This document shows, in pieces, positions 1 to 44,692 of a stretch of 44,692 bases of DNA. A model generated the notes under the pieces. That model made no database searches, was not told the DNA's origin, and saw only the letters and a program-made list of their open reading frames with translations. Made by a program: the position numbers and the translations under genes. The stretch spans positions 1 through 44,692 of the forward strand of contig JAIRKD010000026.1 in NCBI GenBank assembly GCA_031260285.1. The letters run 5' to 3'. The stretch comes from Gemmatimonadota bacterium (GTDB lineage Bacteria; Gemmatimonadota; Gemmatimonadetes; Longimicrobiales; Longimicrobiaceae). The first letter of the stretch is position 1; every line of letters begins with the position of its first letter.

Positions 1-244
1 CGTGGATCTTCTTCCCGCTCCAGCGATCTTCCCGGGAACAGACGGGAACAGAGGGACAACCCTGACAGACCAGGGGATAACCTCTGACCGTTGATCGCGC
101 GGAACCGGCGGCCCTGAACTGCAGGACATCACCTTCAGGAGCCAGCGACGCGACGCGTCACCACTCCCGGATCACAGGATCTGAATCAGAAATGAAGCAC
201 AGAAACGAGGCAGGGGCAGCAGGAACTCCGGCTGCGCCGCGGCC

Positions 245-649
245 TCAGCCGAGGGGAGGGCCCTGCGCGTAGGGGAGGAAGTGCGGTGTGTAGCGCGCGA
301 TGAGAGGATCATCCGCGCGCGGCTCGACCACCCGTGAAGGGCTGATCCGAACCGCAACAGAAGCCGTCAGCCCGGCAGGGAGAAACCCGGCCGGAGAGGT
401 CAGACATGAACCCAGGCAGGTACACCCGTGTTCACTTCCCGCGTCCGCATCGGAAGAGGGCTGCCCGTGATCATGGTGACCCATCCCCATGCTCTCCGCC
501 CCGTGTGCGTCATGCCCCCCGGTGGAAGCCACCACAATAAGGTCATGGTGCGGACACGGGCGCGCACCGGTAAGCCCTTCTGCTCCATGGAGCAGAAAGA
601 CCAGCGCGATCAACGCGGAAAAGACTCGGGACGGAACCGTGCGCTTCAA
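245..649 (-). CDS. Small exported His/Cys-rich protein, putative metal binder
   Basis: A 134-residue protein with a basic start (LKRTVPSR), one hydrophobic signal segment (VFSALIALVFLLHG) and a short mature part. Just after the cleavage region it has CPHHD, then HDAHG, MGMGHHDHG and the cysteine cluster CTCLGSC, and it ends in a conserved-looking HFLPYAQGPP tail. These His, Met and Cys clusters suggest a periplasmic metal-binding protein, perhaps related to small copper-associated (DUF2946-like) proteins; this is inference from composition. The start is uncertain: a TTG at 649 has GAGG a few bases upstream and gives a clean signal peptide, but the frame stays open to another TTG at 721. It stands alone, transcribed away from crcB. 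No catalytic motif is visible. Confidence 0.6.
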   Translation of the reverse strand: MKRTVPSRVFSALIALVFLLHGAEGLTGARPCPHHDLIVVASTGGHDAHGAESMGMGHHDHGQPSSDADAGSEHGCTCLGSCLTSPAGFLPAGLTASVAVRISPSRVVEPRADDPLIARYTPHFLPYAQGPPLG

Positions 650-1164
650 GTGCCTCGGAAACGGGTCAACGGACGTCGGGAACGATACCCCTTCAGCAGA
701 GCCAGCGAACTGAACCGGCAATTCTGAAGCTGAACAGACCGGAGCCTCCAGGAGTCCGGCAGTTCTGATACCGGGATAAGGGAGCTTAATCAGCCCCGGC
801 TGTCATCACAAGGATGTTATCCGGTATCTCCTGAAGGGGTTTCTCCGTAACATGGACCCACCAGCATGAACCCGCCTGTTCATTTCCTGCTGGTCCATCA
901 CCCCCTGGTGCGAAGGAAAGGTCCGGACCGGTCCCAGAGCGAATTCCGAGCCCCGGGAAGCAGCCGTCAGACCGCCCGCCGGGGTTACAGCGGTTGCCGC
1001 TGAGCCCCCCGGAGAAGAGCCACCGCTTGACGGAAGCTCCACCCCGCCCGATTCTCCCGACAACCGTTGTGGCAGGCACCTGGGCCTCCGGAGACTCCGG
1101 GGTCCGGAACACTTCCGCAATTCCCAGACGATTTGCGGCGTCCTGCGGAACCACTCAGAGAGAA
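650..1164. other. Non-coding stretch upstream of crcB
   Basis: About 500 bases separate the exported His/Cys-rich gene from crcB. Open frames exist on both strands, but none has a ribosome-binding site or protein-like composition. I looked for the conserved GGNGAUGG start and long pseudoknot of the fluoride (crcB) riboswitch and did not find it. Both flanking promoters presumably lie here. Confidence 0.4.
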
Positions 1165-1545
1165 ATGACCGCGGCTCTTCTTGTCGCCCTCGGGGGCGCG
1201 CTGGGTTCACTCGCCCGCTGGGCACTTTCCGGCTGGGTGCTGGAGAATACACTCGGATGGCGCTTTCCCGCCGGCACCTTTCTGGTGAACCTGATCGGCT
1301 GTCTGGTGATTGGTGTACTGGCCGGCCTGGCGATCAAACACGATCTCTTCTCCACCGATACCCGGCTTTTCCTCTTCACCGGAATCTGCGGCGGGTTCAC
1401 CACCTTCTCCACCTTCGGGCTGGACACATTCTACCTTCTGCGGCGAAGCGAGATCGCGGTGGCCGGGGGGTACGTGGCGGGAAGTGTGGTGTTCGGTCTA
1501 CTCGCTGTCTGGCTGGGCTACGCGGTTGTTTCCGGCCGCGGCTGA
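1165..1545 (+). CDS. crcB: Fluoride ion channel CrcB/Fluc
   Basis: A 126-residue membrane protein of the Fluc/CrcB family, whose members are dual-topology dimeric channels in the inner membrane that export toxic fluoride. Visible family signatures are the N-terminal GGALGSLARW, the GTFLVNLIGC helix start and GICGGFTTFSTF, which carries the conserved Phe/Thr/Ser residues lining the fluoride path. Four hydrophobic helices fit the usual length. The ATG at 1165 is chosen because family similarity starts there; the frame is open further upstream but that part is not CrcB-like. A weak purine-rich stretch (CAGAGAG) precedes the ATG. Its 3' end overlaps the convergent unknown gene by 48 bases. Only one crcB copy is seen. 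Confidence 0.95.
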   Translation: MTAALLVALGGALGSLARWALSGWVLENTLGWRFPAGTFLVNLIGCLVIGVLAGLAIKHDLFSTDTRLFLFTGICGGFTTFSTFGLDTFYLLRRSEIAVAGGYVAGSVVFGLLAVWLGYAVVSGRG

Positions 1546-2064
1546 GCCTCCGGTTTCATCGTTCCGGAGACCAGCGGGCATAAGCAGCGACTCGAACTCC
1601 CGGAAGAGCGGCTGACCCTCACCCACCACTCCGTCCGCCGGGGGGGCGTCAAAGAGAGGCGGGATCTCCATGAACACAATGGAGTCACCCCCGAGCTTCG
1701 TTGCCCACTCCCCATAGGCAGTTGTCCGCTCCGCGGCGGCCGCCCGCCCTTCCGCAAACGCTTCCGCAACTCTGTCCGCGATCAGCGCCAGAACAAGAAA
1801 CGCCGCGCCATGGATGGCCGCAGCCCAGAGAGCTCCGCGCCAGTACTCACGGAAGAGCTTCGGTTTTTTTTCAAGATGCCTGAACAAACGGTCCTCACTG
1901 CGCGCGGTGATCGCGTATCTGCCCGTCCTCGGTGGAACAACAGGATCTGGTACCCGAAAGCGTCGTGCGCGTGCCGGGAAATGCCGCGCAGGGGCGCTGC
2001 CTGCAATGCCCTGCCCGTAAACGTCGGACGCGTGCCAGGGAGCGCCCGATATTCCCTTTCCCAC
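1498..2064 (-). CDS. Unknown protein with one predicted membrane helix
   Basis: A 188-residue protein that I do not recognise. A basic, Pro/Arg-rich N-terminal part (about residues 1-70, ending HLEKKPKLFREYWRG) is followed by one clear hydrophobic segment (ALWAAAIHGAAFLVLALIA), then an Ala/Glu-rich region and an acidic C-terminus. A GTG at 2064 is preceded by GGAG at five bases' distance, a good ribosome-binding site that fixes the start. The gene converges on crcB and overlaps its last 48 bases, and it diverges from the DUF486 gene at 2142. An A8 homopolymer on the coding strand (1864-1871) is a possible slippage or sequencing-error site. No function can be proposed. Confidence 0.5.
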   Translation of the reverse strand: MGKGISGAPWHASDVYGQGIAGSAPARHFPARARRFRVPDPVVPPRTGRYAITARSEDRLFRHLEKKPKLFREYWRGALWAAAIHGAAFLVLALIADRVAEAFAEGRAAAAERTTAYGEWATKLGGDSIVFMEIPPLFDAPPADGVVGEGQPLFREFESLLMPAGLRNDETGGSAAAGNNRVAQPDSE

Positions 2065-2141
2065 TTCCGCTCCATCCCATCACCCGCATAGCTTGGCAAC
2101 AGACCCGAGATTCACCTCCAGTCGCCCCGGAGCCCAGGACG

Positions 2142-2483
2142 ATGCCCGTTATTCTGCGTACGGTTGGTCTGCTTGTCCTTTCAAACATCTTCATGACGTT
2201 TGCCTGGTACTCCCATCTGCGGGAGCTCTCCGCAAAGCCATGGTACATCGCCGCCATCGTCAGCTGGGGCATCGCGCTTGGCGAATACCTGCTGCAGGTG
2301 CCCGCCAACCGGATCGGATACACGACCCTGACACTGCCTCAGCTCAAGATCATCCAGGAAGTGATCACCCTGACGGTGTTTGTGCCCTTTGCGATCTTCT
2401 ACATGCGGCAGCCCCTTTCCCTCAACTTCCTATGGGCGGGGTTGTGTATGGTTGGAGCAGTCTATTTCATCTTTCGCGGATAG
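2142..2483 (+). CDS. DMT-like small membrane protein, DUF486 family
   Basis: A 113-residue, very hydrophobic protein with four predicted helices. It matches the DUF486 family by its N-terminus (RTVGLLVLSNIFMTFAWYSH) and by the conserved middle GIALGEYLLQVPANRIG. Related proteins are placed in the drug/metabolite transporter superfamily and act in the inner membrane, but no substrate is established. The length is normal for the family. The ATG at 2142 starts exactly at the family's N-terminus; an upstream extension of the frame is not family-like. AGGAC lies just upstream as a weak ribosome-binding site. The gene is followed by a 105-base gap and then the ssDNA-binding-like gene on the same strand. 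Confidence 0.88.
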   Translation: MPVILRTVGLLVLSNIFMTFAWYSHLRELSAKPWYIAAIVSWGIALGEYLLQVPANRIGYTTLTLPQLKIIQEVITLTVFVPFAIFYMRQPLSLNFLWAGLCMVGAVYFIFRG

Positions 2484-2588
2484 CTTCCGCCGCCGCGGCA
2501 CATCTCCTGAATCCGTCCCTCCTTCAGCCTCCCGCGGGAGGTCCGCTTCTGATCGGAATGATTCATCTGTCTGAAGGAACGGCCCATC

Positions 2589-3515
2589 ATGACGGAGCAC
2601 CGGGGACATCCCGTCCGGGTCACAACACCTGTGGGGAGTGCGGTATTCCCGATCCTGCACGACAACCCCGGCGGTGAATACTGCCTGGGGCTGCGGCTGG
2701 ATCCGGTTGAGGCCCGTGCCCTGATCGCCCAGATCGAGCCTGTCATCAACCGGGCTCGTGAGCTTGCGCAGCTCCCTGACCCCGAAGCTTCGGACAAACC
2801 CTCGGCAAAACGTCCGACACCCTCCACGGCGGGAGCTGACGGGGACTCCGGCCCCAGCCGCTCCCGCAGAATCAGCTTTCACCGTCAGAACCCCTGGACG
2901 GAAGAGCCCGATGGAAGTTTCCTCTTCTCCGGGATCCGCTCCCCCCATCCGCTCCCGGCGTTTGATCAGACGGGTGGTGGATTGCCCGAAAACCTCCGGA
3001 TCGGACATGGCAGCACCCTCCGGATCGCGATGGATCTCGAACCCTGGTTCAGTGCCGGGAAAAGCGGGGAGGGAAGCGCCGGGTACGGGGTGAGACTGGT
3101 TCCCCGGGCGATCCAGGTCATCGACCTGAAACCCTGGTCAGACAGCCGGGAAGAGAACAAAGCCTGGAATGGGAACGCGAGCGGAGGAGAAACCCCCGTG
3201 CGCTCCGATCCGCCGGCATCCAGCGCCTTTGATGAAACCCGGCGCTTCGCTTTTGAACGTGCGTTACAGGGAAGAGACTCTGCTGGAGCACCTTCCTCCC
3301 CGATCGAGGATACCCCGGGGGCGGAACCGGGAACCGTCTCCTGGAGCAGCGGCTGGATGGAAGTGGTTCGCTCCGCGCCGGAAGAGGAAGCTGCCACTCA
3401 ACCCGCTCCGGGGAGCCCCGATTCGCTTGCGGAGCTGATTCGCGCGGCGGTTGCGGAGGCACTGGGTGACGCGCTTGCGGCGCTCGGCCAGGGAGCACGG
3501 GACGGGGAGGAATAG
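2589..3515 (+). CDS. Phage gp2.5-like single-stranded DNA-binding protein candidate
   Basis: A 308-residue protein with no clear close relative known to me. Its architecture resembles phage ssDNA-binding proteins of the T7 gp2.5 type. Residues 10-55 (RVTTPVGSAVF, then GGEYCLGLRLDPVEARALI) read like the first OB-fold strands and helix. Residues 108-116 (DGSFLFSGI) and 134-180 (ENLRIGHGSTLRIAMDLEPW, later GVRLVPRAIQVIDLKPW) match the 'v.iG.GS.lrv...l.py...G..l.l.avqvieL' pattern of that family. About 110 residues of low-complexity sequence (185-275) and a helical tail ending in acidic RDGEE follow; acidic tails are typical of SSBs. AAGGA lies upstream of the ATG. It probably forms an operon with the gene five bases downstream. 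The assignment is from pattern only. No other phage gene is nearby. Confidence 0.6.
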   Translation: MTEHRGHPVRVTTPVGSAVFPILHDNPGGEYCLGLRLDPVEARALIAQIEPVINRARELAQLPDPEASDKPSAKRPTPSTAGADGDSGPSRSRRISFHRQNPWTEEPDGSFLFSGIRSPHPLPAFDQTGGGLPENLRIGHGSTLRIAMDLEPWFSAGKSGEGSAGYGVRLVPRAIQVIDLKPWSDSREENKAWNGNASGGETPVRSDPPASSAFDETRRFAFERALQGRDSAGAPSSPIEDTPGAEPGTVSWSSGWMEVVRSAPEEEAATQPAPGSPDSLAELIRAAVAEALGDALAALGQGARDGEE

Positions 3516-3519
3516 AGAA

Positions 3520-3867
3520 ATGAACAGTCTGCTCGAACGAATCGCTGTCGCGCGTGAGTCGGAGCTGCTGGAAGTCCTCTATGCGGCAGTAGGCGGAGAC
3601 CCGTCCAGCAGCGTTGAACTGCTCTCGATCGCGAGAGAAGAAGGCTACCCGACGGAGCTCATCCTGGTGGTCTCCTGCCGCCTGCGGTGCCAGGGGCTGC
3701 TCTGGGCAGGAGAAGCCCTGATCGCACCCGACTCATACGTCGGGCTTACCCATGCGGGAATCAACTCGATCATCAATCCGGGCGGCTCGGTTGTCTGGCG
3801 TCAGCCCCTCAGGGCTCTGCAGCAACGGGAGGGAATCCACCCGCTACCCGCTGCTCCCTCTCGGTAA
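3520..3867 (+). CDS. Putative winged-helix protein paired with the gp2.5-like gene
   Basis: A 115-residue protein starting four bases after the previous stop (GAGGAATAGAGAAATG), so the two are almost certainly cotranscribed. Residues 5-75 form helices (LLERIAVARESELLEVLYAA, SVELLSIAREEGYPTELIL) followed by a short strand-like end (YVGLTHAGINSI). This resembles the helix-turn-helix plus wing of small DNA-binding domains, in which 'YxxLTxxG' is a common wing feature. The C-terminus is Arg/Pro-rich and has no predicted fold. I do not recognise the family. Its last 59 bases overlap the convergent histidine kinase gene. A role in DNA binding together with its partner is inference. Confidence 0.5.
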   Translation: MNSLLERIAVARESELLEVLYAAVGGDPSSSVELLSIAREEGYPTELILVVSCRLRCQGLLWAGEALIAPDSYVGLTHAGINSIINPGGSVVWRQPLRALQQREGIHPLPAAPSR

Positions 3868-6061
3868 CCAGCTGCTCGATCAGCCCCACCAGCTGGGCGC
3901 TGTCCACCGGCTTCACCAGGTGACGGGCAAAACGGGCCTCCTCACTCTTCCTGCGATCCCCTTCCTGACCATATCCCGTCAACGCCACAAGAGATGGCGC
4001 ATCTTCGCCGAGAAGCGCGCGGAGTTCCCGCCCGAGAGTGTAGCCGTCCATCATCGGAAGACCGATATCGAGGATCACAACCTGCGGCCGCATCCTGTCA
4101 GCAATCTCGATTGCACTCAGCGGATCGTATGCGGTGCGGGTCTCATAACCCGACCTGCCGATCAGAAGCGCAAGCATATCCGCCACATCCCGGTTGTCAT
4201 CAACAATCAGAACACGGGGGAGCGGCGTCTCCGGGTCGCTGGCGTCGTCGCGACAGCTTCCCGGAGCACCCGGCGATGTCTGACAGCGCAACGGAACCGC
4301 CGTCTTTGCAACGGGAAGGCGTACAGTGAACTCACTTCCCTTCCCCACGCCTTCACTGGTCACACTCAGCTTCCCCCCATGCAGTTCAGTCAGTGTGCGG
4401 GCAAGTGGCAACCCCAGGCCGAGCCCACCTTCGGACCGGTCCGGCCCGCGCTCACCCTGTACAAAGAGTTCAAAAACATTCGAAAGAAGGCCAGGTTTGA
4501 TCCCGACCCCCGTGTCACGCACCGTCACCACCACCCAGTTTCCGGAACGATACCCCCTCACCATGATCTCGCCACCCATCGGGGTGTAGCGGCTGGCGTT
4601 TGAGAGAAGGTTGCTGAACACCTGGGTGAGCCGACCTTCATCTGCCTCAACCAGAAGGCCCGCGGCAGCGACATCAATCGTTACACGATGTTTATGAACA
4701 TCAAAAATCGGCGTAACCGCTTCGAGAGCCTTGAATACCACACCGGAGATCTCAAGCGTCCTGCGGGTGATTGTCACCTTCCCGTGCGCCACGCGGGAGA
4801 CATCAATCAGATCATCAACAAGTCCCGCCAGATGGGTTGCCTGGCGGTGGATCACATCCAGCTCCCGGGCGGCTTCACCCTGCAGATGCGGTTTCAGCAG
4901 CTGAGCCGCGGTCAGGATGGGCATCAGCGGATTGCGCAGTTCGTGGGAAAGCAGGGCGAGAAATTCATCCTTCCGACGATCTGCTTCAAGGAGTGCCTCT
5001 TCGGCCTGCTTCAGACGGGTTACATCCACAAAAGCGGCAACCGCCCCCCGGGGAACGCCTTCTGAATCGCGGAGGGGAACCGCACTCCCGTAGAGATGCA
5101 GGATATCCCCGTTTTCAAAGCGGATCTCCTCCTCCAGGTTGCGAAGGGCCTCCCCCCGGGCGGCGCGGCGCACCGACTGATCGATCTCCGCGAGTTCTTC
5201 ACCACCGGCAAAAATCCGGAAGTGTGACAATCCGGCCAGGTTCCCATGGTCCGGGATGACACCACCGGGATGGATACGGAAAAGTTCGTGCGCTGCGCGG
5301 TTCCCTACAATCTCCTCACACCGGGAGTCCCGTGTCAACCAGACAGCGGCGGGAACTGCGTCCATCAACGCCCAGAGTTCATCCGCGTGCGCCCGTGCCC
5401 GATCTGCGCTCTTCCGCAGGGCAACTTCAGCGAGGTGCCGGTCGTGTGTATCAATCGCGGTCCCGACCCACTGGATCACCTCACCGCGGGCGTTCCGGTT
5501 GGGGGATATCCGGCAGAAATACCAGCGCCATTCCCCGGTCCGCGTCCGGATCCGGTAGTCCATCTCCACCGTCACCGAGGTGGAAACTGCGTTATCCCAG
5601 CGTCTCCAGAGGAGAACATGATCGTCGGGATGGACTACGTTCAGAGTCCCTCCCCGGGCAAGGGATTCCGCCTCAGAAAGACCGGTCACCTCATACCACC
5701 GGTCATTCAGCCACTCCACCTGACCTTCACTGTCACACATCCAGATGATTACGGGAAGTGTATTCGCGATTGCCAGACAGTCAGGAGTGCCGGATTGGAC
5801 AGGGGAGGTGGTGATAAGCTCGAGGTCGAACTGTGGTGCGGGATTCCCTGGAGGTACTGTCGTCTTCCGGACTGGAAGCGGGGTCAGCCCCGGAGTTCCG
5901 ATCCGGGGAGCGGATGGATCTTCAACTGCGTTCCGCGCGGGGGGATAATGATTAAGGGTCAATGTCGTATCCGAATCTGGGAACGGAGAAAGCCTGACGT
6001 CCCCGCGACAAACGCCACGCGGGACAACCGAACTCGTCCAGGCAGAGGTTCGTTCCTTCAT
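3809..6061 (-). CDS. Hybrid sensor histidine kinase, PAS-PAS-HisKA-HATPase-REC
   Basis: A 750-residue soluble hybrid kinase. After a disordered Pro-rich N-terminus (1-90) come two PAS domains: residues about 95-215 (VIIWMCDSEGQVEWLN, then a PAC motif ending IQWVGTAID) and about 225-350. The HisKA box LLSHELRNPL has its phospho-acceptor at His373. The HATPase follows with an N-box around SNLLSNAS (483-490), DTGVGI (516-521) and GGLGLGL. A C-terminal receiver spans about 615-735, with acidic pair DD at 621-622, phospho-acceptor Asp665 in VVILDIGLPMMDG and Lys717. It has no membrane helix, so it probably senses a cytoplasmic signal through its PAS domains. There is no output domain, so phosphate would pass to an unlinked regulator. 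It lies downstream of the broken secreted-protein gene. Confidence 0.92.
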   Translation of the reverse strand: MKERTSAWTSSVVPRGVCRGDVRLSPFPDSDTTLTLNHYPPARNAVEDPSAPRIGTPGLTPLPVRKTTVPPGNPAPQFDLELITTSPVQSGTPDCLAIANTLPVIIWMCDSEGQVEWLNDRWYEVTGLSEAESLARGGTLNVVHPDDHVLLWRRWDNAVSTSVTVEMDYRIRTRTGEWRWYFCRISPNRNARGEVIQWVGTAIDTHDRHLAEVALRKSADRARAHADELWALMDAVPAAVWLTRDSRCEEIVGNRAAHELFRIHPGGVIPDHGNLAGLSHFRIFAGGEELAEIDQSVRRAARGEALRNLEEEIRFENGDILHLYGSAVPLRDSEGVPRGAVAAFVDVTRLKQAEEALLEADRRKDEFLALLSHELRNPLMPILTAAQLLKPHLQGEAARELDVIHRQATHLAGLVDDLIDVSRVAHGKVTITRRTLEISGVVFKALEAVTPIFDVHKHRVTIDVAAAGLLVEADEGRLTQVFSNLLSNASRYTPMGGEIMVRGYRSGNWVVVTVRDTGVGIKPGLLSNVFELFVQGERGPDRSEGGLGLGLPLARTLTELHGGKLSVTSEGVGKGSEFTVRLPVAKTAVPLRCQTSPGAPGSCRDDASDPETPLPRVLIVDDNRDVADMLALLIGRSGYETRTAYDPLSAIEIADRMRPQVVILDIGLPMMDGYTLGRELRALLGEDAPSLVALTGYGQEGDRRKSEEARFARHLVKPVDSAQLVGLIEQLVTEREQRVAGGFPPVAAEP

Positions 6062-6109
6062 GAACCATCCGCCTCCGAACCACCCGTCTCCGTCAACAAC
6101 CCGTCCCGA

Positions 6110-6640
6110 TCACCGCCGGGGAGCCCCGAGGCAGCGCTTTCCAGCCTGGGCAAGTTCCACGCCCTGATAAAACATTACAGCACCAGGAGCGTCATAACCC
6201 GCAGGGCATGACGCATAGCCAATAAATGCAACATCCGTTCCAGACGACCAGCATTCGTTCCCTCATTTGCACTCTCGTCCGCTCTCTCCGGTGCACCGGA
6301 TATTCCGGGCGTTATCACCAGAGCTGTGGCTCCGCGGAAGCTCCGGCCGTCAGCCGCCCGTTCTCCGAGCTCCTGCTCACCGGTTGATCCTGAACCCTGC
6401 CCGTCCATCAAGACTGTGACCGCGCCGGTTGAATACAATGTTGCAATCACCGCTGGAAGAGACCGATGTTCCTGGTGATCTGCCCGGAAACGCTGTTCCG
6501 CCACCGGCGGGAAGGGTGATCGTTGACGTCTGATCCGTACTGATTATGACCGTCTGGGCTCCGGCATTGGATGCCAGCATTGCCAGTGCACCCGAGACCA
6601 GAACGCCCACCACCGGGCTGATGGAACGGAATGCACTCAT
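6110..6640 (-). pseudogene. Secreted protein gene with two compensating frameshifts
   Basis: The start is a clear signal peptide (MSAFRSISPVVGVLVSGA, then MLASNAGAQT), but this frame stops at 6377. Around 6460-6480 the adjacent frame takes over with protein-like sequence (AVIATLYSTGAVTVLMDGQ, SFRGATALVITPG). After about 6260 the original frame again reads plausibly (SGTDVAFIGYASCPAGYD, VMFYQGVELAQAGKRCL) to a stop at 6110-6112. Start and stop are in the same frame over 531 bases, so two opposite shifts would restore a secreted protein of about 176 residues with at least two cysteines. Whether these are real mutations or assembly errors cannot be decided from the sequence. The family is not recognised. 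It is on the same strand as, and just upstream of, the histidine kinase. Confidence 0.45.
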
Positions 6641-7218
6641 AATCGGCTTTTTTTGAATCAGGATGACTTCCCCCCGCCCTCAATGGCGGAGGAAACGATG
6701 ACTTCTGATCAGGGGAAACCACGGAAGCAGCATTAATGCCATCAAATACGGCCCGTGGCTTTGAACAGAATATATTTCTCCCGGGATTACCTGATCCATA
6801 CGTCACAGGAAATGGTTCCGGCGCTGCTTCCAGGAGTATCCGGAATATCAGGTGCGGAGAGATAACGCCATTAGGTGCACTCCAGGGGGAGATCTTCCGC
6901 ACGGATGTCGCGGGCAGACGACTGCGCCAGTTCCCGGGGCCGGGGCTCCGGTTGACGATACAGGATGAATAACGCAGGATCATCATTATGGCGGATGGAT
7001 CAGCAGCTCTCCGAACGACGGGGCGGGGTTGCCGGCGGAAGAATCACTCACGCTGACCTGTATCAGGCAGCAGGCTTTGAAGAACCCTGTAAAGACAGAC
7101 CACCCGCGCTGACGGGTGTCAGACCGTACGTTCATCCCGGGTCGATCCGGTTGTTCCAGAATTCCGGAGGGGACCCGACCGGATTCCCCAACGGCACCCG
7201 CACCATCAGGAAGATGCA
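6641..7218. other. Non-coding stretch before the DUF5995 gene
   Basis: About 580 bases, less G+C-rich by eye than the flanking genes. Short open frames on both strands lack ribosome-binding sites and protein-like composition, except that the last few bases carry AGGAAG ahead of the DUF5995 ATG. The promoters of the divergent genes at 6640 and 7219 should be here. I see no hairpin followed by T, tRNA or repeat. Confidence 0.4.
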
Positions 7219-8079
7219 ATGAACAGTACCCTGCAGGCAGAGAACCCCCGCCCTGCCTCAACAATGGCTCCCGGAGCAGACATCCGCATACGGGATGCTG
7301 TTTCGACGGAATTCACCACAATTGCCGAGGTTGCCAGCGCGCTTGAAGTCGTGGAAGCGATCTGCCTTCCACGCGGCGACCGGCGTGGTGTATTTGCCAC
7401 CGCGTACCTTCAGATCACCCGAGCGATCGGGACGGAGATCGCGGCGGGCCGCTTTCATGATGCGGACTGGACAACGCGTTATCTGATCTCATTCGGGAAT
7501 CTCTACCGCCGCGCGCTCCTCGCCAGCGAGACAGGTGGATCACTTCCGAAGTCCTGGCGGATCGCGTTTGATGCGGCTCGTGATGGGACCGGCTTTGTCA
7601 TCCAGCACCTTCTGCTCGGAATCAACGCGCATATCAATCATGATCTGGCGTTGGCGCTCCATGAAACAGGCATCGATCCGGAACGGCGATGGAGGTACGA
7701 GGATCACACGCTGATCAATGCGGTGCTGGAAGCCGCCACTCCGCAACTGAAGTCGGAGGTAAGTACGAAGTACGCACCGATCCTCGAACGGCTCGACTGG
7801 ATCGCGGGGCGTCTGGACGATGCCCTGGTGGCGTTCAGCATCCCCAAAGCGCGGGATCACGCCTGGAGCTTCGCCGTTGCGATCGAGGGCGCAAAGCTTG
7901 ATTCGGAACGGACGCTCCTGCGCCGGGCTCTCGACGAGCAGGCGGGTGTACTCGCGCAGCTGATTCTGGCTCCACCAACCCGGAACCCCGTGCTCCTCAA
8001 GACCGTCAAGGTCGCGGGGCAGGTGGATACCGCCTTCCGGAAAGTCACCGGATTATTCGGAAAGCTTCTAGGGAAGTAG
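7219..8079 (+). CDS. DUF5995 family protein
   Basis: A 286-residue, mostly helical soluble protein. The marker of the DUF5995 family is the central helix LLGINAHINHDLALAL (about residues 133-148), whose two histidines and aspartate look like a metal site of unknown chemistry. Supporting features are the preceding FDAARDG and the later DHAWSFA. The N-terminal 30 residues are probably unstructured. The ATG at 7219 has AGGAAG six bases upstream, which settles the start. There is no signal peptide. It is a single-gene unit converging on the NTF2-like gene. No biochemical function is established for the family, and the neighbours do not suggest one. Confidence 0.8.
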   Translation: MNSTLQAENPRPASTMAPGADIRIRDAVSTEFTTIAEVASALEVVEAICLPRGDRRGVFATAYLQITRAIGTEIAAGRFHDADWTTRYLISFGNLYRRALLASETGGSLPKSWRIAFDAARDGTGFVIQHLLLGINAHINHDLALALHETGIDPERRWRYEDHTLINAVLEAATPQLKSEVSTKYAPILERLDWIAGRLDDALVAFSIPKARDHAWSFAVAIEGAKLDSERTLLRRALDEQAGVLAQLILAPPTRNPVLLKTVKVAGQVDTAFRKVTGLFGKLLGK

Positions 8080-8129
8080 GGAAGCAGGGGAAGCGACCAG
8101 GAAGGAGCTGAGGGAAGTGATGGGGAAGA

Positions 8130-8564
8130 TCACCTGATCAGACCATGTTCGCGCAGCGCCGCCTGCTCATCCCCGGTGACAAATGCAAAAATCCGGGGAG
8201 TTCCATCCGCAAACCGGAGCATATAGGTCACATCAAAATCAATTGTGACCATGGTTCCATCGTGCCGCGCATATTCGGACGAATAGAAAACCCGCGCCAT
8301 CCGGTGGGTAGCATCAATCAAAGTTTCCTCCACCCGGAGGAGTATCATCCTGCGGGTACCGATCGACCGGTAGAAGGCGTAACCATTCCGGAGGTACTCA
8401 AGGAAGCTGCTGTCGTTCTGTCCACAGACCACTCCGGCGGGACCGGCACCGACAAAACATGAGGCAAACGCCGCGCGCACGGCTTCGAAGTCCGACAGTT
8501 CGTGGAGTGCGCCGTTAAACGCCGCCACATAGTCTTCAAAGAAGCGGGCGGTATCCGCCTGCAT
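8130..8564 (-). CDS. NTF2-like (SnoaL/DUF4440-type) protein
   Basis: A 144-residue protein with the cone-shaped alpha+beta NTF2 fold pattern. An N-terminal helix pair (ARFFEDYVAAFNGA) is followed by FEAVRAAFASCFVGAGP and then alternating strands (RRMILLRVEETLIDATHRMA, TMVTIDFDVTYMLRF, PRIFAFVTG). Such proteins may be small hydrolases or isomerases or ligand-binding domains; no catalytic Asp/His pair can be assigned here. GGAGG lies three bases before the ATG. It starts 21 bases after the stop of the alkyltransferase gene on the same strand, so the two are probably cotranscribed, although a functional link is not evident. Confidence 0.72.
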   Translation of the reverse strand: MQADTARFFEDYVAAFNGALHELSDFEAVRAAFASCFVGAGPAGVVCGQNDSSFLEYLRNGYAFYRSIGTRRMILLRVEETLIDATHRMARVFYSSEYARHDGTMVTIDFDVTYMLRFADGTPRIFAFVTGDEQAALREHGLIR

Positions 8565-8585
8565 GATCCTCCACCTTCCCCGGAG

Positions 8586-9143
8586 TTATGCCGCGCTCTG
8601 GTGCCGTGATTCCGCATCGAGCAGAGCCCGCTTTCTCTCCAGTCCCCAGCGGTACCCGCCCAGTCCACCATCCGTTCGCAGCACCCGATGGCAGGGGATC
8701 AGGACACCGATCCGGTTCGCGGCACAGGCGGATGCCGCCGCGCGTACCGCCCTCGGGGCCCCGATTCTTTCGGCAAGTTCGCTGTAGGTAAGGACATCCC
8801 CGTCACGTGTCTGCGCGAGGGTCTGCCACACCCGCAGCTGGAAGGCGGTGCCCCGCAGATCCAGAGGAGGAACAGGGCATGGCGTTCCGAGAGCAAGGTG
8901 TGCGTCCAGCTCTGTCATCCATCCACCCAGCGCGGAGGAGGCTTCAGCACTCGCCGGATGAAGCTCGGCGTCGGGGAATTCCCGGGAGAGCTCGTCATAC
9001 AACGCCTCCGGCGACTCACCGAACTGGGCAAAACAGACCCCGCGCGCACCTTCCGCCATCATCAGCGGACCCAGGACGCTCTTGCGGATGAGGTATGCAA
9101 TCCGCTCCCGGGCAGGAGCTTCCTGCGACTGATTCCGAGGCAT
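8586..9143 (-). CDS. ogt: Methylated-DNA--protein-cysteine methyltransferase, Ada C-terminal type
   Basis: A 185-residue suicide repair protein that would transfer the methyl group of O6-methylguanine to its own cysteine. The active site PCHRV places the acceptor at Cys151. The helix-turn-helix recognition part reads FQLRVWQTLA (101-110) and YSELAERIGAPRAVRAAASA, where the arginine finger is expected. Wording around the active site (ACAANRIGVLIPCHRV, GGYRWGLERKRALL) is closer to the C-terminal half of Ada than to typical Ogt, and the ribonuclease-like N-terminal part (residues 20-90) is present; the Ada methyl-phosphotriester domain is absent. The ATG at 9143 is chosen because an open frame reaching upstream is not protein-like. 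The NTF2-like gene follows on the same strand. Confidence 0.93.
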   Translation of the reverse strand: MPRNQSQEAPARERIAYLIRKSVLGPLMMAEGARGVCFAQFGESPEALYDELSREFPDAELHPASAEASSALGGWMTELDAHLALGTPCPVPPLDLRGTAFQLRVWQTLAQTRDGDVLTYSELAERIGAPRAVRAAASACAANRIGVLIPCHRVLRTDGGLGGYRWGLERKRALLDAESRHQSAA

Positions 9144-9414
9144 AAGAAAGCGAAGAAATGGTGGATGATGTCGCGCTGCCGGAGCATCTGTCTGATTACA
9201 GAGCGGCGGACCGTTTCCGAACAGACCCGAAGCTCCCGGGGAAAACAGAAAGATGCGACAGGAAGTTCGAAACAACCTCCGCCTCTCTCCGTGGAATTCA
9301 CAGGAAGATGACTGCCCGCAGGCGTATCGGGCAACCCTTCGCTGCCTGCGCTCCCCCGAATCACTCTCACGACAGCACCACCGTTTGTGGCGGCCAGTCA
9401 GATGCGGGTTGTGG

Positions 9415-9549
9415 TCAGAACAGCTTTCCGAGCAGCCAGTAGAGTATAAAGAAGATGAGGATCGTACTGATACAGCCACCCCCCAGCCGGTTTGCTCCCC
9501 AACCCGCCAGGCATCCCCGAGCCAGGTTTCCCCCGCCACTCCTGTTCAT
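9415..9549 (-). CDS. 44-residue small membrane protein
   Basis: A short gene with a strong ribosome-binding site: GGGAGGA five bases before the ATG at 9549. The product has a Gly/Arg-rich N-terminus (MNRSGGGNLARGC, then GWGANRLGGGC) and one C-terminal membrane helix (ISTILIFFILYWLLGKLF), with cysteines at residues 13 and 26. It lies between the toxin-antitoxin genes and the alkyltransferase, all on the same strand, and is separated from both by non-coding bases, so it may have its own promoter. It is too short for a family assignment. The exact match of a strong ribosome-binding site, start codon and membrane helix makes it a believable gene. Confidence 0.55.
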   Translation of the reverse strand: MNRSGGGNLARGCLAGWGANRLGGGCISTILIFFILYWLLGKLF

Positions 9550-9619
9550 CACTTCCTCCCGAAATGTATTGCGTACAGGGCATTTCGGGGATTGGAACGC
9601 AAGAGGTCGGCCGACTGCT

Positions 9620-10699
9620 CTACTTGGAAGAATGATTCGTGCCGGTCACCCACTCAAGTTTCCGCTTGAGCGCATGTCCCCAACTGTAATCATTGGTAAT
9701 CCGTTGCGCCTGTCCGAGGACGATACTCGGGGCAATACCCATTTCGGAGGCAAGATCACGGATCGCCTGAAGGTCCCGTTTCCTCGGCAACCTCGCATGA
9801 TACTCCGGCGGCACAAGAATCCGCGATGCGAACTCGTCAGCCTCTTCCTCGGCCTCCCTGGATCCCTCGTGCAGAAAGAGCTCCTTCGGACTGTGCAGGA
9901 GCACATGCCCGAGCTCGTGGAAAAGTGTAAACCAGAGCTGATCGTCGCTCTTTCCACGCAGCGAAAGCTGGATAAGCGGATGCTCTTTCACCCACCGTGT
10001 CGCGCCATGGATCCCCAGCCCGGATATCGGAGGGGTGAAGCACAGTACCACACCGACGGAACGAAGCCACCCGACCGCCTCATCAACTGCTGCCCTGAGG
10101 TCTTCCGCAGCCGTAAGCGACCGCAGACGGGGAATCAGATTTTTCAGACCTTCCCGATTATAGGCGGGAAGATCGATCAACTCTTCAAGGTACCGGTCAG
10201 CCAGTGCAAGCCAGGTTATGAGCGCTGGCGCATCCTCCCGGTTCACAGCGGCCCGGCGGTACGCGATGCTTCCTTTTGCCCAGGTCTCATCCAGAGCATC
10301 AAAACTCCCCACGCCCAGAATCGAGAGAAGCTGTCCGACAACCTCCGCCCGATCCGTTCTGGATGCCTTCAGATACCCATACTTCCGGAGCCAGGAAAGG
10401 GGAAACAATTGAGCCCTGCCGAACTGGGCCTCAAGGCCCTCTCTCTCCCGAACCCGCGCCAGTGCGTTCCGATATCCCGATTCGTACAGATTCCAGAGAC
10501 GAGCGGGAATACCACTGACCCGTTCGAGTGAAAGTGCAAGCTGGTGAGAGAGAGGAGCCTTACCGCTCAGAAGTTCACTCACGTTCTTGGGAGTGACGCC
10601 GAGCCGACGGGAGAGTTCCGCGGCGTTGATCCCCGCTTCTTCCATCCACTCCGCGATATACTCCCCGGTGGGAACGATGTAATCAAGTGTCGGGGTCAT
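9620..10699 (-). CDS. HigA-type antitoxin fused to ImmA/IrrE-type metallopeptidase domain
   Basis: A 359-residue protein. Residues about 12-72 form a HigA/XRE helix-turn-helix (AELSRRLGVTPKNVSELLSG, then LALSLERVSGIPARLWN). The C-terminal half carries an ImmA/IrrE (DUF955) zinc-peptidase core: HELGH at 261-265 with a downstream glutamate-rich helix EEEADEFASRILVP (from 284) that would supply the third ligand. This architecture is typical of the longer antitoxin of HigB-HigA loci; the HTH would bind its own promoter, and the peptidase part may control stability. The ATG at 10699 is chosen at the start of antitoxin similarity (MTPTLDYIVPTGEYI). It begins 34 bases after the end of the broken toxin gene, in the usual toxin-first order. 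The gene itself looks intact. Confidence 0.88.
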   Translation of the reverse strand: MTPTLDYIVPTGEYIAEWMEEAGINAAELSRRLGVTPKNVSELLSGKAPLSHQLALSLERVSGIPARLWNLYESGYRNALARVREREGLEAQFGRAQLFPLSWLRKYGYLKASRTDRAEVVGQLLSILGVGSFDALDETWAKGSIAYRRAAVNREDAPALITWLALADRYLEELIDLPAYNREGLKNLIPRLRSLTAAEDLRAAVDEAVGWLRSVGVVLCFTPPISGLGIHGATRWVKEHPLIQLSLRGKSDDQLWFTLFHELGHVLLHSPKELFLHEGSREAEEEADEFASRILVPPEYHARLPRKRDLQAIRDLASEMGIAPSIVLGQAQRITNDYSWGHALKRKLEWVTGTNHSSK

Positions 10700-10733
10700 G
10701 GCATGCTCTCCTGGATATTCTCCCGCAACCACC

Positions 10734-11017
10734 TCAGTGGTAATCAATAATCCCGACAATGAGAACAGCTGCCTCATCGCCGTCTTCAGGCTGAACAATC
10801 AACCGCTGATTGGCACTCAGTCTCGCTGACCACTGCCCTGCCCTAATTCCTCCCATCTTCCAGGTCCTGCACGGAGATCCTCCATTTCTGTAACCACTGT
10901 CAGCTCCTGAATCCGACGCATCAGCGTTTTTGCCACTTCCATACCGACCCCCGCCTGCATCTGGCGGGAGTTGGTACAAAGCTTCTCCAGCTTCTTCGTG
11001 GCAAAATGGAGGATCAT
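10734..11017 (-). pseudogene. HigB/RelE-family toxin with a single-base frameshift
   Basis: From the ATG at 11017 the first frame reads as the start of a HigB toxin (MILHFATKKLEKLCTNSRQM, PGRWEEL) but runs out near 10817. The adjacent frame continues with RAGQWSARLSANQRLIV and ends in the family's typical DYH tail at 10734. The joined protein (about 94 residues) has the canonical order of a RelE-fold ribosome-dependent mRNA interferase. The switch lies near 10849-10853, and adding one base would restore the frame, so a one-base deletion explains it. The antitoxin directly downstream is intact. This would leave the toxin inactive if the shift is real; a sequencing or assembly error is the alternative. 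Confidence 0.75.
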
Positions 11018-11179
11018 GGAATGATGTTACCTGAATCGTAACACAATTACAAGGAGAAGTTGAACACCCGGGGAGAGAGCGAAATAATCCTCTCTCTTCT
11101 GGAACAGAGGATACCGCGCTACCTTTGTCACCCGTCACCCAACCGGGTCAACCTTCATCATCCAGCAATCTGAGGTGAG

Positions 11180-11677
11180 ATGAGCATTTCTGACGCGCTG
11201 CTGTCCGAATTTGATCGGGAGATGGCGACAACCCGTCGTGTCCTTGAACGGGTACCGGACGAGAATCCTGACTGGCGGCCACACCCGAAGTCATTTCCCT
11301 TTTCGCACCTCGCCCAGCACGTTGCGGCGATACCGGGCTGGGTCATCGTTACTCTTTCGGACACGAAGCTGGATCTGGCCGCCGGCGCCGGAAATGATTA
11401 CCGGCCGCGTACAACCGCGCAGGTTCTTGAGCTGTTTGATGAAAACGTCCGGCAGGCCCGCGAAGCGATTCTCGCCGCGAAGGACAGCGACTATGATGTT
11501 CTCTGGTCACTCCAGATGCGGGATCATGTGATCTACACGTTGCCCCGGGCGGCGGTTTTCCGGCAGCACATGAACCATCTCATCCATCACCGCGGCCAGT
11601 TGACGGTCTATCTGCGACTGCGTGACATCCCCGTCCCTTCCGTGTACGGGCCTTCCGCGGACGAGGCCTGGGGGTAA
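11180..11677 (+). CDS. DinB family protein
   Basis: A 165-residue four-helix-bundle protein of the DinB/YfiT superfamily, whose members often hold a divalent metal through three histidines. Candidate ligands are His47 in FSHLAQH and the cluster HMNHLIHHRGQ (His130, His133/136/137), the classic C-terminal DinB signature; the final YGPSADE is also typical. Members can act as thiol-dependent transferases, but no substrate is suggested here. GAGGTGAG before the ATG at 11180 supports the start. It is a single-gene unit with a strong hairpin 17 bases after its stop. It points away from the toxin-antitoxin locus. Confidence 0.88.
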   Translation: MSISDALLSEFDREMATTRRVLERVPDENPDWRPHPKSFPFSHLAQHVAAIPGWVIVTLSDTKLDLAAGAGNDYRPRTTAQVLELFDENVRQAREAILAAKDSDYDVLWSLQMRDHVIYTLPRAAVFRQHMNHLIHHRGQLTVYLRLRDIPVPSVYGPSADEAWG

Positions 11678-11693
11678 GACAGGCAGCCAGGAC

Positions 11694-11736
11694 AGAAGAA
11701 GGGCGCCGGGGAGAGTCTCTCCGGCGCCCTTCTTCT
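11694..11736. terminator. Bidirectional rho-independent terminator
   Basis: Perfect 16-bp inverted repeat with arms AGAAGAAGGGCGCCGG (11694-11709) and its complement (11721-11736). The loop region GGAGAGTCTCT is itself partly self-complementary. The A-rich left end and T-rich right end let it work in both directions, between the convergent DinB and amine oxidase genes. Confidence 0.85.
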
Positions 11737-11773
11737 GTTCAGCTTCCCCGGGACCAGCCGTTTACACGACGTA

Positions 11774-13426
11774 TCAGGCGTTTACCCGGGAATGGATCGA
11801 CTCAACCGTTCTCCAGGCGGATTCAATTGCGCCTTCCATCCAGGCCGGGTCACCGCTGACGGCGGCGGAGCCCATATAGATGCGACCGTCCGCCTTGTTG
11901 AGCACCTCCATCCGCGCGCCGGGGTTGTTCGCCCAGGCACCCCGACTGTACTCCACCCGCTGCCACCAGACAGCATACGCAGTTTCGAACTCCGAGCGGA
12001 TCTGCGGATGGATCTTGCTGGCGTGGGTGAGCACATGTTCGATCCGCCGCCCCACGGGGACATCCACAAGCGGCTGCCCGTCAATACCCACCAGGGTTGC
12101 GTTCCCGTAGTATCCGAGCAGAACTCCCTTCGCCGAATGATAGTCGTTTGACGGATAGGAGAACGATGGAATCGGGTTCGGCGTACCTCCCCCGCCCCCA
12201 CCACCTCCTCCACCGCCACCTCCTCCTCCACCACCCTGGCCCTGCGGAGCATTCGGGTTGTAGGGAAGGTAGTTCAGGTGTCCACCATAGATCCCGTCGT
12301 CTTCCTCCCAGAAGCGCCGCCGCATCTGCAGACCCATCTTGGCCTGGGCCGCATGGCCGGTCTCATCAACCGCCGCCTTCACCGCCGGCGAGAGGTTGAT
12401 CGAGAGCTCCTTCAGGATCGTCATCGGCAGACAGGACACCACATAATCAGCGGTGGTCTCCGTTTGTGCGCCGGTCTTCGAATCGCGGTAGACAACCCGC
12501 ACATTGTCAGCGGACTGCGTCACAGACTGGACAATCGAGCCCAGGCGAACCCGATCTCCCAGTGCGCGATGGAAGCCGAGCGGGATCTGCATCATTCCGC
12601 CGGAAGGCTGGAAGACCGGAGCGGGGCCACCTGTCCCCGCAGTGATCGACCGGACCTGGTTTGCGAACGGTGACTGGAGCAGGGCGCTGAGGTCGTATTT
12701 GTCAGCGCGGCCGCGGGTTCCCGGATTGGGCGTATAGGCCAGACTGGAATTGTCGAGGTAGCCGGCACGGATGAGGAACTGGACAAGAAGCTCCTTGTCA
12801 CCCGGTGAAATCGCCTCGTCCAGCGATCCCTGGTTCGCCGCCTTGGCAAGCAGTTCAGACGTCTGACCCCACATGTCGGAAACCAGCTCGCGGAGATAGA
12901 CCTTCCGGTTGGCGAGAGAGCCAAGCGCGGGGTTCTCCGCGAACATCACAACGTTGTCGTCAATGAACTGCTCCATCCGGACGCCGAGTTCCTTGGCATA
13001 CCCGAGTACCGCATGATGGTCGTGGGGAATTCTCCAGGGCCCCGCGTTGATGTAGTACCCCTCATCAAACTGACAGACCTGGCGCTCTCCCCCGGCACCG
13101 AGCTCCGTGTGTTCCATCCCCCGGGAAACCGACCAGTTGAGGCCGCCGACCCGTTCACGCGCTTCGAGGATTGTCACATCATAGCCGCGTTTGGCGAGTT
13201 CCCACCCCGTCGTGAGGCCCGAGACACCAGCCCCGAGGATCACCACCCGGGCCGTGGCGCGATCACCACTGAGCACAGGTCGAGGGCCCGCCGGCTGACC
13301 CATCAGATCCCAGGCACGCATGGTCGTCAACATCAGCGAGGAACCGCCGATCATCCCGAAACGCGCCAGCATCTGGCGACGGGTGATTGCCTGCCCTGAA
13401 CCTCTCTCCGATTGGCCTGAACTCAT
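11774..13426 (-). CDS. Tat-exported flavin monoamine oxidase family protein with poly-glycine insert
   Basis: A 550-residue FAD enzyme. A twin-arginine signal (ITRRQMLARFGMIGG, arginines 16-17) predicts export in folded form. The Rossmann dinucleotide motif VVILGAGVSGLTTGWELAKR spans 61-80, followed by VTILEARERVGG. The C-terminal FAD-binding signature is YMGSAAVSGDPAWMEGAIES. This fits the L-amino-acid/monoamine oxidase family, which oxidises amines to imines with release of hydrogen peroxide; the substrate is unknown. Residues 398-414 are 17 consecutive glycines, an insert in a surface loop between substrate-domain elements. The ATG at 13426 has AGGAG upstream and starts just before the Tat signal. 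It ends at a bidirectional terminator shared with the DinB gene. Confidence 0.9.
   Translation of the reverse strand: MSSGQSERGSGQAITRRQMLARFGMIGGSSLMLTTMRAWDLMGQPAGPRPVLSGDRATARVVILGAGVSGLTTGWELAKRGYDVTILEARERVGGLNWSVSRGMEHTELGAGGERQVCQFDEGYYINAGPWRIPHDHHAVLGYAKELGVRMEQFIDDNVVMFAENPALGSLANRKVYLRELVSDMWGQTSELLAKAANQGSLDEAISPGDKELLVQFLIRAGYLDNSSLAYTPNPGTRGRADKYDLSALLQSPFANQVRSITAGTGGPAPVFQPSGGMMQIPLGFHRALGDRVRLGSIVQSVTQSADNVRVVYRDSKTGAQTETTADYVVSCLPMTILKELSINLSPAVKAAVDETGHAAQAKMGLQMRRRFWEEDDGIYGGHLNYLPYNPNAPQGQGGGGGGGGGGGGGGGGGTPNPIPSFSYPSNDYHSAKGVLLGYYGNATLVGIDGQPLVDVPVGRRIEHVLTHASKIHPQIRSEFETAYAVWWQRVEYSRGAWANNPGARMEVLNKADGRIYMGSAAVSGDPAWMEGAIESAWRTVESIHSRVNA
12185..12235 (-). repeat. 17-glycine codon tract inside the amine oxidase gene
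   Basis: Seventeen GGN codons in a row encode poly-glycine at residues 398-414 of the oxidase. The third bases vary (GGT, GGA, GGC and GGG all occur), so this is not a simple recently slipped triplet repeat. It is flanked by QGQ on one side and by TPNPIP on the other. Confidence 0.95.
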
Positions 13427-13745
13427 TGGTGCTCTCCTGAGGGGATGGGGATGTGGGTTTCGCCGCCAGTCAGAAGAAGGAGCGTGGACTCCGGCTGCCT
13501 GGCTGTCACGGATGGAAAATCGGAACAACTTCGGACTGCACGAAGCGGTGCTGACGAATGAGCGCTCTGCGACGGAGGAAAAGTCTGCCGCTCACTCCAT
13601 GCCGCGGACGCCGGAAGACGCCCGCGCGGGGATTCGGTAGATTATCCATCTTCACCCGATCACGCAAGGATACCCTGACGAACAGGGTCGCCCTTCCGGA
13701 CGACCCTGTTTCCTGTAACCCGCCAGAGGTGCCTTCGGTTTCCTC
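13427..13745. other. Spacer between oxidase and DUF5916 genes
   Basis: About 320 bases hold the hairpin at 13681-13710, downstream of the DUF5916 gene, and the ribosome-binding site and presumed promoter of the amine oxidase. I see no further gene or repeat. Confidence 0.5.
13681..13710 (-). terminator. Hairpin downstream of the DUF5916 gene
   Basis: Perfect 10-bp inverted repeat (AACAGGGTCG and its complement CGACCCTGTT) with a 10-base loop, 35 bases after the stop codon of the DUF5916 gene. There is only a short T run, so its strength as an intrinsic terminator is uncertain. Confidence 0.6.
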
Positions 13746-16412
13746 TTACCGCACCGGCAGCCACCAGGAGGTCTTGAAGAGCAGGATGTTGGTGCCCGGC
13801 AGAGTGATCGCCTTGAACGGGTCTCCAAGATCAACCGGGTTGCTGATCGGATCCCGTGCCGAGCGGTTCTGCTGCCACACCAGGTACATCGTGCTTCCCG
13901 GACGCCACTCCCAGCGGAGAACGGCGTTGCTGTTGTACGACTTCTGGTTGAAGTCGCGGTTGGAAATTGTGAAGGGATCGCCTCCTGCGGTGATCTCGCG
14001 GGATCCGTCCGCATTCACAACCATGGTTGTTCCGGTTCCGGCCGCACCATAGGTGACCCGGTCGATGCTCCCCGGGGCGCTCAGTTCGCCGTAGTCGAAG
14101 TACCGCCCCGACGCGGCAAACGGCTCCATGTAGAGGTCGAAGTTGAGGTCCGGACGGACAGTGAAGCCCGCGCGCACCTGCGTCGAGATGGTTGTACGGT
14201 TGATATAGGAGAAGATATACCGGCTGCCATACACCTCCTCACGCCCGCCCGAAAGCGTCGTGACGTACTGCTGCGAGTCGCGGGCCCGGCTGTAGTTCGG
14301 TGAGGCGGAGAGCTGCCAGCGCGGATGGGGCCGGAAGGCCAGCGACCCGCGGATGCCTCGCGACCATCCACCAAGCTCATCGCTGCTGGCGGAGAGTGTG
14401 GTACTGATCGTCCGGGAGGAGCTGGACGGGCTGTTGATCGCCAGACTCCCGCTCCAGGCCGCCGCGCTGCCCATCAGCGGTCCACCACGGGTGAGCGTGG
14501 CGCTCTGCGTCCGGAAGTTGCGCGTCGACTGGACAGTTGTCCGCCAGAAGTTCTTCCAGGTGAGATTCAGCGTTGACCCGGTACTCAGTGTCTGCCGGTC
14601 ACCTCCCCAGTTCCACTCCATCCCCTGGGAGACCCGCAGGGAGTAGCTGCGGAAGATCTTCCCGGGCGTTGTCTCGCGGTAGGTGATGTTTGCGCCCGGC
14701 TGAATACCATCCGCCCCGTTGAGCTGGGCAATCTCGTTGGTCTCGAAGGCCGGTGTATCGATCTTGATCGAAGTTCCGAAGAGCCAGTGCCTTCCCCCCA
14801 CACGGTTGAAGCTCGCCTGGGTGGAAAAGCCGGACATGGAGGTCCGGTTTGGATCAAGCTGCGCATAGTCCTTGTCCGGCCGCTGCATATAATGGGCGCT
14901 GGACATCTGGACCCGCCGCATCGCTGCCGCTTCCCCGCCGATCCAGGAGCCGACAGCCGCGATGGTCGCCTCGTACTGGCCGTTATGGAGGCGGAAGAAG
15001 GTATCACCCGCATAGACAAGCGAGTTTGCAACCAGAAGATCCCGCATCGGGTCGTCATCACCCGAGAACTGGCGGCGCACACCACCCAGGAGAACACTGG
15101 CGTATGAACCGTTACCCAGATCCTTCTGGATGCGTGCTACCCCATACCCCGCATACGGCTGGACCCGCGTCTCGGTGATCTCACCGGTCTCCAGGCTGTA
15201 GGCACGGGCGCTTTCATCACCGGTGACCGCGGTGAGCACACCGATCGAATAGCCGTTCCGGAGACGGCCGGTGATCTTCGCCGCACCGATCACGGCGCTG
15301 TTGATCGGCTGATCAACAAAGTCGCCGGAAACACGGCCCGCCGGCGGAGAACCGATCCGGCGCGAATAGAAGACGTTCGGATGGCTGATGCTGAGCAGGT
15401 CGGAGCCCTCGGTGAAGAACGGCCGGCGTTCCGAGAAACGGGTCGCAAACGCGGTCAGGTTCACCTCGGCGGGGTCCGCTTCCACCTGACCGAAGTCCGG
15501 ATTCAGCGTGGCGTCCAGCGTCAGGTTCGGCCCGAGCCCCATCTTCATATCGAGCCCCACCCGGCCGAGCAGGTTCTTCCCGTCATCAAACGGGTTGGCC
15601 CGGTCACGGTTGGCGTTCATCGTTGTTGAGCCGACTACGAAGGGAAGCATCTCGATGCGGCGGGTGGGACTGATCGCCGAAATCCCCCGCAGTTCGCCGA
15701 AACGGGAAGCCCATCCGCGCTCGGTCCGCGGCACAACCACCCAGTATACTTCTTCCTGAAGGGTCGGAATCACACGGCTGATGTTCAGGCCCCAGACCTG
15801 ATCATCCACCGCGTTGAAGCGCAGCTGGGTATAGGGGATCCAGAGCTCCGCCGTCCAGCCCTGATCATCAATCCGGGTCTTTGCTTCCCAGACCGGATTG
15901 AACCCCGAATCTCCACTTTCCGAGTCGGTACCATGGTAGGAGTCGATCCGCACCCCGTTTGCGGTGACGCCAAAGGAGTATGCAGTGCGCCGGTCGTGGA
16001 AGGTGTCCAGCGAAATCCGGATATGTTCTGTAATCTCCGAGTCCTGATCGCGTCGGCCGAGCGGCGCCTGGATTGCGCCCGGGTTCTGACTGTACATCCG
16101 CGCCCCGATATAGAGAGCATCGTCGTCATAGACAAAACGCACCTCCATCCGGCTGGTCGGTTCGGCCCCTTCATCGGGCTCCTTCTGGCGGAAATCCACC
16201 ACCGCCGGAGCGGTCGACCAGACCGCTTCATTCAGCGCACCATCCAGGCTGATCGTACCATGTTCGATGCGAACCGCACGCGCCTGTTTATCGGATGCAC
16301 CGGTTGCTTCGAGCGGATCCAGCCTCACAACACCCGGCTCCTGCGAACGAAGCGGGGCGGCAAAACACCCCAGAGCGATCATGGAGAACAGCGGGACAAC
16401 GGAACGACGCAT
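13746..16412 (-). CDS. CBM9-like / DUF5916 outer-membrane beta-barrel protein
   Basis: An 888-residue secreted protein. A signal peptide (MRRSVVPLFSMIALGCFAAP) is followed by a beta-sandwich related to carbohydrate-binding family 9 (about residues 45-225), with typical phrases ISLDGALNEAVWSTA, ALYIGARMYS, GWTAELWIPYTQLRF and VWGLNISRVI. The remainder matches DUF5916 (TLDATLNPDFGQVEADPAEV, FSERRPFFTEGSDL) and consists of alternating strands ending in a hydrophobic C-terminus, as in outer-membrane barrels. Members are common near surface proteins in Bacteroidota and Gemmatimonadota, but substrate and role are unknown. The ATG at 16412 starts the signal peptide; an upstream extension of the frame is not signal-like. 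It is monocistronic, with a hairpin at its 3' end. Confidence 0.88.
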   Translation of the reverse strand: MRRSVVPLFSMIALGCFAAPLRSQEPGVVRLDPLEATGASDKQARAVRIEHGTISLDGALNEAVWSTAPAVVDFRQKEPDEGAEPTSRMEVRFVYDDDALYIGARMYSQNPGAIQAPLGRRDQDSEITEHIRISLDTFHDRRTAYSFGVTANGVRIDSYHGTDSESGDSGFNPVWEAKTRIDDQGWTAELWIPYTQLRFNAVDDQVWGLNISRVIPTLQEEVYWVVVPRTERGWASRFGELRGISAISPTRRIEMLPFVVGSTTMNANRDRANPFDDGKNLLGRVGLDMKMGLGPNLTLDATLNPDFGQVEADPAEVNLTAFATRFSERRPFFTEGSDLLSISHPNVFYSRRIGSPPAGRVSGDFVDQPINSAVIGAAKITGRLRNGYSIGVLTAVTGDESARAYSLETGEITETRVQPYAGYGVARIQKDLGNGSYASVLLGGVRRQFSGDDDPMRDLLVANSLVYAGDTFFRLHNGQYEATIAAVGSWIGGEAAAMRRVQMSSAHYMQRPDKDYAQLDPNRTSMSGFSTQASFNRVGGRHWLFGTSIKIDTPAFETNEIAQLNGADGIQPGANITYRETTPGKIFRSYSLRVSQGMEWNWGGDRQTLSTGSTLNLTWKNFWRTTVQSTRNFRTQSATLTRGGPLMGSAAAWSGSLAINSPSSSSRTISTTLSASSDELGGWSRGIRGSLAFRPHPRWQLSASPNYSRARDSQQYVTTLSGGREEVYGSRYIFSYINRTTISTQVRAGFTVRPDLNFDLYMEPFAASGRYFDYGELSAPGSIDRVTYGAAGTGTTMVVNADGSREITAGGDPFTISNRDFNQKSYNSNAVLRWEWRPGSTMYLVWQQNRSARDPISNPVDLGDPFKAITLPGTNILLFKTSWWLPVR

Positions 16413-16677
16413 GGAAACAACTCTCGAAAATCTGTGGGGAGCGCCAAGGAAAAGAGGGGTAAAATAGGGACGCCGGGTCAGGAATTTCAAGACGAACTGC
16501 AGACCCTTCAGGAACCGGTCTGTCAGTCGCGCGGAGGAGCGGGTTTTCCCATGGTTTCCAGAGGAATCTCCACCCTGAAAACATTGCGTCAGCGCGGGCA
16601 GGCCGGGTACTGTATCCTTTGATGGTTATGCATGGCTACCACAGGAACCGATTCCGATACCGACAAGAGAGATCCTG

Positions 16678-17436
16678 ATGCGACTGAACGGGAAAAATAT
16701 GATCGTCACCGGCGGGGCGAGCGGCATCGGCCTGGCCACCGTCAGGCGGTGTCTGCGTGAGGGAGCCAACCTGGTGCTTTCCGATCTGGAGAATAGTGAC
16801 GGAGAGGCCATCGCCCGCGAACTTGCCCGCGAAGCGGGTGGGGTGAATCGTTGTCTGTTTATCGCCTGTGATGTCACATCCACCGAGCAGGTGGACGCTC
16901 TGGTAGAGGAGTCAGCCGCGCGGCTGGGCAGTGTGGATGTGGTATTCAGCAATGCCGGCATCGGTGGCATGGGGCCGGTGGAGACCACTTCCGACACAGA
17001 CTATCTGCGGGTGATCGATATCAACCTGAACGGGGTCTTCCGGGTGGCTCGCGCCGCGCTTCGACAGATGTACCGGCAGGGATCAGGCAGTCTGGTGAAC
17101 TGCGCATCCATTCTGGGGACGCTGGGGCAGAGTGGCACGGTAGCCTACTCCGCGGCAAAGGGCGGAGTGGTGAACATGACACGGACGCTGGCGCTTGAAG
17201 CCGCACCCCGGGGTGTGCGGGTTAATTCGATCGGGCCCGGTTATATCGATACTCCGCTGCTCCAGGGTATGTCACCGGAAGCCCGGGAAGGGCTGGTCCG
17301 GCTGCACCCGATCGGCCGGCTCGGGCGGGATGAAGAGGTCGCCAATGCAGTCCTCTTTCTGGCGAGTGATGAGGCCAGCTTTGTTTCCGGTGCCTACCTG
17401 CTGGTGGACGGCGGCTACGCGGCGGGAAAAGCCTGA
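16678..17436 (+). CDS. SDR family oxidoreductase
   Basis: A 252-residue classical short-chain dehydrogenase/reductase using NAD(P). The cofactor motif TGGASGIG is at 11-18, the NAG motif at 92-94 and the catalytic triad is Ser144, Tyr157 and Lys161 (YSAAK). The C-terminal substrate region includes VNSIGPGYIDTPLL, and the end FVSGAYLLVDGGYA is typical. An aspartate after the second strand (SDLENSD) suggests NAD rather than NADP, as a rule of thumb. The ATG at 16678 is preceded by AGAGATCCT, a modest ribosome-binding site. The substrate cannot be read from the sequence, and neighbours are unrelated. Confidence 0.93.
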   Translation: MRLNGKNMIVTGGASGIGLATVRRCLREGANLVLSDLENSDGEAIARELAREAGGVNRCLFIACDVTSTEQVDALVEESAARLGSVDVVFSNAGIGGMGPVETTSDTDYLRVIDINLNGVFRVARAALRQMYRQGSGSLVNCASILGTLGQSGTVAYSAAKGGVVNMTRTLALEAAPRGVRVNSIGPGYIDTPLLQGMSPEAREGLVRLHPIGRLGRDEEVANAVLFLASDEASFVSGAYLLVDGGYAAGKA

Positions 17437-17453
17437 GAAGTTCCGGGGAATAC

Positions 17454-17480
17454 GCTCACCAGCCGGGTCTGGTGGTGAGC
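17454..17480 (+). terminator. Possible hairpin after the SDR gene
   Basis: Arms GCTCACC (17454-17460) and GGTGAGC (17474-17480) surround a G+C-rich loop, 18 bases after the SDR stop. No T tract follows, so function as a terminator is doubtful. Confidence 0.3.
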
Positions 17481-17670
17481 CCCGGGAGCGCTGTTCCCCG
17501 ACAGCCCCTCCCTCAACCCGGCTGCTCAACGCCCGCTCAACGTCATAGCGCGATCCCGTGTTATTATGAAGACATCCCGATCAGGGTGCCTGCCCTGATG
17601 GGGGAATCGCGGTTCCTGTCATCGCGGCTTCTGTTCACAGTCAGATTCATCACAACGAAGAACATCCGGT

Positions 17671-18630
17671 ATGCGCAAGGAAATACAGACGTTTGCCCTT
17701 CTCTCCCTGACCCTCGCCGCATGTGGCGGGGAGGCAGATCACATGGTTGAAGCGGTCATGGAGGGAACGCCGGCTATCAGCTTCCCGGAATCCATCCTCG
17801 CAGAGCGCGGGGGGTTTGTGCCGGAGGGGATCGAATACGACTCGGTACGCGCCCGCGTGCTCACGGGCTCTCTCGCCGAAGGGACCATTTTCGAATTCCA
17901 TCCGGATGGCAGAATCTCTCCGGTGATCACCGACCCCGATCTGCTCTCGTCGGTGGGGATCGAGGTGGATGAGGCGCGGAACCGGCTCCTTGTCGCCAAT
18001 TCGGACCGCGATGCTTTCACCGGGGCGAGCCGGGGGCAGGCGAAGCTGGGCGTTTACGACCTCATCACCGGTGAGCGTCTGGCGATGGTTGATCTGGGGG
18101 CTCTGCTCACAGACCTGCCCGCCGACGCCGGGCTCTTCGCGAATGATATCACGGTGGATGAAGCCGGAACGATCTACGTGACGGAGACCATGAACAATGT
18201 CATCTTCCGCGTGGGTCCGGATTACAAGGCGTCGGTCTTCCATCGTTTTGCGCCGGCTGAGGGTCTCGCGATCAATGGGATCGAATACCATCCGGACGGT
18301 TACCTGATTGTCACCGGGGGAAGTTCTCTCTTCCGGGTACCTGTTGATAATCCCGCGGGCCTGACGCCGGTTGTAGTTGCTGACCGGATCGAGGGGCAGG
18401 ATGGGCTGGTGTGGATGTCCAACGGCTGGCTGGCGATCACAAGCAATTCGGAGAACCGGGTGGTGGCGCTGGGCAGCACCGATGGCTGGGCGTCAGCTTC
18501 GGTGGTCGGAGTCGCGCCGTTGACGACACAGGGAACAACCGCCGCGCGGATCGGGGATGGGGTTTACGTGGTGTATCCGCACTTCAACGACCAGGATCCG
18601 CCGGGGGTAGTGCGGGCGGTGTTTGAGTAA
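17671..18630 (+). CDS. Lipoprotein with SMP-30/gluconolactonase-like beta-propeller
   Basis: A 319-residue lipoprotein. The signal peptide MRKEIQTFALLSLTLAAC ends in the lipobox LAAC, so it should be anchored to a periplasmic membrane face. The mature part shows repeated propeller blade motifs: GGFVPEGIEYDSVRARVLTG, GTIFEFHPDGRISPV, VGIEVDEARNRLLVANSD, ANDITVDEAGTIYVTETMNN and LAINGIEYHPDGYLIV. This is the pattern of SMP-30/gluconolactonase/NHL-type propellers, some of which are calcium-dependent lactonases. The asparagine and acidic residues in these loops would fit a metal site, but no activity can be asserted. The ATG at 17671 has only a weak upstream site. It appears monocistronic. Confidence 0.8.
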   Translation: MRKEIQTFALLSLTLAACGGEADHMVEAVMEGTPAISFPESILAERGGFVPEGIEYDSVRARVLTGSLAEGTIFEFHPDGRISPVITDPDLLSSVGIEVDEARNRLLVANSDRDAFTGASRGQAKLGVYDLITGERLAMVDLGALLTDLPADAGLFANDITVDEAGTIYVTETMNNVIFRVGPDYKASVFHRFAPAEGLAINGIEYHPDGYLIVTGGSSLFRVPVDNPAGLTPVVVADRIEGQDGLVWMSNGWLAITSNSENRVVALGSTDGWASASVVGVAPLTTQGTTAARIGDGVYVVYPHFNDQDPPGVVRAVFE

Positions 18631-19407
18631 CTCCGGAGCTCACAGAGGAAGCCGCGAGTCAGGACGCGGAGCGCCCGGCTCCACGGATCTTTCCTGCTGT
18701 GAAGGTTTTGTGAAGGTCGGGGGTTCCGGGGGCGGGGTTCAAAACCGCTCCCGTAGCGGGCAGGGGTGAGACTGGCCCGGACTGACTGGCAGGGCGTTGC
18801 ACGCAACGCCCCCAGGTGGCTATAAAAAAGGGCGGTCACGTGAATATCTCACGCCGCCGCCCGCATCAGCCGTCCTTATGATTCACCCGGGCAGCGTTCT
18901 CAACGCCTCCCGGATCCCGCAATCCATCCGTTATGCTTCTCTTCCCCATCACCCCGTCGCGATCCCTCACCGGGCGCGAGCACCCGAGCGAGCCGATGAC
19001 ACCGCATCCGACATAATTCCGTATTCCTCCTCCGGAACTCATCGGAAACAGCCCCCCCTCCATCACCGGCCCGCCACGGGCTTCCATCTCCCCGCAAAGC
19101 AATTATAAACACGACCACCGGCGCTGCATGAAGGGGATTTCTGAACTTCCCCGCCGGAAACCTTTCCTGACTATCCGTCAGGGTTATCCCCGCAAAGTGG
19201 CTGTGGAGTCTACACCCCGAACGGATGTTCGCACACCGGTCTGTCACCATGATCAGCGAACATCACGACCGTACAAAGCTCTTTCCCCACCTCTGACCCC
19301 GAGCGGCCTCCATCACCAGAAGACGTTGATGCGCGGGTACGGAGATTGACGATCCCTGACCGGCTCCGTCCTTCACGGTATAACAGGAACTGTCAGGAGG
19401 TCAAGCG
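18631..19407. other. Long spacer with one composite palindromic repeat
   Basis: About 780 bases without a convincing gene. The first 190 bases hold the composite repeat at 18727-18817. The rest (to 19380) has short open frames on both strands but no good ribosome-binding site or protein-like sequence. The last bases carry AGGAGGT upstream of the M23 peptidase start. No tRNA was found. Confidence 0.45.
18727..18817 (+). repeat. Composite palindromic repeat, copy 1
   Basis: Contains two palindromes: a degenerate GGGCGGGGTT/AAAACCGCTCCC and a perfect GGGCGTTGC-AC-GCAACGCCC (18792-18811). A second copy lies in inverted orientation at 20493-20577, so the M23 peptidase gene is flanked by the pair. 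REP-like intergenic elements of this kind can be multi-copy in a genome; the window shows only two. Confidence 0.65.
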
Positions 19408-20412
19408 ATGATAAACAGAACCGATAGAGCGGACAGAAGAGTCGGCGGGAATGGAGTCGGCCGGTCGGGGGCAGTGCTGGCGGCAACAACAGGTCTGTTT
19501 GCGTTTGGTGCCTGGTTGACGCTGGCATCGGGGCAGAGCGGTGGTTCAGCAGAGGCGGCGGTGACGGGGCAGGCTCCGCCTTCCGCGTCCACCTTCCCAC
19601 GGACCCCGGCAACCGTTCGCTGGTCGCCGGATCCCGTGACGGAAGGCCGTCTTTTTACGGTGATCATCGAGGGTGAGGACCCGGAAGTGAGTGAGGCGAC
19701 GGGAAGTTTCGGAGGGGAACCGCTTCACTTCGCTTCCAACGCAAAAGGTGCTCTGACAGCGATGGCAGCCGCGCCTCTCGATTCGGTCGGATCACATGCG
19801 CTGCGGGTGAACATCAGGCACGCGGACGGATCGGTTGATTCGCGGGAGTTATCTATTGATATCTCTCCGGGCGGCTACCCGATGGAGAGTCTCACAGTGG
19901 CGCCCCGGTTCAGCGAGCCGCAGTCTCCCGAGCTGGAAGCGCGGATCGAGAGGGAATCGGAGCGGGTGCTGGAGATCGCCCGACGGTCACATGAGACACC
20001 CCGGATGTGGTCAGCTCCGTTTATCGCGCCCAGAGAGGGACGGATCACCAGTGGATTCGGAAGTGGCCGCGTCTTCAACGGGACGGTGGAGAGCCGTCAT
20101 ACCGGAACCGATTTCGCAGGCGCTGTGGGTGCGCCAGTGACGGCTTCAGCCCGGGGAGTTGTTGCTCTCGTGGACGACTTCTACCTCGGCGGGAATGTGA
20201 TCTACATCGATCACGGTGCCGGTCTGGTGACCGGATATTTTCATCTGAGTGAACAACTTGTCGCACCGGGTGATCGGGTGGAGGCCGGTGACCGGATCGG
20301 TCTTGTCGGGGCTACGGGCCGGGTCACGGGGCCACACCTGCACTGGATTGTGCGCTATGGTGCGCACAGCCTGGACGGGGAGAGTCTGATTGCATACAGT
20401 CCGGACCGTTAA
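19408..20412 (+). CDS. M23 family metallopeptidase, exported
   Basis: A 334-residue peptidoglycan endopeptidase candidate. It has an N-terminal signal or anchor helix (AVLAATTGLFAFGAWLTLAS, about 22-41), a beta-rich domain of about 65-160 and a C-terminal LytM/M23 domain from about 205. Zinc ligands are visible: His231 and Asp235 in RHTGTDFAG, and the HLHW motif with His310/His312. The usual inter-domain wording (SGFGSGRVFNG, TGYFHLSE, VEAGDRIGLVGATGRVTGPH) is intact, so it should be catalytically competent. It would cleave stem-peptide crosslinks in the periplasm. AGGAGGT eight bases before the ATG fixes the start. It stands alone, between the two inverted palindromic repeats. Confidence 0.93.
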   Translation: MINRTDRADRRVGGNGVGRSGAVLAATTGLFAFGAWLTLASGQSGGSAEAAVTGQAPPSASTFPRTPATVRWSPDPVTEGRLFTVIIEGEDPEVSEATGSFGGEPLHFASNAKGALTAMAAAPLDSVGSHALRVNIRHADGSVDSRELSIDISPGGYPMESLTVAPRFSEPQSPELEARIERESERVLEIARRSHETPRMWSAPFIAPREGRITSGFGSGRVFNGTVESRHTGTDFAGAVGAPVTASARGVVALVDDFYLGGNVIYIDHGAGLVTGYFHLSEQLVAPGDRVEAGDRIGLVGATGRVTGPHLHWIVRYGAHSLDGESLIAYSPDR

Positions 20413-20492
20413 GATCGGGATGTCTGATCAGGTAACATCTGTATGTACTTCCTGCTCTGTACTGTGCGGCTGGAACATCCGGTCCGGTGGCC

Positions 20493-20577
20493 GGCTGGGC
20501 GTTGCAACGCAACGCCCCTACGGATCCTCTCGCCAGCGGGGGCAGGGGCGGGTTTGAAGCCCGGCCCGCCGGGGTCG
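20493..20577 (-). repeat. Composite palindromic repeat, copy 2 (inverted)
   Basis: Carries GGGCGTTGC-AAC-GCAACGCCC (20497-20517) followed by CTACGG and a degenerate GGGCGGGTTTG/AAGCCCGGCCC palindrome (about 20548-20571). Read on the minus strand, the order matches copy 1 at 18727-18817, with divergence between the two. Confidence 0.65.
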
Positions 20578-20637
20578 TCATGTGAGGGCCTCCTGAACGC
20601 TGCGGGCCCGGAATCGTACCAGGCGCACGAGCCCGCC

Positions 20638-20667
20638 GGGTCAGTCCGGGTCAGTCCGGGTCAGTCC
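20638..20667. repeat. Three tandem copies of GGGTCAGTCC
   Basis: Three exact 10-bp units in a row. The stop codon of the alpha/beta hydrolase (20661-20663) lies in the last unit, so slippage here would add or alter only the final residues or trailing sequence. Confidence 0.9.
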
Positions 20668-21536
20668 GGGGTCAACGTCCGGACGAACCAGTCCACCATG
20701 GCGGCGTTTGCCCGGACCGCGTCTTCTCCCGTAAATCCGTGGCCGGCGCCATCGATGATGATCAGATCTGTCTCCACGCCGACCTGCTCAAAGGCGTTAT
20801 GGATTCGGATGCTGTGATCCAGGGGCACGGTGGCATCCGCCGTTCCGTGGATAAGCAGGGTCGGGGGATCATCGGGTGATACAAAGAGGATCGGTGAGAT
20901 CCCTGCTGCGAGATCGCGATCAAAGTTGAGCGCCGGGAACCTCTGATCCGCGGGTGCATCCGGCATCCGGCCCCGCGCCCATGTCCGCAGATCAACCGGC
21001 GGATAGTAGGCGACAACCGAAGCGAGTCTGACGGGCTCCCGCATAAACGGCTCGGAAGCTTCAGGGTCACCGGTATCGGTTCCGATGCCAAGCATCAGTG
21101 AAAGATGTCCGCCCGCACTGCCACCGTGCGCGCCCAGCCGGTCGGGGTCAACTCCCCAGAGAGCCGCGTTCTGCTGGATGAACCGGGCGGCGCGACGCAC
21201 ATCCGCAACCGCTTCGGGAACGAAGTAGCGCGGACTGCTGCCATGCCGGACAATAAACAGAGTGATCCCGTGATCAAGCAGCCCGCTGAACCGCGTCACC
21301 ATCCGCTCCGGATCCGACCATGCGGAAACCCATCCGCCGCTGACCATGTACATCACCGCGGCGCCGTTGGCATCCGCCGGCTTCAGCACATCAAAGGTCA
21401 GCGCCATCCCGTCCTTGTGCCCGTAGACAACGTCCGCGATGATATCGACCTTCTGGGCAGTGGCCGGTGAAGCCAGAAAGAGCAGCGCCACGGCGTAGAG
21501 GATGGACATCCGTCCGGCCAATAAACGTCGTTTCAT
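20661..21536 (-). CDS. Secreted alpha/beta hydrolase, esterase-like
   Basis: A 291-residue protein. A signal peptide (MKRRLLAGRMSILYAVALLF, ending SPATAQ) leads into an alpha/beta-hydrolase fold. The oxyanion-hole region is VSGGWVSAW and the nucleophile elbow is HGGSAGG with Ser140. The later IHGTADATVP supplies the acid Asp and GAGHGF the catalytic His. The layout resembles acetylxylan or feruloyl esterases and related small-ester carboxylesterases (BD-FAE-like), but the substrate is not determined. The ATG at 21536 with AGGAAAA upstream starts exactly at the signal peptide. The divergent M1 peptidase begins 152 bases away, so the two may share a regulatory region. Confidence 0.88.
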   Translation of the reverse strand: MKRRLLAGRMSILYAVALLFLASPATAQKVDIIADVVYGHKDGMALTFDVLKPADANGAAVMYMVSGGWVSAWSDPERMVTRFSGLLDHGITLFIVRHGSSPRYFVPEAVADVRRAARFIQQNAALWGVDPDRLGAHGGSAGGHLSLMLGIGTDTGDPEASEPFMREPVRLASVVAYYPPVDLRTWARGRMPDAPADQRFPALNFDRDLAAGISPILFVSPDDPPTLLIHGTADATVPLDHSIRIHNAFEQVGVETDLIIIDGAGHGFTGEDAVRANAAMVDWFVRTLTPD

Positions 21537-21688
21537 GGAGTTTTCCTGAGGTTGGATCGGGTTCCGGGAAGAGGAGATAAACCCTTGTGATGAACGGTAC
21601 ACTTCACGCGTTATCCGCGCAATCCGTTTCTGGTCTCCCGTCAGCTCCGGCGGATCTCACCCGGAGTATCTTCCACAAGGCGAATCCA

Positions 21689-23626
21689 ATGCGTCGTGCC
21701 CTCTACCTTCCTCTGGCGACTCTGCTGGCGTGTGCGCCCGCAGCAACGCTCCGCTCGGAATTGCCGGTTGAAAACATCCCCGCGCCACGGGTGATCCTTC
21801 CGCCGGAGTTCGAGGCCGCGATCGAGGATGGAACCCGCTCCACAACAGGACGCCCCGGCCCGAACTACTGGCAGAACGAGGCGGAGTACGATCTGCGCGT
21901 CCATGTAGACCCCGACTCTCTGCTGGTGCGGGGCGCCTCGACGATCCGGTACCATAACCGGTCGCCGGACAGGCTGGGCGTGCTTGTGCTGGATGTTGAG
22001 CAGCAGTTCCACCTCCCCGGCGCCGCGCGGGTGGATCCCGCTGAGGTGACAACCGGAATGGAGCTCACCCGGCTGGCCGTAAACGGGCAGAGCTTCCGCG
22101 AAGGTAACATCGGGGCTGGTGGCGGGGTGTGGATGATGGATGGAACCAAACTGGTCATCCGTCCCACCCAGCCGATCGCTGCAGGTACAACAACCACACT
22201 GGAGATCAACTGGTCGTTCCCGATCCCCGCCAGAGGAGTTGGCGAAAGGATGGGGCATAACGCCGGGAACCTCATCTTCCTCGCGTACTTCTACCCCCAG
22301 TTCGCTGTATATGATGACGTGGTTGGCTGGGACGCGGACCAGTTCCTCGGCTGGGGAGAGTTCTACGATGGGTTCGGCAGCTACAATGTGACCATCGAAG
22401 CTCCGGCGCAGTGGCTTGTCATGGGCACCGGTTCGCTGACCAACGCGGGGGAGATGCTTGCGCCCGAAATCGCCCGACGGCTCGCGATTGCCGAAACCAG
22501 CGACACGGTTGTGCATGTCGTAACCACCGCGGATCTGGGACGTGTCACCAGCGGCGCCACCGGATGGCGCCAGTGGAGCTTCCGCGCGGATTCGGTGCGT
22601 GATGTTGCCTTCAGCCTCTCCCGCGAATCGCTCTGGGATGCGATGCGCGCTCCCACCGGCGCCCGGAACAGCAACGGCTCACCCGCCTTCACCCGGGTGG
22701 ACGCGATCTACCGCGCCGGCACCGACTCCTGGAACCGGGTCGCTGACTACACCCGCCACGCCGTCAGCTTTCTCTCGGACTATACCGGGATCCCCTACCC
22801 CTGGTCACACATGACCATTGTGGAAGGGGTCGGGATTCTGGGCGGCGGGATGGAGTATCCGATGATGTCGCTCATCAACCAGCCCGGCGAAGTGTATCTC
22901 TACGATACAACCGCCCATGAGATCGCCCATATGTGGGTACCGATGATTGTATCCACTGATGAACGCCGGTACGGCTGGCTGGACGAGGGCATCACTACCT
23001 ACCATGAGCAGGAGGCCCATCGGGACCGTTTCCCGGGGACACACCCCGAAGCGAACTTTCTCGGCGGATACCTGGCCGCGGCGCGGGCGGGTGCGGAAGG
23101 CGAGATCATGCGCCGGACGGACTACCACTACTCGATCAACGAGTTTGTCACCGCTTCATACGACAAACCGGGGACGCTGCTGAACACCCTGCACGGGCTG
23201 CTCGGCGAGGAGGTGTTCCTGAAGGCATACCGGGAGTTCCTCAACCGGTGGAAGTGGAAGCAGGCATACCCATGGGATCTCTGGAATACATTTGAGGATG
23301 TATCCGGCCAGGATCTGGGGTGGTTCTGGACGTCCTGGTACGAGACAACCGGGGTGCTGGATCAGGCGGTGGAATCTGTCACTACGGGGGCGGATGGGTC
23401 GTCGCGGATTGTGATCCGGTCGCTCGGTCAGAACCCGATGCCCACCCAGCTCACCATTGATCTGGCGGATGGGAGCGTGGTGGAGCGGACCATTCCGGTA
23501 GAGCGCTGGTTTGGCGGAATTGAGCGGAATACCGTCACAGTGCCCGGCCGGGTGACGCGGGTGAGGATTGATGCGGCGGAGCTGTTCCCGGATATCAATC
23601 GGGAGAACAACGTCTGGGGGAATTGA
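21689..23626 (+). CDS. M1 family metallopeptidase, lipoprotein
   Basis: A 645-residue zinc aminopeptidase of the gluzincin M1 class. It begins with a lipoprotein-type signal (MRRALYLPLATLLACAPA), then an N-terminal beta-saddle domain (YDLRVHVDPDSLLVRGASTI). The exopeptidase motif is GGGMEYP, a variant of GAMEN. The zinc site is HEIAH with His410, Glu411 and His414, and after exactly 18 residues the third ligand Glu433 in WLDEG. A tyrosine in the helix after the zinc site (about SINEFVTASYDKPG) would stabilise the transition state. It would trim peptides in the periplasm, which fits with the peptide importer elsewhere in the window. The ATG at 21689 has AAGG upstream; the frame is open further but without a signal peptide. 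Confidence 0.92.
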   Translation: MRRALYLPLATLLACAPAATLRSELPVENIPAPRVILPPEFEAAIEDGTRSTTGRPGPNYWQNEAEYDLRVHVDPDSLLVRGASTIRYHNRSPDRLGVLVLDVEQQFHLPGAARVDPAEVTTGMELTRLAVNGQSFREGNIGAGGGVWMMDGTKLVIRPTQPIAAGTTTTLEINWSFPIPARGVGERMGHNAGNLIFLAYFYPQFAVYDDVVGWDADQFLGWGEFYDGFGSYNVTIEAPAQWLVMGTGSLTNAGEMLAPEIARRLAIAETSDTVVHVVTTADLGRVTSGATGWRQWSFRADSVRDVAFSLSRESLWDAMRAPTGARNSNGSPAFTRVDAIYRAGTDSWNRVADYTRHAVSFLSDYTGIPYPWSHMTIVEGVGILGGGMEYPMMSLINQPGEVYLYDTTAHEIAHMWVPMIVSTDERRYGWLDEGITTYHEQEAHRDRFPGTHPEANFLGGYLAAARAGAEGEIMRRTDYHYSINEFVTASYDKPGTLLNTLHGLLGEEVFLKAYREFLNRWKWKQAYPWDLWNTFEDVSGQDLGWFWTSWYETTGVLDQAVESVTTGADGSSRIVIRSLGQNPMPTQLTIDLADGSVVERTIPVERWFGGIERNTVTVPGRVTRVRIDAAELFPDINRENNVWGN

Positions 23627-23667
23627 GGCACAGCCGCGCGGGAGACAGCAGGTCTCACACGAAGGAT

Positions 23668-23709
23668 ACGAAAAACACGAAGGGATTCGTTGCCCTTCGT
23701 GTTTTTCGT
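23668..23709. terminator. Bidirectional terminator with CGAAAAACACGAAGGG stem
   Basis: Perfect 17-bp inverted repeat (23668-23684 and 23693-23709) with an 8-base loop. It is A-rich at the left and T-rich at the right, between the convergent M1 peptidase and MltD-like genes, 41 and 17 bases from their stop codons. The stem sequence also has a partial direct copy just upstream (CACACGAAGGATACGAA). Confidence 0.85.
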
Positions 23710-23726
23710 GTGAGTCAAAGCTGTTC

Positions 23727-24824
23727 TCACCGTCCAGCGTTTGCCCCCCGGGCCATCGAAAGAAGCGTCGGATCCCCCTGACGCAGTTTATACGCATCCG
23801 CTCGGGTGCCATCCTTCTGACGCGCTTCCGGCCAGTTGACCAGGAAGGTGGAACGAGCCCCCTTCGGAACGCGTACCACCTGACGCCGATCCGCGCGAGT
23901 GTGATCTCCCTTGAGGTGCGGGTTCAGGCTGCGGATCTCCGTGATATCCACCCCGCTTGCGGACGCGATCCGCGCGAGTGGCGTTGAGGGTTCCACAACA
24001 ACCTCCTCATACGACCAGGGAGTCTGCGTCTGCACATGTTCGAAGCCGTACTTTGCGGGCTCCTTCGAGATCCGCGCGGCGGCAATCATCAGCGGCACGT
24101 AGTCGCGGGTTTCCTTCGGCAGCCGGTTGTAGATCTCGTAGTACGACTCCTCCGTTCCCCGCTCCGACCCTGTCACCTCGCGCATGATCCGGGCGATCCG
24201 GCCTTCACCGGTGTTGTACGCCGCCGCGGAGAGGTACCAGGATCCGAACTGATCGTGCAGGTCGGTGAGGTAATCCAGCGCCGCGTCCGTTGCTTTTTCC
24301 GGATCGTTCCGCTCATCCACATTCCGGTTGATCTCCAGACCATACCGCCGGCCGGTTGCCTCGATGAACTGCCAGAGCCCCGAAGCATCCGCGCGCGAAT
24401 AGGCGAGCGGGTCGAACCCCGACTCGATCATCGAAAGATAGATGAGATCGCGCGGAAGGCCCCGTTCCTGGAGCTTGGCTTCCATCATCGGGATGAACCG
24501 GCCGCTCCGTTCCAGAAAGTGCTCAAAATCGGGGCGTTTATCGGTGGTGAACCGTTCCACCCAGTAGTCGACGCGTTCGTGGTCCAGGTTCGGGAGATCC
24601 CATTCCGCACTCGCGAGATCCGTGGACTCGGCGGTTGTGGAGGTGAAGGGTGAGACCCCCGTCGCTGAGTCGTAACGGGGAGCGCTGGAGACCGCGCCTC
24701 CAACCCAGCTTGCTCCGAGGACGCCCGCCAGAGCTAGCTGCCCCGCCCGTTCCTTCCGGATACGACGCACAAACCCGGCGATTCCACCACCTTCTTTTTC
24801 GTCGTCCCTGCGCTCCTCGATCAT
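23727..24824 (-). CDS. MltD-like membrane-bound lytic transglycosylase with LysM
   Basis: A 365-residue protein that would cleave glycan strands of peptidoglycan to 1,6-anhydro ends. It has an N-terminal membrane anchor (QLALAGVLGASWVGGAVSS, about 29-47), then a family-1 lytic transglycosylase domain. The catalytic glutamate is Glu134 in SMIESGFDP, followed by ASGLWQFIEATGRRYGL, AYNTGEGRI and RDYVPLMIAA. A LysM motif follows from about 280 (STPLARIASASGVDITEIRS, QVVRVPKG). A second LysM seems to begin near the end (YKLRQGDPTLLSMARGAN) but the protein stops after only its first part, so that repeat is truncated. The ATG at 24824 is not preceded by a strong ribosome-binding site. It converges on the M1 peptidase gene. 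Confidence 0.9.
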   Translation of the reverse strand: MIEERRDDEKEGGGIAGFVRRIRKERAGQLALAGVLGASWVGGAVSSAPRYDSATGVSPFTSTTAESTDLASAEWDLPNLDHERVDYWVERFTTDKRPDFEHFLERSGRFIPMMEAKLQERGLPRDLIYLSMIESGFDPLAYSRADASGLWQFIEATGRRYGLEINRNVDERNDPEKATDAALDYLTDLHDQFGSWYLSAAAYNTGEGRIARIMREVTGSERGTEESYYEIYNRLPKETRDYVPLMIAAARISKEPAKYGFEHVQTQTPWSYEEVVVEPSTPLARIASASGVDITEIRSLNPHLKGDHTRADRRQVVRVPKGARSTFLVNWPEARQKDGTRADAYKLRQGDPTLLSMARGANAGR

Positions 24825-24985
24825 GGCAACCCCTTGTTGTGATGCAGGTTACGGTATTGCAACCGGCATGCCCCGGGGGAAGGCGGACAGGGGTGAGCAG
24901 GGGGTGGATGGCGGGCGAGGAAAGCGCCGGGGATGATACAGTGATTCGGGTATACGGACAGAATGCCAGGGAATCATAAATCAAC

Positions 24986-25009
24986 GGGCGACCGCAGGTC
25001 GCCCCTACG
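24986..25009 (+). repeat. REP-like palindrome, copy 1
   Basis: GGGCGACC-GCA-GGTCGCCC followed by CTACG. The arms are perfectly complementary over 8 bp. This is the same element as the copies at 25174, 25217, 25478 and 25545. Confidence 0.85.
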
Positions 25010-25173
25010 CCGGCGAAATATGCACCCTGCCGGGCGTAATCGTACCCTTGCAACCGATTGCGTTTTCGAGAGGGGGCGGATTCATGATGTCCTCGAAGGC
25101 CAGAAAGCGAACACATTGCGGGCCAATGTATTGCAGGCAGACATATTTGGGGACGGACATACGGACATATTGC

Positions 25174-25197
25174 GGGCGACCACAGGTCGCCCCTACG
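25174..25197 (+). repeat. REP-like palindrome, copy 2
   Basis: GGGCGACC-ACA-GGTCGCCC followed by CTACG; same orientation as copy 1. Confidence 0.85.
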
Positions 25198-25216
25198 CGT
25201 ATGTGAAGGCATCGAT

Positions 25217-25239
25217 GTAGGGGCGACCTGCGGTCGCCC
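25217..25239 (-). repeat. REP-like palindrome, copy 3
   Basis: GTAGGGGCGACC-TGC-GGTCGCCC, inverted relative to copies 1, 2 and 5. Copies 2 and 3 lie 20 bases apart head to head, like a REP doublet, and copy 3 runs directly into the 9-bp tandem array. Confidence 0.85.
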
Positions 25240-25323
25240 GTTGGACCCGTTGGACCCGTTGGACCCGTTGGACCCGTTGGACCCGTTGGACCCGTTACCC
25301 GTTACCCGTTACCCATTGAACCC
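25240..25323 (+). repeat. Tandem array of GTTGGACCC and GTTACCC units
   Basis: Six exact 9-bp units GTTGGACCC (25240-25293), then three 7-bp units GTTACCC (25294-25314), then ATTGAACCC (25315-25323). A related run (CACCCGTTGAACCC, ATTGGGCCC, ATTGAGCC) occurs near 25510-25540. The unit is not a known transcription factor site to me. Confidence 0.9.
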
Positions 25324-25341
25324 GTTGGGCCACGACCACCC

Positions 25342-25500
25342 CAAAACCGGATTATCCGAGGTGGAGAAGTAGTCGAACACAAGATTGAAATGATATCGGC
25401 CAGTTACCCCGCGGTCCATGTCGATGAATACGGAATCATGCCCAACCATATGATCATCGTGATTGACAACACAACCGGTAGGGGCGACCCGCGGTCGCCC
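25342..25500 (+). pseudogene. Remnant of a REP-associated (IS200-like, Y1) transposase
   Basis: One frame reads RIIRGGEVVEHKIEMISASY then PAVHVDEYGIMPNHMIIVID. This matches the N-terminal core of RAYT/TnpA-REP proteins ('G.vve..i..i...yp.v.ldey.vMPNHvHlii'). The HUH metal motif, normally NHVHL, reads NHMII here, so the second histidine is lost. The frame then runs into palindrome copy 4 and the repeats (DNTTGRGDPRSP). Nothing of the catalytic tyrosine part is present and no start codon is preserved, so this is a decayed fragment. It lies inside the palindromes it may once have mobilised. Confidence 0.65.
25478..25500 (-). repeat. REP-like palindrome, copy 4
   Basis: GTAGGGGCGACC-CGC-GGTCGCCC, within the transposase remnant just after the MPNH motif region; same orientation as copy 3. 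Confidence 0.85.
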
Positions 25501-25544
25501 ATCTGTGGTCACCCGTTGAACCCATTGGGCCCATTGAGCCATGC

Positions 25545-25568
25545 GGGCGACCACAGGTCGCCCCTACG
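25545..25568 (+). repeat. REP-like palindrome, copy 5
   Basis: GGGCGACC-ACA-GGTCGCCC followed by CTACG, 45 bases after copy 4 in opposite orientation, giving a second doublet. It lies 39 bases beyond the 3' end of pntB, so it may also act as an RNA hairpin at the end of the pnt transcript. Confidence 0.85.
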
Positions 25569-25606
25569 GTGCCCCGGGTTATCAAACAGGCGCCCCCGAA
25601 CCTCCC

Positions 25607-27028
25607 CTACTCCACCGCCTTCACCATGTCCTCAACGACCTTCTTGGCGTCACCGAACACCATCATCGTCTTGTCCATGTAGAAGAGATCGTTGTCCAGC
25701 CCGGCATAGCCCGCCGCCATACTCCGCTTGTTCACAATCACCGTCCGGGCCTTGTACGCATCCAGAATCGGCATCCCGTAGATCGGGCTGCCCTTCTGCA
25801 GGGCGGCGGGGTTCACTACATCGTTCGCGCCGAGGACAATCGCCACATCCGCCTGCGGGAAATCAGCGTTGACCTCGTCCATCTCGAACACCTGATCGTA
25901 GGGCACCTCCGCCTCCGCCAGCAGCACGTTCATATGCCCTGGCATCCGGCCCGCAACGGGATGGATCGCGTACTTCACGTTCACACCCTTCCCGGTCAGC
26001 TTCAGCGCCAGCTCCTTCACCGCATGCTGGGCACGCGCCACGGCCAGTCCGTACCCGGGCACAATGATCACCGTCTCCGCGTTCCCGAGGACAAACGCCG
26101 CGTCGTCCGCGCTGCCGCTCCGCACCGAACGCTGCACCCCGTCACCCGAAGCAGCCGCGCTCGCTTCCCCGCCGAAGCCGCCCAGGATCACGCTGAAGAA
26201 CGAGCGGTTCATCGCCTTGCACATGATATAGCTCAGGATCGCGCCCGAGCTGCCTACCAGCGAACCCGCGATGATCAGCAGCGGGTTGTGCAGCGAGAAC
26301 CCGATCCCCGCGGCAGCCCAGCCCGAGTAGCTGTTGAGCATGGAGACCACCACCGGCATGTCTCCCCCCCCGATCGGGATGATCAGGAGGACACCCAGCA
26401 CAAACGCCAACGCCAGCATCCCGAGGAAGGCGGGCCAGCTCTGGCTGACCACAAACATGCCGCCCAGCCCGAGCAGGAGCAGGCCGAACACCAGGTTAAG
26501 CCCGTGCTGCCCCCGGAAGGAGACAGGTGCGCCCTGGAAGAGCCGGAACTTGTACTTGCCGGAAAGCTTCCCGAAAGCGATCACCGAACCGCTGAAGGTG
26601 ATTGCGCCGATCGCCGCGCCCAGGAAGAGCTCCAGCCGGTTCCCCGGGGGGATGAGCTCCCCGCGCGCCGCGATCTCAAAGGCGTGCGGCTCAGCCACGG
26701 CCGCGATGGCGATGAACACCGCCGCGAGACCGATCATGCTGTGCATGAAGGCCACCAGCTCCGGCATCCGGGTCATCTCGACGCGTTTCGCCATGATGGC
26801 CCCCGCGCCCCCGCCGATCACCATCCCGAGCAGAACCCAGCCCAGGCCGGTGATGGAACCCGCAAGCGAGACAATCAGCGCCGCTGTTGTGACCACGGCG
26901 ATCGTCATCCCCGCCACCCCGAAGGCGTTCCCGCGCAGCGAAGTGGTAGGATGGCTCAGCCCCTTCAGCGACTGGATGAAGCAGACGCTGGCGATCAGAT
27001 ACAGCAGAACCACAAGGTCCATGCTCAT
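25607..27028 (-). CDS. pntB: NAD(P) transhydrogenase subunit beta
   Basis: A 473-residue integral membrane protein that carries the NADP(H)-binding domain III of proton-translocating transhydrogenase. The N-terminal two thirds are hydrophobic helices (VVLLYLIASVCFIQSLKGLS, AVVTTAALIVSLAGSITGLG). The C-terminal domain III includes VIIVPGYGLAVARAQHAVKE (the dinucleotide GYGxAV region), HPVAGRMPGHMNVLLAEAEV, VNPAALQKGSPIYGMPI and IVNKRSMAAGYAGLDNDLFY. The enzyme uses the proton gradient to reduce NADP with NADH. It begins within a four-base ATGA overlap with pntAB, so translation is probably coupled. It is the last gene of the pnt operon. Confidence 0.97.
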   Translation of the reverse strand: MSMDLVVLLYLIASVCFIQSLKGLSHPTTSLRGNAFGVAGMTIAVVTTAALIVSLAGSITGLGWVLLGMVIGGGAGAIMAKRVEMTRMPELVAFMHSMIGLAAVFIAIAAVAEPHAFEIAARGELIPPGNRLELFLGAAIGAITFSGSVIAFGKLSGKYKFRLFQGAPVSFRGQHGLNLVFGLLLLGLGGMFVVSQSWPAFLGMLALAFVLGVLLIIPIGGGDMPVVVSMLNSYSGWAAAGIGFSLHNPLLIIAGSLVGSSGAILSYIMCKAMNRSFFSVILGGFGGEASAAASGDGVQRSVRSGSADDAAFVLGNAETVIIVPGYGLAVARAQHAVKELALKLTGKGVNVKYAIHPVAGRMPGHMNVLLAEAEVPYDQVFEMDEVNADFPQADVAIVLGANDVVNPAALQKGSPIYGMPILDAYKARTVIVNKRSMAAGYAGLDNDLFYMDKTMMVFGDAKKVVEDMVKAVE

Positions 27029-27348
27029 GAGTGAACCGTCACCTTGTCGTCCTTTTCCTTCCGGTCACGCTTCCTGAACATCTCCAGCATCCGGCGGGTG
27101 ACCAGGAAGCCGCCGAAGACGTTGACCGCGGCCAGCGCCACAGCGAGCACACCCATCGTCCGGCCCAGCACCGTCTCAGTGAGAGCGGCTGCGAGCATCG
27201 CGCCGATGATGACAATCGCGGAGATCGCGTTGGTCACAGCCATGAGCGGCGTATGCAGCGCCGGTGTGACGTTCCAGACCACATGGTACCCCACGTAGAT
27301 CGCGAGTACGAAGATGGTCAGGTTGATAAGGGTTGGTGAAACGTCCAT
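27025..27348 (-). CDS. pntAB: NAD(P) transhydrogenase subunit alpha part 2
   Basis: A 107-residue membrane protein with three predicted helices (INLTIFVLAIYVGYHVVWNV, AIVIIGAMLAAALTETVLG, GVLAVALAAVNVFGGFLVTR) and a basic C-terminus, MFRKRDRKEK. It corresponds to the membrane half of E. coli PntA, separate here as in many bacteria with a split alpha subunit. The central motif HTPLMAVTNAISAIV is highly conserved in the family. Its ATG follows directly after the pntAA stop (TAAATG), and it overlaps pntB by four bases, showing a tight operon. Confidence 0.96.
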   Translation of the reverse strand: MDVSPTLINLTIFVLAIYVGYHVVWNVTPALHTPLMAVTNAISAIVIIGAMLAAALTETVLGRTMGVLAVALAAVNVFGGFLVTRRMLEMFRKRDRKEKDDKVTVHS

Positions 27349-28470
27349 TTATCTCCGGGTGACCTCCCCCTCGCGGGCAACCAGGCACGTGGCCACGATG
27401 TCGTCCTCCAGGTCCAGGTGGAACTCACCTTCCGGGGTGAGGATAAGCTTGAGAAAATCGAGCACGTTCCGCGCATAGAGCGCGGAGGCGTCAGTCGCGA
27501 CCATCGCGGGCAGGTTGGTTTCGCCGAAGATGGTCACGCCGTTCCGCCGGGTAGTGCAGCCGGGCTCGGTGCAGGCGCAGTTTCCACCCCGCTCCGCCGC
27601 GAGGTCCACAATCACGGAGCCGGGCTTCATGCTCTCCACCATCTCTCCGGTGACAAGCACCGGCGCCGGCCGGCCGGGGATCAGGGCGGTGGTGATCACC
27701 ACATCCGCCTGGGCCACCCGCTTTGCGACCTCCACCTTCTGCCGGTCCAGCCAGCTCTGCGGCATCGGGCGGGCGTAGCCTCCCACGCCCTCAGCGGCTT
27801 CCTTCTCCTCCGGCGTGAGGCAGGGCACGTCGATGAACTTCGCGCCAAGTGACTCCACCTGCTCCTTCACACTCGGCCGCACATCACTGGCTTCGATCAC
27901 CGCACCCAGCCGCTTCGCCGTTGCGATCGCCTGCAGCCCTGCAACACCCACTCCCAGCACCACAACCCGCGCGGCCTTCACAGTCCCCGCGGCGGTCATG
28001 AGCATCGGGAAGAAGCGCTGATACAGGTTGGCCGCGATCATGACCGCCTTGTAACCCGCAACGTTGGCCTGGGAGGAAAGCACGTCCATGCTCTGCGCCC
28101 GGGTGGTACGGGGCGCGGCCTCCAGCGCAAAAGCGGTGAGCCCGGCGCCAGCCAGCCGCTGGAGCCCTTCCGCGTCAAAGGGGTTGAGCATCCCGACCAG
28201 CGCGCCGCCCCGCTTCAGAAGCGCAAGCTCATCTCCGGCGGGCGGCCGGACCTTGAGCACCAGATCACATCCAAAAGCACCCGGAGCATCCGTGATCTCC
28301 GCACCCGCTTCCACGTACGCGGCGTCGGGGAAACTCGCGGCCAGCCCTGCCCCCGCCTGTACCTGCGCGATCAGCCCCCGGGCCTTCAGTTTTTTCGCGG
28401 TTTCCGGTGTAACGGCAACACGGGTCTCACCCGCAACCGTCTCCGCGGGTACACCTATGCGTATGGGCAT
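27349..28470 (-). CDS. pntAA: NAD(P) transhydrogenase subunit alpha part 1
   Basis: A 373-residue soluble, NAD(H)-binding domain I protein. Family landmarks are IRIGVPAETVAGETRVAVTP at the start, RAQSMDVLSSQANVAGYKAV, the dinucleotide fold VVVLGVGVAGLQAIATAKRL, EASDVRP and IVDLAAERGGNCACTEPG. It resembles alanine dehydrogenase in fold and would hand hydride to the PntB domain across the membrane complex. The ATG at 28470 is immediately preceded by GCGAGGAG, an unusually short spacing for the ribosome-binding site, but no later start keeps the first strand. It is the first gene of the pnt operon; the promoter is presumably in the 300 bases between it and the mreB end. Confidence 0.97.
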   Translation of the reverse strand: MPIRIGVPAETVAGETRVAVTPETAKKLKARGLIAQVQAGAGLAASFPDAAYVEAGAEITDAPGAFGCDLVLKVRPPAGDELALLKRGGALVGMLNPFDAEGLQRLAGAGLTAFALEAAPRTTRAQSMDVLSSQANVAGYKAVMIAANLYQRFFPMLMTAAGTVKAARVVVLGVGVAGLQAIATAKRLGAVIEASDVRPSVKEQVESLGAKFIDVPCLTPEEKEAAEGVGGYARPMPQSWLDRQKVEVAKRVAQADVVITTALIPGRPAPVLVTGEMVESMKPGSVIVDLAAERGGNCACTEPGCTTRRNGVTIFGETNLPAMVATDASALYARNVLDFLKLILTPEGEFHLDLEDDIVATCLVAREGEVTRR

Positions 28471-28629
28471 CTCCTCGCTGTCCCCCGGTTCTTCCCTGGT
28501 TTGTTTACCCGGGCCACCCGGCCCGTCTTCGGGATCCCCCCGAACGTTTCTGCAAGGGATGCAGATTCTGTATCCCGAAGCCCTTCAGTGGTGGCAAGTT
28601 ACCGCCATCCGGAGAAAATACAAAAGACA

Positions 28630-28665
28630 ACCGCGAGCGCGAATCCCCCTCTTCGCACTCGCGGT
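28630..28665 (-). terminator. Intrinsic terminator of mreB
   Basis: Arms ACCGCGAGCGCGAA (28630-28643) and TTCGCACTCGCGGT (28652-28665) pair over 13 of 14 positions. On the minus strand the hairpin is followed by TTGTCTTTTGTATTTTC, a T-rich tract. It lies about 100 bases after the mreB stop. Confidence 0.8.
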
Positions 28666-28768
28666 CGCTGTTTCGCGCTCCGACTGTCCTCCGACAGTGC
28701 CCGGATCTGCCTCGATCGTCCTCCGGACCGCGTCCTGCCGGTCAGTCAGCCGCTCCGTTACAACCGGT

Positions 28769-29767
28769 TCAGTCGGTCACCACACCACGGTAGAGCGACC
28801 AGTCTTCCAGCACGAACCCCGCTCCCCGGACGACGCAGGTCAGCGGTTCCTCATCGATATGGATCGGCAGACCGGTCTCGCGGGAGAGGAGTACATCCAG
28901 CCCGCGAAGGCGGGCTCCGCCGCCGGTCATCACGATGCCCTCGTCCACAATATCGGAGGCAAGCTCCGGCGGGGTGACTTCCAGCGCGCGGCGGACAGCG
29001 CCGACAATCGCCTGAAGCGACTCCTGGAACGCCTCGCGCAGCTCGTCCGCGTGAATCTCGATGGTCTTCGGGATTCCGCTCACCAGATCGCGACCCTTCA
29101 CATGCATCCAGCGGTCTTCCCCGTCCGCCACCGCGCTGCCGATCTGGATCTTGAGCGCTTCCGCCGTGGCCTCACCGATCAGGAGGTTATGGGCCTTCCG
29201 GGCAAACGCCACAATTGCCGCGTCGAGCTCATCACCCGCGATACGGATGGAGGCGTCCGCGACAATTCCGGAGAGCGCGATCACCCCGATCTCCGTGGTG
29301 CCACCCCCGACGTTGACTACCATATTCCCGCGCGGTGTGGTCACCGGAAGCCCCACCCCGATCGCCGCGGCCATCGGTTCCGAGATCAGCCAGGCTTCCT
29401 TGGCGCCAGCCGCCATCGTCGCTGACCGCACCGCCCGGCGTTCGATCTCCGTAATCCCGGAAGGCACGCCAACCACCACCCGCGGACGCTTCCTGAAAAG
29501 CCCCTTCGGGAGAATAGACTGGAGGAAGTGCCTGAGCATCAGCTCAGCGAGATCCACATCCGCGATGACCCCGTCGCGAAGCGGACGGATCGCAACGGTG
29601 TTATCCGGCGTACGGCCGAGCATCCGCTTGGCTTCATGCCCGATAGCCCGAAGCTGCCGGGTTGTTCGATCCAGCGCGACTACGGACGGTTCGTTGAGAA
29701 CAATCCCCTCGCCACGAACCTGGATCAGGGTGTTCGCCGTACCGAGGTCGATGGCGATATCTGACAC
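28769..29767 (-). CDS. mreB: Rod shape-determining protein MreB
   Basis: A 332-residue actin-like ATPase that organises elongation-mode peptidoglycan synthesis along the inner membrane. Nucleotide-binding signatures are DIAIDLGTANTLIQVRGEGI (phosphate 1), VVVGVPSGITEIERRAV, ISEPMAAAIGVGLPV, VNVGGGTTEIGVI (phosphate 2) and IVMTGGGARLRGLDVL. The start is uncertain: a GTG at 29767 gives a very short N-terminus as in Mbl, while a TTG at 29794 adds nine residues (MCLFPGNQI). A TTGACA hexamer at 29803-29808 on the coding strand would favour the GTG start. No mreC, mreD or rodA follows; the gene stands alone and ends at an intrinsic terminator. The closest paralogue type (MreB or Mbl) cannot be decided. 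Confidence 0.93.
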   Translation of the reverse strand: MSDIAIDLGTANTLIQVRGEGIVLNEPSVVALDRTTRQLRAIGHEAKRMLGRTPDNTVAIRPLRDGVIADVDLAELMLRHFLQSILPKGLFRKRPRVVVGVPSGITEIERRAVRSATMAAGAKEAWLISEPMAAAIGVGLPVTTPRGNMVVNVGGGTTEIGVIALSGIVADASIRIAGDELDAAIVAFARKAHNLLIGEATAEALKIQIGSAVADGEDRWMHVKGRDLVSGIPKTIEIHADELREAFQESLQAIVGAVRRALEVTPPELASDIVDEGIVMTGGGARLRGLDVLLSRETGLPIHIDEEPLTCVVRGAGFVLEDWSLYRGVVTD

Positions 29768-30013
29768 AATCTGATTCCCGGGAAATAAACACAAAAACGG
29801 GTTGTCAACCTAATAAACGAGTGCCTCCGGCGACAGGATGGACCCATCTTCCATTGTCAGAAGGGCTGTATCCGACCACTGATGATGATCATCATCCCGG
29901 GGGGCCGTCATGGGGGCCGCCAGCAGCCCGCCAGCAGGCTGGAAGCAGGTGATCTCTGCCCCCGATGAACGCCCGGGCCGTCAGCAGCTCGCCATCAAGG
30001 GGACCCACCGCCT

Positions 30014-30619
30014 TCAGCCCATCATCAACAGAACCGGGGGAAGGACCCGGAGAACAACACCCCCGGCAAGGGTGGTCCGCAGGTTGTCATCCAGGGGAAG
30101 GGGAAGGAATTCAGCGAGCGACGCGGTCAGTGCCCCGGCCAGCGCGGCGGGAAGAATGATCCCCGGAATCAGGAGTCCGGCAAGGCAGTTGATGAGAAGC
30201 CCCCCGGCAAACCCCTGCCAGCTCTTCCGCCCCGGAGCCGACCGGCCCCACCGGCGGCCGGTGAAGGTGGCGGCCGGGTCACCGAGTCCACCGTAGAGCA
30301 TCGCCGTCAATGCCACCGGCCGGGGGAAGAACAGGACGGCGAGGAAATACGAAACCGAGAGCCAGGTAGCCCCGCAGATCCGATCGCGTTCCGCCGGCTT
30401 GAGCAGCGGACCCGCAAGGGAGAGGAACCGCGCCCGCCCCCAGCCCACGCGGCGGACAAGCTCCACCAGCCCCGCGCAGAGCACAGCCACTCCCAGCGCC
30501 AGAACCGCAACGGGCTTCGGAAGAAGCGCAACCAGCGTGATCGCCACCAGCGACGCCCCGATGTGGATGACGCGACGGACATCCACCCGCGCGGATCGGG
30601 AAGCGGGGAACGCCGTCAT
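30014..30619 (-). CDS. Diacylglycerol/polyprenol kinase family protein (SEC59/DGK1/VTE5-type)
   Basis: A 201-residue membrane protein with about five to six predicted helices. The family signature is the CDP/CTP-binding segment GDPAATFTGRRWGR followed by KSWQGFAGGLLINCLAG, as in dolichol kinase, phytol kinase and DGK1-type CTP-dependent lipid kinases and the related phosphatidate cytidylyltransferases. It would phosphorylate a lipid alcohol at the inner membrane, but which lipid cannot be told. The N-terminus (RRVIHIGASLVAI) is also family-like. It starts 50 bases after the Slt stop on the same strand, so they are probably cotranscribed. A role in lipid-carrier metabolism of the cell wall is an inference from that neighbour. 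Confidence 0.82.
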   Translation of the reverse strand: MTAFPASRSARVDVRRVIHIGASLVAITLVALLPKPVAVLALGVAVLCAGLVELVRRVGWGRARFLSLAGPLLKPAERDRICGATWLSVSYFLAVLFFPRPVALTAMLYGGLGDPAATFTGRRWGRSAPGRKSWQGFAGGLLINCLAGLLIPGIILPAALAGALTASLAEFLPLPLDDNLRTTLAGGVVLRVLPPVLLMMG

Positions 30620-30669
30620 CTCACCACCCTCATGCCTGGCAGGCTCCCGGAGTTCAATGCCCCGCGTTC

Positions 30670-33090
30670 TCAGCGGAGGTCTCCCGCGGGAGCTGCATCC
30701 CCATACAGACCCCGGTAGATCTCGATATTCCGGGTGAGGATCTTCACATAGTCCCGGGTCTCCCGGTAGGGAATGCGCTCGGTGAAAAGCTCCGGGTCGC
30801 TGTACTCAACAAACCTCTTCCAGGCTTCCACCCGGTGCGGTCCGGCGTTGTAGGCGGAAAAGACGGACGGGAAAGATCCCCCGTAGCTCCGCATCTGGTC
30901 TGCGAGATAGAGGATACCCAGATACGTGTTGATCTCCGGCTCGAAGAGCAGATCCGCATTCCAGCCGCTGATGCCCGCTCCGCGAGCAAGGGTGGCGCCG
31001 GTTGCGGGCATCACCTGCATCAGGCCACGCGCGCCGACCGGCGAACTGATCCGGGGTGTGAACTGCGACTCCTGCCGGGCGAGCCCTGCCACAACAAACG
31101 GATCAAGACCCCGCTCCCGAGCCTCTGCCTCGATCATCTCCCGGAAGGGGAAGGGATACAGGATCCGCAGAAGGCGGGTATTCATCTTCTCCCCGTTCCG
31201 CTGCATCCGCTGACCGATCGCGATCCCGCGGATCGAGTAGCCCCGCTCGTTGAGGGCCTCCGCAAGCGCGTAGTCAACAGCCTCTCCGGTGGCGGGAGTA
31301 TCGTCGGCGAGACGGAGCGCCTCAGCCTCAGCCTCCTGATAAAGACCCGCTTCGCGCAGGAGATCGACCGTACGCACCCGCTCCGCAACTGCCAGGATGG
31401 TGGCGGAATCAGGGGCTGGCCCGGCAGGCATCTCCACCGGCCACCAGGCCTGCTGCATCCGCGGGGCGGCCATCACCGCATAGTATGAGAGCGGATCCCG
31501 TCTGCGAACCTCTTCAAACCGGTCCCGTGCCTTCTCCTGATCGCCGGCGGCCTCGTACGCCCGGCCCGCCCAGTAGGTCGACTGCAGCCAGTACGATCCT
31601 TCGGGATGAGCCTGCCGGTAGCCTTCCCAGATCTCCGCCGCACCGGCGTAGTCACCTGCCAGCCAGCGCAGCCCCGCAAGCCGCATTCTCGACAGGCCAC
31701 CCCGATCGGTGCCGGGGAATTCGTTCGCCACCCGCCGGTACCCCGCCATGGCGGCCGCTTCGTTGCCGGCATCATGGTTCAGATCCGCAACAAGGAAGAG
31801 TCCCTCCGCACCTTCCGCTGACCCGGGAAACCGGGTTGCTAGTTCGTCAAAGGTCCGGGTAGCAGCGGCGTTGTCACCCCGCCGGTTCTGCGCCCGACCG
31901 ACGTAGAGCATCGCCTCCCGCGCCACCGCGGGAGAGGCGCTGTAGAGCTTTTTCAGCTCCGTCTCGGCGGCTGCATTGTTGCCCGCATCATAAAGGCTCC
32001 GGCCAAGCCTCAGCTGAACCGCATCACGCTCCGCGGCGGTGACTCCGGAGGCTTCAGCAAGCCAGGCCCGGTACCCGGCAACCGCACGGTCATAGTTGCC
32101 ATGCCGCCGGTAGACATCCGCAATCGCAAGACGGTCTGCTGCTGTCAGACCCCGGAGGTTGCTCACCAGATTGGCCGCTTCCCGCGCGGAAGTGCTTTCC
32201 GGGGAGCCGCTGATCGCGGCGAGAAATTCCGTCCGGGCGCCTGTCTCATCCCCCGCCCCGAGCTTCAGCCGGCCAAGCGCCAGAGAAAGTGCGGCGCGCT
32301 GGGCTGGTGTGCCGCCCCGGGAACGGGCTGCGGTCGCCAGGCGGATCGCGCCAGCGGTGTCGTGAGCCTCTGCGTAGGCCTTCACAATCGCCAGATTCCC
32401 CCGGTGCGCGAGGCTGCCGGCTGGAAGCGAAACAATCGCCCGCCGGACGCCCGCTGTGTCACCCGCGGCGGCAAGCGCTTCCGCGGCCAGTACATCAATC
32501 CGGGGAGCAGCATAGGGAGCCTGCCGCTGAACACCCTCCAGCAGAGCGGCGCCGCTCTCCACCTCTCCCTTCGCCAGGAGAATCAGGGCGCGCCGGAGCC
32601 CGGCGATCGCGGCGCGGTCGGGCTCCCGGCCCGCGGAAAGCGTCAGATAGCGCTCGTAGGCGGAAAGGGCATCCTCCCTCCGTCCCGTCTCCTCCAGACC
32701 CCGGGCGAGCCAGAACCAGCCTTCCCCACCCCGCTCCTGGTCCAGCCAGGGCTGACCTTCCAGATACCGCACCACCTCTGACCACCCACCCCACCCGGCT
32801 TCTGCCCGCGCCGCGAGGAAGAGCTCATCGGGTGATGGCCGGGGGGTACGCTGAAGGTATTCAGCAAGCGCGCGGGAAGCCCGCCACCAGCGGCCGGAAT
32901 CGAGGTACGCGACAATATCCGGCGGCAGATTGCTGACGGGCAGGGAGTCCGAGGCGGATGTGATCCCCGGAGTGGGGATATCGCTGTCCGCCACCAGCGG
33001 GGTCTTCTCCCGGCCACATCCGGCACCGGATACCAGGAGCACTGCCAGTGCGGCGCGCGCCAGTCTACGCAGATCAGCTCCGGACCTCAT
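30670..33090 (-). CDS. Soluble lytic transglycosylase (Slt-type) with TPR-like repeats, lipoprotein
   Basis: An 806-residue protein. Its lipoprotein signal (MRSGADLRRLARAALAVLLV, ending SGAGC) predicts membrane attachment, unlike the soluble E. coli Slt70. A long alpha-helical superhelix of TPR-like repeats fills about 60-600 (WFWLARGLEETGRREDALSA, RLGRSLYDAGNNAAAETE, LFLVADLNHDAGNEAAAMAG). The C-terminal catalytic domain begins near 650 with GLARQESQFTPR (catalytic Glu674), GARGLMQVMPATG and FSAYNAGPHRVEAW. It would process glycan strands in the periplasm. The ATG at 33090 is preceded by GGAG at five bases; other in-frame starts at 33093 and 33120 have worse spacing. The downstream lipid kinase gene is likely cotranscribed. 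Confidence 0.93.
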   Translation of the reverse strand: MRSGADLRRLARAALAVLLVSGAGCGREKTPLVADSDIPTPGITSASDSLPVSNLPPDIVAYLDSGRWWRASRALAEYLQRTPRPSPDELFLAARAEAGWGGWSEVVRYLEGQPWLDQERGGEGWFWLARGLEETGRREDALSAYERYLTLSAGREPDRAAIAGLRRALILLAKGEVESGAALLEGVQRQAPYAAPRIDVLAAEALAAAGDTAGVRRAIVSLPAGSLAHRGNLAIVKAYAEAHDTAGAIRLATAARSRGGTPAQRAALSLALGRLKLGAGDETGARTEFLAAISGSPESTSAREAANLVSNLRGLTAADRLAIADVYRRHGNYDRAVAGYRAWLAEASGVTAAERDAVQLRLGRSLYDAGNNAAAETELKKLYSASPAVAREAMLYVGRAQNRRGDNAAATRTFDELATRFPGSAEGAEGLFLVADLNHDAGNEAAAMAGYRRVANEFPGTDRGGLSRMRLAGLRWLAGDYAGAAEIWEGYRQAHPEGSYWLQSTYWAGRAYEAAGDQEKARDRFEEVRRRDPLSYYAVMAAPRMQQAWWPVEMPAGPAPDSATILAVAERVRTVDLLREAGLYQEAEAEALRLADDTPATGEAVDYALAEALNERGYSIRGIAIGQRMQRNGEKMNTRLLRILYPFPFREMIEAEARERGLDPFVVAGLARQESQFTPRISSPVGARGLMQVMPATGATLARGAGISGWNADLLFEPEINTYLGILYLADQMRSYGGSFPSVFSAYNAGPHRVEAWKRFVEYSDPELFTERIPYRETRDYVKILTRNIEIYRGLYGDAAPAGDLR

Positions 33091-33218
33091 CATCTCTCCG
33101 GGGTCGCGGTCCATATTCATTCCGGGAAAACACGGTTATTCACGGGCCCGCCCGATCGGATTCTCCACATAACCGACACGCCATTGCGCATTATGGGCAT
33201 TCCGGCTTCAAAATGCGA

Positions 33219-33254
33219 AGAGCGGGCCACCCGACCGGAAGGGTGACCCGCTCT
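33219..33254 (-). terminator. Terminator of the peptide-transport operon
   Basis: Arms AGAGCGGGCCACCC (33219-33232) and GGGTGACCCGCTCT (33241-33254) pair over 13 of 14 positions around an 8-base loop. It is 23 bases beyond the stop of the last ATPase gene. On the minus strand it is followed by TCGCATTTTG, a short T run. Confidence 0.75.
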
Positions 33255-33276
33255 CATTCCCATGGAATGCAACCGG

Positions 33277-34470
33277 TTACGCCGTTGGAGGCACTCCGCG
33301 CGCACCCCCTGAACCAAGCGGAACCTTGATACACGCCGCGAAGTGACCGCCACCCTTGTCCGCCAGCGGCGGAACGATCCGGGCGCAGTCCGCGTCCTTC
33401 AGCGGATGAGGGCAGCGCGGGTGGAAGGGACAACCGCTGGGCGGATTGGCCGGCGAGGGCACATCCCCCTGGAGAACGATCCGGTTATGCTTCCGGCCCG
33501 GCTCCGCGACTGGCACCGCAGAGAGCAGCGCCTGGGTGTACGGCATCAGCGGGTTCGAATACAGCACCCGCGAATCCGCGATCTCCACAATCCGGCCGAG
33601 GTACATCACCGCCACCCGGTCGCTGATGTGCTCCACAACAGAAAGGTCATGAGCGATGAAGAGATACGTCAGACCGAACTCATCCTGCAGGTCACGCAGG
33701 AGGTTGATCACCTGGGCCTGCACGGACACGTCAAGCGCCGAAACCGGCTCGTCACAGATGATCAGTTCCGGCTCAACCGCCAGCGCCCGGGCAATCCCGA
33801 TCCGCTGACGCGGACCACCCGAGAACTCATGCGGGTACCGGAGCGCATGCTCCGCGCGCAGTCCGACAACCTCCAGCAGCTGGCCCACCCGCGCATCCAC
33901 CGCCGCACCCGACGCCAGCCTATGGACGGTCAGTACCTCGCGCAGGGTATCCCCCACCGTCATCCGGGGGTTCAGCGAAGAGTATGGATCCTGGAAAACG
34001 TACTGCGCCCGCCGACGAAGTCTGCGCAGGTTGTCACGGTCCAGTGAAAGAACATCCTGCCCGTCAAAACGCACACTCCCGGCGGTGGGCTCCTCCATCC
34101 GCAGGATCGCGCGCCCCGCGGAGGTCTTTCCGCACCCGGACTCACCCACCAGTCCGAGTGTTTCTCCCCGGCGCATGAAGAACGAGACGCCATCCACCGC
34201 TTTGACATCCCCGACATGCCGGGAAAAGAACCCGCGCCGGATCGGGAAGTACTTCTTCAGCCCGCGGACAACCAGCAGCGCGTCATCGGGGACGTCCATA
34301 TCCTCGGGAGTCTGCCCGCGCAGATCGCTGTTCCCCCGCGCGGGAGGCAGCGCCATATCACTTCCCGACGCGGCAACCGGCGTCGGCTCACGGGGGGTCA
34401 ACACTTCCGGATGAGCCGTTGTATCACCACCGGGCGCGTCGTTTGACGGATTGTTCAGCGGAGTATTCAC
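33277..34470 (-). CDS. Peptide/nickel-class ABC transporter ATP-binding protein (OppF/DppF-type)
   Basis: A 397-residue ATPase, one of the pair powering the importer. After a disordered N-terminus of about 65 residues, Walker A is GESGCGKTS, the Q-loop is in [15 protein letters not shown], Walker B is [12 protein letters not shown] and the H-switch is FIAHDLSV. The C-terminal oligopeptide-transporter extension ends with the cysteine motif [13 protein letters not shown]. The signature motif reads FSGGPRQR rather than FSGGQRQR: the glutamine codon (CAG) is CCG, giving proline. This could weaken ATP hydrolysis in one half-site, or it may be a sequencing error. It starts with GTG within a GTGA overlap with oppD, the last gene of a seven-gene operon. 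Confidence 0.93.
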
Positions 34471-35627
34471 AGGTCACCCTCCGCGCCATGATCGTCCGGC
34501 GACACCGGCGGCTCACCCGCGAGGGAAGCTCCACCCGCTGCATCCATGCCGGAGACAGCGCCTTCGGATGTGAATCCCCCCGACCGGGCACGCACCTCGG
34601 CGCGACGCTCGGGGAACTCCTCCAGCCAGCACTTGTTCCCCCGGCCCGACCCCAGATCCGCCAGCGGCGGCTCCTCCCGCAGACACTTCTCCCAGGCGTA
34701 GGGACAGCGCGCGTAGAAGCGGCAGCCGGAGGGCCAGTCCAGCGGATTGGGCACTACGCCCGGAATCACCGCCAGCCGCTCGGTTCTCCTCCCGAGACGC
34801 GGGATCGAGCGGAGCAGCCCTTCCGTATACGGGTTCCGGGGGTCCCGGAAGACATCATCCACCCGCCCCTCCTCGAACACCTGGCCGGCGTACATGACGA
34901 TCACCCGGTCACAGGTCTCCGCCACCACACCGAGGTCGTGGGTGATGAGGATGATCGCCATCCCCAGCTCATTCTGGAGCCGGTTGAGGAGTTCGAGGAT
35001 CTGCGCCTGGATCGTCACATCCAGAGCAGTGGTCGGCTCATCCGCGATCAGAATCTTCGGGTCGCAGGCGAGCGCAATCGCGATCATCACCCGCTGCCGC
35101 ATTCCGCCGGAAAGCTGGTGCGGGAACTCATCCACCCGCTGCTCGGGGATGGGGATGCCGACCAGCTTCAGCATCTCGATCGCGCGCGCCCGGGCGGCTT
35201 TTTTCGAGAGCCCCTGGTGAAGCCGGAGCGGCTCCATGATCTGGTCGCCGATCCGGAAGACCGGGTTCAGCGAGGTCATCGGCTCCTGGAAGATCATCGC
35301 GATATCGTTACCGCGGATCCCCCGCATCCGCTCTTCACTGGCTGTCGCGAGATCTTCCGTCCCCCGATCGCCATGGAAGACAATCCTCGACCCCGGCTGG
35401 ATCTCACCGGGCGGTGAAGGAATCAACCGCATCGCGGAGAGCGCGGTAACGGACTTCCCGCTCCCCGACTCACCCACAATCCCGAGCGTTTCACCCGGCC
35501 TCACCTGGAACGACACTCCGTCCACCGCCCGGGCGGTGCCGGCGTCGGTGCGGAACCAGGTGCGCAGCTTCTGGACGTCCAGGATCGGAGAGGCCCCGGC
35601 GGAAGGGCCTGTATGGCGGTTGGTCAC
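34467..35627 (-). CDS. Peptide/nickel-class ABC transporter ATP-binding protein (OppD/DppD-type)
   Basis: A 386-residue ATPase. Walker A is [10 protein letters not shown], the Q-loop is in [15 protein letters not shown], the signature motif is LSGGMRQR, Walker B is [14 protein letters not shown] and the H-switch is LITHDLGV. The C-terminal oligopeptide-transporter domain ends with [20 protein letters not shown], a cysteine motif that in relatives can carry an iron-sulfur cluster. A longer, low-complexity tail follows. Together with the OppF-type subunit it should form the heterodimeric motor on the cytoplasmic side. The GTG at 35627 has GAGG eight bases upstream and overlaps the oppC stop by four bases (GTGA). 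Confidence 0.95.
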
Positions 35628-36841
35628 GTGCGCAACCTCGGGTCAAGCGCGTCACGCAGGCCGTCACCCAGCAGGTTGAAGGCAACCACGGTCAGAACAA
35701 TCGCCAGACCGGGGAAGGTGGAGATCCACCAGGCAGTGATGAGCGAGTCGCGCCCGTCGTTGATCATATTCCCCCAGCTGGGGGTTGGCGGCTGCACGCC
35801 GAGGCCGAGGAAGGACAGAGAGGCTTCCACCAGAATTGTGTTACCGATGCCGAGTGTCGCGTACACAATCACCGGCGCCAGAGTGTTCGGAATGATGTGC
35901 CGCCAGATGATCCGCGCATCACTCATCCCGAGTACTTTGGCGGCCTGTACAAATTCGCGCTCCCGCAGCGTCAGCACCTCACCCCGCACAATCCGCGCGA
36001 CGCTCATCCACCCCGTCAGCCCGAGCACCGTCACCACCAGCCAGATCGTCGGCTCGAAGAGCGCGATGATCACGATCAGCAGGATCACCCGGGGGAAGGA
36101 GAGCATCATGTCGGTGAAGCGCATGAGCACCGTATCGGTCCACTTGCCGAAATAGCCGGCCACCGAGCCGATCAGCGCGCCCAGCACCACCCCGAGTCCA
36201 ACAGCGATGAACCCGATCGAGAGAGAGATGCGGGCACCGTACAGCACCCGGCTGAAGATATCCCGCCCGAATTTGTCCGTCCCCATCAGATGCTGGAAGG
36301 AGGGGGAAAGGTATCGGGTCAGAACGATATCTCCCTGCGCGGTCGGATCGTAGGGCGCGAGGAGCGGGGTGAGGAGTGTCATCAGATAGAGGACGATCAT
36401 CACCACCAGCCCCGCAATCGCAAGCTTGTTCCGCCGGAACTGGCGGGCCGCGATTGTCCACTGCGAATCTCCGAACCGGCGGCGGGGGCGGCGGGCGCGG
36501 ACCTTCAGGTCGTACATCGCCCAGCCCCAGATTGTCACCAGCGACAGCACCAGCGTGACCACGGCAACGAGTCCGTCAATCGGCATCCGGCCCGCAGTGA
36601 AGACCCCCGCGATCCGCCCCCGCGCGAGGAAGGTGACAGACAGCATGATCGCCCAGCTGAAGGCAAGCAGCATCCCCCCGACCCATTCACCCCGCGCGAT
36701 CTGGGCGCTCCCCGGCAGCAGCGCGGAAAGAATATACTGGGCCGGGGTCACCGGAGCGCGTGTGACCACACCGGCAGCCGGCAGTGGAGCCGAGACCGGC
36801 TCCGGCACCGCAAATTCAACGTCTCCGCTCGAATGAACCAT
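35624..36841 (-). CDS. Peptide ABC transporter permease (OppC/DppC-type) with extra N-terminal membrane domain
   Basis: A 405-residue permease, about 100 residues longer than usual OppC/DppC. Residues 1-120 form an added domain: a Pro/Ala-rich start, helix [20 protein letters not shown] then [19 protein letters not shown], and a second helix [20 protein letters not shown]. Its LLPGxxQ...G pattern is like small 'TM2/DUF5683-type' membrane modules. The normal OppC part follows: [20 protein letters not shown] (leader helix), [19 protein letters not shown], and the EAA loop in [20 protein letters not shown] that docks to the ATPases. The ATG at 36841 keeps the extra domain in frame with no stop. 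It lies 42 bases after the oppB stop and overlaps oppD by four bases. Confidence 0.93.
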
Positions 36842-36882
36842 TCAGACCCGTTCCGTGTGTGACGCCAGCAAGCGCGCGAGGA

Positions 36883-37866
36883 TCATTCCGTCCGGATGCG
36901 TGGATCAACCACGGCGTACAGCACGTCCGCCACCAGATTTCCGACCACAACCAGCCCCGCGGCGATGAAGCTGGTGGCCATCACCAGAGGATAGTCACGC
37001 TGGAAGATCGCGTCCACGATCAGGCGCCCCATTCCCGGCCAGGCAAAGATGGTCTCCACCAGAACAGAACCGGAAAGCAGGATCGGCAGATACAGCCCCA
37101 GCAGTGTCACGATGGGGATCAGCGCGTTCCGGAGCGCATGTTTGAAGATGACAATCCTCTCGGAAAGCCCCTTTGCGCGGGCGGTACGGATGTAGTCCTG
37201 GTGGATCACCTCCAGCATCGAGCCGCGCATATACCGCGCGATCCCGGCGGCGCCACCCACTCCCAGCGCCAGCGCGGGCAGGATCATGTGCATGAACCGG
37301 TCGGTGATGCGCTCCCCGGTTGAGAAGAACTCGTACCCCACGCTGGTCATCTGCGAGGCCGGAAACTGGATCGGCCAGCCCCACTGACTCGCCTTCAGGC
37401 TGAAGATCAGGATGAGCATCAGCGCGAGCCAGAACGAGGGCATCGAATAGAAGAACAGGGCAAAGAACGTCAGTACGTTATCCACAACCGAGTACTGCCG
37501 GACGGCCTGCACGATCCCGATCAGCATCCCCAGGATGAAGATCATCACCACGGCGACGATCATCAGCTGAAGGGTGTTCCAGAGCACCGTCGGGAGGATC
37601 TCGGAGATCGGGCGGAGCTGGCCGAACGAGTAGCCGAAATCACCCTGCGCGAAGGAACCGAGCCACTTGAAGTAGCGGATATGGATCGGCTGGTCGAGGC
37701 CCAGATTGGTACGCATCTGGGCGATGACCTCGGGGGAGATGTTCGGGTTGAAATAGCGCGCCGTCGGATCGCCCGGCGCGATGTTGATGATGAAGAAGAT
37801 CAGCGTCAGGATCCCGAGCAGAAGCGGGATCGAGCCAAGGAGACGGCGCAGGAAGTAGCTGATCAC
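36883..37866 (-). CDS. Peptide ABC transporter permease (OppB/DppB-type)
   Basis: A 327-residue membrane protein with six expected helices. It begins VISYFLRRLLGSIPLLLGIL, the typical OppB start, followed by the periplasmic region NIAPGDPTARYFNP. The EAA loop is DYIRTARAKGLSERIVIFKH, and the end is VADVLYAVVDPRIR. The GTG at 37866 is chosen because AGGAG is nine bases upstream and the family N-terminus begins there; the frame extends to a TTG at 37968 but that part is Pro/Arg-rich and not family-like. It pairs with the OppC-type subunit to form the transmembrane pore. It lies 186 bases downstream of the third binding-lipoprotein gene. Confidence 0.95.
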   Translation of the reverse strand: MISYFLRRLLGSIPLLLGILTLIFFIINIAPGDPTARYFNPNISPEVIAQMRTNLGLDQPIHIRYFKWLGSFAQGDFGYSFGQLRPISEILPTVLWNTLQLMIVAVVMIFILGMLIGIVQAVRQYSVVDNVLTFFALFFYSMPSFWLALMLILIFSLKASQWGWPIQFPASQMTSVGYEFFSTGERITDRFMHMILPALALGVGGAAGIARYMRGSMLEVIHQDYIRTARAKGLSERIVIFKHALRNALIPIVTLLGLYLPILLSGSVLVETIFAWPGMGRLIVDAIFQRDYPLVMATSFIAAGLVVVGNLVADVLYAVVDPRIRTE

Positions 37867-38052
37867 GCCGGTACGCTCCTGATCACGGGGGTTCCGGAGC
37901 TGCCGGATATCCGGTGTTGATTCATCGGGTGATTCCCTGACACCACGGTCGCGGGGAATGGGGCACAAACGTCAGCGGGGCATGAACGGCGTAAGGTGCG
38001 AAGCCGTGGTCACTCCGGCAAGCTCCCCATGCCGGCGGCGGGCCGCCGCTCT

Positions 38053-39780
38053 TCACTGGGCCGCTCCCGCTCCTGAAGCAACCTCCGCGCCCTGCTCCGC
38101 GGCCGGCGCGTCAGTGACCCACCACTCCCAGAGCCGCTGATAGGGCCCGTAGGTATCGATGCGCGTGCCCTGGAGGCGGTTGCTCACTCCGTCGATCTGG
38201 TCCAGATAGAAGAGCCAGGTGTAGGGCTGATCCGCCACAATCGCGGAGGCGGCGCTTCTCCAGTAGTCAGCAGCGGCCTCCTCGGTCCGCTGGGTACGGG
38301 CCATCTCGATCAGCGCCGTGACCTCGGGGTTCTCGTAGCTCGTGAAGTTGAAAGGCGTTCCCGCGCCCCAGAGCGGATACAGGTCCGGGGTGAGCCCCAC
38401 GCTCCAGCCGAAGAGCGCGGACTGGAAGTCTCTCCGGTTCAGGTTGTCGGAGAGGGTGTTGGTTTCCAGCTGCTGAAGGCGGACATCGATCCCCACCTCC
38501 CGCCACTGTCGCTGGATGATCTGTGAGACATCCGCGCGGCGCTGGTTGCCCGCGTTGGTCACCAGTGTAAAGGCAAACGGCTCCCCGTTCCGATCCAGGA
38601 TCCCGTCGGAGTTTGAATCTCCCCACCCCTTCGATTCCAGGATGCGACGGGCCTCAGCCGGATCCCAGGGGAGCGGGGCCTGCCCGACCGGGTCGAAGAG
38701 ATCCCGGAAGATCGGCGCGTACGGACCACCCGCCGGCACCGCGAACTCTTCCATCTGCAGGGCGGCAAGCAGCCCCGGAACATCAATCGCGAGCCCCAGC
38801 GCGCGACGTACTTCCCGGTCGGCAAAGGGCTCAAATCCGCGCGGGTTGTAGCCGATATAGTCGTAGAACCGTTTCTCCTCACGCTCCAGCCGGACGTTCG
38901 GAGCCCCCGTCCGCAGAGCGGGCACCTGATCGTGCGTGATGCCCGTAAGCAGATCAATCCGGCCCGTCTGAAGCTCGACAAGCCGGGTTGTCGGGTCGGG
39001 GATCACCCGGAAGACCACCTGATCCAGAAGGCCAGCGGGCCGGAAGTTCGGATTCCGGACCAGGGTGACACTCTGCCCCCGCTGCCAGGAGCCGATCATG
39101 TACGGCCCGCTCACCACCAGCTGCCCGTCTTCGGGGTTCCGGATGGTCGGATGGTTCCGGAGCTCACCCGGCGCGGTTCCCTGGAAGATGTGCGCCGGCA
39201 GCGGCTGAAGCGCCGTATGGCTGAGCATCTCCGGGTACCGGCGGCTGAAATGGAAGTCCACCGTTGAATCGTTCACCACCGTGACGGAGTCGATGAACTC
39301 CTTGTAGTGCTGCACGGGGGAAGCAAGCGCCGGAGCGTCCAGAATGCCGTAGGTATAGGCGATATCACCGGCAGTGATCGGCGCTCCGTCGGACCAGAGC
39401 AGGTCCGACCGCATCCGGAAGCGGAGCGATGTGGAGTCCGGGCCGAAGTACTCATACGAGCGCGCCATCGCCAGCGGGTTGTCCTCCGCCGTGTGGAAGA
39501 CCAGACGGCCCTCCTCCCAGGCCCCCGCGACAAGCGCCATGTACATGACGTCACCGCCGAGGTTTCCGTCCAGTACACTCTGCGCGACAATCGCGAGAGG
39601 AATGGACATATCCGCAAGCACAGCCACCACCGCCGTCCCCCCCGGCCGCGGCGGACCGGTCGGGTCAACGGGAGGAGCCGCCCTTCCCCCGCCGCACGCG
39701 GTGAGAAACAGCAGACCCCCGGCCAGCGCTCCCCGGGTGCCGGAGAGGAACCGCCTGTCAGCGAAACAGCCTGCCTTCAT
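38053..39780 (-). CDS. ABC transporter substrate-binding lipoprotein, family 5 (copy 3)
   Basis: A 575-residue family 5 (DppA/OppA/NikA-class) solute-binding lipoprotein. The signal ends in FLTACGGG with an AC lipobox. Family signatures are YKEFIDSVTVVNDSTVDFHF, NHPTIRNPEDGQLVVSGPYM, EVRRALGLAIDVPGLL and IQRQWREVGIDVRLQQLE, giving the two-lobed venus-flytrap fold. The C-terminus is WWVTDAPAAEQG, similar to the other two copies. It is the third of three tandem paralogues and starts seven bases after the stop of copy 2. The ATG at 39780 begins the signal; in-frame sequence upstream to 39822 belongs to the end of the previous gene in another frame. Confidence 0.93.
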   Translation of the reverse strand: MKAGCFADRRFLSGTRGALAGGLLFLTACGGGRAAPPVDPTGPPRPGGTAVVAVLADMSIPLAIVAQSVLDGNLGGDVMYMALVAGAWEEGRLVFHTAEDNPLAMARSYEYFGPDSTSLRFRMRSDLLWSDGAPITAGDIAYTYGILDAPALASPVQHYKEFIDSVTVVNDSTVDFHFSRRYPEMLSHTALQPLPAHIFQGTAPGELRNHPTIRNPEDGQLVVSGPYMIGSWQRGQSVTLVRNPNFRPAGLLDQVVFRVIPDPTTRLVELQTGRIDLLTGITHDQVPALRTGAPNVRLEREEKRFYDYIGYNPRGFEPFADREVRRALGLAIDVPGLLAALQMEEFAVPAGGPYAPIFRDLFDPVGQAPLPWDPAEARRILESKGWGDSNSDGILDRNGEPFAFTLVTNAGNQRRADVSQIIQRQWREVGIDVRLQQLETNTLSDNLNRRDFQSALFGWSVGLTPDLYPLWGAGTPFNFTSYENPEVTALIEMARTQRTEEAAADYWRSAASAIVADQPYTWLFYLDQIDGVSNRLQGTRIDTYGPYQRLWEWWVTDAPAAEQGAEVASGAGAAQ

Positions 39781-39787
39781 CCGGCCG

Positions 39788-41440
39788 TTACTCACCCGCA
39801 CCACCCGTGCTGCGTGGGCCATCGTTCACATACCAGCGATCAATCCCGACCCAGTCGCCACGTGCGTCCGAATGCACATTCCGCAGCCGCTCCTGGACGC
39901 CGTGCAGGCGCTCCTGGAAGTAGACAAAGGTATACGGCTGCTCCGCCGCCACCCGCCGCTGGTATTCCACCCATTTCGGCTTTGACGCCTCCCGGCTGGT
40001 GATCAGCGGAAGCTCGTTGATCAGTGCGTCCAGCCCCGGGTCGCAGTGACCGATCCACTGGAAGGGTTCGTCGATCTTGTCACAGAGGAAGAGGTCCGAA
40101 TCGTCGATGCGGAACTCGGTGCGCCAGCCGATCAGTACCGCGTCAAAGTCACGGGCGCGGGTGTTGATCCGGTCGAGCAGGGTGCCCCACTCCAGAATCT
40201 GGATCTGCATATCCACCCCGATCCGGCGCAGATCCGCCTGCACGATGGTGGCGATATCCGCCCGCACCTGGTTCCCCTGGTTTGTGTTCAGGGTGAAGCG
40301 GAACGGCTGACCCTGGGCGTTACGCAGCATCCCGTCCGGCCCCCGGGTGTATCCGGCTTCCGCAAAAAGCGCGAGCGCCTTCTCCGGGTCGTAGGTCATA
40401 TCGCTGCCCGCCTCGTCATCAAACTGCCAGAAGAAGGGCGGAACGGTGGAGTTGGCGAGAACGCCGTATCCGTAGAGCACCGCGTCCACGATCCCCTGGC
40501 GGTTGATGCCATGGGTAAGCGCCCGCCGGACGCGGATATCATCAAACGGCGCGCGACGCTGGTTCCAGCCGATCACCACGAACGACCGGTCCATGTAGTT
40601 GATGAGCCGGGTGTTCGGGTTTGATTCCACCAGCGCGGCCTGATCGTTGTTCAGCGCGGTGAAGAAGTCGATCCGCCCGGTGAGCAGTTCAGTGAGCAGG
40701 GTGCTCGACTCCGGAATGGAGCGGTAGACCAGACGGTCCAGGTAGGGCCGGCCACCAAGCTCTTCCGGGAAGTCGGGGTTGGCTTCAAACGTCCAGCTCT
40801 GGCCGTCCACCCGGTTCACAAACCTGAAGGGGCCGTTCCCGACAGGTGCGCGAGTACTGAACGGATGCTGCCGGAGCTGTGCGGACGGGGTGTCACCCAG
40901 GATGTGACGGGGAACCGCGGGAAAGGTCCGCCAGGGGTCCATGAACTCCGCGTGAGGTTGCATCTCCACCACAAAAGTGAAGGAGTCCACCGCGGTACCC
41001 TTCCCGTAGTGCGTCCAGAATGCGGTGTTGGGGAAGGCCGTTGCGGGGTCGCGCGCCTTCTCGTAAGCGTAGGCCAGATCGTACGCTGTGGTCTTCACCC
41101 CATCGTGCCAGAAAACATCGTCACGCAGATGAAGGGTCAGCTGCGTGGTGTCCGCGTTCACCTCCCAGGAGCGGGCGAGAGCCGGCACCGGCTGGAGGTT
41201 CTCATCATAATGGATGACAGGGAGGAAGAGGACGTACTGCTGCATCTCCGCGGCAAGTGTTTCCGTGGAGGTGAGCGGGTTGATGTCCGGAATATCCGAG
41301 ATCGAGCCGATCACAGCCGTCCCGCCGTACCGATCCTCTTCGGGGAGGTCACCCCGGGCAGTGCCCCGGACATCCCCTCCGCCACATGCGGCAAGCATTC
41401 CGGTTGCAACCGCGACAACAAGGGCGCGTCTGATATCCAT
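39788..41440 (-). CDS. ABC transporter substrate-binding lipoprotein, family 5 (copy 2)
   Basis: A 550-residue family 5 solute-binding lipoprotein. The signal MDIRRALVVAVATGMLAACG has an AAC lipobox. Family signatures are YGGTAVIGSISDIPDINPLT, LARSWEVNADTTQLTLHLRD, FWHDGVKTTAYDLAYAYEKA, APVGNGPFRFV and RVRRALTHGINRQGIVDAVL. A close similarity to copy 1 is evident (for example YLDRLVYRSIPESSTLLTEL against YLDRVVFRIVPEATTRLTET). AGGACGGAAG before the ATG at 41440 is a good ribosome-binding site. It is separated from copy 1 by 258 bases with no visible gene, and touches copy 3 (seven bases). It feeds peptides or a similar substrate to the permeases downstream; the ligand is unknown. Confidence 0.94.
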   Translation of the reverse strand: MDIRRALVVAVATGMLAACGGGDVRGTARGDLPEEDRYGGTAVIGSISDIPDINPLTSTETLAAEMQQYVLFLPVIHYDENLQPVPALARSWEVNADTTQLTLHLRDDVFWHDGVKTTAYDLAYAYEKARDPATAFPNTAFWTHYGKGTAVDSFTFVVEMQPHAEFMDPWRTFPAVPRHILGDTPSAQLRQHPFSTRAPVGNGPFRFVNRVDGQSWTFEANPDFPEELGGRPYLDRLVYRSIPESSTLLTELLTGRIDFFTALNNDQAALVESNPNTRLINYMDRSFVVIGWNQRRAPFDDIRVRRALTHGINRQGIVDAVLYGYGVLANSTVPPFFWQFDDEAGSDMTYDPEKALALFAEAGYTRGPDGMLRNAQGQPFRFTLNTNQGNQVRADIATIVQADLRRIGVDMQIQILEWGTLLDRINTRARDFDAVLIGWRTEFRIDDSDLFLCDKIDEPFQWIGHCDPGLDALINELPLITSREASKPKWVEYQRRVAAEQPYTFVYFQERLHGVQERLRNVHSDARGDWVGIDRWYVNDGPRSTGGAGE

Positions 41441-41698
41441 CTTCCGTCCTCAGGAGGAGACTGAACGCTTACGACAGGGAGACCAGCCGGTCACCCCTCG
41501 CGGAATCCGTTCACACACACGAGACCAGCACACGGATCCGTGGAGGCCGCCCGTGGTTCTTCCGCTTCAGCAACTTCCGTGATTCCACGACAGGATCCGG
41601 GGACCGGTGTTCCCCGATACAGATTCCGCAGACAGACCCCGAAACCAGCTGGTCAGGCCGGGATCCGTGACAGCTCCGGCAACAATCCGGCTGATCTG

Positions 41699-43351
41699 TC
41701 AGCGACGCATGCTGGCCGGGATCCACCAGTTGTGCGCGGTGACGAAGTTCCCCCGCGCATCCATCTCCACACCCTGGATCCGGTTGTTCACAGCCTGGAG
41801 CTGCTCGCGCCAGACCAGGAAGGTAATCGGCTGATCCCGCTGGAGGATGCTGGAGAACTCACCCCAGATCTCAACTGCCCGGCCTTCATTCATCTCGCGG
41901 AGCCCCGCGGCGATCAGACGGTCAGCGTCGGGGTTGCAGTAGCCCGCGCGGTTGGCCGACTCCGGAGTGCGCGCCTCTTCACAGGAGAAGAGCGGAGTCG
42001 GATCCACCCGGAAGCTGTCGAGTGCCCATCCGCTGATCACCGAATCGTAGTCCCGGGAGCGGTGCTGCCGCAGGAACGACTGGAACTCCAGCGCCCGTAC
42101 CGAGACGGCCACACCGATCTCGCGCAGCTGGCGCTGGATCACCACCGCAAGGTCCTGCCGCAACCGGTCTTCCGAGGAAATCATGGTGAAGGCAAGCCGC
42201 CGACCCCCTTTCATCAGGATCCCGTCGGGGCCCGGCGCCCATCCCGCCTCCGCAAGAAGCGCGCGGGCGGCGGCGGGGTCCCAGGGTACCGGTTCGATGG
42301 AAGGCGCCAGCGGACTCCATGGCGGAATCATTCCCGTGGCGGGCTGGCCGTAGCCGTAGAGCAGCGCATCGATCAGGCCCTCCCGGTTGATTCCCATCGT
42401 CAGCGCCATCCGCACCCGCGGATCGGTGAACGGCTCGCGCTCGCCGTTCCAGCCGATATACAGGAACTCCCTGCCCGGGTAGTGAACGAGTTTCACCCCC
42501 TGCGCCGCCTCCACACGCGCCGCTTCATCCGGCAGCACCGTATAGTTGATATCCACCGCCCCGGTCAGCGTTTCGGTGAGCCGGGTAGTCGCCTCGGGCA
42601 CGATGCGGAAAACCACACGATCCAGATACGGACGCCCGCCAAGCGCCTCCGGATAGTCGTTGTTCGCCTCAACAATCAGCTGCTCATTCGGCGACCAGGA
42701 GACAAACCGGAAAGGACCATTGCCCACCGGCCGACGGTTGTATGGCGCCTGGATCATCTGGGCCGGAGGCACATCCCGCAGCAGATGCCGGGGGAGCGGC
42801 GCCCACCAGAAGCCTTCCAGCGGCCGGGAGTGCGGCGCGACAAACTCAAAACGGATCGTGTACGGGTCCATCACCTGCGCCGACCGGATCATCGTCAGAT
42901 ACGCCGACTCCAGAAGTGACGCGGTCTCGGGGCTTTTCGCCAGCTCGAAGGTGAAAAGTACATCGTCACTGGTGACAGCTTCCCCATCATGCCAGCGGAC
43001 GTCGTCACGGAGGTGGAAGGTGACCCCGTTCTCATCCAGATCCCAGGACTCGGCAAGCGCGGGAACCACGTTCAGCTCCGCATCAAACTGAACCAGAGGC
43101 GTGAAGAGGAAGTAGTTGATCACCTCCCCCGTGATCAGCGCAGTGTTCACCACCGGGTTGAACACCTGGAAGTCGCTGTTCACGAGAACCACGGCGGTGC
43201 CACCCGGCTCGGGATCACCCACCACCACCGGGCCGCCCGCACCGTTGCCGCCACCGCAGGCGGATACGGAAAGGCCCAGGGCGGAAAGCACCATCATCAG
43301 CAGAACCCGTTTCCATGCAGAACCGCGGATCGGGAGCAACAGCATCTTCAT
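41699..43351 (-). CDS. ABC transporter substrate-binding lipoprotein, family 5 (copy 1)
   Basis: A 550-residue family 5 solute-binding lipoprotein. The signal (MKMLLLPIRGSAWKRVLLMM, then VLSALGLSVSACGGG) has an SAC lipobox. Typical segments are PGGTAVVLVNSDFQVFNPVV, ALAESWDLDENGVTFHLRD, VRWHDGEAVTSDDVLFTFEL, RPVGNGPFRFVSWSP and RVRMALTMGINREGLIDALL. The ATG at 43351 has GGAG five bases upstream (CCGGAGATTC) and opens the signal directly, so it is preferred over an ATG at 43375. It is the first gene of the operon, and the triple 12-bp repeat at 43501 lies 150 bases upstream, in the expected promoter region. Its substrate is unknown. Confidence 0.94.
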   Translation of the reverse strand: MKMLLLPIRGSAWKRVLLMMVLSALGLSVSACGGGNGAGGPVVVGDPEPGGTAVVLVNSDFQVFNPVVNTALITGEVINYFLFTPLVQFDAELNVVPALAESWDLDENGVTFHLRDDVRWHDGEAVTSDDVLFTFELAKSPETASLLESAYLTMIRSAQVMDPYTIRFEFVAPHSRPLEGFWWAPLPRHLLRDVPPAQMIQAPYNRRPVGNGPFRFVSWSPNEQLIVEANNDYPEALGGRPYLDRVVFRIVPEATTRLTETLTGAVDINYTVLPDEAARVEAAQGVKLVHYPGREFLYIGWNGEREPFTDPRVRMALTMGINREGLIDALLYGYGQPATGMIPPWSPLAPSIEPVPWDPAAARALLAEAGWAPGPDGILMKGGRRLAFTMISSEDRLRQDLAVVIQRQLREIGVAVSVRALEFQSFLRQHRSRDYDSVISGWALDSFRVDPTPLFSCEEARTPESANRAGYCNPDADRLIAAGLREMNEGRAVEIWGEFSSILQRDQPITFLVWREQLQAVNNRIQGVEMDARGNFVTAHNWWIPASMRR

Positions 43352-43500
43352 GAATCTCCGGAATCTGTCATCCATCGTTCTTCGGCGGTCGCGGCCCGAA
43401 CCTTCAGGCCGCCGGGCCATCAACGGCTTCAATAGCGTTATATCGTGGCTTCCAGCTGTGAGGTCCGGCACAGAACCCGATCACACAACCCCGCCACGGG

Positions 43501-43537
43501 ATCGACATTGTAAATCGACTTGTGAATCGATCTGTGA
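43501..43537. repeat. Three 12-13-bp direct repeats upstream of the ABC operon
   Basis: Consecutive units ATCGACATTGTAA, ATCGACTTGTGA and ATCGATCTGTGA (43501-43513, 43514-43525, 43526-43537). On the minus strand, towards the operon, they read TCACAGATCGAT, TCACAAGTCGAT and TTACAATGTCGAT. They end 150 bases upstream of the first binding-lipoprotein gene. Spacing near one helical turn fits a cooperative regulator binding on one face; this is inference. No clear -35/-10 pair was identified with them. Confidence 0.8.
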
Positions 43538-43637
43538 TCCGACTGCCAGAACCGGACATCGGAGCCAGCAGGCCGATCCGGTTTTCAGCTCCCCAGGTCG
43601 ATTCTTTCTGGCCGATCCCGACGGGTGTGACGCAGAA

Positions 43638-44417
43638 TCAGCGTCGCCAGGTCCAGCTGTCGTCACGGTACCGTTCCTCCCGCCGACGGGCAGAGGAAAG
43701 CTCTCCGGGTGAGAGATCCGCATCCTCACACGGACCCATTCCTTCGCTCCAGGCAGCGCGGATCGCCTCTGCAAGCTCGTCAAAGGTGACGGGAGCGCCG
43801 ATCACCCGCTCCAGATGAGCAGGATCACCCAGCGCGACAAGCCCCTCCTTTTCCAGCGCGATGCCGACCCTGCCTGCCCGGAGCGGAATTGATCCATGCT
43901 GGAGAAGGATTCCATCCACACACGTCTGCGCACTGCCGATGAGCTTCCGGCCTCCGGCGAGAAGTTCACCGGAAACGGGTTCGGCAAAACAGGGTGCGGT
44001 GGAAGGGACCGGCGTGGCGCGGGTCGGATCAACCGGTGAAACCACCACGGACGCGCCCAGCCGGGCAAGCGCCCGGGCGAGGGCCAGGTTCAGTGCATGA
44101 TAGGCCCGGCGCGCGCTTCCCAGCATACGATCCGGCATTACAACCGAGTAGGTCAGCTCCGCCTCATGGAGCACCGCGCGCCCACCAGTGGGTCGACGCA
44201 CGATGTCTGCGCCACAGGCCTGAATCCGTTCCGCATTGTAGAGGCCAGCTGCCGGCTGGTTCCTGCCCAGGGTAAGGCAGGCCGGTTCCCACGCATAAAC
44301 GCGAAGAGCCGGCGCCGCTCCCGCGCGCACCGACTCCATCAGCGCCTCATCCACCGCCATATTCCACACGCCGGCAGCCGGACCATGGCGGAAGAACCGC
44401 CAATGCTCATGCACCAT
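43638..44417 (-). CDS. LipM-like octanoyltransferase / lipoate-protein ligase A family
   Basis: A 259-residue BPL/LplA/LipB-superfamily enzyme. Signatures are RVYAWEPACLTLGRNQ (about 39-54), the glycine-rich RRPTGGRAVLH (74-84) and GGRKLIGSAQ with Lys158, the expected lipoyl/octanoyl-AMP lysine. Cys143 in APCFAEP matches the position of the catalytic cysteine of B. subtilis LipM. That favours an octanoyltransferase that takes octanoyl from acyl carrier protein, over an ATP-using ligase. LQHGSIPL (172-179) is also LipM-like. It starts 48 bases after gcvH on the same strand, so the natural acceptor is probably GcvH. The ATG at 44417 begins at the family N-terminus. Confidence 0.9.
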   Translation of the reverse strand: MVHEHWRFFRHGPAAGVWNMAVDEALMESVRAGAAPALRVYAWEPACLTLGRNQPAAGLYNAERIQACGADIVRRPTGGRAVLHEAELTYSVVMPDRMLGSARRAYHALNLALARALARLGASVVVSPVDPTRATPVPSTAPCFAEPVSGELLAGGRKLIGSAQTCVDGILLQHGSIPLRAGRVGIALEKEGLVALGDPAHLERVIGAPVTFDELAEAIRAAWSEGMGPCEDADLSPGELSSARRREERYRDDSWTWRR

Positions 44418-44465
44418 CCGGCAGCTCGAAGACGGACCAGCGGGCGGGAGAACGGCGGACGACCG

Positions 44466-44692
44466 TTACCCGATGCGTTCGCTGTACGCCGCCGCGTCGA
44501 GCAGCCCGTCCAGATCCGCCGGATTATCCGCGCGGATCCGGATCATCCAGCCCTGGCCATAGGGGTCGGAGTTCACCAGGCCGGGGGAGGCATCCAGTCT
44601 GTCGTTGATGGCAACCACCTCACCCGCGATCGGGAAGAAGAGCTCTGAAACCGCCTTCACCGCCTCGATGGTGCCGAATACCTCATGACGCT
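44466..44692 (-). CDS. gcvH: Glycine cleavage system H protein (5' end outside window)
   Basis: The last 75 residues of a lipoyl-domain protein are in the window; the start lies beyond base 44692. The lipoylated lysine is visible in the canonical context IEAVKAVSELFFP, followed by GEVVAINDRLDASPGLVNSD and PYGQGWMIRI, as in GcvH. H protein carries the aminomethyl intermediate between the P, T and L proteins of the glycine cleavage complex in the cytoplasm. The next gene downstream, a LipM-like transferase, is consistent with lipoylation of this protein. A TGA at 44466 ends the gene normally. Confidence 0.95.
   Translation of the reverse strand, partial: RHEVFGTIEAVKAVSELFFPIAGEVVAINDRLDASPGLVNSDPYGQGWMIRIRADNPADLDGLLDAAAYSERIG

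What the first reader, a model, noticed from the sequence alone, without database searches (positions are those of the whole stretch)
2589..3867. gp2.5-like ssDNA-binding protein with a putative winged-helix partner, outside any visible prophage
Seen in sequence: the 308-residue protein has the ordered pattern of phage T7 gp2.5-like proteins ('..tPvGsAvFP.l....GgeY.l.L.ld..ea..li', then 'lriGhGStLrIamdLePw', then 'GvrLvpraIqVidLkpW'), an acidic tail, and a 115-residue partner starting four bases downstream. Established knowledge: gp2.5-type SSBs recruit phage replication proteins and are expected beside polymerase, primase or nuclease genes. Inference: a chromosomal two-gene unit of this kind could be a domesticated phage module, a replication or repair accessory, or a defence or anti-phage component.
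Basis: partly seen in the sequence, partly recalled or inferred. Interest (0 to 1): 0.65.

Follow-up and report, generated by a model that had tools for sequence, protein, structure and literature searches.

The report
Orphan T7-type ssDNA-binding protein gene
A bacterial chromosome carries one very diverged copy of the single-stranded-DNA-binding protein that T7-like phages use to copy their DNA, with a remodelled tail, a small companion gene and no other phage genes nearby; this is a genuine but modest find, probably a captured phage gene whose job is unknown.

Summary
Window 2589-3515 (+) encodes a 308-aa protein; 3520-3867 (+) encodes a 115-aa protein starting four bases later. The 308-aa protein is a member of the T7 gp2.5 / DUF2815 type of phage ssDNA-binding proteins. 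PHROG 112 (gp2.5-like SSB) matches at E=2.6e-6. All five phage hits are annotated SSBs. A profile of 57 viral gp2.5 proteins scores it 62.5 bits, against 0.5 for the best of 200 shuffles. The predicted OB-fold core is confident, and its nine best PDB matches are T7 gp2.5, Enc34 SSB and two DUF2815 proteins.

It differs from phage members: at most about 30% identity, a shortened loop and strand, and a ~123-aa low-complexity tail with a terminal helix and no terminal Phe or Trp. It was not found in 395 genomes of the phylum or 394 of the class. The flanks are chromosomal, and no phage polymerase, primase or nuclease is beside it. The partner has no detectable relative, and its 'winged helix' is unproven.

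Most likely it is an old phage gene captured as a chromosomal accessory SSB. Defence or repair roles are untested.

The parts
2589..3515 (+). gp2.5 / T7-type ssDNA-binding protein gene, 308 aa
   Evidence: PHROG 112 E=2.6e-6; tblastn hits only phage SSBs; viral profile 62.5 bits vs shuffles at most 0.5; fold search best hits T7 gp2.5, Enc34 SSB, DUF2815
2610..3137 (+). OB-fold core, residues 8-183, broken by a disordered insert at about residues 66-101; contains the motifs TPVGSAVFP, IGHGSTLRIAMDLEPW and GVRLVPRAIQVIDLKPW
   Evidence: AlphaFold block pLDDT mostly 90-97 over residues 11-20, 31-60 and 101-150, in strand/helix order like gp2.5; alignment A6
3144..3512 (+). C-terminal extension, residues 186-308: long Pro/Ser/Gly/Glu-rich linker plus a predicted helix (residues 280-304, window 3426-3500); no aromatic residue in the last 30 residues
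   Evidence: pLDDT <50 for most of 195-272, 87-88 for 281-300; tail length and charge comparison; phage tails
3520..3867 (+). Partner gene, 115 aa, function unknown; helix-turn-helix-like by eye only
   Evidence: Four-base spacing and GGAGG at 3506-3510; coding-like frame; no family, PDB, phage or viral match
2142..2483 (+). Upstream neighbour: DUF486 / DMT_6 membrane protein (chromosomal flank)
   Evidence: PF04342 E=6.6e-45; 77-80% identity to same-family genomes
3809..6061 (-). Downstream convergent neighbour: PAS hybrid histidine kinase; overlaps the partner ORF tail-to-tail by 59 bases
   Evidence: Pfam HATPase_c, HisKA, Response_reg, PAS

Best explanation
The 308-aa protein is a strongly diverged member of the T7 gp2.5 / DUF2815 type of phage ssDNA-binding proteins. 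Its gene probably came from a phage and has been kept alone in this bacterial chromosome as the first gene of a two-gene unit. Inferred mechanism: the OB-fold core binds ssDNA in its cleft, with Trp153 in the place of the essential stacking Tyr158 of gp2.5. The long low-charge tail with a terminal helix replaces the short acidic Phe-ended tail of phage members, so it would no longer dock on a phage polymerase and helicase, and may instead self-associate or bind a host partner such as the 115-aa product. It would act beside the cell's ordinary SSB, which is also present. Family membership and fold are shown computationally; DNA binding, the tail's role, the partnership and the phage origin are inferred.
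For: PHROG 112 hit. All five tblastn hits in 50,697 phage records are annotated SSBs; four are in Autographiviridae and the fifth is a Podoviridae isolate with phage RNA polymerase and endonuclease genes. Viral profile score vs shuffles. A profile that includes the window protein finds T7 gp2.5 (1je5) at E=2.7e-24, placing gp2.5 Tyr158 at the P-W pair 152-153. AlphaFold core is confident, and Foldseek's nine PDB hits with E below 0.001 are all T7-type SSBs. Tail differences. The host has a canonical SSB and a single PolA, of bacterial size. Not found in 395 phylum and 394 class genomes. Intact, coding-like ORFs. Left flank is of the host family (DUF486 77-80% identical).
Against: No relative closer than about 30% identity was found, so the phage donor and the direction of transfer are not shown; the branch is long. 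The basic residue corresponding to gp2.5 Lys109 falls in a deletion of the alignment, so ssDNA binding could be weakened or lost. No second genome carries the gene, so selection on it cannot be measured. The structure was predicted with an alignment of phage gp2.5 proteins, which pulls the model toward that fold. The profile is partly circular.
Confidence: 0.62

Rival explanations
1. Decaying prophage relic: the last surviving gene(s) of a lost T7-like or DUF2815-type prophage, no longer functional.
For: Single orphan gene with no phage polymerase, primase or nuclease neighbours; long branch; shortened strand region and a low-complexity tail; found in one genome only.
Against: The ORF is intact over 308 codons with codon usage like its neighbours, has a Shine-Dalgarno-like sequence and a closely spaced partner. 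No other phage remnant was recognised in the adjoining genes examined.
Confidence: 0.2
2. Part of a small mobile element or a living prophage/plasmid prophage whose other genes lie on another contig.
For: The contig's left end is 2.6 kb away, the assembly has 110 contigs, and DUF2815/gp2.5 genes in bacteria are often prophage genes (PMC8093625).
Against: A DUF486 gene and a crcB-like gene lie between the SSB and the contig end; DUF486 is 77-80% identical to the host family. No tRNA, no convincing flanking repeats, and only one PolA in the genome, of bacterial size.
Confidence: 0.08
3. Host anti-phage factor: a gp2.5 decoy with a changed tail that coats ssDNA or poisons the replisome of T7-like phages.
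For: Core kept while the polymerase-docking end is changed. From memory, tail-deleted or mutant gp2.5 can interfere with T7 growth. Chromosomal location outside a prophage.
Against: No defence-family match, no defence genes recognised next to it, and no evidence that T7-like phages infect this host.
Confidence: 0.04
4. Assembly or binning artefact: a phage fragment joined to the contig.
For: It is a MAG (4.78% contamination) and the locus is near a contig end.
Against: Chromosomal genes on both sides; G+C and codon usage match the window; neither gene resembles any known phage genome closely.
Confidence: 0.06

Closest known systems
Bacteriophage T7 gp2.5 (PDB 1je5) and Autographiviridae SSBs (PHROG 112)
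   Same: Order of strands and helix, G-x-GS motif, aromatic after Pro at the position of Tyr158, the 'GV.L.p.a.Qv' strand; best PDB fold hit (E=4.6e-9, TM 0.63 by target length)
   Different: Shorter first loop ('PDTKF' missing), the 'FKFKLKAK' strand partly deleted, tail about twice as long and less charged, no terminal Phe, not beside endonuclease I, primase or DNA polymerase
DUF2815 proteins: Enc34 ORF6 SSB (5odj, PMC5686142), 4klk, 4jg2
   Same: T7-type OB fold; ranks 3-9 of the fold search
   Different: No Pfam DUF2815 match even at E=5; tail differs
Viral gp2.5 group ending in '...DDWDD' (e.g. L048, L057, L092)
   Same: Closest in the second half of the core ('NPF.ked G.y...'); L092 shares 'GVRLRPVAIQVVELK'; also has a long linker and a C-terminal helix-like end
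   Different: No 'WDD' ending in the window protein; about 25-35% identity only
Bacterial SSB (PF00436)
   Same: OB-fold ssDNA-binding proteins with acidic tails; weak structural matches (E=0.014 and above)
   Different: Different family; the genome has its own ordinary SSB on contig C83

Membership tests
T7-type (gp2.5/DUF2815) phage SSB | Sequence-profile match to the family | tested here: met
   PHROG 112 E=2.6e-6; profile linking it to 1je5 E=2.7e-24; Pfam has no match
T7-type (gp2.5/DUF2815) phage SSB | OB-fold core of the gp2.5 variant | tested here: met
   Confident core; nine best PDB hits are all T7-type SSBs; prediction used a gp2.5 alignment
T7-type (gp2.5/DUF2815) phage SSB | Aromatic stacking residue at the position of gp2.5 Tyr158 / Enc34 Trp150 (PMC5686142) | tested here: met
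   Trp153 follows Pro152, aligned with P157-Y158 of 1je5
T7-type (gp2.5/DUF2815) phage SSB | Basic residue at the position of gp2.5 Lys109 / Enc34 Arg112 | tested here: inconclusive
   Falls in an alignment deletion; Arg117 lies nearby in the predicted strand
T7-type (gp2.5/DUF2815) phage SSB | Acidic C-terminal tail | tested here: inconclusive
   Net -13 but over 132 residues, about half the charge density of phage tails
T7-type (gp2.5/DUF2815) phage SSB | Aromatic residue at or near the C-terminus (34 of 57 viral proteins end in Phe; most others in '..WDD') | tested here: not met
   No aromatic in the last 30 residues; this defines the phage tail rather than the fold
T7-type (gp2.5/DUF2815) phage SSB | Located beside phage polymerase, primase or nuclease genes | tested here: not met
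   Neighbours are DUF486, a crcB-like gene, a hybrid histidine kinase and DUF5995
T7-type (gp2.5/DUF2815) phage SSB | Binds or anneals ssDNA | not testable with these tools
   Needs purified protein
Winged-helix protein (partner, 3520-3867) | Profile match or confident winged-helix fold | tested here: inconclusive
   No match in Pfam, PHROGs, PADLOC or PDB; model pLDDT 51
Known anti-phage defence system | PADLOC model match | tested here: not met
   No match for either protein up to E=5

The most novel reading that the evidence does not exclude
A bacterium has turned a phage replication SSB into a host factor: the OB core was kept, the polymerase-docking tail was replaced by a linker and helix, and it was paired with a small new protein, giving either a specialised repair/annealing SSB or a decoy that disturbs replication of T7-like phages.
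Probability: 0.12. Interest if true: 0.65.

Novelty: new variant of a known kind. Interest (0 to 1): 0.34.

Why it matters
Genes of T7-type SSBs are thought of as parts of phage replication modules or prophages. An intact orphan copy with a remodelled tail in a bacterial chromosome would be a test case for how a phage replication protein can be taken over by its host, and for which part of the protein, core or tail, has to change. If it is only a relic, it is an ordinary trace of phage traffic.

Tried and rejected
Direct searches with the 308-aa protein in IMG/VR and in 84,980 prokaryote species gave no confirmed relative. The alignment of five phage SSBs was too divergent for pattern search. 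I then made artificial alignment rows that keep only the motifs, to widen the patterns: this found 72, 70 and 6 viral relatives but none in genome contigs (29 pattern matches, none confirmed; the patterns were narrow, so this is not proof of absence). Plasmids: no match for the SSB, one chance match for the partner. Partner in 395 phylum genomes: only chance-level matches (best E=0.0018, partial, inside longer frames). Synteny with same-genus and same-family genomes: the nearest histidine kinase in G001 has flotillin-like genes beside it and no gp2.5, and the DUF486 copies have none of the tested neighbours in common, so an 'empty site' could not be defined. The search for T7 RNA polymerase in the own genome was uninformative, because the control did not ring. 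Promoter/terminator scan, repeats and Rfam: nothing useful.

Full report
What is there. The window is a complete contig (G000:C74, 44,692 bases) of a metagenome-assembled genome of 2.76 Mb in 110 contigs. At 2589-3515 on the + strand lies a 308-codon ORF and, four bases after its stop, a 115-codon ORF at 3520-3867. Both have Shine-Dalgarno-like sequences by eye. Both lie in the frame that looks most coding under codon usage trained on 20 other genes of the window. The second ORF overlaps the convergent histidine-kinase gene (3809-6061, - strand) by 59 bases.

What the 308-aa protein is. Pfam, NCBIfam and PADLOC give nothing, but PHROG 112, 'Gp2.5-like ssDNA binding protein and ssDNA annealing protein', matches residues 26-216 at E=2.6e-6. 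In 50,697 phage records tblastn finds five matches at 24-33% identity. All five are annotated single-stranded DNA-binding proteins; four are in Autographiviridae and one is in a Podoviridae isolate, and in every case the gene lies between the phage RNA polymerase and the endonuclease I / primase / polymerase genes. From IMG/VR I collected further relatives with motif patterns. A profile of 57 of them gives the window protein 62.5 bits; the best of 200 shuffles gives 0.5 bits. These 57 were chosen with the window protein itself, so the score is partly circular, while the PHROG hit is not. A profile of the 40-row alignment finds the T7 gp2.5 crystal sequence (1je5) at E=2.7e-24, and the DUF2815 and Enc34 SSB structures more weakly.

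Fold. With that alignment, AlphaFold gives a confident core (99 residues at pLDDT 90 or more, 59 at 70-90) made of five main strands and a long helix after the second main strand, a disordered insert around residues 79-98, a disordered linker, and a helix at 280-304. Foldseek against the PDB returns T7 gp2.5 (E=4.6e-9, TM 0.63 by target length), Enc34 SSB and two DUF2815 proteins as the nine matches with E below 0.001; ordinary bacterial SSBs follow only at E=0.014 and above. The viral library agrees. The alignment used for the prediction consisted of gp2.5 proteins, so fold and profile are not fully independent.

Residue tests. The Enc34 paper (PMC5686142) names a stacking aromatic (gp2.5 Tyr158) and a basic residue (gp2.5 Lys109). 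In the alignments the first corresponds to Trp153 of the window protein (P-W at 152-153 against P-Y at 157-158). The second falls in a deletion, with Arg117 nearby; this is inconclusive. The same paper describes the acidic tail as discriminating for ssDNA and, in T7, as docking polymerase and primase-helicase. In 57 viral proteins the part after the last core motif has a median length of 56 residues and a net charge of -10; 34 end in Phe and 20 in Asp (the '..DDWDD' group). In the window protein it has 132 residues and a net charge of -13, and there is no aromatic residue in the last 30 positions. So the core is family-like and the tail is not.

Distribution and neighbourhood. The gene was not found in 99 relatives, in 395 genomes of the phylum with PHROG 112, in 154 genomes of the order or in 394 of the class with the alignment profile; these samples overlap. 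No close relative was found in viral, plasmid or prokaryote collections. Neighbours are ordinary chromosomal genes: a crcB-like gene (by eye), DUF486 (77-80% identical to same-family genomes, so the left flank belongs to this lineage), a hybrid histidine kinase, DUF5995, an O6-methylguanine methyltransferase domain protein and a DinB-family protein. The genome has one ordinary SSB and one PolA, of bacterial size. There is no tRNA in the window and no convincing flanking repeat. The locus is 2.6 kb from the contig's left end, so an element beyond that end cannot be excluded.

The partner. No family, PDB, phage, viral or plasmid match; matches in phylum genomes are at chance level. Its sequence has a helix - helix - 'GLL...LT.AG' pattern that reads like a winged helix, but AlphaFold without an alignment gave pLDDT 51 and a mostly strand model. 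The winged-helix claim is therefore open.

Most likely reading. A phage SSB of the gp2.5 type was taken up long ago and kept as a chromosomal gene with a partner. Its core should bind ssDNA (inferred); its new tail should no longer fit a phage replisome and may self-associate or bind the partner (inferred). A relic is the main rival. Defence and repair roles are possible and have no positive evidence. Bacterial gp2.5 genes as such are common in prophages (PMC8093625 counts 5,861 in Firmicutes); the unusual points are the orphan state, the divergence and the tail.

Noticed in passing
window 9620-11138 (-): XRE helix-turn-helix plus IrrE/M78-peptidase protein (9620-10798), preceded by an ORF (10734-11138) whose last ~35 residues read like the end of a HigB/RelE-type toxin while its start does not; possibly a frameshifted toxin-antitoxin pair. 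Only the antitoxin-like protein has Pfam hits.
   Followed up: no
window ~12200-12260 (- strand gene 11774-13528): Run of about 17 glycines inside a flavin amine-oxidase-like protein, between 'PQGQ' and 'TPNPIP'; could be a variable repeat.
   Followed up: no
window 33277-43471 (-): Peptide/oligopeptide ABC transporter cluster with two ATPases, two permeases and three paralogous solute-binding proteins in a row.
   Followed up: no
window 23727-24824 (-) and 30670-33120 (-): Two lytic-transglycosylase-like proteins by eye, one with a LysM-like end and one with a long TPR-like N-terminal part.
   Followed up: no
viral loci L048, L057, L058, L062, L070, L072, L085, L092 and others: A distinct viral gp2.5 group ends in '..(L/I)xxIVDDWDD' instead of '..DF', with a long Lys/Pro linker; its tail may dock a different polymerase.
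   Followed up: partly
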